Of a stretch of 64,000 bases of DNA, positions 1 through 64,000 are shown piece by piece. A model generated the notes under the pieces. It searched no databases. It was given only the letters and a program-made list of their open reading frames with translations, and was not told the DNA's origin. How positions within the stretch are numbered: position 1 is the first letter of the stretch; every line of letters starts with the position of its first letter. The stretch covers positions 407,939-471,938 of the forward strand of contig NW_011887299.1 in assembly GCF_000151315.2 (NCBI RefSeq), written 5' to 3'. Both the position numbers and the translations under genes were made by a program. Source of the DNA: Capsaspora owczarzaki ATCC 30864 (Eukaryota > Opisthokonta > Filasterea).

Positions 1-1602
1 GACTCTTGTTCGTCCACAACATCGCCACCAAAGCCAAAGCTGAAGGACAGGAGCAGTTGAAGGCAGAAGACGAATGCGGAAACAGCATTGACGCTCTGAT
101 CCAGCTTTGTCCATTTGATCGGCGGCGCGGTTTTGTTCATACCAAGCTTCGTTTCGTTGCCTACGACAAGAGGGGTCCAACAAGGAGAAGAAGAGTTGGG
201 GTCAGAAAACACGACCAAATACAAAACAAAGTTCACCAAAACAACAAAAAAAGTTTAAACCACCCTCCATCAACATACCAGTGTAGACAGCAAGAGCGAT
301 GGCCCATGCAGTGTTGCGCAAGTGCGTTCCTTGCAGAAGCAACTGGGCAGAACTGAGCGATGCGGGTGCGGGAACAGAATGAGGAGAGGAGCGGTAGGCA
401 TTCAGGTGACGAATGTCTGTAAAGAGCCGCGAGTCAAAGCGGTAAACTTCTGGGTTTGGTGCTGCGCACTCAACCACGCCCGTGAAAGCCAACAGGGCTT
501 CTTCAGACATGGCGTGCGTGTCTTTCAACGAAAGACGGGTTTTCAGGTCCGTTTCGCCGTCAAGATTAGCGGTCTGGATGTAGCACAGGCCCTCGGCGCC
601 TTCCGCTGAGGTTTTAAGGACTACTGCATCGCAAGGCAGTTCATTCTCGTTCTCCAGGTAGATAATGTCGCCGACATGAATGTCGGACGCCTTGATGGTT
701 TGCCACACTCGCGGCGCACCCTCCACGCCGCCTTCCAAGCGCGCGACCGTTACAGGACGACTGTTTGCGCGAGCATCGGCAATGTGACGAAGGCGATCGT
801 CCACCGCCTCCTTGGCGGCTGAAATGGCAACGATAAATATGAGCGGAACCCACGTCGTGAGCGGGTTGACGGGCGTCAGTGTTGGAAACAGCTGCAGGAT
901 GGCGATGAGCAGAAAGTAGCGATTCATAAACCGGCTGCCAGGTTTCGAGCAGTCAACGCGTGTCATGATGCCAGCCAGCCAAGTCAAGAAATAAGAGGAT
1001 GGAAGGATTTTGACGTCCATTCCAAAATAATGATCACAACGAATGCAGACCACAACGTGAGTGAATTCAACATCCAAACTGGCCACATCGATACAAGAGA
1101 TCAGATGGATCCATCTAACAATGCTACGTCGCTCAGAAAGCAAAGCGCAGGCGAAAAAGGAGAATGGCCGAAAACGAATGACTCTCTCCACATCGGCAGT
1201 CAACGCTGAATCCCCTCACCTGAACTGCTCGTAGAGATTGAACGGGATGAACGTGAACAGCGTGTACTTTGAGTTGACAATGCGGTTGTCTGGGAAGCCG
1301 GCATTGAGCGCGGCCTGGTTGGCAGCCACAACGCGCGTTGGTCGCTGATCGGCCGCGCTGTCGTCATCCTCGCCGGACTCCGCTGCTGCAGGCTGCAAAC
1401 CAAAGCACACACCAACGAGAAACGATGAGAGTGAGGCAGCAATGAGAACGAATTGGGGGTGTTTTCAAGTGGGCTTTGTGTGCGTGATGGTTGAGTGGAA
1501 AGGGCGTGAGTGAGTGAGCGAGGAAGAGGTGGTGCAAAACGGGTGAAGCGTTTGGGTTACCAGGCCGCGGAGACGTCGCCACGAGCGCTGCACGAAGGAC
1601 AT
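1..1602 (-). CDS. P4-type ATPase (phospholipid flippase), N-terminal part
   Basis: Likely aminophospholipid flippase that moves lipids to the cytosolic leaflet; the gene runs off the window at base 1. Exons on the minus strand: 1602-1561, 1392-1220, 934-279 and 160-1, all phase-consistent. The first exon is only 14 codons (MSFVQRSWRRLRGL). Family hallmarks seen in order: the NxxFxxLYEQFxRFxNxYF entry to TM1/TM2, a hydrophobic pair around LIAILQLFP and WVPLIFIVAISA, the actuator sequence TANLDGETDLKTR, and YTGNETKLGMN before the next membrane pair. The phosphorylation DKTG motif and everything beyond lie outside. The DGET actuator motif separates P4 from other P-type ATPases (family knowledge). 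The subclass cannot be decided from this part. Confidence 0.9.
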
Positions 1603-1724
1603 TGTTGGAGAAACACTTGTCAAGGTGTGCGCTGTTCGAAGGGGGGTCGTGTGTGGGAAGGGGGCCCGAGAGACGGAGACACACGCGATCCCAAAAATGC
1701 CGTGATAACAGAAAAAGAAAACGG

Positions 1725-1755
<31 letters not shown>

Positions 1756-2279
1756 CTGGGACAAGATTGAGAAAAATGGCTTTGGATCGAATGTGATGCC
1801 GGCTTCCAAGGCAGTGGGCAGTGCAGTTGCTCCAGCACTCTTTGAAAGAGATCGGAGAGGATGGATCTTGTTTCAACGGGCATCGTCCGAGATACACAAA
1901 CACTAAATCTCGCAATTCGAACAGGCGGTTTGGTGCCTGTTACCCCGCGACGGGTCAGATCTCGCAACAGTTCATGCATTATCGACAATAGAGCACACTT
2001 GGAGTAAAGAAAGTGGGCTGGCAACAACATCAAGTGCAATAGATACGTTTTTCATTTCAACTTTTTCAACCATTTTTCAACCGTTTTCAACCATGCTCCA
2101 CAACTTTCATACTTTCTTTCAACACTGCCTCATCGGCACACTATCATCCACATAACATTGTACTTGTGCAGTCAATCAATCGAATAAGATTAACCTGCAC
2201 TTAGTGCTTTTTGGAAAAGAATCCCGTCTTCCTACAGTACCAATTGTTTTCCACAAAGAACTCGGCATTAGTAAAAGCA
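1603..2279. other. Intergenic, flippase promoter side and kinesin 3' side
   Basis: No convincing gene. It holds a 29-base A run at 1725-1753 and repeated TTTCAACC-like words near 2055-2095. It contains the upstream region of the flippase and the 3' untranslated region of the kinesin. A spliced last kinesin exon could reach to about 2176. Confidence 0.5.
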
Positions 2280-5200
2280 TTAGACCACAACAACACTCGC
2301 ACAAACATTGGAGAAATGTCGAAATGACGTACTTTGGGGTTCGGTTCGAAGTGTGCACAATGCTTGGGGCCATGGCTCCATTTCCTTGAACTCCAACGCT
2401 GCACTGTAGATTGTGAAAAATCCAACAGAAGCAAAATGAAACATGTGTTTCGCCCGCAGAAACAAAACGCCTTTCCGAGATTCAAAACCCCCTTCCCCGT
2501 ATTGTCTCACCTTTTCGCGAATGCTCTCGGACTTGGACTTGGTCGAGGAAATGGAAGACACGCTGCCGGTGCTGTCTCGGCGAGTGGACTTGCCACGAAG
2601 AAGCTCGACACTCGCTACGCTGACATTGTCGCCTCCATTCTCATACTCGTCGCTATCTTCATCGTCATCACTGTCGTCGTCGGCCCCAAAGCTGCGAACG
2701 GACATGCTATCGCCGCCAAGGGAGCCGGTTTCAGCAGCCCTTGCTTCGGCCAACTCGCGGGCATCCTCGCCGGTGGCCACGACAGCCGACGCGGGGAAGG
2801 CCACGGGAGGATCGAGCGGAGAGCCTGCCGACAGCGACTCCACGCCAGTCAGCTGCACAGAGATGCCTTGCGAGCTGATGGACTTGGACACCGTGCCCTT
2901 GTACAGGCTACTGGTCAGCCGCTTGTTGTCATCAATGTCTTGGTGATGCACAACGTACTGCGGAGTCTTGACCTTCTTGGTGAACTTGGTCAGCATGTTC
3001 TTCAGGCTTGGGCTGGCGGTTGTTTTCTTGTTCGGAATGATGGGCGACATGATCGTGTCGGGCTCAATGGTGCCGTCCGGAACGTGGTTGAGCACACGCG
3101 GCGCCGATTTCTTGCGATCGCGCTCCGACACGGTCGGGTCGCGGATGCCCACGTTGGACAGCGAGACGACGCTTCCACTAGCAGTGTTGTTCCCGCTGAC
3201 ACCGGCCAGCAAGGAGGACGATGAAACAGCCGCCACGGCAATCTGGTTTAGCTTTGCGGCAGCGCCGTTTTGCTTGAGCAGACGCACTTGATCCAGAACA
3301 GGCTCCAGATGGCTGGGCGCTTCGAGCAGATGGCGGATTTCGTCGAGCTTGCTGTTCAGCTTGGTCTTGAGGTCGCGCTCGAGGAATAGCTGGCTCTCGA
3401 CGGCACTGAGCTCCTTGACCATGCTCGACTCCATTTCTCGCTTCCAGCCTTCCTTTTCTTGTTGGATGCGCTCGACGACCGCCAAGCGCAGCTCGTTCAT
3501 TTCGCGCTTCTTTTCCTCCTCGAGCTCCTTGAACGCAATCTCGAGCGAGTGAATCTCCTTGCTCAATGCTGCATTCTCCACCTCGGCCTGCTCCTTGGCG
3601 GCGGCACCTCGGCGAATCTCTCGCTCCTGCATCTCAAGGCGCTGAAGCATTTCCTCCTGCGCACGCTCCTTGTGCAAGAGTTCTTGCTGCACGCGCTTGT
3701 TTTGCTCCTTCAAAGCGGCGCAAGTATCCTCCAACGTCTTGACCTGGGAGTAGCAGTCAAGCAATCAGAGACGGCATTTGAGTACAAACAAGTTTCGAAG
3801 AACAATGCACACTCGAGTCAAAGGGGACACTGTCGTTACCATCGAGTTGAGGATTTGGCTGCTCTGATGCGCCTCGGTCAAGGCTTGCGTACTCTCAGCC
3901 AACGAGCGTTGCAGCTCTTGAATGCGCAGTTCCGCTTGACGTGCCCGCTCTTCCATTGTGTTTCTGTACGTTTGTTCTGGATGGATCAAGTCACCGAAGG
4001 GGGGAATCAGTGACGCTTGTGTGTTGGTTTTCCAAAGAAGTGCTGAATTTCACAAAACTACCATACCTTGAGCTTGAATCACCTTCTGGGCTTGCTTAAA
4101 GTGGGAATCATAGTTGCGCGTCAACAAGTCAACTTGAGCACGAAGTTGGGCTGCGTGACGGTCGAGGGATTCTTCTCCGCTGAGAAGCTGTACACAATTT
4201 TCAGTGAGACTGACTTGTTTTCAACAAACAAACCGCCCCAAGGTGTTCAAACGCAACACCACCACCCTTCAACTTCAACTTCTTACATCTCGTGTCATGT
4301 CTCCAATGACAATTGACGGGCGACCAACACTGACAGAGCTCCATGCCGAGCTTGACGCTGTCGAAGTTGGCGAAGTCTGCTGGCCGGTACGACGAGCCTT
4401 TCGCGCTTCCGTCTCACGAACTGGAGACCCCTCATCGCTCTCACTCTCGTCAAACGTGCGCTTGCTGGAGCTTGCGGCATTCGTGGCGGCAAGGGAAGAA
4501 GACGAGCCTGAACGTTTGAGGGCCGATGATGACGATGTAGCAGCGGCGCGGCGTTGGGACGCTGCGCGCTCCGTTTCAACATCCTCATCGTCTTCGTCGT
4601 CGGCAGCGTCAAAGCGAAGGGCGGCTTTGGCCTTGTTGATGAGCCGATTTGCCTCACCTCGTCCAGGAGTCAACCCAGTGTCGTGCTTGACGGGCGTTTG
4701 AACGACCGTGCTAACATCTTGCGCCACGTCCGAAAACTTGAGCACCTGGATGGTTTCGTCGTGTTCCACAGCCGCGGGGTTGACGCACACAATCATGGCC
4801 ACCTTGCCGTGGCCTTCAAAAAAGTTTTGGAAGAGATGGGTGAGCTTGCTGCCTCGGTAGATGACTTTTTTGGGCGTGGCTGCGGGACTGTCCACGTCCT
4901 GCACCATGCTGGTGTTCAAGGAAGCCGATGCGCTCTGTTGCACGGCACGCAACTGATTGAGGCACGCATTGAGCGCCATCAGGGACGTGTTGATCGCGCC
5001 TGCCTCAATCAAGCGCTGGCCAGTGTTCTTGGTGCGCGCGCAGCGTTCAGACCCCGCGAGGTCGACGAGAGAGAGCGAGCTCACGCGAATAAACTTTGGA
5101 TTGAGAAGAACTTGACCGCCAGTGGCGTCCAGAGGAACACACACCAGCCGGATGCCGAAAATGGAGTGACTGCGACTCGACTCGTAGTTGAGCTGAGTTG

Positions 5201-7129
5201 ACGCGACCTGGCGATTGCGCTGACCGAGACGAAGGAGCTCAAACGCCTCCTCGGTCGACCGCACTTCAACCTCGCGCAACCCTTTAATGTACCGACTGTG
5301 AGCCGTGTCTTGAGCAATTGGTCGCGAGGTGCGCTTGAACGTGGACGATGTGGCCGGCGCCTCTTCGAGCAGATCGTAGCAGTGCTCATTGTACACCTCC
5401 GCGTAGGTAACCATGACCGTGTAGCAACAGTCAGGATCAACCTCAAGCACGGTGCCGTCTGACAGAAGGCGCGCGCCATCAGCGCCGTTCTCATGGACAA
5501 TGTCCTGACCAAACTGCACGCGTCGACCGCTCTTCTGCGCACTAGCCTTGGCTTGCCGGCGCTCTTCGATTGCCTTGGCTTCGCTTTGCAAGGTGAATCC
5601 GTTGGTGCCGTTTGGCTTGATTGTCTGCAACGCAGAAGGGCACAGCACATGTGTATGTGTGTGTGTGTCGCAGAGTTGTCAGGACAATTCTTGACTCTAA
5701 AAAATACACCAAAAAACAACACCTACCATGGGACTGGCTTGCTGGGAGCGAACGCTGTTGAACACCACGTCGAGCACGCGTCCGAGAATGCCGGGCTCGG
5801 TCGGAGTTCCCTGCATGGTGTAAGTCTTGCCGGCATTGGTGATGCCGTAGGTGAAGAGCAGACTGTCGTAGCCCTGGACAAGGTCGCGCACAAGCCGCGA
5901 AGTTGTCGTGTCGTACACTTGACGCTGTGTTGCGCGTTGGTCAAAGACGTGGGTGAAGTTGTACTTGACCAGTGCCCGTGCTTGGCCGCTCCTGTAGTAT
6001 GCCGAGGTCTGAGCGGACAAAAGTGCCAACAAAGAAAAACATGCAAGGTTGAAATTTTAGTTTGGACTCTGGCACGAAGGCTTTGCACATAAAGACGTAG
6101 TACGTACAGGAGGTGCTTGAACGCCCACCGTGGAAGAATCCAAAATGTCAATGCAAGTCTCAGTGTCACCCTCGACTGGGCGCATGCGCAGATAGACCTA
6201 CAACAACGCAGAAAACCCGTGAAACGTTTCCAAAGTGAATCAATTCAATGTCACTTGAACACACAGCTTGCGTGTACTCGGCATCATCCTCACCTTCAAT
6301 GGCTCTCGTGCAGGAGCCGACGTCAATGCGACTGCAGCAGCGCTGTTGACGATTTGCGACGCGAGCGACGAGGTTGACCGCTCGTCCGCCAGCAGCGCGT
6401 CTGTTTTCGCCTTGCGCCATCCACTGTCAAGAAAGCGAGAAAATACAAAAGCAAGTTAGTCACTGCCACATTGACAAGATAACGAAACAACAATCAATTT
6501 GGGAGAACTAGTTTTGGTCAAGATTTCAAGTCGTCGGAGGTTGAAGGCGGGAACGTTGAGCAGAGAAGTCGAATTTTGAACATTTTTTGCGTCGTTTCTC
6601 CCCCATCGCAGCTTGGTTGGTTGTTCATCACAGAACAAGTATTGTACCGTGTTGATGTTTATTCTCATCCTCCAACTAGCTTTAACTTGAGCGAGGAAAA
6701 CAGCATCCGACAATAAAAAAACTCTCGTTTGCAACAGTTTGAAACAAAAAAAAACAATCGAAAAATTCAAACCGTTTCACTTTCGTTTCGTTTTGAACTT
6801 TGCCGTTTTTTGTGTTCTTTTTGTTGTTGTTGTTGTCCAGCTAGTGCTTTCATTGTGCTTTCGCTCACATATTCACCCAGTGCTCAACATCAAGTCGCGC
6901 TTCTGAAGTGCGTATCGCTGCGTCGCGGTTCAAACGGCAGCGAGCGGAAAGGAACGGAAACTCGAAAAAACCGCCATTCTTCACAGACACCATCAGGTAG
7001 GTCCATACATTGGATGCGTTGCTGCTTCACTGTACAATACACGCGCTCAATCGTTTTCCAGGATGGTTGAGAGAAGTAAACTTACGAAGGATTGCTGAGT
7101 GCCGATCGAAGCAACGGCGTGTCCAACAT
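2280..7129 (-). CDS. Kinesin-6 family motor (KIF23/KIF20-like)
   Basis: Plus-end microtubule motor of the kinesin-6 class, which in animals bundles spindle midzone microtubules in cytokinesis. Exons: 7129-7086, 6423-6294, 6197-6108, 6008-5727, 5624-4287, 4187-4067, 3976-3840 and 3743-onward, all phase-consistent. The motor shows KVYLRMRP (beta 1), the P-loop TYGITNAGKT, switch I around ESSRSHSIF, switch II LVDLAGSE, and SKLTHLFQNFFEGHGKVAM near its end. A long insert between GILGRVLD and YTVMVTYAEVYNEH is the loop-6 expansion typical of kinesin-6. A coiled coil follows (about 3200-4180), then a Ser/Asp-rich tail. The 3' end is unsure: the frame stays open to a stop at 2280-2282. A good donor after codon AAG at 2511 and an acceptor near 2404 would instead give a different C-terminus ending near 2176. 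Confidence 0.87.
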
Positions 7130-7498
7130 CTTTGCTTTGCCCTTCACGTCCGACATGCTGGTTTGGTTTGTCTTGTGTTGCTATGTGTGTGTCTTTGCCC
7201 CCTTTCGAGTGTTGCCGATGTGCCGAAGTGTGAGCCGAATGGGACGGTGCCGAACTGTTGCCGAATGGTTGCTGGACAACAACAAAGAATCTGCTTTGTT
7301 CCGAACAAAAAAACTTGTTTCAAAAAAAATGAATGAATTGATGGATGAATTTCACCTCAGGCTCAGACTTGAGCAAAAATATAGATTTATTGTTTGAAAA
7401 TGATGCTTTTGAAATGGACAGAAAGAAGAAAATCAAAAACGACATTGAAAGGCTTAACGAGAATGAACAGATTCCACCTAAAAGCGCAACGACGTATT
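7130..7498. other. Intergenic between helicase 3' end and kinesin start
   Basis: About 370 bases between two minus-strand genes. It contains the kinesin upstream region and the helicase 3' untranslated region. No ORF with family resemblance or RNA gene was recognised; A-rich stretches lie at 7290-7330. Confidence 0.5.
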
Positions 7499-10644
<3,146 letters not shown>

Positions 10645-11088
10645 TGCTTTTGTTCTAGAAGAGGATGGAAAATGGTATCAAAAAGAAGTGGGTTTTGTTA
10701 ATACGAGAGTAGCAACAAAAAAATTAAAATTGAATGGGAAAAAAAAATAAGGAAAAAAAAGACTGCTGAGAAATTTGAACCGAGTTTGTTTTTGATTCCA
10801 AGTTGAGATTCTGAGAGTGAGAAGGAAAAACGACGTCAAAACCTCACAATAAGAAATGTGTTGCAGCGTCATTCATACAGTCCTAGTGGCAGAGCAGAGC
10901 AGCGAGATAGCGAGATTCTGAGCATCGGGAATGGAAATTGAAGCAGTTTGAGCTGTATCTAGATCAACAATACATGTACTCACATTGATCTGTCTCTTTG
11001 CTTGTTGCTCAACACTCACGCTGAAATAAACACCCGCTCATCTCTCTCTCTCAGCAGCGCAGTCCTTTTCGTCCGAGTCCTCGCCGTC
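10645..11088. promoter_or_regulatory. Shared upstream region of helicase and LSM8 (divergent)
   Basis: A 444-base divergent intergenic stretch; both start codons face away from it, so it must hold both promoters. A CT-rich tract precedes the LSM8 start at 11041-11053. No TATA-like element was confidently placed. Confidence 0.5.
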
Positions 11089-11767
11089 ATGTCTGGACTC
11101 GAAGAATTGCTGCAAAGCAAAGTGCTCGTCGCGACCACCGATGGCCGGATATTCGTCGTAAGCAACAGTGATTCCATTTTTTAGCGTATCGAGTATTAGC
11201 ACAGATCTGTGCGATGGCTGGCTGTGCGAAGCGACAGGGAGAGCAATACTCAAACCCCCCCCCCCGTGCTCTCTCTCTCTGGCGTTGTACTGCTGATAGG
11301 GCACTCTGCGCGGCTTTGACCAGATGTGCAACATCATTCTAGAACACACTGTTGAGCGCGAGTTCAACGCACAGCGCGGCGTCGTGATTGTCGCGCTGGG
11401 TCTGTACATTATCAAGGGCGAGAACATGTAAGTTTTTGGCTACCGACTTGGGGAGGGGGATCGCAGTCCGTCCCAGCGGATGGAAGCGAAGGCTGATTGT
11501 TCATTCCCACGTTGCTCCAGCCGGGTGGAGGGGACGGTCGTCAGCAGAAGAGGGGCGCATTGAGGGGCGCATTGAGGCCTGGGTGAAACGATCCTTCAAC
11601 GAATCCATTGCAGTTCCCACCTTTCCTTCTTGTACTGACTGTTTGTGAAATTGAAAAATGGGGGTACCTGCAACAGTGCTGTCGTCGGATCAGTCGATCC
11701 TGAGATTGATGAGAGCATGGACTTGTCGCAAATCATGTGCGATCCTCTGCCCAAGATTGCCGTTTGA
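11089..11767 (+). CDS. LSM8: U6 snRNA-associated Sm-like protein LSm8
   Basis: Subunit of the nuclear Lsm2-8 ring that binds the 3' end of U6 snRNA. Exons 11089-11157, 11300-11427 and 11677-11767 join in phase to 95 residues, the usual length. It opens with MSGLEELLQSKVLVATTDGR, followed by TLRGFDQMCNIILEH (Sm1) and VIVALGLYIIKGENIAVVG (Sm2). It ends in MDLSQIMCDPLPKIAV, like the MDLSxIRAxPLxxV tail of LSM8 rather than LSM1. The gene diverges from the helicase gene, another RNA-processing factor. Start choice follows the family N-terminus. Confidence 0.96.
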
Positions 11768-12468
11768 AACAGACCAAACACAATCATCATGCAGTGTTCG
11801 TTGATGTGCTGCTACTGGAATTGTCGATTGGACAGAAACGCCAGCCCCGAGAGTCTCCATAAGTTCGTGTCCTGCTTCTGAATGAACAGCGCCGCTTTTA
11901 TCATTGTGTGCTCGGTCGCTTGCAGCTGAGTGTCCAAACAATTTATTGGCAACATTTCGCGTCTCTTTTGCTCCCGCTCACCTCTCCCTGATTCACGTTA
12001 GCACTGTTTCGATTGTGACTCAAACACCAAACCACCTGCATCGCATGTACATCTCTCCATCAGCGAAAGAGAATGCTCTTTCCATGAAACGCAGCGTGAA
12101 CTTTTGGAGCTGTCTGAGCTCTGTCTGTTCGTCTTGCTGGTCCACAGTCAAGTGAATCTCAGACACTAAATGTTTCGGCAAGATGTCTGCATCCAACAAG
12201 TGCGATTCGCCCTGGCCTGGAGACTGGCGAAGGTCATTCTCACAGGCAGCAGCCGAATTGTCAGCAACTACTCCCCAAACACCCCAAACCCCTCCTAACC
12301 TCACCCAACTGCTAATTAACGCACTTTACAATCCATCTCTCACTCGTAGTCTCAGAACGCTCCCAAATCCAGTCACTTGTCTTCTCTTTCAGTCTAACTT
12401 TCGCTTTGGGACAGGCTTTTTCAAAACTTCTCTTGCCTTTACCCCCCCCCCTCGCTCCCATTTGTGCA
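11768..12468. other. Intergenic / 5' leader upstream of Myb-like gene
   Basis: About 700 bases without a supportable gene. It contains LSM8 3' sequence and the upstream region of the next plus-strand gene, including a C run just before the start at 12442-12450. Open frames here are short and resemble nothing known to me. Confidence 0.45.
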
Positions 12469-14372
12469 ATGAGTCCCCGAAAGCTCGTGCCACAGACCAA
12501 GCCAACGTCGCCGGCGTCGCGCTTTGTAGATGCTTCTGCAACGGATGGCAGGCAACACCCGCGACGAACTGCTGCTGCTGGCAAGTCGCAGCAACCCGCC
12601 ATGCGAACACGCGTCCCGTCACAGCCAGTGCCAGTGCGTGGACACCGAGCCTCAGCCCTGGACGAGGGCGACGAGGGCGACGAGCGGTCGTATGGCCATA
12701 GCGGCGCAAAGAGCACCGCGGCTGCAGCACGAAGCTCAGGCCTCCAGCAGCAGCAGCTGTCGAGTCCCGCGCGCCATCGCCCAGGCAGCAACAGAAACAC
12801 GTCTGCTGCCGACGAGGACGATTCGCCTGACGAGGACGATTCGCTTGACGAGGACGACTTCAGGCCGAAGCACCGCAATCTGTGGACGACGGCAGAGATT
12901 GCGTGAGTACTTATAGCACGTTGCCAGCCGCTTCCTGGATTCTATGCGATTGGTGAATGAGCATGCGCTGGAGGCTCAGACCTTGCAGGAGGGAGACGCG
13001 AACAAGCGCCACCGCCAACACAATGGCAAAGCGAAAGTTTAACAACGAAAAAGCGCGGGGAAAAATTCAAAATTTCAAAACATTTTACTCTTTTGCTTCT
13101 TTTGGTGTATCGATGCTTTTGACACGTCAATCTGATTGAATTATTGGTGGTATGGGTGTGCCTTTTTGTTATTGGGTTTCTTGGCAACCCAACAGGGCTC
13201 TGAAACAAGGTGTTGAAAAGCTCGGTGTCGGCAAGTGGACGGCCATTCGAAACGATCCGCGCTGGTCGCACATCCTGAGCAGACGCACCCCGCAGAATCT
13301 GTACGACAGGTATCGAGTTGCTGGATTTAGAATGAGGCGGCAGCCACGCGAGCAGCCGTTCCGCAAGTTCATCCTGTTGGATGCAGACCACAAGCCCGTC
13401 ATGGGAGGAACAGCAAAGTCTCCCGCGCCTGTCGTTTACGGACGAGGCGCTGCAGGAGTGGGCTTGGGCCGCGTACGCCATCCGCGTGACGCAGCCTTGA
13501 AAGCAGCAAAGCGGTAAGCCAAGCTGTTGGTCAGCGTCGTTTTGTTCGGTTTTCTTGTTTGCAGCTTGCGGAAATGGGGTTGCGTCACGTTCGCATGAAA
13601 GCTCATCAGTTTTATCATCTTTTTTGGTCTGGACCTTTCGGTGGACAGTGATGATCTGTATTCCCCTGAGGAAGAGACATGCACAATCTACCTTCGAGAG
13701 GTCGGCAACCAGTGCAACCAAAAGTTCCAGTCGCAAGATCCGCTCTCCGCACTGCCAATGCACTACGACGTTGTGTATGTGTTTTCGGGCTCGCGGCATT
13801 TGATTCCAGCACCAAAACTTGAGCGATTCGCCAACTACTCGCAAGTTTGGACGACACGCGCCCAGCTGATTCGCCGAGAGCCGCTCAAGTACGGCCGTTT
13901 TGCTGTTGTCGACGAGAGCCAAGCGGCGGACGAGAGCGCAGAGACCGAACAGAAGACTACTCCGAAGAAGAAGAAGAGTGCTCCCAGCAAGCCCATTCGT
14001 GCTGCTGCAGTTCGCTCTCGAGAGCAAGAGCTTTCGAAGCGACGGCAAGCCGTCGAGGAAGCTGAAGACGATGAGGACGAGGACGAGGACGAGGATGAGA
14101 ATGAATCGCTGCCCACAATTGCCCAGTCGCCTAGGCAAGCGACGACCGTGGACCGAGCACGCACGTCAGCCGTTCACAAGAGCAGTCGTTCGAGCACAAA
14201 GCCCAATGCATCAGCCACGCCATCTCGGGCGCCAGGCACACCTGCTTTTTCTAGTTCTTCTTCTACTGCTGCTGCTGCTGCTGCAAGCTCGCCAGGCCGA
14301 GCGGCATTCGGTGGGCTTCCGCCATTGCGTTTCAGTACGGCTTCCGCTGACACTGAGTTTCTCGGGTTTTGA
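12469..14372 (+). CDS. Telobox-like Myb/SANT DNA-binding protein
   Basis: Exons 12469-12902, 13196-13513 and 13649-14372 join in phase to 491 residues. A single Myb/SANT repeat is split by the first intron: NLWTTAEIAALKQGVEKLG, then GKWTAIRNDPRW and RTPQNLYDRYR. The spacing, GxGKWxxI, and the RTxxxLxDRYR helix resemble the telobox Myb of telomere-repeat factors more than the R2R3 class (family knowledge). The region before it is acidic and Ser-rich. After it come a conserved-looking segment (TCTIYLREVGNQCNQKFQ) I cannot name, a lysine patch (PKKKK, a possible nuclear signal), an acidic run and a Ser/Ala tail. A nuclear DNA-binding role is inferred; telomere binding is only a possibility. Confidence 0.85.
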
Positions 14373-14603
14373 TTCGGCTCTTGGTCTGAAGCGCTCGCTC
14401 GCCTGAGTTCAAAGCGTTTTTGTTCCTGTACTCATCCTTGACTTGGTTTGTGTGCTGCTTGTTGATAGCTCGATGTTTGCATGTGTTGTTGCCTTGCTGC
14501 ACCCTCGAATTTTCCATTCGATTTCCATTTTTCCCCTTTTTCGATTTCCCAGCTTTTCCACCCTCTGTTCACTCTTAATTTTTGTGCATAATTTCAAGCA
14601 ATC

Positions 14604-15225
14604 ATGGACGAAGTTGACAACCTTCTCAGCGACCTGACCAGCCAGATGAGCTCGGTTGGCATTGCAGGCTACCAAGGTTTGTGCCACAGTGCAGCTCTCC
14701 TCTCCTCCTCCGCCCTCCGCTTCCGTCTCTTCGCTCCCCCTCCTGTTCCTGTGTTGCTCTCTATCTGTTGATCGTTTCTGCTCTGATCCCTACCACCCAG
14801 TTCATCGTCCTCATCCTGTCGACGCTCCTTTTTCTTTTTTTTTTGGACTATTTTTTTGCTTTGACATTCTGTCTCCGACTGTGCTGTTTGTTCGACTCTG
14901 CCGCGTTGGCGACAAATCGACGGACGCTCTGCGCATTCGCATCCGCAACGGGCGGCCGTGACCCCTGGTGAACACCTCCGCAGCCCCAGCGCCTATTTGT
15001 TATGGAAACATTGGCAATGCATTTGGATTGCCTTTTTTTTTTTTTTTTTTTTTTTGGAAGGTGTTTGGAGATCCACTTGTTGCTGGGTGTGAGCTCTGAG
15101 CCACACAGCGCTACAAAGTGAGTGAATGAGTGAGTGAGTGATGCTCGTATGGCGTGCTCTGCGACGTTGCAAAATGGAAGGCGAAACAAAGTGCAGTCCA
15201 AAACTGCAATCGAAATTGACAGCAG

Positions 15226-15270
<45 letters not shown>

Positions 15271-16006
15271 GAAAAAATTAAAAAAAAATTCCTTCAGTTT
15301 CCTTATTGAAACAAGCGTTCGTTTTTATGTGTTTTTGTTTGAGTCAGTTTTTGGTTGTTGACAAAATCTGAGAAAGTTTGACATTTTGCCAATAATGCAT
15401 CGATCACTGATGTTTTTATTCTTCACTCTACATCTGACAGGCAAGTGCACTCTGTGCAAGCAAAACATTATCAACAAGGGCACGTATGTCGAGGCGAGCG
15501 GATTGCGCTGGCACAAGCCGTGCTTTGTGTGCTCGGACTGCAAGGCCGATCTCACGCAGGACGGCTACTATGAGCTGAACAAGAAGCTCTACTGCAAGAC
15601 GCACTATGTCGAGCGCTCGTGCGACAAGTGCGCAACCTGCAACCAGCCGATTAGCGATCAGATTTTGACGGCGCTTGGTGGCCAGTACCACCCAGAGTGC
15701 TTCAAGTGCGTCGAATGCCAGTCTGGCCTGCACGGCAAGACCTACTTTGGCGAGGCGTTCAAGTCGTACTGCGAGCCTTGCTACCACAAGAAGTTTGCCC
15801 CAAAGTGCGCCGCATGCTCCAAGGACATTATTGCCGCTGGCGAGAACTCGTTCTGCGTTCGTGCGTTTGACAACCGTTACCACAGCGAGTGCTACAAGTG
15901 TGTCGTCTGCAGCGTTCCCTTCTCCAACGACGAAGGCAAGGGCGCCATTCAGCACAAGGGCCAGCTGTACTGCAAAACGCACTACCAGACAGTTTCAGAT
16001 TCGTAG
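14604..16006 (+). CDS. Mini-paxillin-like protein: LD motif plus three LIM domains
   Basis: Exon 1 (14604-14676) encodes MDEVDNLLSDLTSQM, which fits the paxillin LD motif (LDxLLxxL). After a 764-base intron, exon 2 (15441-16006) encodes three LIM zinc-finger pairs: CTLC...HKPCFVCSDC, CATC...HPECFKCVEC and CAAC...HSECYKCVVC. The total is 212 residues. Animal paxillin has several LD motifs and four LIM domains; leupaxin and Hic-5 are shorter relatives. A focal-adhesion scaffold role is inferred from this architecture. The intron contains a T run (15033-15055) and an A run (15230-15267); an alternative first exon there cannot be excluded. Confidence 0.9.
15230..15267 (+). repeat. Poly(A) run of 38 in LIM-gene intron
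   Basis: One of the longest A runs in the window, inside the intron of the LIM gene. No target-site duplication or element body is visible beside it, so it is not a retroposon tail on present evidence. Confidence 0.9.
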
Positions 16007-16221
16007 ATTCGTCCAAAGACGTGGAGGGTGTTTGTTGTACAAAATTGGCGTGCAAGGTTGAGATTGCTTTGGTTGCTCAATGTTTCTCGATAATGCAAAG
16101 CCATGAAACTGCAAAGTTTTCATTCGAGCTCATATATTTGGCATGGAACAATAACCGGTATTGACAAGTTCTCTATTCCACATGTTTTCGACCCACTCAA
16201 AAGCAATATCTAACAATTCGA

Positions 16222-19200
16222 CTAAGGTACGGGATCGCCAGCATCGAGACCAAGCAGAGCGCGCAAGTTTTGTCCGGCCGGGTTGTGCCCCTTCTTGTAC
16301 GCCTCGCGGTAGTAGCGGACTGCGGTGCGGCGGTCTTTTTTGACACCTTTTCCAGTCTCGAGACAGAGCGCATAGTTGAAGAGACACGTCCCAATCCCTC
16401 GATCTGCGCCGATGCGAAACAGCCGAGCGGCTTCGACAACGTCTCGCGGAACCGTTGACGCTCCGTTGAAAAACAAGACGCCCAAATTCGCCAGGGCCGG
16501 GCCGTGAAACTGCGCCGCAGACAGGCGATACAAACGCACAGCCTCGTGCAAATCCCAGAATGTGCCAATGCCAGTTTGGTGCAGGCGAGCAAGATTGCAC
16601 TGTGCGTTCGCATTGCCCTGGTTGGCCGCAAGCGTAAAGAGCCGAGCGCTCTCGGTCGGGTTGGGAGGGAGAACGCCTGCCACGCCCTCGCCGTGCAGTA
16701 CACCGAGATTGCATTGGGCATTGGCGTCCCCTTGCGCGGCAGCAATCGTGTAGTGTTTGATGGCCTCGCTCATGTTCTTCACAGTGCCCGTCCCCGTCTC
16801 GTACAAGTAGGCCAACTCGGTATGCGACAGATGGGCAACTTGGAGGAAGGTGTTGAACGCCAGCGTGGGGTCTCGCGGCACACCAAGGCCTTTGAGATGC
16901 AGAACGGCAAGATTGTAGGTGGCCATTGCGCAGCCGCCCTCGGATGCGCGCTTGAAGAGGCGCGCGCTCAAACGGGGGTCGAGAGGAACGCCAAACCCTT
17001 CGTTGTGCATGACGCCCACGCCGTTGATGGCGTCGACACAGCCCTCCGCAGCAGCCAAACGGTACAAGCGCATGGCTTGGTTGGCGTCCCTTGCGACACC
17101 GAGCCCGTGATAAAAGCAGCGTGCCAGGTGGAAGTGAATGAGCATAGAAGGACGAGCAGTGGGCGGGAGTACAGGCGGGAGGATTTGCAAATCTTCAGAA
17201 TCTGACAGGCCGTCTTCAAAGAGCGACGAGGACAAGACACGAGAAGTGGACGCCAGCTGCGGTGCAAACTGCACATGAGCAGTCGGGCGAGATCGCGTGG
17301 CACTGCTCAGTCGGTGTTGGTGGTGCGTGCAAGGCTGCAAAAACTGCGGGCAAGAGGTCATGTGGTAGGCAGGACTGCCGGTTTTGTTGAGCGAGCTCGG
17401 GAGAGCAGCACTGGCAGTGTCAGGATAGCTACTGGCAGGCGTAATGACACCAGACCAAGAAGCGCGCGATGCTTTTTGGGGAAACACGGCAGCGCTTGTT
17501 GCAACCACAGGCTCGGGCTGGACCAGGGAGGGAATGGCCGTGGCAAGCTGCTGCACACTCTCGCCAAAGAAGGTTTCGCTCAAGCGAGGCGGGGTCTCGC
17601 GCGTCGGGTCTTCGGGCGAGGAGGCGCGAGAGAAGATGGAGGGTGAAAGCAAGGGATCGGGCGATGTGGCGCGGCTCTCAATAGGGATGAAGGCTGAGGC
17701 TAAAAGCGACGAAGTTGGAGAAACCGCTTGCCTTCCAGTGGCCGGTGGAGCTGTGCTGGTGGTGGTGGTGGTGGTGGTGGTGGTCGCCGGAGCGCTGCCA
17801 GAGCTGGTCGTCGAACAGAACGCTGCACTGCTGTTGATGGAAGAGGACGAGCCCAGAAAGCTATTCGACAATCGCCTTCGGAAGGACGCGAAAAATGTTG
17901 TTGAAGGACTTTCGTCGCGCTGTCGAGGTGTGGTGTTTCCCGACGCGGAGCACGAGCCGGTTTGGGACGGTGCGCCAGATTTCGAGGACGCGGAGGCGTG
18001 AGCATCAATGACCGACAAGGCAATGCCGGCGAGGGACGAGTAGGACGCTCCAGCAGACACGCGCCGTTGCCCAGGGATGCGAGCAGCAGGCGAGGACATT
18101 GGATTGGGACTCGGCGAGGTTGGGCGCTTGATGGAGCCGACAGCCGACGTGCTCGACGCACGAGCTCGAATGGCCCGTTGCATGGTGTGTGGAATAGCAG
18201 ATGCCGGCCCTCCTACTGGCGCAGAAGGAGCAGTAGTTTGAGGCAAGACGTTCGAGTCGTGGAGGTGCAGCGTAAGATCAAGCGGCGATGAGGGTCGTTG
18301 CGATGCACCGACAGCTTCCGATCCGACTACTGCAGATTCGGGTAAACCCTGGGGGCGCACCGGAGACAACGGAGGTGAAGCAAGTGCTGCGGCTCCAATC
18401 ATTGTCGCATCAACATCAAAGCCGCCGCAATCGCACACGCAGCCACAGACGAACTGTGTTTTGTGCGCGGTTGTCGCAGCTGCTGCAGCAGAAGAAGACG
18501 AAGAAGACGAAGAAGGAGAAGCCGCATGTGGCTCTGGTGATATCAAGCAGGTGGCGGCTTGTGGCTGCGGGTCTGCGGGCGAGTTGAGCTGGTGGGCTTG
18601 AGCAAGTTGTGCAGCGGCCATTGCCAAGAGATTGGACGACGTTGGAGCCACCTGCTGCTGTGTTGCATTCTTTACCTTGCCCGCATCGGCCGAACAGAGC
18701 GTCGGGTGTAGATTGCTCACTTGGGACTTGTTGGACGCGACAGCACCCGAATTTACAGTTGCACTTGCGGTAACCAACTCGCGCTGGCAGGTAACATCAA
18801 TCGCACGATCGTCCGGAACAACGTGCGCACCGACTGCGACACATGCACGCTCGCTGAGCTTGAGAAGCCAGTCAAAGCATCCCGCCTGGTTGGCCTGCCG
18901 CTGCAGCTCGTCGGCCTTCTCGAGGTTCTTGGCCAAACCGCCGAGCTGGTTGCGGTAAAACCAGGCGAGCATGTAGAGCGCGGGTCCAAACTGCTTCTCG
19001 GCCGCCTTGGCATACAGCTCTGCAGCACGCTCGCGGTGCCGACACAGCAGCGCCTCGAGTGCCTGGGGTGTCGTCGCTGCGTGGGCTTTGGGCCGAGGAG
19101 CCTGAGCTTGAGCTTGAGCATGGTGGCTGCTGGTATCAACTCCGACAGCTGAAGCTGAATCATCCTGACCCGTGGTGGCTGTTGTTGGCCGGGCTGCTTC

Positions 19201-19752
19201 GCTGTCTGTTGCAGCTTCCCTGTCTGTTGATGCTACTGCTGCTGCTGCTGGTCTGTCTGCTGTCGAGGCAAGCGAGTGGCTGCTGGCGGCTGCGGTCGAC
19301 TGAGATTGCGCCGCAGAATCAACCACCCCAGCGCCGACGACCGCAACAGCACCAACGGTGCTCGACTGCGATGAGACGGTACTTGCTGCCGATGCATTTG
19401 CAGTCGATGCTGAAGCGGCCGTTGCGTCTAGAGTCGGCAGCAAGCGACGAGCAGCATCCGACGCGTCCACCACGTCCATGTTGCTGCGATGACTATTATC
19501 ACCCTCACCCTCGTCACCCTCATCGTCGTCGTCGTTGGCTGGGGACTGCTGGTGGTCGTAGAAGCTGAGCTCTTCGTAGAGCGCGAGCATGAAGAGCGCC
19601 TCGCCCGAGCCGTTCGCAGCGGCCTTCTGATAGAGCGGCAGCGCAGACGCGGGATTGCCCAGGTCAAAGTACCGACGGTGCGCCTCTTCCATCGCGTCTG
19701 CAGTCGACCGCCGCCGTCGCTTCAGCAGCGCACTCGACAGCGACCGCAGCAT
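16222..19752 (-). CDS. Sel1-repeat (TPR-like) protein
   Basis: Intronless frame of 1176 residues. Sel1-like repeats near residues 25-60 and about 235-285 carry the A-xx-LYxKAA and A-x-xxLAxxY pattern. A dense array of about eight follows near 885-1165, with units such as GDANAQCNLGVLHGEGVAG and FHGPALANLGVLFFNGAS. The roughly 600 residues between are Ser/Ala/Pro/Thr-rich with poly-Ser and poly-Thr. Sel1 repeats are protein-interaction solenoids found in ERAD adaptors, chitin-synthase regulators and signalling scaffolds. No signal peptide is visible, so a cytosolic scaffold is likelier than SEL1L. It converges with the LIM gene, with 215 bases between stops. Confidence 0.9.
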   Translation of the reverse strand: MLRSLSSALLKRRRRSTADAMEEAHRRYFDLGNPASALPLYQKAAANGSGEALFMLALYEELSFYDHQQSPANDDDDEGDEGEGDNSHRSNMDVVDASDAARRLLPTLDATAASASTANASAASTVSSQSSTVGAVAVVGAGVVDSAAQSQSTAAASSHSLASTADRPAAAAVASTDREAATDSEAARPTTATTGQDDSASAVGVDTSSHHAQAQAQAPRPKAHAATTPQALEALLCRHRERAAELYAKAAEKQFGPALYMLAWFYRNQLGGLAKNLEKADELQRQANQAGCFDWLLKLSERACVAVGAHVVPDDRAIDVTCQRELVTASATVNSGAVASNKSQVSNLHPTLCSADAGKVKNATQQQVAPTSSNLLAMAAAQLAQAHQLNSPADPQPQAATCLISPEPHAASPSSSSSSSSAAAAATTAHKTQFVCGCVCDCGGFDVDATMIGAAALASPPLSPVRPQGLPESAVVGSEAVGASQRPSSPLDLTLHLHDSNVLPQTTAPSAPVGGPASAIPHTMQRAIRARASSTSAVGSIKRPTSPSPNPMSSPAARIPGQRRVSAGASYSSLAGIALSVIDAHASASSKSGAPSQTGSCSASGNTTPRQRDESPSTTFFASFRRRLSNSFLGSSSSINSSAAFCSTTSSGSAPATTTTTTTTTSTAPPATGRQAVSPTSSLLASAFIPIESRATSPDPLLSPSIFSRASSPEDPTRETPPRLSETFFGESVQQLATAIPSLVQPEPVVATSAAVFPQKASRASWSGVITPASSYPDTASAALPSSLNKTGSPAYHMTSCPQFLQPCTHHQHRLSSATRSRPTAHVQFAPQLASTSRVLSSSLFEDGLSDSEDLQILPPVLPPTARPSMLIHFHLARCFYHGLGVARDANQAMRLYRLAAAEGCVDAINGVGVMHNEGFGVPLDPRLSARLFKRASEGGCAMATYNLAVLHLKGLGVPRDPTLAFNTFLQVAHLSHTELAYLYETGTGTVKNMSEAIKHYTIAAAQGDANAQCNLGVLHGEGVAGVLPPNPTESARLFTLAANQGNANAQCNLARLHQTGIGTFWDLHEAVRLYRLSAAQFHGPALANLGVLFFNGASTVPRDVVEAARLFRIGADRGIGTCLFNYALCLETGKGVKKDRRTAVRYYREAYKKGHNPAGQNLRALLGLDAGDPVP

Positions 19753-20153
<401 letters not shown>

Positions 20154-20506
20154 ATGGTGCTGCTGAAGGGCTTCCGGGTGCTGGTCAAGTCGAATGACCT
20201 GCGAAAACTCAAACCGCACACTTGCATTGTGAAACCGACGCTCTTGTTGGGGTTTTTGGGGCGACTCGGATTGTGTGTCGAAACCTTGACAATACTTCGA
20301 CTTCAACAGACCGAGCTGCTGAACACAACTGGAAGAGCAGAAGAAAGCAAACAGCAGAGATTGGGGCGACTCGGATTGTGTGTCGAAACCTTGACAATAC
20401 TTCGACTTCAACAGACCGAGCTGCTGAACACAACTGGAAGAGCAGAAGAAAGCAAACAGCAGAGAACAGAAGAAAGAAACTGAAAAAACGGTTGATTTTC
20501 TTCTTT

Positions 20507-20538
<32 letters not shown>

Positions 20539-23500
20539 TTTTGAAAATGTAAGAAAGGTATGTGTTTTTTTGAATGTCTGTCCATTGATGGTTCCATTTG
20601 GCCCAACAGCAGCAGCAGCAGGCAGCAGTGTTCTGTGGTGGGGGATGCTCATCAGCCAGAACCAGCAAGCCTGGCTTTATGTTCCTCCAATGTTGCTTGC
20701 GAAAAGACTTTGACCTCCTGCGTTTCGCTGCGCTGAAGGTCGGCATTAGATCTGGAAGCTGGACCTGGAAGCTTTGAATGAGCCCGCCTTTTTTTTTTNN
20801 NNNNNNNNNNNNNNNNNNNNNNNNNNNNNNNNNNNNNNNNNNNNNNNNNNNNNNNNNNNNNNNNNNNNNNNNNNNNNNNNNNNNNNNNNNNNNNNNNNTT
20901 TTCCATTCAAAGGAGCTGGAACTGGACTGGACTTGCCCCCTCCCCCCAACTGCTGCGGACTTGACTTGCGGCACAGAGTGTTGGAGGGATGACACGATTG
21001 GAACAACATTCAAGACTCGGTGCGGCGGCAATGCGAGAGAGAGAGAGAGAGAGAGCGAGATAGAAGAAGAAGAAGCCACCACAGTTCAGTGCCTTCCAAT
21101 GCGACCCTCACTCACTCACTCACACAATGCATCACTCACTCAATGTACCACTCAAATTGATGCTTCATGCTGCCTTGTTTGACTCTTCTTTGGCGGTGGT
21201 TGGTTGCCAGCGCCCGTCGATATCGAGCACATTCGCCAGGACAAGGAGTACGTCAAGAGCTACGACTGCTACGGCTGCATGGGTCTGATCACGCTATGCA
21301 ATGGTACGTCTCAAATTGATAGGACAAGTGGAAAAGATGGAGAAAAAACGACAACCTCGTTGTTTGGTCCGACAACACTAACTGCTCTCTCAACCTCGCT
21401 CTTCTCCCTCACAGACATCTTCCTCGTCCTCATCACCGAGTGCATGTCGGTGGGCAAGGTGCTGGATGCAGAAATCTTTCGCATTCGCAACGTCGAGTTT
21501 GTCCCCGTGGCGCGCGCGCAGTCCAAAAACCCCAGCGGGCAGTACGTCAACCCGACCGTGGCAGAGCTCGCCGTCATTAGCGAGTTGCTGCAAGAGCAGA
21601 TTGTTGAGACGCGCAAGCTCGTCACCGGCGGAAGCTTTTACTTTGCCTTTGGCTACGAGCTGTCCCTGTCGGCACAGCGCCAGAGCGCAGGCGACATGCC
21701 CGACGATCGCTTTGTGTGGAACCGTCACCTCCAACAACCCTTTGAACAGAACGGCATTGAAACCTATCCATGGTGCCTGTCCGTCACGCGCGGCTTTGTC
21801 GAATTCCGAACCGTGTATGCGGGTGCCGAGCAGATTCGCGTCGCCGTCATCTCGCGCCTGAGCTGCGAGCGTGCTGGCAAGCGCTTCCTCACCCGCGGCG
21901 TCGACGACGATGGCAACGTGGCCAACTTTGCCGAGACGGAGCAACTGCTCATCCGTGGCGACAAGATTCTCTCGCACATCCAGATCCGCGGCTCCGTGCC
22001 CGTCTTTTGGGAGCAGCCCGGCGTTCAGGTCGGCTCGCACAAGGTCCGCCTGTCGCGCGGCTTTGAGGCCACCGCGCCCGCGTTCTCCCGACACATTGAA
22101 CGGCAGCTCGACATTTACCAACGCATGTGGCTTGTCAACTTGCTCGGATCCAAAGAGGGCGAGAAGCTGCTCACCGACACGTACGAAAGCCACGTCCGCG
22201 CGCTCGAGTCTCATGACGGCTCCACTTCGCGTTGCCCGCTGATCTCGTTCGACTTCCACGCCATTTGCTACGACGGCAACGTTGCACGGCTCGGTCCGCT
22301 GCTCGAGACCATCCGCAGCGGTATCGAGGGCTATGGCTTTTTCGAGGCCAGCTTTGCCCAGCGCGGACCGGGCATTGTCTTTAACAATGTCGTGTCCACC
22401 CAGAGTGGTGTCGTTCGCACCAACTGCCTTGACTGTCTCGATCGCACGAACGTGCTGCAGGCCACCATTGCCATGCGCGTCCTCCAGCTCCAGCTCTCCC
22501 GCGTTGCACTCGACTCGTTGTGGTCGCGCTTTGACGATGCTGGTCGTGGATTGTGGATTAAGAATGGCGACGCCATTTCGCACTGCTATGCAGGCACCGG
22601 CGCGCTCAAGTCCGACATTGCCAAGACGGGCAAGCGCACGGCCATGGGCAAGATGCGCGATCTGCAAAAGTCCGTCTCCCGCGCAGTGCAAAACAACTTT
22701 TTGGACGGCTCCCAACAAGATGCCATCGACCTATTCCTGGGCAACCGCACGGATCGACTCTTGGCAGACGCCGGACACGGCACCGACCCGACCCAGCGCA
22801 AGCTGGTTGAAATGATGCGAGGCCGCGAGCACGAGTTTACGACGTACCAACGTGGTCGTGTTTTCTTGGGAACGTGGAATGTCAACGGCGGCAAACGTGC
22901 TGGCGAAGAGGCGCTCCACTCGTGGCTCATTGTTCCGCCCGGCGAGATGCCACCAGACGTCTACGCCGTCGGTTTCCAGGAAATTGTCGATCTCACAGCT
23001 GGCAACATTATGAATGCGGACGACTCGCACCGCACCGCGTGGGAAAAGGCCATCAAGGACACGATCAACTCGTCCGTCTTCCCGAACGGCCAGCCAGCTT
23101 CGTACGCGCTGGTCGTCTCGCAGCAGCTGGTCGGTGTGTGTCTTTGCATTTTTGTTCGCTCCGACTCGATCAGCCACGTACGCGACGTCGTCATCGGCAA
23201 GCACAAGACGGGCTTTGGCGGCTACGCCGGCAACAAGGGCGCGGTTGCCATTCGCTTCCGCATGTACTCGACCTCCATTTGCTTTGTGTGCGCCCACCTT
23301 GCTGCAGGCCAGTCGAACGTGACTGAGCGCAATTCGGATTATGCCGACATCATGTCGCGCATGTCGTTCGGCAAGGGCCGTGTCATCAACAACCACGACA
23401 TTGTCTTTTGGATTGGCGACTTCAACTATCGCATCGACCTGCCAAAAGAAGAGGTGGAAGGATGCGTCAAGAATGGCGATTTGGCCACCCTCTACGAGGC

Positions 23501-24764
23501 CGACCAGCTGCGCATTCAGCGCGAGAATGGCGCTGTCTTTGCGGGCTTTGTCGAGGCCCCCATCATCTTCGTTCCGACCTACAAGTACGATCTCTACAGC
23601 GACGTTTTCGACACGAGCGAGAAGGCCCGTGCTCCGGCGTGGTGCGATCGCGTCCTTTGGCGAGGCGAGAACGTCGACGTGCTCACCTACAACCGCGCAG
23701 AGCTGAAGAGCTCCGACCACCGTCCTGTCTATGCCACGTTCGATCTTACGCTCAAGCAGTTCAACGAGCAGGCCAAGAAGCGCTTGCGCACAGAGTTGCT
23801 CAAGACGATCGGTGTGACGGACGTGATTCTTGCAGTCTGGCCCATCGACCCTTCGTTGGGCGAGGAGGACGTTGCTGCCCTGTTTGCCCCGTACGGTAAC
23901 ATTATTGCCGCGCAAGTAACAGACTCTGTGGCGTATGTCTCGTTCAGCGATCCTGACGCTGCCCAGCGTGCGTTGGCGGTCGATCGTCAAACCATTGCTG
24001 GACGAGAAGTCCGTGTGGCGTTCAAGTCGTCGCATGTCGCCAGCAAGCACCGCCCCGCCAAATCTGACGCCGTCGTGGGCTCGTCCTCATCGCGAAATTC
24101 GCTCACCTCGACCATGTCGAGAGAATCGGCCCTGCTGGCCTTTGACGATGACATGGACGATGCCTCCCATGATTACCTTCAGATTACCGATCTTAACAAG
24201 GAAGCCGACAGTCCTCAGCCTGGCGATGAGCCTGGTCTTGCAACGCAAGGAGCACACTCGGACTTGGCCAGCTTCTCGCAGAGCTCTGCGCAAGCGCGCC
24301 CTTCCAGCGGCTCGGCTCGCCCCACGCCCGTCGTGCCTGCCCGCCCGGCCTCTCAAGCCTCTGGAGCCGCTCCGCCTGCGCGCCCCGCTCCTCCAAAGCG
24401 TCCTCCGGCTCCCACTGCCGCTTCCTCGACGAGTGCTGCACCTGCCGCTGCTCATGCTGCTGCTGCTGCTGCTGCTGCTGCTCCGCCAAAGCGCCCTCAG
24501 CCAGCCATGCCTCCTCGGCCACAATCAGTAGCGTCGACCGCTGCTGCTCCGCAGTCCTACCAGGCGCCCGCACCTGCTGCTGCTGCTTCCTTGATTGACT
24601 GGGACTCTGAAGTTGTGGCTCCCCACGTCCCGGCCGCTGAGCCTGCGGTGCCCGCTTTGTCAAACAGCTTTGCTGCCATGCAACTGCCCCAGTCCCAAGC
24701 CCAACCCCAAGGCTGGGCTTCCCTCGGGCTTGACAACTTTGCGCCAAATGCCAATCAATCGTAA
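20154..24764 (+). CDS. Synaptojanin-type inositol polyphosphate phosphatase
   Basis: Phosphoinositide phosphatase that strips PI(4,5)P2 during clathrin-vesicle uncoating. Exon 1 starts at 20154 and encodes MVLLKGFRVLVKS...HTCIV, matching the synaptojanin N-terminus (KGFRIYHK...SLIVE). A following exon of about 20-25 residues is not seen and may lie in or near the gap at 20799-20898. Then come 21211-21303 and 21415-24764. The Sac1 domain has the CX5R site in NCLDCLDRTN. The 5-phosphatase domain starts at GTWNVNGG (22872) and has WIGDFNYR and PAWCDRVLW. An RRM-like DUF1866 segment lies at 23820-24030. A Pro-rich tail (PPARPAPPKRPPAP) could bind SH3 domains. The 21304-21414 intron is 111 bases with no stop, so retention would insert 37 residues. 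Confidence 0.92.
20256..20465 (+). repeat. Perfect 105-bp tandem duplication
   Basis: Copy 1 is 20256-20360 and copy 2 is 20361-20465; read base by base they are identical. The unit length is a multiple of three. It lies in the first intron of synaptojanin, as modelled here, just after exon 1. Confidence 0.93.
20799..20898. other. Assembly gap of 100 N
   Basis: Exactly 100 undetermined bases flanked by T runs, within the 5' intron region of synaptojanin. The missing second coding exon may be here. Confidence 0.97.
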
Positions 24765-24911
24765 CTGAGATGATTTCGGTCTGCTTGTTACCAGACCTAT
24801 GAGAACCTTAAAGAGACCTCAGATGAGACTTGGCGTGTTGTTGCTGATGCCCGGATGGCGTAATTAATTGATTGAGAGGATGTTTTGTGTGATTGTGTGT
24901 GTTTGTGTGTG

Positions 24912-24946
<35 letters not shown>

Positions 24947-25221
24947 GGTGCCTGTTTGATCTGGATTGGAAATGCAACTATCGTTTCGGCTGGATCTTGT
25001 CAAACCTCGGGTGTTGCTGCCTTTTTTTTTTCTTTTTTGAAACAAAATGATGAACGATACAGGATATGTGCAGGTACAACAACAAGCAACGATGGACTGA
25101 AGAAAAAACCAGGAAAAAAAAGAGGCGAACAATACAAAAATCGAGCGACCAGCAACACAAAGAGAGAAACCAGACTTTGAAAAAAAAAAAACAACCTTCC
25201 AATATACTCTGCGACTAACGC
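24765..25221. other. 3' intergenic between synaptojanin and RING gene
   Basis: Convergent 3' region of 457 bases. It holds a (GT)n tract at 24892-24949 and short homopolymer runs. No gene seen. Confidence 0.6.
24892..24949 (+). repeat. (GT)n microsatellite
   Basis: Interrupted GT dinucleotide tract in the 3' region of synaptojanin. Confidence 0.93.
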
Positions 25222-27526
25222 TCACAGAGAGGACGCCACGTACGCTTTAACAACGTCCTTGATAGGTGCGCGGCAAATTGGGCACGATTTGCCTTGGATC
25301 TTGAGCGACAGTCCGCAAGCGTGGCAGCTGCACATGTGTCCGCAGCCGTACAGCAAACTGTCAATGGGCTGTTCCAAGCACACGGCGCAGTTTCCTTTGG
25401 CCACGGCGACAGAGTCGACGCTCTTGGCAGCGGCTGTGAAGCAAAAGTCCAAGTCGAAGTTAGAAAGAGTGAGAACACTGCATAAAACTCTACCAGCACC
25501 ATTCCCAGAGTACAAAAACAGGTTGCATACATTCAGGCGACAAGCCCTCCTTGTAACCATGAAGAAGTGCAGCTACCTCTTGGCGGATGGCCCGCTGCAT
25601 GTCAGCTTGCAACTCGCACTGGATTTTCATCATGCGCCGCAGGTCGTTGACGTGGTGCTGCAAGTGCGTGAGCTGAGCCTCGAGACTGACCAGTTTGCCA
25701 TGGGTTGCACCAGCATTCGGACTTGAAACCTCGGTGGAGCGCGTCACAGAGACTTGGGCCGAGAGAGATGCGCCTCCTGCATTGCTGCCGTTGTAGCCGT
25801 TGGAGGTGTTGTTGCTGGCAATAGCAGTCGCTCCAGCAGCATTGTTGTGGACCACACGAGGGCGACGGGAGCGGCCGCCGGCAACCAGGTTTTCGCTGCG
25901 GCGCGTGATTCCGGCACGCTCGACGTGGCGGAGCAGGTGACTTTCAAAGTGGTTGCGCATCTCGTCATCCTCCAAGAAGGAGGTCACACGGCGCCACTGC
26001 ATAAGATTGTCCATGTCTTCCTCCATCGTGTCCGTCACCATCCTGTCCATGAAGGCGGGAATGGGCGCTCGAACGTGCTCCTCGCTGCCGTCGAGGTCGG
26101 AAAGGTTGACATGCTCGAAAGCGTCGTCCAGCTGGTGCTGATCATCGTCCAGAGCACGGGTAGGGCGAGAAGTTGCGGCTGCAGCGTTGCGATTGGTCGT
26201 GCCCGCATCATTGGAAGTGCTGTAATGCATGCGAACCTGACGGAAGGCGTCTTCAGGGGAGTTGATGGAAACAGGGCGGCTTGACACCGCTTGGCGAGGG
26301 AAGACGGGACTGTAGGTCGACGTTGGGGCGGTCGGGTTGGCGCGCATGGCGACTTCGAGTTGATCGCGGAATTGGGCGTTGGCCAGCATCTGGGAGACCG
26401 GGCGCAGATTGACCAAGCCAAGCACCTCGGTGGTAATGGCCGCAAGCTGGGCGCGGGCAGATCCAGTCCGCTGCGAAGACTGTGACGCGGTGCTGGAGAC
26501 CAACGGTGCGGGTGCGCCTCGAGCGCTCGGCGTGCGCGCGGTGGCAGGTCGCGCCACAACTGGAGCAGGCGGAACAACGGCTTCGATAACTTCCTCGGCA
26601 CTGTCGTCGTCGTCGTCGTCGTCGTCGTCGTCTGTATGCTCGGATTCAGAGTCGACCGCATCGGCTTGGTCGCCTGCAGACGCAGGAGCGGGTTGCTTGA
26701 CTGCCCCGCGCCACGCTTGGCCGAGCTGAGCTTTCGTGTCTTGAACGCCGGATTGCCGAGCCAACGTTTTGGTCACGCGTGCAACAAGGCTTCGGCGATG
26801 AGCGCCATTGGACGGGGCATCCTTGGGGTTGGCGGAACTGGCACCGGCCCCACTGGTTGCCGGAGCTGGTGACTTTGGAGAAACTCGGTCCAAAAAGACT
26901 TTGAGCTTTCGGGGATCGGCGTTCGTGACAGACTTGCGGCACTTCACCTGACGGAGTTCGAGTGACACGTCCCTGAAGGAGGAGGACGAGAAGGGAACAA
27001 CCAGGGTGTTGGCGAAAATGAGTGAAAAACAAACAAGGCAGTCAAAGCAGTCAAAAAGTTGCGAAGAGGAAGCTTATGGGACAGAGTACGAGTACAGCGA
27101 CGAGATAAAGAGCTCAGAGGAAGGAACGCCGAAAACCCCAGCGAAACCGGGTTGAATTTGCGCGTGGGGAGGAAGAAGGAAGACCCCGCAAATTTAAGAA
27201 TCAACGCCGACTGTTTTGCCGGCTTTTCCGTTCCCTCCTTTCCCGCAAGGCCTATCATGAAATGAGGGAAACATGACCAACAACAAGTCACATATGCCTT
27301 ACATTTTGACGCGGGAAATGAATCTGGAATCGCACAGCGATGCCGACAGGGGCGACGGAGAGGAAGTTTCGGATTCGGTAGGAGATGCCATGCCATTCTT
27401 GGACGACGACAGCAACTGAGCATCCTTCAATACCGACACTGCAGGGGATGTTGGAGCATCGGCAAGCACCCATGCGTTGTCGGACTGCACGTCGGGGGAG
27501 GGAAGATATAAAAGGTCGGAATCCAT
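25222..27526 (-). CDS. RING-finger E3 ubiquitin ligase, plant/amoeba-like type
   Basis: Exons 27526-27303, 26972-25531 and 25433-25222 join in phase to 625 residues. A C-terminal C3HC4 RING is complete: CAVC, then SLLYGCGHMCSC, then CPIC. Just before it lies a coiled coil with LQADMQRAIRQEVAALL. Two spaced motifs, NLRPVSQMLANAQFRDQLE and RRVTSFLEDDEMRNHFE, occur upstream. The pairing of these R-x-V-S-x-x-L...FR motifs with an LQxxIRQEV helix and a C-terminal RING is, from memory, typical of a plant RING family; this is inference. The middle is Ser/Asp-rich. A ubiquitin-ligase activity is expected; the substrate is unknown. Confidence 0.88.
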
Positions 27527-28877
27527 CTTGGGGGGAAAAAAAAAAAAAGGGCGGAAAGGTTCAAACCTCTAAAATAACGGAAAGTATGGGAAGGAAGACA
27601 AGGGGATGTCGTGGGAGCAAACGAGGGTCTGGCCTGGAATGAAAGTATCCTCTTTGAGCAAGACGAGTCACTGAAAAAAAGCGCTCAGACCAGCTGAACG
27701 TTAACAGGAGACCTGAAAGGAAGTGGAAAAAGAGCTCGAGGAAAGCAAGAGCGTCAAAGAAAGCCGAAAAAGACCGAAAGGAAGAAAGGAAGGAAAGGTT
27801 GAAGAAGAAAACAAAGAAGGATATTCAAGTTGCAAGTGAAAAATGAGAACTGACGAACAACCGAAAGCGGAAAATACGTCCCTTTTGAAGCGAACGTGAC
27901 GAGACGGATTTCGCGGAAAGTCAAAGTCAGGACGTTTCAGCGAAAACAGACGATTGTTCACCGCCAACACGCTCGGCGGTTAACTTTCCCCAACCACACA
28001 CAAAAATCACAAGACGTGATGCTGCACATTTCCTTCAGCAGTCCACCAATCACTCAACTGCAGGACAACAAAGCGGAAAAGAACAGGAAACGAAAAAAAA
28101 AAAATCCGTGAACGGACGATTTTTTTTTTTTTCATGGAAAAACCATTGAACTTTTGTGTTTTCGTTCTTTTTCTTGGAAACACGTCAGTTTTGCGTCAGT
28201 TTTTGGGGTTTTTTGTGCGTTTCAAGTGCGTTTCATTTCAATCTCAGCTGGTTTTTTGCAGCAGTTGAACACACTGCACACTCGCATATGCAGACGTGTA
28301 CCTCATACACGCAATGTTCGATATCATCAGCCAATGCGTCACTGCATGACCTCAATGCTTGTCTGTGTTGCAGAATTTGGCAAATGCACACATCCAAAAC
28401 CTCTTCCACGAGTGAGTGAAACATGCGGTCAGCTCGTCAAGTGACAAAGCAGCGCTACAATAAAAGACCGAATCAAACTCAATGAATTTTCATTTGAAGC
28501 AGCAAGCAAGCGTGAGATGACTGAGCGAATTGAAGCATAAAGATTGGAAACCCCGACAGAAGGCTCAATCTCAGTACAAAGTGCAGTCCACCGTGAAATC
28601 AAAAAATTCACTATGGCTGTTTTGTGTGGTATGTGACATTTTCAGTCTACTTTCAGAAAACCCCCCAACAGTCCATCCGTCATCAGAACCGAACTGAACG
28701 GGGCGGGGGGCGAAAACCCTGACTGAACAGACCTGACCTCGCTTGACCTGACCTGACTGACCGACTGACTGGTTTCCGCTTGGGGCTCGCTTTGGCACCG
28801 TCACATTCGACTTGCACCCTGCTGGTAGAGTCGCGCCTGGCCTCTGTGGCGGTGGGCGTTGAACGAGAGGGCGGCGA
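27527..28877. promoter_or_regulatory. Divergent intergenic region, RING gene / C1orf43 gene
   Basis: About 1.35 kb, rich in purine stretches on the plus strand (27540-27800). No supportable gene was found on either strand. The upstream regions of both flanking genes lie here. Confidence 0.45.
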
Positions 28878-29997
28878 ATGGCGGACGCGGCGGAGAACAG
28901 CGTCCTGTTTGTCTCCATCATTGCCATCTACGCGAGCCTGGTGAGTGCGTGCGTTGACCCAGCAAGTCATGTGTGTGCAGGCTCGAGTTCGTTTGTTGAC
29001 TTGACTTGACTTGAACTGACCGATTCCGCTGCTGCTGCTGCTGCATTGCGTTGTTTTTTTTTCTTCTAGGGATTCTTCATTGTCTTCATATGGGCGTACC
29101 GACAACGCAAACGCCTCGCTTCTCGACAGCGAGCACCTCAGCGGTGTATGCCACTCGCATGGGGCGATTTAACAAGTGCAAGTTTGATATTATTCGCTTT
29201 GTCGACTTTGTTATCGCATTTGTGCTCAACTTCTGTTTTGAGTGGATGGATTCGTGCTCAACTTCTGCACACGTTCTGCTGTGAAACAGTTTGAAACCCA
29301 ATTCGTAATAGCAGCATTGCAAGAAACAGCTGCCACCAAGATTGAACCGCAACCACATCACGCTTCAAGAAATCCAGGCTGGCGTTTAGTCGGTGGGTTT
29401 GTGATTTTGTGTGCTTTTGCAGTTTTCGAACTTGCTGGTCAACTCATCGCGGAACCATCGCATGGGCGCCAATTTGCAGCGGACGACCAAGGCAACATGA
29501 TTGAGCAAAATTATCAGCAAGATATGGCGCGTGCGCTCGATTCGCTGGGTAAAGTTGTTTTGTTTGTTTTGTTGTTATTTTTTTTTTTGTTTGTTTGTTT
29601 GTTTGTTTGTTTGTGTTGCGTGTTCGTTCATTCACTGGCATCTCACTTGCTTTCTATATGCGCTTGATGGGTTTATTGCATGTGATGGTTGTTTTTCTTG
29701 TTTGTGTTAGCCGAGATTGCGGCCACATACGACGCGTCCTTGACGAAACGTCCCGGCGAATCGTGGCGAGATTATTTGCAGGCGCTTTGCCAACATGCGC
29801 CGCCGCTGGCGAGCCATTCTGGTGTTGCGCGAGCCATTAGTACTCAGTTTGAGCAATCTCGATTGGGAGCTGCGGAGGTTGAGCTTCACGAGTTTGACAA
29901 GTTCATGCGCTCTGTCAGCACGCTCAGCTCGTTGTTGTCGTTCGATCAAACTCGCACTGCAACCAGTCACGCGCATTTTGCCCACCGTCATCATTGA
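28878..29997 (+). CDS. C1orf43 / NICE-3 family membrane protein
   Basis: Exons 28878-28940, 29070-29145, 29330-29392, 29423-29548 and 29711-29997 join in phase to 204 residues. The N-terminus is a single membrane anchor (SVLFVSIIAIYASLGFFIVF) followed by a basic patch YRQRKRLASRQR, as in human C1orf43. The later segment QDMARALDSLAEIAATYDAS then SWRDYLQALCQ aligns with the C1orf43 region around YRMKALDAI and NFRSYLLDL. Human C1orf43 (253 residues) is reported as a regulator of phagocytosis; the same role here is inference. The third exon is the least certain: a donor at 29146 and an acceptor at 29329 keep the frame. Confidence 0.82.
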
Positions 29998-30079
29998 GCC
30001 AAGCTTTTTCGTGAAAACATCAGCTGAAACTCTTCTTTGAGGCCTGCTATCTCTATGCGCACAGTATTGCGCTTTGGTC

Positions 30080-30085
30080 AATAAA
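30080..30085 (+). promoter_or_regulatory. Poly(A) signal AATAAA for C1orf43-like gene
   Basis: Canonical hexamer 83 bases after the stop codon, in the right orientation. Confidence 0.65.
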
Positions 30086-30259
30086 ATTGAGTGCATGGTG
30101 TTTGAAATGACGAGCGTTGGTGATGCAAATGCCTAGCGTGGTTGGGAACTAAATGCAGAGACAACGAGACGAAAAGTATAGAGAACAAAGTTGCATTGGG
30201 ATGCAGGTGGACGACCAAAACTTTTGACACCGGCACATGTTCGTTGCCTTGGATAACCT

Positions 30260-32977
30260 TCACATCAGCATCTGGCCAATATCGCGAACAGACCCATCCT
30301 GACGCTGCGAGACAAAGAAAGCCGAAAGCTCGGTGAAGCGCGGGCGTTGTGCTGGCTCTGCGTCCCAGCACCTCGTCATGGTTGAGAACACGTCGGCTGG
30401 GCACGTCGCCGGTTGCTCAAGCCGCCGCCCGCTCTCCAAGAACACGAGAAGGTCGGGCCCCCGCTTGGCGCCATAGGGCACCTGGCCATAGGAGAAGACC
30501 TCCCAGGCCACGACGCCGAACGACCACACATCGGACTGGCTGGAGAACTTGCGGAAGAGGATGGACTCGATCGCCATCCACTTGATTGGCAGTTGGCCCT
30601 TGGTTTCGACCCTGTAGTAGTTCTTCTCGTCACCGAGCTCGCGCGACAAACCAAAGTCCGAGATCTTGACGGAAAGGCCCGCGCCAACAAGACAGTTGCG
30701 GGCCGCCAGGTCACGGTGCACAAATCGAATGCTTTCGAGGTAGGCCATGCCGTCGGCGATCTGCGCCAGGACGTGGAAAGACTCGGCGAGGGTCCAAGGC
30801 ATGCCAGTTTCGTTCGACTTGACGAGGAGACCGCGCAGATCGCCGTACGGGATGAACTCGAGCACAAGCATGTTGGGCTCGGCCTCAAGGAGCGCAGCGA
30901 CGGCGCGCACCACGCACGAATTGTCGAACTGGCTCATCATTCGCGCCTCGGCGACAAAGTCGCGGCGAGACTTGCCATCGGCACCCTCTTTGAGCACCTT
31001 CACAGCGACTTGCAGTCCGGGGTGCTTGGGATTGACGAGCTGAGCCGCGGCAGGTGGGACGGACGTGTGAGCCAGCAGGCCGGCGCGAACCACGCCGAAC
31101 GCACCCTTGCCGAGCTCGGCGCCCAAGACCAAGGCATTCCGAATCGAGCGGCTGTGTGGGGAGCTGGTGTCATAGATGCGCTCGGCGGCGATCGACACAT
31201 TTGAGACCTCTTCAATGGGGCTGTCTGCCACAGATGGGCGTGGGCAAGCAACCCGCGCGTACATTTCGCTGTCATCGGTCGCGGAGAGCGTCGATGGCTT
31301 GTCCTGCATCGACACGGCACTGCGGGTCGCGAGTTCGACGAAGCGGTCGCCTTCCTTGCCCGCGCGCCGACGACGCCGAAAAAGCACGACAGCCACCACG
31401 ACGACGATCACGGCCAGCACCCCGCCGATTGCTGCGCCGATTGCAGCACCCGGGGAACTGCCATTGTCGCGCGGTGCGTTGGCCAGCCGAGACGACTCTG
31501 CAACGGCGATGGATACTGACTTTGCCGACGAGGCCGACTGGACTGAAGCATAGACGGCCTCCGAAGCAGCAGATGCAGCAGACGCAGTAGACGCGGCCTG
31601 TGAAGCAGCCGTTGCAGCAGACGCAGCAGAGGCGACTGATGCGACGGTTGCTGGGTGTGGCGTACACGTGCCGCCAGCCCCGACGATTTCTCCCGCGCCG
31701 CAAAAGCCAAGACGCAAGACTTCGAATACTGTCGCGTTTGTCCGAAGCAAGTAGATGCTCCGCGTCGCCATGTCAAAGGCCGTCCCGCGACCCTGCAGTG
31801 GTGGGGATGGGACGGCGGCGTCAAGCAAAGTCGTGAAGAGGAGCGCGCCCGAGGACTTGTTGAAGGCGAGCGCTTGCAAACCCACGTTCGCAAACGTGCC
31901 GAACGCCAAGAACCAGACCGGGTGATCAGCCGCGGTTAACGTTGCGTCCTGCACGTTGGGTACCTCAGTCTCCCAGTCAAGTGCGCCAGTCTCGCAGTCG
32001 AGACGCCCGAGCCAAGCGACGCCTTGCTTCGCTGCCGACAGGTAGATTTTGCAACGCGAGGTTTCAGTGTCGTTCACGGTGAAGATGCTCTGCACATCCG
32101 ACAAGCTCGTCAGAGCCGGCAGCTGCATCCGCCAGCGCCACGCCCGGGTCTGCAGCTGGAGGTCGTACTTGACGAGGTACGGGGTAAGCTGATCGCCAGT
32201 GTCTCCAAATCCGGTCGAGCGCGCCTGACCGGCAATGAAGACACTGTTGCCAAAGAAGACAATGGCGTTGCAGTGCGATGAGTGACCATTCGCGGGGCTG
32301 GACCAGTCCTGTCCAGTTTCCATGACTCGCGACATCAAACTCATACTCGCGTCGTATCGCGCGACAAAGTAGTAGAAATCAGGATCCCACGACGCTGTTG
32401 CGCCGTCGCCACATGCAAAGTACGTTCCATCGGTGTGTCGGGTGCCTCCACCAAAGCCTTCGTAGCCTTGTACGGCGTACATGGTGGTAGATACATAGCC
32501 GGTGGAAGACAGGGTCGCGCCGTTGAATCTGTCCAGGTGGGAAGCCACGGGTCAGTTGTAGAGCATGACAGCAACAGCAGAAAACATCACACTCCCATAC
32601 CGCTGAAGACAGCCTTTGGGTTCGTCGTAGCCCACCGTGTCAGTTGCGCCACATTGCGCCAGAGTAGCGTCAGCGGGCATTGAAGTTTGCCCAATCCCGC
32701 CTCCGACAATGACTTCGCCGTTGACAGCAGAGACACGAGCACCTCCCTTGACCATCGTCGCGACCATATTCTGGGAAGTTAGATTGTGATCCAGCAACCA
32801 GCACGCGGCCCATTCGCGCACGATCACGGAACTCGTCGTCGGGTCAAAGGCAAGCGCGTACGGCATAGTCGACGTGCTGACGGTGCGTCGTCCCACGATG
32901 GCGGGCATGAGCGCCAAACATGGGCTTGCTGCTGAGAGCGCGACGGCGAGCAAAACTAGGAGAGCAGCCGGTGTCAT
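30260..32977 (-). CDS. Receptor tyrosine kinase with propeller-like ectodomain
   Basis: Two exons, 32977-32601 and 32528-30260, give 881 residues. The signal peptide is MTPAALLVLLAVALSAA with cleavage after about residue 22; in-frame ATGs lie upstream, but this start gives the best signal. The ectodomain has repeated blade-like strings (PYLVKYDLQLQTRAWRW, WLGRLDCETGALDWE, LQALAFNKSSGALLF) resembling a PQQ-type beta-propeller, then an Ala/Ser stalk. One transmembrane helix (VLAVIVVVVAVVLF) is followed by RRRRR. The kinase, about residues 590-870, has GKGAFGVV, VAVKVLK, HRDLAARN, DFGLSR, paired YY in the activation loop and KWMAIES, all diagnostic of tyrosine kinases, and looks active. The ligand is unknown. 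Confidence 0.93.
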
Positions 32978-34060
32978 CACCTGAATAATGCGAAATAGCA
33001 GGTCAACTACATGAAGCATGTCCTGCAGGAACCTTGTGCACATCAACAACAGCAACAGCAACAAAAACAAAGAAGGCGCCGCAGAATTTTTTTTTTGTTT
33101 TCACGCCCCTTGCTTCTTTGAGTCACTCGTCAACCGACAGGTCTCTGATTCGCTCCCCTGCTTGAAATTATGGTAAACTACATCTGATGTTATTGATGGG
33201 GGAAAGTGGCGGGACGGCAGCGCTGTTCTACCGCTCAGCGGGATTAGGGCGTGTCCACGGGCTGAATCAATGTGTTTTCAGCAAAAACGAGCGAAACCGA
33301 GAACTCGCGCCCTGCCACCCGGCACGCACGCAAACAACTCCTCCGTCTCGCCACAATATCACTAAGCCATATGGCATGTATTTGCTATCGAAGCAATGGG
33401 CGGTTGTCGCAGCGTCAGCGAACTTTTTCGTCATGTTTAGAACCAGCTCAAAAAAAACGAAAAAAAAAAAGAAAAAAAAAAAAAAAGACCCCCAACAACA
33501 TGTCCTCAATGCTATGCAAGCCAGATGCCTCATGCTTGTCTCATCCGCAGGAACAAGAGTTGGTGAGGACTACGATGACACAGAGTGCATTGTCAGGCCG
33601 AGAAACTCACAAGCGAACAAGACCGAAAGAGAAGCAAAGCGAACAAGAAAAAAAATATCGAATGATTTTGCTGACCTGAGTTTTTGTTTTGTTTTTTGTT
33701 TTTGTTTTTTTTTTTTTTTTTTTTTGTTTTTTTCGCTTAATGACTTTGTTGTGTTTGTGTTTTTTCGAATGACTCACGTCATCTCATTTGCAACTCGCAG
33801 AAAGGCTAAGAGAAATGTAATCCCCTTTTCGAACAAATTCAAAAGAAGCGGACATGTCCTCGATCGTTGAAATATTTCTATTTTGTCAAACCATACATTG
33901 ACCATTGTACAACAAGAACACACCGAAACGAACGAAAAGCATGCTAACCGACATTTTTTAGGAAACCGACAAACAAAAACAAAAATGAAAAAACAATGGG
34001 AAAAAAAAAACGAAAAATGAAATGTACAGACCCAAACAGCAATAAAAACATAAAAATGCA
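32978..34060. other. Intergenic upstream of the receptor kinase
   Basis: About 1.08 kb between two minus-strand receptor genes. It contains A runs (33455-33486) and T runs (33700-33730), and no supportable gene. It includes the kinase promoter and the 3' end of the next gene. Confidence 0.5.
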
Positions 34061-37000
34061 TTAACGCTGTGCTGTGGATGTTGCCAAGTGACGATTTCCA
34101 AGTGTCATGAGATCCTGCTTGAGCCTTTCGACTTCTCGGATGAGACGCTTGTTTTCACTGCGCAGCATGTTGTCCGTCTTGGGGGCGGGTTGAACTGTGG
34201 TCGTGCCGACTTCCAAGTCGGATTCGTTGTTGCTGTGATGACTGGTGCTGTTGTTGTGACCCGTGCTGCGATGCCTGTCAATCATCTCGACTTGCTTGTC
34301 CATTGTCTGCTGCTTCGGGGCCGAGTGAGTGTGCGTGTACGACTCGCGAGTTTCGGCAATGCCGCCATTCCGAACAAGGGACACCTTGGGCACAAAGATG
34401 AGCAAAACGACAGCCGACACGGTGAAAATGACATAGATGGACTCGAGGACATAGGCAATGTCACGGTCCTTGATGGCGGTTTGCAGGATGATTTGGAGCA
34501 CGACTGCCACAAACACAAAGTTGTAAACGGCGACCACAATGTACTTGGACTCGTTGAATGCCGTTGGCGTGTGTCGAACCTTGATTGCGAGGTACAGACC
34601 CCAGATCAGGAACATCAGCTCGACAATCAGGATGGCCGAGTCAAACCAGTTGGATGAGCACCTGGGGACGAGCTGCTGCGTGACGAAAACGCCTTGATTG
34701 GTTTGGTCGGACGTGATATCCACTCGAACTTCCGAGATGGGTCGCGAAATGCCAGTCCAGATCGCCAGGTAGAGTGCAAACATGAGGACGATGCGGAACA
34801 TGTAATGGAAGAGCACCGTGTCCTTCATGCGGATGCGCTTGATTGCATCGTTGTTGAAAATACGGTCAATGCTGCAACATGAGGTCGAAGTCAGAGAAGT
34901 CGAAAAAAGGGGGAGGGGCAAAAAGCAAAAGCACGCAACGTGAGGAACAGGAAAAGTCCGCGACAAAGAAAGAAAACAACCAACCTAGAAGAAGAAAAAA
35001 AAGGCCAATGAAGTTGAACCAAAACAAAACATACCGATACGTCTTCAAGAAGAGAGCCCCAAAGACAAAGCAGAAGCCGAGATGGCGAACCCAAGGCATG
35101 GCAGCGCAAAGCGCGTCGGTCGGAGTTGGCGCCGCGAGGAAAATCCAGACATACGAAAGCAACGCGCCGAACAGAATCAGAGCGAGGAATGTCGGTGACG
35201 ATGCGACAATGATGCGAGACGACCAGTTGCGCATCAGGAACAGCAAAAAGCCAAATGCAATCAAAATGAAGATCGCGGCGAGCACGACAAAGAAGTAGCG
35301 AGCACCATCCGAATCGGCATATGCAGCTAAAATAATAAATCATCGACGCAAACAAACAAACGGAGACCAAAGCAGCAGAGTGAGCGTTGATGAAAAATGA
35401 AAAAACACACACACCACCACCACCACCAAGGACATCAACGCGCCGCACAACCGTACTTTGGGTATTCACGGTCGGACAGGCAAAGTTGATTTCAACTTGC
35501 ACGGCAGGAGCGTACGGAGTTGCAGTTGCGCGGGAAGCATTGTCGCTCACGGTAAAGGCAAACTGTGTCGAGACGCAGCCTTGGTCTGCCTGAGAATAAA
35601 ACACGGTCAGGGAGCGAGCAGACTGCGGGCTGGCAACAAGCACGGTGCCGGCGGTGATGGTCGTGGTGGACGTAGAGTTGACGTTAAAGGTCGTGTCGGA
35701 CAAGTTGTGTGTGACAAACAGGGTTCCGACGGAAGGCACCGTGTTGAACTTGAAGTGCAAAACGTCGGACGAGTCCGGGTCGTACACGGGAAGCGGGATG
35801 GCAAGCACACTTCCAACCGTCGCATCAAAGTTGGTGGGTGTGAGCACAGGAGCATCGCTCGTGCCAACGACGTTGAGCGTCAGCACCTGATCAGCAGTCT
35901 GGCGGTCAAGGGACGGCAGACAGTCCGAAGCGGCAAAGGACAGCTGATCGACGCCATCAAAGTCGGCATCAGGAACAAAGATCAGGCGACCAAGCGGATC
36001 GTTGACGACACCCGCGCGAACGAGCGGCACGCCAGTCATGGAGAGGGCGTCGATTTCATTCCATCCAGGAATCAGGTGCGTTGCAATCTCTACGCGGTAG
36101 ACATCAGCCGTCCATGCGGGCTGACAAGCTTGCGGCTGGAAGACGACATACGAGCCCGCCATGTAATTGCCGAGGTTGTCATAGAGCTCGGTGCGCGCAG
36201 GCGCCTCCCACACTGGAATCCAGGTATTGGTGGGCTCGTGGCGCGCGGAAATCTACCAATTCCAAAACAAATGTCGGGTCGATTGTGAGACATTTTGTTG
36301 TTGTTGTTGTTGTTTTCAGCAGGTCAAATTCAGTACACACCTTTGTCGTAGCACCAGGCCAATAGTTTTCGTAAACAGCAAAGCTGTGGGGTACGAGTGA
36401 CTCGCCCATGCGAACTTCGACATACTCGTTGCCTTGGTTGGCGGGACAGGTAAAGTTGAATGGGTTGGACACAGTGTTGAAGGAGTTGACCAAGCAAGGT
36501 CTGTTTTTCACCGCGTTGTAGTCTCCAGTGGTGGAAGGACACCAAGCCGTAGCAGTATCACCGTAGCCACCGTTCGGAACCTATTGTGCATTGGCGTGGA
36601 GGAGCAACAAGATGAACACAACAGGCGTTCAACCGACAATGGACAAAAACAAAAGGGAAAGATCAAATGCTTACGCCAGGATTGTAGGCTGAAGGACCAC
36701 CGACCAGCGCCAGAACACCATAGGTGGAGCCGAGATACTGTGTGCTGAACTTGAGGCTGGTATCGCCGGTGACACCAAGCACAGTCACGCCAGGCTGGTG
36801 CGCCACCTGCTCAACCCACGTTTTCGCGGGCTCTTGCTCTGAAACCCAGTATTTGTACGAGTCGAGAAGCGGTCCACGGGAGTAGGCGCCGCCACCATTG
36901 TCAACGTACTGGTACAGCTTGCCATTTGTCGGCAGGGAGGTGACGACAATGCCAACAATGAGGCTCTCAGAGTCGACATCCGTCGACGACAAGCGAATGA

Positions 37001-40000
37001 TTTGCTCCTACCAGCCAAGGAAAAATAAAGTAACGTGAGCAAAAAAAACAAAACGCAAGACACGGCTCCAAGAATCAACGATCGAATTAGCCAGTGCGCC
37101 TACAGTGTCTTCCTCGATGAATTCGGTGCCGAAATTGGGGAAGGACGGAACGAGAGCGCCAGGATTGTCCGCCCACAGAGGTGCAGCCGACAGCGAGCCT
37201 GAAAGGAAGAGGAGAGCGACCGAGCAAGAGGGAAAGCAACCACAAAGTGAGGCTGTGAAAGCCGACAAACAAAAGCCTGTGGTGGGCTCGACGTACCGTT
37301 GCCGAAAAAAGCGGTAGACGAGCAGCCAAAGTATGAGTTGCCAAAGCACAAAGCAGTCATGCCGATACCAGCGTCCAGAGGCCATGCGGCAACGAGATTG
37401 GGTCGACGCGTGCTAGAAACCTTCTCTAGCAGGAAGAAATCGGCTGTCATGCGCGACGAAGTGTTCCAAAGGGCGATCTGTCGACGTCAAAGGAAGGCAC
37501 GCATACAAAGAATCAAAAATTGGGTCAGACAAACGCAACGGCAGAAAACAGGAAAAAAACAAACAGAAGAGTGCAAAAAGCCTTCTCACTTCGTCAAGGC
37601 TGCCGACAAAATACTGGCCAATGCTGATGCCACTGGTTGCCACAGAAGACAGAGTTGAGCCCAATACGGCGGTGCCGACCAGATTACCGTTGAGATAGAG
37701 ATTGGCGGACGAGCCAGTGAGCGACAGTGCCACATGCGACCAAACGTTCAGCGGGACGGTGCCAACCGTCTGCACTGCCACCACCGATCCAAGATGCCGC
37801 AGTGCCAAAAGCGAGCCGCTCACAATCTCGAACGAGAAGCTAGAGGAGCTGGTGCTGGCCAGAGCAGGGCCCATCAAAATGTACGGCTGGCCAGTGGGGG
37901 CGGTGGTCATTGAAATCCACATTTCCATGGTAAAGCCGCCAGTCCAGGACACCACAGAGTTCATGCCAATGTCCCGGACGGTCATGTACTCGACGCCCGT
38001 ATAAGTCACCATGAACGGGTTTGGAACGGCCTTCGGGAGATCGGCCACGACTGAAATGCTGATGCGAACAGTAGCGGAAGAGTTGGACCAAGCACCATTC
38101 ATGTCAGCCACGTCGTAAGTGAAGAAGTCAAAGTCGGTCGAGTAGCTGTTGAGCGGAGCGGAGTAGAGGACACCGCCGGCCTCAGTGGGAAGGACGAACG
38201 GCACGGACGTGATGCGCGACCCTCGCTGCAGATTGTTGTTGAGCGTGTAGAGGAAGCCGTGTGCGGGAAGCTGGGTAATGCGCGACGTGCTGGTAAGATC
38301 GCCATCAACGTCGGTGCCTGTGAGTCCGACACGAAGCACAGACAAGTCTTCGGCACCCGAAATGGTCTGGGTGATGGGCGTGGGAGCATGGTTGACGGAC
38401 ACGTTCACATAGCCGGTCGCCGTGTTGTCGGCGTCCGTGACAGTGTACGAGAAGGCGCAGCCCGAGAAGCCGGCGGAGGACTTGGCATAAATGGTGGACG
38501 AAGCAACAGCGGCGCCAGAGGTGGCAATCAGGTTGGTGCAAGCTGCATCGCGATAGAGCAGGAGGTTGGGGCAGGCGCCTCCGTAGCTGCCAACGGCCAG
38601 AGTGAAGGAGCCGAGGGTGGAGTGTGCTCCGAGGGTGATTGGCTTGGCAATGGTCGGGGAGACTCGGACGCGAACTGGGCCCGACCCGACCACTGGAGCG
38701 GTGGAATCTGCCCACAGGGGAGTGCGCGAGGTGGCATCGTCGCCGTCGCAACCGCTGGCAGCACTCGTAGAGAATCCACCGAGTTTGACGGGATGGTAGG
38801 GAGCGCTGTATCCTCCAGGGATGGCAACATCGTTGTAGGCAAGAGGCCCGCTGCCTTCGTCGAACGACCAGGCACCCCAAAGGTCGGGGGTGGCCATTGC
38901 GTCCAGGTGCAAGTTCTTGTTATCGGCGAGCTGAGCAGGGGTACGCGCCACCTTCCACACGCGGAGCTCGTCAATCATGCCAACGAAAGCCTGCGTCGAG
39001 TCAAATCCGCCATAGTACGCGTCCTGGTCTTGACCCAGGACAAACGCAACAGTGCTGGGAAGCGGAATACTCGCGCGCGCCGCCGACACGTTGTTGTACA
39101 GGACGTTGCCGTCGTAGGTCAAGATTGTGCGACCGTCCGCGACGTTGAATGAGAGGCCTAAGAGAGTTGGGAACAAAGGAAGAAGCAAAGAAAACGCGAA
39201 AATGTTCAAGTGGGTGAGTTTCATAGAACTGTGACAGTGTTTTTTGGTGTTTTTTTGTTCCTCCTTTACCCCAGTGGTGCCAGTTGCCATTGTAATCTGC
39301 CGCAGGGCCAGTGATCGGGCCGACGGCGTCCGGGATGGAGAGGAATGGATTAATGTACAGCCGAAAGTCGGTCAGGAAGCGCGACCAAGTGACGACATTA
39401 TCGTCCTGTGACGATGCGACTGAGATGACGCACTGTTGCTGGCCTTCGACCTTGAAGTCGTTGCGGTAACGCACCCTGCCGGATTGAAGGGGAAAAAGAG
39501 AGAAAAAGAGAAAAAAAAAAAAAAAAGAGGGGAAAAAAACCAAAATGGAAACCAAAGCCAAAATTGAGCCAAAATTTGAGTTTTCGATCTAAAACCACAA
39601 GAATGAAAAGGGGGAAAATAGCAACAACAGAAAAAAGCTGTCAAACAGGACAATTTTGGTGTGACTTGAACGAGATGAAGGAACAGGGATGATGAGATGA
39701 AGGGAAAAAGAGATGAAGGGAAAAAGAGATATGTGTGAGGTGATGACTTTTCGGATCTGGACGCGAACGCCCACATCTGTCAGGACATGTGGCCCCTTTT
39801 TTGGATCCAGCAATTTGGAGGCCACACAAGTTCATCCAATCAAATGACATTTTGGACAATTTCGAATCCTGCCATTCGCCACACGGCCCGAAGCCCGAAG
39901 CCCGATGAATGAATGAATGAATGGTGTGGTGTGGTGTGGGGTTTTTGTTCAAATTAGACGCACAGACACAGACACGGCTCTCTCGCACTTTGTGTCCTCG

Positions 40001-40649
40001 CTTTCTCTCAAAATCGCTGGTCTCGCTTTTCCTTTTCCTTTTTTCCCACTGATTTTTGTCGATGCATTTCATTTCCGAGACCGAGCAACCGTTTCGTTTC
40101 GAAAAGCGAGAATCGAGAACAAAACAAAAAAACAAAAACAAAAAGCGAATAATTCGAATTGATTAGCAACCAATTTTTTTTTCTCGGTTTTTTTTTAAGG
40201 GGTTTTTTTTTTTGTGATTTTTCAACTTTTTGGTTCTTTCTGTCTTTTGGTTTTTTTGGATGCTTTGAAAAAACCACCACAACAAAGACAGCCAACAAAA
40301 ACAACCACAGACACTGATCGTGCAGATGAGACCGACCCCTCTGCTCACACATTTCGCTGCGGAATGCTCTACATGCGGTGGGTGGCAGGACAATTAACCA
40401 CTCAATACGAATTGGTGTGGCATTGCGAACAAAATTGAGATCCACGCCCTGTGACACACTCTCGCTCTCCATACCACCAACCGCGTGCGTATGCGTGTGT
40501 GCGTGTGTATGTGTGCGTGTGGTCGATGGTTGCATTGTCCAACGACCCCCCTCTTCTGCGCGCCTGTGAGGACGGGATGGAGTTGTGGGGGAGGGTGAAT
40601 TGTTTTTTTGATTTTTTTTGATTTTTTTGATTTTGTTGTGACGTTTTGT

Positions 40650-40682
<33 letters not shown>

Positions 40683-40938
40683 GTCCTTGTTGTTCGTACC
40701 AGAATTCAATGGTGACGGCGGTCGTCGGGAAGTTGTCCACAAACTTGTCGACGCCGATCGAGTTGTAGTTGAGCGAGCTCGAGTGGTAGAGGCAGCTGCC
40801 TGCACCGCCGGCCGTGGTGGCGGCCTGCACAGTCGAGGATGCGGAGGCGAGAACAAGTAGCACGCCAACGATGATGACACGCAGCTGCAGTGGCGCGGTG
40901 CCATGACGCCCGAGTTGATGCTGCATCCCAGCAGTCAT
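34061..40938 (-). CDS. GABA-B-type (class C) 7TM receptor with laminin-G/cadherin-like ectodomain
   Basis: Ten exons, all phase-consistent, give 1596 residues: 40938-40700, 39475-39270, 39157-37590, 37477-37297, 37198-37104, 37007-36675, 36580-36341, 36252-35427, 35326-35035 and 34871-34061. Signal peptide (VIIVGVLLVLASAS). The ectodomain has two laminin-G/ConA-like domains (AVTIEFWV...DELRVWKVART; FTMEMWISM...SLDEIALWNTS). A cadherin-like segment lies between them (GTDVDGDLTS). Next come an FBXL4-like jelly-roll (YENYWPGATTKISA) and a second cadherin-like module (VYDPDSSDVLHF). Seven helices follow; FNESKYIVVAVYN and LLIFVPKV match GABA-B receptor TM6-TM7. The tail has a coiled coil, LRSENKRLIREVERLKQDL. 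No Venus-flytrap domain is present. Confidence 0.92.
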
Positions 40939-41880
40939 GATTGCTGGTGGGTTGCAAAAAAAAAAGGAACAGAGGAATGAGAGACTGAGAGAGAGTCAGT
41001 GAATCAAGATCCCAACCAAAAAAAAAAAAGGAAAAAGGAAGAATGAGGTGAGGTTTGTGGACACGATCCCTTTTTGTTTTGTTCAAATACTAATAGGCAA
41101 TTGCTATTATTGCTATGACGTTGGGCTTGAGCGTTGTTGTTTTTTCGTTTTGCACAGGAAAAATCCAATGGCTGTTGGCACCGCTCCTTGGCAACCCGGT
41201 TCACCTCGCTCTCGCTCTCTCTCGCTCTCTCTCTCCAGTCCGCGGACTGGCACCCAACAGAGCAGCGAGAGTGGGACCCCCCGTTGCACAGAGGGACAAG
41301 TGCTGGCGTATGAGGATGGTTGTTTGTTGTGGTGCCGAAAAAAAAAAGGGTTTGGTCAATTTGGTTGTTTTTCAAAAACACGCCATTGTCGCAAACAGAC
41401 CCAGCCCCTTTTCGGAAGCCGCTAATAGCCACTCCGGTTCGCTCCGGGCCTATCGCACCGAACCCAGTTTCAGGGCGTGGTGAATGTGCGAAAGGAGTGC
41501 ATCGTGTCCAATCCATGGAAAGCCGGACACGTACACAACAAAAAACAAAAGCCACCCCTCCTCCCTCCATAGATCGACCTGCCGAACGAACGAGGCCTCG
41601 TCATTGCATCAAAAGCACCAAAGGTATTGTCAATATCATGACCGTTGGGGCGTCGTCCATGGAAGCCCATGCAGCAGAATAAATTCCATTGCAAACCGCG
41701 CTTTCCCCGCTTTCCTGTTGTCTCTCTCCATTCACCCCTTCCCCTGTAAAATCAACCCCATTCCAAAATCAACAAACATTGTTCCTGTTCTTGAGTGTTT
41801 GAAACACAAAGTGCTGTAGACACGCGGCGGACAGTCTCTTTGTTTTTTTTTTTTTTTTTGTTGCTGTTCGAGACTGGACC
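40939..41880. promoter_or_regulatory. Divergent intergenic region, 7TM receptor / RABL3
   Basis: About 940 bases between opposite start codons. CT-rich words at 41206-41236, and a T run ending just before RABL3 (41842-41859). No gene recognised. Confidence 0.45.
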
Positions 41881-42377
41881 ATGAGCGATCGGGTGCGCGT
41901 CTTGGTTCTGGGCGACTCTGGGGTCGGCAAGACCTCGCTTGTGAGCCTGATATGTCGCAACGAGGTCCTGCGATCGCCGTCGTGGACTGTCGGATGCTCC
42001 ATCGACGTCAAGCTGCACGAATGCAACGGACGGACGTTCTGCATTGAGTTTTGGGACGTTGGCGGGGCTGCCAAGTACGAGCGCACCCGGCAGCTGCTCT
42101 ACGACCCCGCCAACGACATTGCGGGCATTGTGCTCGTCTACGATCTCAGCAACAACAAGTCCTACACAAACCTGCGCCGGTGGCTCTCAGAGTTCCTCGC
42201 GGGTGCAAGCGCGGCTGTCCTGTCATCGCCGCAGCCCCACTCGTCGCAGTCAACCGCATCCGCGAGTCAGAGTCAGACGGCATCCTCGAGCTTTGGATTC
42301 TCGTTGTCCCCGTCCGGTGGGATTACGCGCGGGCTGCCCGACGATGATGGGCAGCCGAATTCGTCCTCGTCCTCGTC

Positions 42378-42408
<31 letters not shown>

Positions 42409-42896
42409 GGGTTCTCTGTCAAGAGCCTCGTGCGGTCCATGTCCGGACTCGATCTCGATGCCGAAAGACTCGCTGGAGAATTCAAAATCCCGATTAGCAT
42501 TGTCGGGACCAAGAGCGATCAGATCACTGGCGAACACGCAAAGCCCGCCAAATCATCCGGCACCTTCAATCCGTCCAGCGGAATGGCGGGGCGTAGCGCC
42601 AAGCGAAGATGCAGCTTGGCAGATGAGCTCGGTGCTGAGGCCGTGATTGAGGTGGTACGTGGTTTTTGGGAGGCATTGTTGCTGCAAAACAAAAAACGGG
42701 AAGCTGGTGGTTGTGTTCTCACGTCTCGTCTTGAACTCGATGCTTGCTGCAGAGCTGCCTCGAGCCATGTTTCACAACCGGATCGGCGAATGCTCAAATG
42801 TTCAAGGCCTTCTTTGATCGTATTGTGGCCCCACGCGCCGGATCCGTCGTACGAGACACTCGTCGCCGTTTCATTCCGGCTGCGTTGTCAGGGTAG
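41881..42896 (+). CDS. RABL3: RABL3-like small GTPase
   Basis: Exons 41881-42654 and 42753-42896 give 305 residues. P-loop [13 protein letters not shown], then [22 protein letters not shown] (G3) and GTKSDQ (G4) follow the RABL3 pattern; the WTVGCSxDV string is typical of that family. The C-terminus [16 protein letters not shown] matches the SSNAxxLSRFFDKVIEKR end of RABL3. There is no C-terminal prenylation cysteine, as in other RABL3 proteins. A Ser/Gln-rich insert of about 70 residues (encoded near 42205-42420, with a run of 16 Ser) separates the core strands and makes the protein longer than human RABL3 (236 residues). Confidence 0.92.
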
Positions 42897-43130
42897 GGCT
42901 TTTTTTTTCTTTTTTTGGCTCCACCAACAAGTCAGAGTGATTGTTCGACTGAATTTCCCGACCCTGCTTTGCCTTGCTTTGAAACCTCAACGACAGAATG
43001 GACGTGAAATCAAGATAGTTCCCGCTTGCGTTTTTGTATCGTTTCCATATTGTTTTTTGTTTCATTTTTTTATTTTCACTGAACATTTTTGCATCATTAA
43101 ATGGGTCTTCGCTACTCACACAGCTCCTCT

Positions 43131-44444
43131 TTAGCAAATCACGCACTGCTTGTCGTGGTGCTTGCCGTGTGCTTGAGTGGTCGTGGGAACGGCGGGCGGC
43201 GGAGGGACAAAGTCGTAGACAATCGCGCGTCGTCGAAGCTGCATGGCCGCGTTGACCACCAGCACTCCGTCCATCTCGATGGTGCCAGCGTCGTCGTGGA
43301 CGTGGCCCGATTGGAACACAAACGGCCGCACGCGCTCAAAGAGAGCCAGGCGCAGATTCTTGTCACCCCAGTGTGCAAATCGAGGGTGCTTCTTGTTGCA
43401 AACACTGCAGACGTTAAAGTTGGACTTGGCAGAATTGGTGTGGGCCAAATCTAGAATGTTGAATGCAGGCTGGTGCGTCACCACAATGTCCACTGGCTTG
43501 GGATTGTTCGCGCGCGATGGGATGCGGTCCCAAGCGGCTGCACGTTCTTGGGCATTCGCGCCGTAGCCCATGCCGACGCAGTGGTTCCATGCCGAGCCGT
43601 AAATGCGGATGCCTTCGATTTCGACGCTGCAGTCGTGGAGATAATGAGTGCCAGACTCCTGCAGTCGCTTCTGAATGTACTTGGTATCGTAGCGGTGGAA
43701 GCACGTCTCATGGTTGCCAGCGACAAAGACCTTGTGGCGGTGCGGCACTGCCGAGAAGAACTCGTTCAGCTCCTTCAATGCTTGATCCATGTTCTCGTAG
43801 GCGACATGATCGAAAAAGTCTCCCGCGTGAATCAGAATGTCGCCGTCTGGAATACTGCCGCCGTTAAAAAAATCAAAGTGCTCGCCGTGCGTGTCGGAGA
43901 TGCAAACAACGCGCAGCGGCGGTCGTGGTGGTTCGACGTCTGCATTGGAGTGATATTGCTTTCCAATTTCTGCTTCTGCGGGCGGCGGATTGGCGGCAGA
44001 TTCTGCTGCTGGTGGCGGCAGATTAGCGGCAGAAGCTGCACTCAGATACCCAACTAAGGGAATTCGACGACGCTTCTTCTTGCTTGGATCTGCAGCGTCA
44101 TCGTCGTCATCCTGATTGTCCGTCCAATCGTCATTCTGTGCCATATTTAGTTCCGTAATATCATCGTGAGTGAACGGGAAGCGCGAAGGTGAGACGTGCA
44201 GAAACTGAGGTCAGCTAAAATCGCCGACAACGGTGTGTGTCGTCATGTCAGGATCACTCACCAAGCGACGCTCCCGCAGCACGTCCCGCAGTGCAGCCCC
44301 CGACGTCACAGTGGCGCTGGTCAGAGGAAGGTTCTTTGGTGGCGCTGGCGGCGGCGGTGGCGGTGGTGGTGCTGAAGATGCTTGTGCTGCGGTCTCCATT
44401 GTGTCGTCACTGGTGACGTCTTTGGTTAAGGTTGCTTCACTCAT
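43131..44444 (-). CDS. Calcineurin-like metallophosphoesterase (MPPED type) with CaaX end
   Basis: Two exons, 44444-44262 and 44204-43131, are joined by a 57-base intron with a GTGAGT donor; total 418 residues. The N-terminal exon is Pro-rich (a run of eight Pro) and ends [10 protein letters not shown], continuing [11 protein letters not shown] across the junction. The phosphoesterase core has [28 protein letters not shown] and SGHVH, the five metal-ligand blocks. Overall it resembles MPPED1/2 (239FB) proteins. The last four residues are CVIC, a plausible prenylation box. Without splicing, exon 1 would give a 77-residue peptide stopping at 44211. The core alone, from an internal ATG at 44144, is 337 residues. 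Confidence 0.88.
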
Positions 44445-44693
44445 GCGAAACGGCTAGGACTTTGAACTATGAGGGATAAAATAGACTGGTGAATGGATGA
44501 ATGATTTTGGCCTTCTTATAGTTCAAAAAAATCATCTACAGTAGTATTTGATTGTCAACTCAAACTAACAACAACAGCAACAACAACAGAAAATAAAATA
44601 ACACTGTACAACTCGAAACTGAGCGAAGATCTGAAAATCTTCAACAAGAACGCCTACACACATCTAGCAACAAAACTGTACAATCACCAACCC

Positions 44694-45093
44694 TCAATGC
44701 TCGCCAGAGTTGTCGGTCGTCGTAACGAGGGCCGGCTTCTGTTCTGCCGCATGAAGCATGGCTGCCTTGACGCACTTTGGCGAACAAAGCTCGAGCAAGA
44801 ACCAGTCTGAACTCGTTGATCGACGGACTCCGTTATATCGGGTGAGAGGTGGACTCGCTTTGACGGCAGCGCGCAAATTGAGCGGTGGAAGAAAGCGATG
44901 CCCGCACTGGTCGCAGCGATGGGCGCCAGCCAGGCATAGCACGACCTCTGAGGGCAACTGCATCGACATGAGGTCGTTCGTCGATTCGGACAAGACCATC
45001 GAGGACGGTGCAGCTGGAATTTCGGTGGCAGCGTGAGATACTAGCAACGTGTCAGTCGCCGTTTGCGAGACTCGCGCGTCGGCATGTTGCTGC

Positions 45094-45126
<33 letters not shown>

Positions 45127-47522
45127 GTGGTGCGCGGCGTCAACCTTGCCCGTGCAAGCTCGAGAGCGCTACACAAGTCGTGATGCAGGACAACGCGCGC
45201 CGTCAGTTCAAAAAGGCTTGGCACTGGCATGGAAAGCGCAGGAGCAATGAACGGACGGTCTGTCAATTGAAAGACACACAAAGGTAAGTGAATATTGGTG
45301 AGGCTATCATCCCCCCCCTCCCCATTCACTGCACACAAAAAGAGGGTCAACGTGACTCCTCATACCTCCGCCGAGAAGGTCAAATATTTGTGCAAGCTTA
45401 TCAGTCAGCTGGGGCAGGTGGGCAAACAGCTCTTTGATGCGGAAGAGACTATCCAGCAGGTTGGGGATGGCAAGAACTCGCTGCACATTGACAGCTGAAC
45501 GTGATACGCAGACGAGAGCAGTGGACGGAGAAAACAATGAAGAGTCAGAGACGAGCATGTCAAACAAAAAACAAACCCAGTAAACGGTCACTCACGAATT
45601 CCAACAAGCATGTTGATGAAGAACGAGCAAACGTTGAAGGCGACATCTGTGTTTTGAGGATTGGCGAGGACGATACCGAGCGCCAGCGGCACCACAGAGC
45701 TTGCGCCGACAACTTCGCGATTGCCCTCTACTCCACAAATACGCAATCCAATGAGTCCAAGACAAGTAACATTCGTGTGCACCTTCCTTGCAAAGCGCTC
45801 GTACCCAAGTAGGACAGATTTCGACAGATACCGAGGGCATAGCCTTGAATTTGAGAATCTCGAGGGAAGTCGCGCATGACAGTTGTGACAAGTTCCAGCG
45901 CTCCCAACGCAATGAGACGCGTTGAGCAAGGGTCTGCAAGTTCAAGTCAGGCCTCGAGAATAAGGACGAGGGTTTTTCACAATGTCGTCGCTTGACAAAA
46001 GCTCCAAAGAAAGTTGAAAAAAAAAACGAAACAAACAACAAACAAACACAAACCTGCGCAAGCTAGATTTTGGAGCGCGCCACAGCCCCAGCGCAATACT
46101 TCCGGATCGTTGTTGAATCTCCGCATGGCAGCGAATATTAGAGGAATGGCACCGGTGCGCTCCAGATGGACCCGGTTGTCGGCTGTTTGGGACAAAGCGA
46201 AATGCGAGTCAACCAAAACGCTCGCGCACACCCCTTTCACCTCTCCCGCAAACACGAACAATGACACGAACAATGCCACGTACCAACGAGCCAGGTCGCG
46301 TTCTGGATAGCCATGCAGCCGGCAGCTTGCACGAGCGAGTTGGATGCATGCGTGCGCATCGCTTGAACGACCAGATTGATTCCGCCGCAGTCCATCAAAA
46401 GCCGCTGATTGTCCGCTGTTTGTTGCGTTGGAGGCGGGGGGGGGGGAAAGTTCAACCCACAGCGTTTCATGAGACCACATGTCAGTCGTGCCAAATGCAG
46501 CAACAGAAAAACAAAATAAACACAAAAACAAAATTGGGCCAACAAAGCCAAAAAGCGCAAAATAGAATCCATCACGTTCGATGTGTCCTCGTTCTTCTTT
46601 TACCATGTTGGAAGGTGAGCGACCGGAAAGTCATGCAGGCAAAGCGCTGGATGTCCGCTTCGTGAGGGTACCGCTTCATCAACTCGATGGCCAGCTCGAT
46701 GGCGCCATGCGATGTGGCAATAACAATGTTCTTGGCTGCCGTTCAGAGAATTGAATGGAACGGTGAGTGAATTGAAAAATTTGGGACCGCAAACAAACAA
46801 AACCCAGCCAGAGCAGCAGAGCAACTGCGACGCCAACCACCGACGTAAAGCCTCATCGGTGGGGAGGACACATGGTCGTTGACTTACTGTGGCCTTTCGT
46901 CACGTATCGCAGCGTCGCAAGGCACAGGCTGGCCGTCCTACTGTCGGTGTTTGGCTCGCCCGCAATCGCAATGATGCGCTCCACGGCGCCCAGCGTGCCC
47001 GCATCCGATCGCCGTTGTATGCTGCTGGTTGAATCTGCAGTAGTAGAGAGAGAGAGAGAGTGTGTGTGTGTGTGTGTGTGTGTCAAGGACGACGCAAACA
47101 GGTGAGTCGTGGGGGGAAAAGAACAAAAAAAAAAAAGCCGGGTGTCATGGGAAATAATTTGGTTGGTCATCAAACAACGACGTCGTCTCCTGGTTGTGTG
47201 CGCTGGCGCAATCCCACCCAGTGATTGACTCTCTCTCTCTCTCGATGCTGCATCAGCGCACTGCTTGTGATGGAAATGGAACGAGATTGGTTCCCTTGGC
47301 TTTGGCGGCGGGCTGCGATCACTCGACCGCGGGAGATTCTGCGAACGGCAAAATCTCGCCCAGCCACCCGTCGTCCCCGCGTCTCCCCACGCAGAACAGA
47401 TGAGGTGGAATCAGCAACGTACCATTTTCAGTCATCTGCAGCAGGAGTTCGAGAAGCGTGCTTGTCCCTGGTCCAACAGGCTCTTGCTTGAGCCGGCGAA
47501 TGACTTCCCCAATCTCGAGCAT
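44694..47522 (-). CDS. Armadillo-repeat protein, one repeat per exon
   Basis: Nine exons, 531 residues: 47522-47423, 47034-46888, 46735-46604, 46415-46284, 46182-46054, 45933-45805, 45727-45596, 45494-45366 and 45259-44694. Every intron interrupts after the first base of a codon. Each inner exon (129-147 bases) encodes one armadillo repeat, for example GGINLVVQAMRTHASNSLVQ and GAIELAIELMKRYPHEADIQ, with the AxxxxxNLA-like third helix. The last exon adds a poly-Gln run, LPSEVVLCLAGAHRCDQCG and LCSPKC, a possible zinc site seen at the end of some leucine-rich proteins. No targeting signal; a cytosolic interaction scaffold is likely. The exact family is not recognised. Confidence 0.9.
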
Positions 47523-48540
47523 TTTCGCGGGGCTTTTTTTTTTTTTTCTTGGTTTGACTCGATTCAAAGGACGGTTTGCGAGATGACGGTCAAAAATGAA
47601 AACTGAGGTACAAAATAAATTTGTATGAATGGTAGAAGGGTTTTAGTTTGACGGAAAGGACCATACAAGGGCAAAACACAGCTCAAAAGCACCAAAATGA
47701 CGTCCGGTTGGACTTGTCATCGTCGTTTTGTGGTCAACAGCTCAGAAAGAATCCAGCCCGTGTGATCCAGAGTCTCACTCGATATGCACTTGATGTTTTT
47801 TCAATGAGTGGGGAGGTGCAGCGGGCTGTTTTGTGGGATATTTTGGTTTGAACAAAGAAGCGCGGCAGCAAGTCATTTTGGCGGGTTTGATTGTAATACC
47901 TGACAGAGCGTAGCAAAGTTGCGTTTAGAATCCGGAGTGCTCAAATCTCAAGGAAAATCAAGACAACACACGAAATTAACGTGTAATTGTTCAATTTTAA
48001 TAATAGTGCAAATGTGGTGCCAGTTTGTAGGAGGGAAGCGCCGAAAACCTGGAGAACAATTTTCACCCAAATCGCGAACCGAATTGTTGGTCGAACATCT
48101 CACCCCATTCCTTCGTTCGGTGGTTTCTGGCTTGCAAAAACATATTTATCAACTGACAATGTTTAAAAGGGCGCGATTTGGTTGGGAGTTCTGGCCAGGT
48201 TGGCGGGTTCTTTGTGACCTTTTGTGTGCTTGCGAGCCTGGCACTCTTGTGCCCCAGTATCGTCCTGATATCCATTGTTGTGCAAGAAAATGACAAAGCA
48301 TTCCAACATTCTTGTATTTCAAACAGTCAAACGTCCAAAGAGAGCAGCTACACGCACGAGAAACTCATTCCAGAGAAAACAAGTTCACAGAACAAACACA
48401 CAAAACACACAAAAGCAGCACCCGCACAGAGAGACACCAGCCAGCCAATAACACACCCATGCAGGCAGATGATACGCATGAGCATTGGATCATTTCGTCA
48501 AGGCAATTCGAAGCAGCGCGACAAAGAGTCACCCCTCGCT
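47523..48540. other. Intergenic between RPA2 3' end and armadillo gene
   Basis: About 1 kb. No ORF with family resemblance and no RNA gene was recognised. It holds the armadillo promoter and the RPA2 3' untranslated region. Confidence 0.5.
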
Positions 48541-50062
48541 TTAACCCGAGGTCAACTTGAAATGATCGTCATCGTGGGTCGTGTATACGTGTCCTTCATT
48601 CGTCAGGTCCGTCAGGACATTTCTGGATTGATTGCAACAACAAATGCAGGTCAGTACACAGGCAATAAAAGCGTGAAACCAAGTAAGAGTTGCAAAGTTG
48701 CTTACCGAAGTTGATCCGGGGTGGCATTCGGGAACTGGTCGCGAATATCATCAAACGAGATATCGGGAGAGCTGCCAATCAAGGTCACGAGCTGCGTCGC
48801 GAGCGAGGAGAGATCGCCGGTCTGTGCGTGGGAGCGGAGGAGCGAGCTCGCAGGCTGTCCAGCGCCGCCAGCTCGGTCTTGCAACGAGCCCTTGGTCCGC
48901 TGCAGGTGCGTGAGGATTGCTTCCAAGCTGTGGTGGGTGATTTCGTCAAAGTTGGTGATGGGGTGGAGGGTGGCAGGGTGGATGGAGCGAACGTTTTGGA
49001 ATTCGCGCACGGGACCAGTGATGCGAGCGTAGACGCCCTCGCTGTGTGTGTGAGCAAGTAAGAATGACACCAAAAACAAAACAGAGACAGCACAGTGAGA
49101 AAAGAGAAGAGACTGGGTGACGATGCGCTTTGTTTGGAGCGTGCAAAAAACAACAAACCAAAAAAAAACTTTAGTCTTTGGACGCACCGGAGGTCTGCGT
49201 TGTTCACGGGTCCAAATGCCTTGGCCGTGATTTGAGAGGTACCATCCTCGATGAGATAGGTTCGGTGCGAGGTGACTTCCTGCACACTGCGAATGACGCC
49301 CACGATTTTGACCTATGCCAAAAAAAAAAAAAAAAAAAAGTCGAGTCACCCGGAGGCAAAGCATAAGTGCGTGGCGACATGCACAAGTTCAGAAGGGAAT
49401 CAGAGATGAAAAGGTGGACATGGCCACAGGACAACGAGGACGATTCGAAAAAAAAAAAAAAAAAAAAAGCAAAGCAAAGAAAAAAAGAAAAAAAAAAGTT
49501 TGGCGGCAAAAAATGGAATTTGGCGGGAACGCACCACAGCGAATTCAGCGCCGTCCATGCGCCAGTTGTTGCCTTGAGACGGTGCCATTTGCAATATTTG
49601 ACGGATTGTGCATGAGGTGATGCCCTTCGCACGTGCCTGTAGCAAGGCGTATCGTATCACGGTGAGCCAAGTTGCGCGACATGAACGCGAAAGATGTTTG
49701 CCATGAGTGTGTTTTCCCGCGCTTTTTTTTTCTTTCCTGCTCGTTTCGACCATTTGCTTTGCTTACATTGCCCTTATCCTGGCCATCGCCGTGGGGAGAT
49801 CCGGCCTGCTGCTGCATGTATCCTGCGCCTGGGCTTGTGTTGTATGCCTGAGCGTGGTGTGGAGAGACCCAGCGAGCAAAACGACCAAGGACAAAGGGAA
49901 AAAAAAAATCGCAAAAAAGTTTGTTAGTTGCCTGCACACGAAGAGTTTCAAGTTGCATGGTTGCCGAACAAGCTGCGGGCCGAGTACTATGGAAGCAAGT
50001 AGGTCACGGCAATGACAACGCAGCAAGCAAAGCGAGATGTTAAAACGCATAGAACTCACCAT
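48541..50062 (-). CDS. RPA2: Replication protein A 32-kDa subunit
   Basis: Middle subunit of the single-stranded-DNA-binding RPA trimer. Six exons: 50062-50060, 49847-49767, 49636-49535, 49312-49188, 49041-48706 and 48622-48541, totalling 242 residues with consistent phase. The first exon is the ATG alone, followed by GTGAGT. The protein reads AYNTSPGAGYMQQQ (Gly/Ser/Gln leader), then CTIRQILQM, the OB-fold start VKIVGVIRSVQ and YLIEDGTSQITAKAF. It continues with VREFQNVRSI and FDEITHHSLEAI, then a winged-helix end TNEGHVYTTHDDDHFKLT. These parallel human RPA2 (CTISQLLSA, IVGIIRHAE, NEGHIYSTVDDDHFKST) throughout. Confidence 0.95.
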
Positions 50063-50610
50063 TGGTGGACGAGACAAAAAAAAAAAAAACCAAAAAAAAA
50101 AAAAAGACTGCTCTAATGCAAACTCAGCCAATTTCTGATGTACACTTTTTTTTTTTGCTTGGGGTTACGCGTAATTAATGCTTATAAACTTGTTTTGAAT
50201 GCGTACATGTGTGTAGCATGGCGACTTTGAGTAGGACTGGGGAGAGCCTCGATCGAACTTCACTGCGAACTCTCGAACGGCCGCCCTCCCCACTGGCCAC
50301 CCACCAGCTCCCTGCAAACAGTACAGCATCATCATCGCCTGTCTCGGTCATCTGTCTGTGCCACCCAGGCCACTCATTCCCCGTTTCGCTTGTTTGAGTT
50401 CTCAGTCTCATTTTTTTATTTTTGTATTTTTTTTTGCCCGTTTTCTCGTTGTTATTTGCCTGTGCAACACAGCGACCCCCTTTCAACCCTTACCTCCCCC
50501 CCCTGCTTCGTGTTCTTTGGATTCATTCTTGGTGGTCGTTGTCTGATCTGCCCTCGCGTCTCTTTCTGCCGTTCGTCCAACAAAACCATCCCTCTTCTCC
50601 CCCGCTGTCA
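50063..50610. promoter_or_regulatory. Divergent promoter region, RPA2 / cNBD-F-box gene
   Basis: About 550 bases between opposite start codons. A and T runs lie at 50080-50105 and 50148-50156. No gene seen. Confidence 0.45.
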
Positions 50611-51485
50611 ATGTCTGGAGGCGGCGCGCAGACACGGACGGAGCCTGCAACGCCTCCTTCGCCGTCCTCGTTGCGGTCGATGGCTGCTGGCTTGGAGGTG
50701 CACCATCGCAAGGGTCATGTTCCAGAGCCCCTCAAGCTGGACTCTGCGGCAACAGCAGCACGGCCAGCATCGCACCAGCAGCATCAGCAACAACACATCC
50801 TCACAACGTCCTCGTCCACCTCGTCCACTTTGTCCACCTCGTCGTCGTCGTCCTCGTCGTCCTCCTCGTCTTTGGTCGCAGGACACGCCACCATCACTGC
50901 TGCCGCCGCGGGTGTCGCTGCGCCGCTCGGAGGCAGCAACGCCGCTGGTGTTGGTAGTGCGAGTGCCATTCCCAGTCGCAACGCTGCGCTCAACTTGGCG
51001 TCGCCGCTGCCTTCGCCCACAACGCGCCGACGCCTGGCGAGCCAGCTCGGCCCTGCTGCCAGTGTGCCGAGCGCACCCAATTCTGCCGGCAGCCCCAGCA
51101 CGGGCACCAGCTCGTCTGCCGAGCCGCAAGTGTTTGGCAGCCCCCTCACATCGTCGCTCTTGGCCTCGTCGTCGTCGTCGCTGTCGTCCTCTGCATCGTA
51201 CCCGCCACCACTGTCGCCGCGCAGCCTCATGGCTTCCATGCCACCCGCGCTGTTCAGCACCCCGTCGTCGTTGTCGTCGTCGGGCAGCGCCGGTCGCAGC
51301 CTCCTCTCTGGTGGCGCCGTGACTACCGCGTCGGCCACCGCTTCCTCTGCCGCCGGCAACAGCGCCCACACTACTCCAGCCACTTCCACTGCCAGTCGCT
51401 CCCGCGCCAGCAGTTTTGGCTCGACCTCAGCAGCCGCCGCCGCAGCCGCAGCATCTGAGTCTGGCGAAGGTAACAACTCCACTCG

Positions 51486-51520
<35 letters not shown>

Positions 51521-54500
51521 GGCCGTGTTTCAACATTGCCAGGAGGAGGAGGAGGAGGAGGAGGAGGACGGTGAAGGGGGAAGGGCGAGTTCTTGCGATT
51601 TTGTGCACAACAAGCGATGTTCACCAACAGGCGCGAAGTCTGCTGAGAAACGCTCTGAACAAACGCAAACGATGGAAGAGGAAACAAAAAAAAAAAAAAA
51701 AAAAAAAAAAAAAGCGACGGAGTTCGAATAGAATGTATCAACCAAAAAAAAAAAAAAAAAAAAAAAGAAGGGTCGCGAACACTTTGCTTGTTTTGTTGAT
51801 CATTCCCAACGCAATGGCATGGCGCAATGCAAATGCATGGTAGGGAGAGCAAAGTTGTAGTGGGAAAGAGGAACTGCGGAGACCCTTGCTTGCTGAGCGC
51901 AACAGATAGCTGCCGCTCTTTCTTTTCAAAAAAAAAAAAAAAAAAACCCCTCTGCGAAACGCAGTCCGAGAATTTTTTTTTTTTTTTTTTTTTTTGGCGT
52001 GACAATGTGTTTGACGACATCGAGTTGTCGGGGAATTTTTGCTCTGGAAGCAACTGTGAGTCGGGGAGTGTTGTGCGCGACATGCTCGTTGTGTGTGTGT
52101 GCGCGCGGAGCGATTTGGCGTTTTTTGCATGACGAATTGCCGCCTAAAAGCGATGCAAACCGAACATTTCAACATTGCGTTCACCATGCTCGATGCAATC
52201 GTGACGGTGCTGTTTGTGAAGAGAGCGCCGCGTTGGACTGTTGGATTGGATTGGGTTGACTGACTCGGCTCCTTGCTCACATGTTGCTCTCGCTTCTCTT
52301 GTTCTGAAACACGCTCGGCAGATGTCTCGTCGCCAGTCCGGCTCTTGTCGTTGCAGCTGAAGGAATCGCCGCTCTTCCACAGCTCGTCCAATGCCTTTTT
52401 GGAGCGGCTAGTCGAGACCATGAAGCCGCGCCTGTACAAAGCGAGCGACGTGATTATCAGCTTTGGCGACAGCGGGCGCGCCATGTTTTTCATCTACAAG
52501 GGCGTTGTGGAGATCATTTCTGCCGACAGAGAGACAGTGGCCGCGACCCTTGGCGAGGGCAAGTTTTTTGGTGAAATTGGCCTGCTGTTTGGCGTCCCGC
52601 GCACAGCTACCGTGCGCGCCTTGACGCCTTGCATTCTGTTTGCAATCACACACGACAAGGTCTCGGAGGTGTTTCAAGAATTTCCCGAGATGCGCGCCCA
52701 GATTGAAATGGAGGCGCAGAGTCGCTTCTCGATGGTGAGAGGTCGCGTCCAAGCGTCGCCGGTCTTGGCGCCCACAGCCGACAGCGCGGCCGCTGACAGC
52801 GCACCGCCCGCTATCGCCAGTACCGTGGCACCGGCATTCAGCACTACGACCGCTGCTGCGCTCATGCGAGCGGAAGGTGGTCACTCCAAACAAGCGTCGT
52901 TTGACGATCTCGAAGAGCTATTACGGGCCAATGAAGCTCTTGTTCGGGTAAGCTAGTGGTGATGAGTGGTTTTTTGTGTTGTTGTTTTGTCGGATTTGGT
53001 TTTTTTCATTTCGTTTGGTTTCTCTTTGTTTTTTTTTTTTTTTTTGTTTGTCGGAACGGGTTTTCTTGTTTTGTCTGTTTGTTTGGTTTTTGAACCCAAT
53101 CTTGACACCAACAGCAAATCCCAATGTTCGCACACTGCGACGCTGGTTTTGTTCGAATGGCAGCCGCGCGCGTCCGCCCTCGTACCTTCCCAGCAACCTC
53201 GATTATCTTCCACTACAACGAACCTGGCGATGAGATTTTCTTCCTTCTGAGCGGCTCGGTGTCCGTTTTTGGCCGCGACGACGAAGTGGAGTTTGAGATT
53301 TTGATGCCTGGCAGCTTCTTTGGCGAAGTAAGTCATCCTCACCTGGCCAAACTATTTCCTGCCACACTCAAGGGGGACTGAGCGCCTCTTTTTTGATTCT
53401 TGTTTTTTTTTTAAACAAAAATTCCTATTTCTTTGTTTCGACAGATTGCCGTCTTGTACAACACCACTCGCTTTACGACAGCCGTTGCGCGAGAGGACAT
53501 TGAAACGTTTTCCTTGAGCAAAGCGGACATGAACGATCTTGCTCCCCTGTATCCCGAGATGAAGGAGCGGATTGAAAAGATCTCCAACCGAAGGTACGGA
53601 CGTTTTGATATTTCATGTCTTTGTGCAAGAGTTGGGAGTCTCTCGTTGTTCCTCGCCCGTTTTGTTGCCAAGAATAGTAGCTCACAATCCGACTTCTCCC
53701 TCCCTCCTCTACCTCAAAACAGGTATCGCGACTGGCTGCGAGCAAAACAGCTCGAGACGGCTGCGTCTCCCTCTCGATCGCCCGATCGAAAGTCTCCGGT
53801 TCAAACTCCTGCCCCATCTCCAGTACCATCGCGCAAATTTGGTGCAAACTCGGACGCCACCACCGCCGTGGGTAACGGGTCGCCGCGGCAACCAACAACC
53901 GCGCAAACCTCAGCAACTGGAGTGGGCACGGTGCTCTTTTCCACTCCATTGCTCGGTGCGTCCGCTCCCATGACAGGCAGTCCGGGCAGCATGAGCGCCC
54001 CTGTGTCGCAGCGTGGCTCGCCCGGCTCGCGATCGCCATTGCTCTCTGGCGGTACGCCACCCAACAATAGCAGTACCGCCAATCTGGCCAACAGCGGGCT
54101 AGCTCCGCAACTCCAGCAGCAGCAGCAACAGCAGCAGCCATCTCACCAGCTGTCGCATCTCGTCCACCACAATGGCCTCCTGAACCAGCTGCCCAAGTTG
54201 CAAGTTGGCTCGTTTGGCTCGTCCAATGCTCGTGCGATTTCAGCTCCAGTCACCTCTACCAACAGCACGAACGGATCGCCCAACAACTCGCTGCAAAATC
54301 AAAACACCACCCTTGCGTTCGCGGTCAGCGGGCGGCGCAGCTTCTCTGAGAAGGACCGGCCCAGCTACCTGCAGTCGCAGCAGCAGCTCGCTCAGCAGGC
54401 CCGTCCCATTTTCTCGCCACCGGCTCAGCGTAGTACGTCGATTACCAACATTTCCGACATTTTGCTGCTTCCTGCCAGTGATCCGGCGGCCTCTCAACTC

Positions 54501-57500
54501 GGGGGTGGTATCTCCTCACCTCCAACTGCTGGTTCAGTGCTCAACCTCGCCAACGCCAACGGCCCTTCGCCTGGCTCGGGGCTGGCATCCAAACTTTCAT
54601 CATCGCTGGGCTTCAGCCAAGGGCTGGGTCTGGGCAGCATGGCCGCCTCTGTATCGATGCCCTCGCTTCGAGACATTACGGCGACGGAAGCTCGCGAAAT
54701 GTCCCCTGGAGGTGTTGTGTTCCCGCCCACCATTCTGACCATGGCCAATCGTCGGAGCTTCTCTGCAATGGCACAGCACCAATCCTTTGATGCCACGGCC
54801 GACGGCCAGCCAATGACCCACGCACAGCTGGAGCAGCTTTTGCTTCAGCAGGACGAGAACAACCAAGCAGAGCTGTCTCGACAGGCCACGTCGCATCTTG
54901 CCGCAGCGTCACTGTCCGCCATGCCCCGCTTTGGCAACAATCCTGACTTGCGCCCCCATCAAGTCATCGAGTCACCAGTACCTCATCACTCGTCGACCTC
55001 GGCGTTCCCATTCGCATCGGCGAGCAATAGTGCTCTAAACACATCTGCTGCTGCCGCCGCCGCTGCCGCCGCCATCGCCGCTGCTGCCGGTACGACTGCT
55101 GCTGGAGCTCCTGCCACCGTAGGACCCGCCGAGCCGGTCGATTTGTCGCAGTACCGCCCAGTTGCTGGCCCCTTTGCACCACCTCGCAAGGCCTTCTCCA
55201 TGGAGGACATGAGTCGCCGTCTCACTGCCATGGCAGCCGGTGGCTCGCCGTTGGCGACCTCGATGTCGGGAACACCGGGAAGCGCGACCCGCAGCCCGAC
55301 CGCCAGCTCAACGGGTTTGGACACGCTGCAGCTGGAGGCCATGGCTTCGCCTACCTCCAACTACCACCGTCGCACGCATCGTCGCACGCCATCTGCCGAC
55401 CTTGCCTCTCTCAAGGAGTCGGCAGACGAGAATTCCAACGAGCTGCGCAAACGTGCGTCCATGATGGGCCAGGCATCCCAATCGCCCAACCAGGAAGGGT
55501 CGCCGCGCAATTTGTCCCCCAGTTCTTCGTCCCATCCGTCTCGCCAAAACAGCCGCTCAACGTTGGCAAAGAGCTCCAGCGTTGACCTGCGCCAGACCGG
55601 GTCGCCGCAATCTCCTCAGCTCCTATCCCCGCATCTATCGCCTGCACTGGCCCCGCCGAGTGGAAATGTTGTCGTTTCAGAGTTTCATCTCGACAGCCAG
55701 CAGGGTGCCGCCGATCTTGCTGTCCCTGTGCCCGCTCGCGGCCTTCCGCACCAGTCGTCCAGCCTGAAAGAGTCCTCTCCAAAGCTGGCCGTGTTGCCTG
55801 CGCCGACGAGTCCTGTGGTGACCCCTACAATCACTGTGGAAAGCACGCCCGTCACTGACGAAGTGGTCGCACCATCTTCATCCGTTGATGAGGTCGCGTA
55901 TGATGCCAATGCCGCCGCCGCGGCAGCTGCAGCAGCAGCGGCAGCAGCTGCATCGGGCATGATGTCTGCTTCCCGACATCGAGGTGGGTTTGCCCCTTCC
56001 TTGCCGCCGCATCTGCTTGGCAAAATGTCCGAGCCTGAAACTGTGGACGAGGATGGCTCGGATGGGGCGACTTCCACTGCTGAAGTTACGAGCCAGGAAA
56101 ACAGCGATGAAGAAGACGAAGACGACGATGCCGACGACGACGACGATGATGATGATGACGGCCCTGCTGTCAATCCGTTCGCCAATTTCGGTGCCGGAGG
56201 CTGGGGCACCACCTCAACAGCCGCCGCCCCAGGCACATCTGCTCCAACAACGATGAGCAATCCGGCTGTTGATCGTCTGGTTGCCCAGTCGGTTGGTCGC
56301 CGCAGAGCAAGTGTCGCTGTTTGGCTCCCGACCGTCATGACGGATATTCCGCAAGACGAATCTCGATCGCGCACCTTGCCTGACGATGTGCGCAAGGCCT
56401 TCCTTGCCGAGCAAGAGCGCCGTGCCGCAGCAGACAGCGGACTGACCGTTTCCAACATTGTCGAGCTGCCCGTCACCGTCACCATGCGCATTTTCTCGTG
56501 GCTGGACTTTCCGGATCTTGTGCGCGTGAGCAGAGTGTGTCAAATGTGGCATCGCCTTGCCTTCGCGCCCGAAGTTGTGTCCACCATCGACCTGTCGTCC
56601 GTGCACAAGAAGGTCACCGACACCGTGCTTGACAATCTTACCGAGAAGCTCGGGGACTCTGTGCGGAAGCTATCGCTCCACAACTGTTGGCTGATTACGG
56701 ATAATGGCCTCAGGATTGTTGTAGAGCGATGCCCAAAGCTCGAGTATCTGTCCTTGTTCAGCTGCTGGGACATTACGACCGAAAGCTTGATTCTGCTTGG
56801 CTCGCACTGCCCGAACATTCAGTACTTGGATATTAGCAACTGCCGCAAAATCACGGACGATTCGCTGATTCAGCTGACCGCCAGCTGCTCCACCATTCGT
56901 TGGCTCGAGCTCTCGTACTGCAAGAACATTTCAGATGCGGCAATGGTGGAGGTGCTTGGCACGTGCTCCAACACCTTGCAGCACTTGAATTTGCAACGCT
57001 GCACGCGTCTGACCAAGGAGGCCTTTGCGCCGCTGCGTGTGACGCCAGCCCTGCGCTTGACCAAGCTGATTCTCTCCGACTTGTTTGCTCTCGACGACCA
57101 AACGGTGGCCGACATTGCTGCTGGGTGCCCGCAGCTTCAACACCTCGACATGTCGTTCTGCTTTGGCCTCACAGAAGCCGCGCTGTCCCATCTCGCTCGT
57201 CACTGCAAGGCGCTGGTGCATCTCGATCTTGCCAGCTGCGCGGGCGCCGTCACCGACGCTTCCGTGGATGCGCTGGTCGCCTCCCCCTCCGAGTTGCGCG
57301 TCACTCTGCAGTGGCTGAATCTGCGCAACTGCTCGTCCATCACCGACGACGCGCTTCGCTGCCTCAACGAGAACTGCGCCGTCTTGCAGCATGTCAACCT
57401 GTCCAACTGCAAGCATGTCACTGCCGGCTGTGCCGAGCGCAGCACCAACATTGCCACGGTCGTACTAAATGCCAGCGTTCGTCCTCCAGCAGTGGCGCTT

Positions 57501-57548
57501 GCTAGCAGCAACGCTGCAGGTGCTGCAGTCCCAATGCTGCACGGATGA
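50611..57548 (+). CDS. Two cyclic-nucleotide-binding domains fused to F-box and leucine-rich repeats
   Basis: Exons 50611-51469, 52322-52947, 53115-53327, 53445-53593 and 53723-57548 join in phase to 1890 residues. Residues 1-286 are Ser/Ala-rich. The first cNBD (about 300-425) has the phosphate-binding cassette FFGEIGLLFGVPRTATV. The second (about 500-610) has FFGEIAVLYNTTRFTTAV. Both keep the Gly-Glu and Arg that contact the cyclic phosphate. About 900 low-complexity residues follow, with poly-Gln, poly-Ala and a long Asp/Glu run. An F-box (VSNIVELPVTVTMRIFSWLD, about 1526) and roughly ten FBXL2/AMN1-type LRRs (LEYLSLFSCWDITTESL and similar) complete it. Inferred role: an SCF ubiquitin-ligase adaptor gated by cAMP or cGMP. 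Confidence 0.92.
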
Positions 57549-59328
<1,780 letters not shown>

Positions 59329-61060
59329 TATGGGATTGATGAACTACTTGAAACAGCCAGGCTGCCCGGTAGGCATTCAGGTGGCTCGCTCGATGGGATG
59401 CTGCGCGCGGCCAGCATACGAAGCAAGCGACCCGCTGAAAGCCGCAACCAAGTCGGACGAGACACCTGGGTGGTGGCAGCGCGTGTCTGAATTCTGCACG
59501 GTCCGAGTCTTTTATCAATTCTGGGCGTTGCTGCTGACCTTTTTGTGCTACACTGCCCTGCATCTGGCCCGCAAGCCATCTTCGATCGTTAAGGACACGC
59601 TTGCGCCCAACAACACCAGCCCAAGCGACCCTGGCTGGGAGCCGTTCGTCGACAACCACTCCTTGCTGGGCAATCTGGACTCTGTCTTCCTTGGCGCGTA
59701 TGCTGTTGGCATGTTTGTTTCGGGCCACATTGCAGACCGCATGAGTTTGCGCTTGTTTTTGGTCATTGGCATGTTTGGCACGGCGCTCTTCATGGTGTTC
59801 AACGGCCTCGCGCAGACTTGGAACATTCACAACTTTGGCTACTTTGTCTTTGTGCAAATCGTGATGGGCCTCTTCCAGTCGACAGGCTGGCCCGCTGTGG
59901 TTGCTGTCGTTGGCAACTGGCTTGGCAAGGGTCAGCGTGGCTTGATCATGGGTCTGTGGAACTCCAACTCCTCGGTCGGCAACATTATTGGCGCGGTTGT
60001 GTGCTCTGCCGTGCTTCCTTGGGGCTGGGGCTGGGCCTTCATTGTTCCGGGCATCATCTGCGCTGCCATTGGGCTCTTTCTCTTCTTCTTCCTTGTTGAG
60101 CGGCCCGAGGATGTTGGCATGCTTTCGGTCGAGCAGCAGCGATTGTTTGACGCCCATCGCAACGGCCAATTGGACGACCCTCGCAACGTTCGTGCTGCTG
60201 AGGCTGTCGCGGCCATCTTTGATAGCAAGCTGTCTACAATTCACTCAAAGAACGGCGCCATTTCTCGCAATGGCTCGGCAAAGCAGCTCACCAGCGAAGA
60301 CGGCGTGTCCGACGGCTTGCTGAGCCCTCCTGAACCGCAGTTGGAGCCCATCTCGTTCTGGCGCGCATGGCTCATCCCGGGCGTTGCCATTTACTCTGCT
60401 TCGCTCTTCTTCTGCAAGCTAGTGAGCTACACGTTCATGTTTTGGCTGCCATACTACCTTTCCAACACGCCAGTCGATGGCGAGAAACTAGACAGCTCCT
60501 ATTCGGGCTACCTGTCCACCCTGTTTGATGTCGGCGGTATTATTGGCGGTGTGCTGATTGGGCTGTTCTCTGACATGTTTGACAAGCCGGCCATTTTGAG
60601 CACGGTCTTTTTGTACGTGGCCATTCCCATCATGTACGTCTACCGTGTGTACGGTCCCGTCAACATTGCCACCAACGTTGGTCTCATGATTCTTGCTGGC
60701 ATCGCTGTCCAAGGCCCGTATTCGCTCATCACCACTGCCGTCTCCGCCGATCTTGGTGGGCACGAATCGCTCAAGGGCAACGCCCAGGCACTCGCAACCG
60801 TGACGGCCATCATTGATGGAACCGGATCGATTGGTGCTGCCCTTGGTCCCTCGATCGCCGGCTGGATTGTCGACCCAAACAACGCCGCAACGTGGGACTA
60901 CACGTTCTGGATGCTGATGGGAATGGAGGCCGTCAGTGGCATTTTGCTTTCGCACCTCGTCTACAAGGAGATTCAGCTCATTCGGAAGCGACGAAATGGC
61001 TACACGCAAGTACCGGAACATGCGCCCCCGATCATTCATCGAGTTGCATCTGTGTATTAG
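59329..61060 (+). CDS. SLC37 family sugar-phosphate/phosphate exchanger
   Basis: Major-facilitator transporter of the glucose-6-phosphate/glycerol-3-phosphate exchanger family, in ER or other endomembranes. Seen: [13 protein letters not shown] after TM1 (SLC37: MSRKPISVVK), [18 protein letters not shown] and [19 protein letters not shown]. Then [18 protein letters not shown] and [18 protein letters not shown]. The strongest match is [18 protein letters not shown] with [18 protein letters not shown] central loop of about 90 residues (60090-60340) parts the two six-helix halves. Length from the first ATG is 576 residues. The frame is open upstream for about 20 codons ([17 protein letters not shown]), so an upstream exon with the true start is likely. 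The stop lies in a 20-bp duplicated unit. Confidence 0.92.
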
Positions 61061-61082
61061 AAGTTGCATCTGTGTATTAGAA
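61043..61082 (+). repeat. 20-bp tandem duplication spanning the SLC37 stop codon
   Basis: The unit GTTGCATCTGTGTATTAGAA occurs twice, at 61043-61062 and 61063-61082. The first copy carries the stop codon of the transporter; the second lies in the 3' untranslated region. Confidence 0.92.
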
Positions 61083-61214
61083 TGGGGTGAGAAGCAGGCT
61101 GTGTGAAACGGTTCAATTTTTTTCTCTCGTTTTCTGATGCTTTTGTATTTCTTGATAGTTTCCCCCCCCCCTCCCAGGGGCATTTTTGGTTGGACCTTTC
61201 GATGTCATGTGTAT

Positions 61215-61220
61215 AATAAA
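61215..61220 (+). promoter_or_regulatory. Poly(A) signal AATAAA for SLC37 gene
   Basis: Canonical hexamer 154 bases after the stop codon, in sense orientation. Confidence 0.65.
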
Positions 61221-61522
61221 GCTTTCTGAACAACAGTTCCCCGACAGTGGTACTACAACAACCAAAGCTCAAACAAACAAACAAACAAACAAACAGCAAC
61301 AAAACTAAACAAAAGACACGATTCAATGTGCGGACTGTTGGTGCTGGGACAAGGGATCGAGTGACTTTTGTGGCGCTTTGCCGATTGGGTGAATTGGTGA
61401 ATTTGAGGTAGAAGTCAAACCGCCGACTGAGAATTCGCGACAAGAATTAATAAAACACGGTTTGGGTTTTGACTGCACTTGAATCTCCATCGCTTTTGCC
61501 CATGAGACGTTCATCAAGCACT

Positions 61523-61593
61523 GCGAACGTGGTTCAGTGGCAGAATAGGTCGTTGCCAACGACTTGACCCGAGTCCGATTCTCGGCGTTCGCA
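61523..61593 (+). tRNA. tRNA-Gly (GCC)
   Basis: 71 bases fold as a full cloverleaf. The acceptor GCGAACG pairs with CGTTCGC without mismatch. The D arm is GTTCAGTGGCAGAAT. The anticodon stem GGTCG/CGACT encloses TTGCCAA with anticodon GCC. The T arm is CCGAG-TCCGATT-CTCGG, and the discriminator base is A. There is no intron. A run of nine T begins three bases downstream. The gene is intact and probably functional. Confidence 0.96.
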
Positions 61594-61595
61594 CG

Positions 61596-61604
61596 TTTTT
61601 TTTT
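61596..61604 (+). terminator. RNA polymerase III terminator of tRNA-Gly
   Basis: Nine consecutive T on the coding strand directly after the tRNA end, the usual Pol III stop signal; further T runs follow. Confidence 0.85.
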
Positions 61605-62082
61605 GTTTTTTTTTTCGTTTGTTTTTGTTCGTTGTGTTTGTTTTTGTGATTTCACAATTACATTCACTATCTTCGAGCATGCATGTAATAGTATGCAAAT
61701 TAGGAAGCGACGAAGGAACGAAAAGATCAAATATCGTCAATCTTTCTGTGTTTCAGGTTGTTTGTTTGTTTGTTTGTTTGGTTTCAAGCGCGTGCGTTTC
61801 GGTTTTTCCTTCTTCCCCTTCTGTAAGACCTTGGTAGGGTTAGCCAGGCAATGTTGTTGTGGAAAGTGTGTTATTTCACTTTGCAGACTGGGCTGCAATT
61901 CCAAATGCGCCCTCTCTACACCCGATGGGGAGAATCGGTTGGTCTATGGTGCCTTGTGCGTTTCCTCTCCTTCCAGTTTCAAGGCGTCTTTTTGCCTTCT
62001 CTTTCAGCTTTCCATCCAGCTCAGTCAAGTTTTTTCAGTCTTCTTTCTTTGTTATTTTTTTTTTTTTTTTTTTTTTGCCAAC

Positions 62083-64000
62083 ATGCTGTCGCATCAGAGT
62101 ATGACTCGGAGACAGCGCGAGTTGTATGATAAAGTCAAGAATGCGAGAGGAGACCTGAGGTTAGTAGCCGAAGCTAAAGCAACAGTGTGACTGCGCGCGT
62201 ATTGACTGTACTGCATGGAGGAAAGGTTGCCAGAGGAAGAGATTGGCGATGCTGGCGCGAAGGCGATTGCTGAGGCTCTCAAAGTGAACGCGACTGTGAC
62301 CACGCTTGAGTAAGGCATCTCGCTCAAACTGATGGATGCGAGCGAGTAATCCAGTGACAATACAGAGGCTTCGCTGATGTCGAGGACAGTCTGGGGAAGA
62401 ATCAGATTGGCGATGCAGGCGCGCGAACGATTGCTGAGACACTCAAAGTGAACACGACGCTGACTCAGCTCTTGTAAGGCATCTCGCTTGAACATGCATG
62501 TGAGTGGCTGATCCAACAGTCGGCATTGAGATGTATTATTGACGGAGAAAGGACAGCTTATATAGGAACCAGATACGGGAAGGTGGAATGAACGCGATTG
62601 CTGAAGCACTCAAGGTGAACACGTCGGTGACTGCGCTCGGGTAGGCAAAATCACGTTTGGTGATGCATGTGAATCAGTATTCTAGAGGTTCTACAGTCTT
62701 CGTTGACGTCTAGGACAGTCTGGGGATTAATCAGATTGGCGATGCTGGAGCGCAGGCGATTGCTGAAACACTCAAAGTGAACACGACAGTCACTCGGCTC
62801 TAGTAAAGCATCTCGCTTTGATGTGAGTGGCTGGTTTCAGCCCGGCATTGAGAGTGCTCACTGAAGGAGAGGATGGACAGCTTGGACCAGAATCAGATTG
62901 GCGAAGCTGGAGCGCAGGCGATTGCGGAAACACTCAAAGTCAACAAGACTCTGTCTGAGCTCTAGTAAGGCATCTCGCTTGAACGTGATGCATGTGAGTG
63001 GGTGACACATGACAGTAGAAGTGCTCACTGATGGAGGAGATGGACAGTCTTGGTGACAATCGGATTAGCGATGCTGGAGCAACGCCCATTGCTGAGGCAC
63101 TCAAAGTGAACACGACGTTGACTGCGCTCGAGTAAGGCATCTCACTTTGACTGATTCCAGCAGAGGGTAAGCAGAGTGCTCAATGAGAGATGGGACTTGG
63201 ACAGCCTGGGTAAGAATCAGATCGGCAATCTTGGCATGATGGCGATTGCTGAAGCACTCAAAGTGAACACGTCATTGACCGAGCACAAGTAAGTCATCTT
63301 ATTTTGACAGATGCTTGGATGATTTAACAGAGGGCATTCAAGAGCTCACCTATGAAAATGGACAGCCTGAACGTAAATCAGATTGGTGATGAAGGAGCGA
63401 AGGCGATTGCTGAAGCGCTCAAGGTGAACACATCGGTGAAGAAGCTCAAGTATGTTGCTCTGCTCGTTGCTCGTATTGAACTTTAAGTCAGAGTCGATCA
63501 GAACTTGCCTCTTGTCTCGTTGCTTACTTGTCGAGAAACAGTCTAGCTTTTAATTGCATTGGCAAGGTTGCGGCTCAGGCAATTCAGGACGCACGCCCTT
63601 TGACTGAACTGAAGTACGTGTTTCGAGCCCTTGATGCTCATTCAATGCTTCTCCAAGCAGTGGAGCGGCTTCGCTGACTGCTGATGCATCCTGCTGCTTG
63701 TTCGTCGCATAGACTCAACTACCAGATAAACCCACTTGCGTTTGCCTTACGTCCACGATTGGCAACTGCTGAAGACCTGCAGATCGTGTTCCGAATGCTG
63801 ACCAGCGGGTTGGAGCTGGAGAATCAGTCCGCATCTCTACCTGCACTACCAGCTGAGATTGCTGATCTCATCATGGACGAGGCATATTATTGGCAAGGCG
63901 TGGAGCGAGTGAATTGGATTGAAGGGACCGCCGATGGTGTTCTGAAAGTGACAGTGCCTCAGAGCATCAATGGGAATTCGATCCGCGTGAAAGTAATTCA
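62083..64000 (+). CDS. Ribonuclease-inhibitor-type LRR protein, tandem-exon gene (continues past window)
   Basis: Exon 1 (62083-62159) encodes MLSHQSMTRRQRELYDKVKN. Eight exons of exactly 84 bases follow: 62226-62309, 62390-62473, 62557-62640, 62719-62802, 62881-62964, 63048-63131, 63205-63288 and 63366-63449. Then come a diverged 72-base exon (63542-63613) and a longer one from 63713. Each 84-base exon is one 28-residue repeat, pattern LxxNQIGDAGAxAIAEALKV then NTxxTxL, as in NLRC3/ribonuclease-inhibitor LRRs. All introns cut after the second codon base. The last exon leaves the repeats (LPALPAEIADLIMDEAYYWQ, F-box-like at first glance) and is cut by the window end. Function unknown; a solenoid binding protein. 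Confidence 0.87.
62226..63541 (+). repeat. Tandem exon-intron cassettes, period about 160-165 bp
   Basis: Not only the 84-base exons but also the introns are alike. Most begin GTAAGGCATCTCGCTT or close to it, carry GATGCATGTGAGTGG-like words, and end near GGAGATGGACAG. Eight units are recognisable. Similarity of introns points to recent duplication or gene conversion of whole cassettes. Confidence 0.9.

Follow-up and report, generated by a model that had tools for sequence, protein, structure and literature searches.

A predicted class C receptor of Capsaspora owczarzaki with a pentraxin/laminin-G and cadherin-like ectodomain

The stretch of DNA analysed here, referred to as the window, comprises 64,000 nucleotides of the genome of Capsaspora owczarzaki ATCC 30864, a unicellular relative of animals (contig NW_011887299.1, positions 407,939 to 471,938). 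Its minus strand carries ten predicted exons between positions 40938 and 34061, separated by nine introns that all have GT-AG borders. Splicing in silico joined the exons into a single frame of 1,586 amino acids with one terminal stop. The exons, with the residues and domains that they are predicted to encode, are as follows.

Exon 1, 40700..40938, minus strand: residues 1-80, signal-peptide-like hydrophobic stretch (19-37) and start of the first laminin-G (LamG)/pentraxin domain
Exon 2, 39270..39475, minus strand: residues 80-149, middle of pentraxin/LamG domain 1
Exon 3, 37590..39157, minus strand: residues 149-671, end of the pentraxin domain with GQDQD...FDSTQAFVG (from 190), cadherin-like/Big_9 modules and most of LamG domain 2
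Exon 4, 37297..37477, minus strand: residues 672-732, end of LamG domain 2
Exon 5, 37104..37198, minus strand: residues 732-763, linker with the weakest coding signal (0.068)
Exon 6, 36675..37007, minus strand: residues 764-874, cadherin-like by eye, with no Pfam match from 771 onward
Exon 7, 36341..36580, minus strand: residues 875-954, part of a cysteine-containing block (formerly labelled an FBXL4-like jelly-roll)
Exon 8, 35457..36252, minus strand: residues 955-1220, end of the cysteine-containing block and two cadherin-like modules (Cadherin_5 and Cadherin_3, both under cut-off)
Exon 9, 35035..35326, minus strand: residues 1220-1317, first part of a class C seven-transmembrane (7TM) domain (approximately helices 1-3)
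Exon 10, 34061..34871, minus strand: residues 1317-1586, rest of the 7TM domain (approximately helices 4-7), cytoplasmic tail, C-terminal leucine zipper from 1553, and stop

The coding potential of this gene structure was assessed with a codon model. Its training set comprised one reading frame from each of eight further class C receptor loci in the Capsaspora genome (L001 to L008). The predicted frame ranked first of three in all ten exons, scoring 0.32 to 0.59 bits per codon, and the best-scoring frames of the nine introns gave -0.25 to 0.19 bits per codon. The training loci contain 7TM cores, so the results for exons 9 and 10 are partly tied to the training set. Each exon was also compared with 2,000 stretches of its own length drawn at random from the window, a strict control since such stretches take in other genes. 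The share of stretches scoring at least as high as the exon ranged from 0.002 (exon 3) to 0.068 (exon 5); exons 5, 4 (0.061) and 9 (0.052) were the weakest, and these short exons are not strong singly. The ten phase-consistent exons proposed in an earlier note on this DNA are thus upheld by the intron borders, by the open frame of 1,586 residues and by a coding signal in every exon.

Residues 19-37 form the sole strongly hydrophobic stretch ahead of the 7TM domain and suit a signal peptide, in agreement with the earlier note, and nine N-glycosylation sequons lie before residue 1226. The Pfam model Laminin_G_3 matched two stretches, 68-225 and 551-677. The previous description of two laminin-G/ConA-like domains therefore holds for both stretches, but it is too general for the first, which matched Pentaxin at 87-225 (E 1e-13 when the N-terminus was scanned alone; 51.9 bits against a curated cut-off of 25). 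The best solved relative of this domain is neuronal pentraxin-1 (E 1e-9), and its solved relatives, 14 sequences, are neuronal pentraxin-1 and -2, C-reactive proteins, a SAP-like pentraxin and others. Solved pentraxins align over the stretch GQDQD...FDSTQAFVG, and the SAP-like one over DDN; these stretches form the putative pentraxin two-calcium site. By sequence, the more precise name for the first ConA-like domain is pentraxin, and it keeps a putative calcium-site stretch.

The cadherin-like modules of the earlier description also stood. Big_9 matched in two stretches, the best at 404-512, and Ig_SibA was matched as well. Cadherin_5 at 1021-1071 fell just below its curated cut-off (25.1 against 26.5), and Cadherin_4 and a weak Cadherin_3 match at 1108-1193 were likewise under cut-off. 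Big_9 and Cadherin_4 are models with a bacterial description. When prokaryotic genomes were searched with exon 3, 53 stretches fitted a pattern and none was confirmed as a relative. By contrast with these modules, the FBXL4-like jelly-roll of the earlier note, looked for in the block within 851-1029, gained no support from sequence matches: no Pfam model matched residues 771-1031 up to E 10, and comparison of residues 851-1029 with the sequences of solved structures gave no credible relative, the best match (E 0.058, to a pigment protein) being judged a chance one. AlphaFold runs on single-exon pieces without an alignment were uninformative on the fold (pLDDT 31.2 for exon 3 and 32.1 for exon 8). 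Across the whole protein, Pfam models for ANF_receptor, Peripla_BP, NCD3G, Cache, EGF, 7tm_2, GPS and GAIN all gave no match at E ≤ 1. With neither ANF_receptor nor Peripla_BP matched over the 1,586 residues, the proposed adhesive ectodomain lacking a detectable Venus-flytrap (VFT) is retained. The Pfam library used does recover Peripla_BP_5 in paralogue L008.

The C-terminal part of the receptor holds a 7tm_3 match at residues 1226-1479 (E 3.4e-49), which covers positions 5-251 of the 251 in the model, and the best 60 of 69 solved matches to this region were class C receptors or their fusions. Its class C assignment in the earlier note was accordingly confirmed, 7tm_2 being unmatched at E ≤ 1. 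The highest scores against solved structures were obtained with GABA-B2 (80.5 bits), GPR158 (75.1) and GPR179 (65.8), followed by GABA-B1 (up to 61.2), GPR156 (37.6) and mGlu7 (36.5), the best of the mGlu receptors. The more specific label of a GABA-B-like 7TM agrees with the best solved relative but proved too definite, given the score of GPR158 and the preference of paralogue L005 for GPR158 (77 bits against 49 for GABA-B2). The 7TM of paralogue L007 scored 68 bits with GABA-B2 and 36 with GPR158. The predicted 7TM is thus of class C, with scores that speak against the mGlu type and do not separate GABA-B from mGlyR.

The Laminin_G_3 match at 68-225 runs across junctions 1 and 2, and the 7tm_3 match across junction 9, so that homology supports these three joins. 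The exon 8/9 junction falls between domains, where homology does not prove the join. It is at this critical point, joined here from DNA alone, that two neighbouring genes, one for a secreted adhesin and the other for a short receptor of class C, might have been wrongly connected. Such a split is nevertheless hard to build from the DNA. In the frame of exon 9 a stop occurs at 35342, no ATG is found from there to exon 9, and the first methionine of the exon 9 reading is its residue 31, where helix 1 ends. Read onward in its own frame, exon 8 first meets a stop at 34893, past exon 9 and within intron 9. If the two parts were separate genes, the receptor would have to begin in an exon that has escaped notice, and the ectodomain gene would have to end at a site that is likewise not apparent, which makes a fusion likely. 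Intron 8 (130 bp, GT-AG) contains neither AATAAA nor ATTAAA; this is weak evidence, since both are also missing from the 261 bases past the final stop. Moreover, paralogues L001, L005 and L008 keep an ectodomain and a 7TM within one open frame. The ectodomain and the 7TM are therefore very probably fused in a single gene, as previously claimed, and two wrongly joined genes are very improbable.

The genome (27.46 Mb in 29 contigs) contains at least 34 matches to 7tm_3, all above cut-off and counted per exon, so that the numbers are lower bounds; 21 of the 34 are near full-length, running from position 10 or earlier to position 251. Eight class C loci (L001 to L008) served for comparison, and Pfam was run on five of them, with the following results.

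L001: Beta_helix ectodomain, E 5.3e-15
L003: 7tm_3 alone
L005: OpuAC ectodomain, E 1.2e-5
L007: Big_9 and Ephrin_rec_like, both under cut-off
L008: Peripla_BP_5 ectodomain, E 1.9e-19

The reading frames of L005 and L007 were taken as they stand and may cross unspliced introns. By eye, L003 and L004 appear beta-helix-like. Other large ectodomains (beta-helix, OpuAC, Peripla_BP) are thus borne by the paralogues, and an N-terminal ectodomain is normal for the class C family in this genome. The differences among the scanned paralogues further show that ectodomain swapping in Capsaspora extends beyond the window gene. The 7TMs nearest to that of the window receptor among the eight belong to L002 (39% identity), L005 (38%) and L006 (36%). 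L005, one of these near relatives, has a solute-binding ectodomain of OpuAC type, which makes the 7TM look like a unit onto which different sensors are plugged. A 7TM tree of nine rows grouped the window receptor with L001, L002, L005 and L006 (97/96), apart from L003, L004, L007 and L008; it carries a long-branch warning and includes no animal receptor, and was not used for subfamily claims.

In the predicted anatomy, a signal peptide precedes a pentraxin/LamG tip, the second LamG domain lies between cadherin-like modules, and a 7TM of GABA-B/mGlyR type is followed by a leucine zipper. This arrangement makes it reasonably probable that the single gene encodes a cell-surface class C G-protein-coupled receptor whose pentraxin/LamG tip senses a surface, prey or a neighbour cell, and whose 7TM dimer signals to G proteins. 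The tip would bind a ligand displayed on a surface (a glycan, a phospholipid headgroup or a matrix protein), most likely with calcium, and the cadherin-like modules would space it from the membrane. Multivalent binding might then reorient receptors dimerised through the 7TM and the zipper, and the reoriented 7TM would activate heterotrimeric G proteins. Animal class C receptors activate G proteins upon dimer rearrangement. The cue sensed would be a surface, prey or a neighbour cell rather than a free amino acid. For a pentraxin, the binding of a phospholipid or glycan would be at least as natural as the sensing of matrix or cell contact. LamG and pentraxin folds serve many purposes, plain anchoring included.

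The C-terminal tail bears on how such a dimer would be composed. A perfect L-x6-L-x6-L-x6-L leucine zipper starts at residue 1553, and GABA-B receptors have a leucine-zipper tail. Tails that look similar by eye occur in L002, L005 and L006, the three of the eight paralogues with the closest 7TMs (36-39% identity). Together with GABA-B2 as the best solved 7TM relative, these features would fit a partner subunit that binds no ligand itself. By analogy with GABA-B2 serving GABA-B1, it would pair through the zipper with another class C receptor and lend it a 7TM that couples to G proteins, and the LamG stalk would only anchor or place the pair. However, the pairing partner is purely hypothetical, the zipper could equally form homodimers, and GPR158, which is almost as close as GABA-B2, acts as a homodimer. 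A role as partner subunit is therefore rather unlikely. Candidate partners would include, for example, a receptor with a Peripla_BP or OpuAC ectodomain.

The sensing reading has also to be weighed against activation in the manner of adhesion GPCRs, in which mechanical pull on the adhesive ectodomain would release a tethered agonist. The long ectodomain of LamG/pentraxin and cadherin-like modules would suit such a mechanism, and a pentaxin domain is reported for the human adhesion receptors GPR126 and GPR144 in the available text of Krishnan et al. 2012 (PMC3251606). Against it, neither GPS nor GAIN was matched at E ≤ 1, the cleavage-type motif H-[LIVM]-[ST] is absent from the entire protein, and the 7TM is of class C; release of a tethered agonist is quite improbable. 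The same absences, with that of 7tm_2, led us to reject membership of the adhesion GPCRs. The remark of the earlier note that the layout mimics adhesion GPCRs, though with another class of 7TM, is in keeping with the class C 7tm_3 core and the unmatched 7tm_2. A force mechanism that does without cleavage is compatible with missing GPS and GAIN.

C-reactive protein (CRP), a pentraxin, binds phosphocholine with calcium, and its binding is strengthened by multivalency. A pentraxin joined to a G-protein-coupled 7TM therefore suggests a more specific reading, in which the window receptor would be a lipid sensor that starts Capsaspora aggregation, its pentraxin tip reading phosphocholine on lipid vesicles. 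In the pentraxin alignment, the apparent equivalent of CRP Phe66, which we take as the position for this comparison, is a serine here, which speaks against this reading. According to the available text of one report, aggregation starts within seconds of meeting zwitterionic-lipid vesicles, phosphatidylcholine acts most strongly of the headgroups, an outward-pointing positive charge is required and free phosphocholine is inactive (PMC13171883). The receptor for this response is described there as unknown. The same text also holds points against a phosphocholine sensor: the response requires clathrin-mediated endocytosis, and lysophosphatidylcholine and lipids with saturated tails alone are inactive (PMC13171883). 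As lysophosphatidylcholine shares the headgroup, headgroup recognition would not be enough. Although the gene is a candidate for the open question of which receptor starts Capsaspora aggregation, a role as that sensor is very improbable. If it were true, an immune-type lectin fold would let a class C receptor recognise lipid membranes, and the receptor would set off multicellular behaviour.

A receptor of this kind has been noted before. In the available text of Krishnan et al. 2012, Pentaxin (PF00354) is reported in the N-terminus of the Capsaspora Glutamate-family receptor CASP_EFW47134.1, among receptors whose N-termini span 57-1,667 residues (PMC3251606). This protein, a class C receptor with an N-terminal Pentaxin as found here, is probably the product of the window gene. 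Its description in that text names Pentaxin alone, the second LamG domain and the cadherin-like modules of the window gene being unmentioned, and a literature search on EFW47134 returned the 2012 paper alone. The 2025 survey of Garcia De Las Bayonas and King in eLife states, in its available text, that non-metazoan Glutamate receptors bear diverse extracellular domains that are absent from metazoan ones, and that filasterean and ichthyosporean members branch basal to the mGlu, mGlyR or GABA-B groups, or elsewhere (PMC12716839). The novelty implied by the earlier note is therefore low, as both the pentaxin fusion in a Capsaspora class C receptor (PMC3251606) and diverse ectodomains outside animals (PMC12716839) are in print to the extent described, and the gain lies in detail and a testable lead, not in a new kind of receptor. 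The full order of pentraxin, cadherin-like, LamG and cadherin-like parts was not found described in the literature searched, and supplementary files may list it. The anatomy given here at the level of coordinates brings adhesion and G-protein signalling, two great surface functions of animal cells, into one predicted receptor, a combination that the available text of the 2025 survey does not list for animal class C receptors (PMC12716839).

Compared with known class C receptors, the window receptor stands apart mainly in its ectodomain. The mGlu, CaSR and T1R receptors combine ANF_receptor with NCD3G, neither of which was matched here at E ≤ 1. GABA-B, to which the best solved 7TM relative belongs, has a Venus-flytrap ectodomain, and none was detectable here. 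GPR158 and GPR179 (mGlyR) are nearly as close in the 7TM and share with the window receptor an ectodomain that is not a VFT. The mGlyR ectodomain is of Cache-EGF type in the available text of the 2025 survey (PMC12716839), whereas that of the window receptor is pentraxin/LamG/cadherin-like, with no Cache or EGF at E ≤ 1. The pentaxin-bearing adhesion GPCRs GPR126 and GPR144 (PMC3251606, available text) likewise place adhesive modules ahead of the 7TM; they belong to another 7TM class, and the GPS/GAIN and 7tm_2 domains of adhesion GPCRs were not found in the window receptor. Within the same genome, L007 (G000:C6:826831-827541) differs by an Ephrin_rec_like-type stretch by the membrane (under cut-off) and by a 7TM that is 28% identical. 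It nevertheless resembles the window receptor in joining a Big_9 cadherin-like module (under cut-off), a LamG tail recognised by eye and a class C 7TM in one frame.

The GPCR gene of the window, which encodes a class C receptor on the minus strand, contains one long intron and is accompanied by other genes:

21183-24764, plus strand: synaptojanin-like protein with Syja_N, Exo_endo_phos2 (inositol-phosphatase-type) and RRM_1 domains
30260-32551, minus strand, extending upstream to about 33000 by eye: receptor-tyrosine-kinase-like gene with a Pfam kinase domain
39476-40699: intron 1 of the GPCR gene, 1,224 bases
41803-43134, plus strand: gene whose product carries a GTPase domain of the Ras family (E = 3e-17)
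53415-57548, plus strand: F-box and leucine-rich-repeat protein, open frame of 1,377 aa

Intron 1 is about 7.5 to 14 times as long as the other eight introns of the GPCR gene (88-163 bases) and is rich in homopolymer runs. Directly downstream, on the same strand, lies the receptor-tyrosine-kinase-like gene, which harbors a PK_Tyr_Ser-Thr domain (Pfam, E = 9.6e-84) and an apparent single transmembrane stretch; its scanned reading frame contained no further Pfam domain at E ≤ 1e-4. The Ras-family gene on the other side is transcribed divergently from the GPCR gene, and its GTPase domain is followed by a long serine run. All three domains of the synaptojanin-like protein reside in a single open frame of 1,193 aa, and the N-terminal part of the F-box protein is long and of low complexity. 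About 100 consecutive bases within 9169-9901 are unread or masked; the gene containing them resembles a DEAD-box helicase on visual inspection.

Elsewhere in the genome, matches to Pfam 7tm_3, counted exon by exon, include two tandem groups, listed here with another class C receptor locus, L001:

G000:C1:3121974-3135111: four tandem class C matches, spaced about 4 kb
G000:C19:14633-23200: two tandem class C matches, spaced about 8 kb
G000:C3:484103-484846: L001, beta-helix ectodomain and 7TM

In L001, a right-handed beta-helix ectodomain (E = 5.3e-15) precedes the 7TM within one open frame. Such an ectodomain is, to our knowledge, unusual for a class C receptor, and the architecture of L001 is perhaps stranger than that of the window gene.
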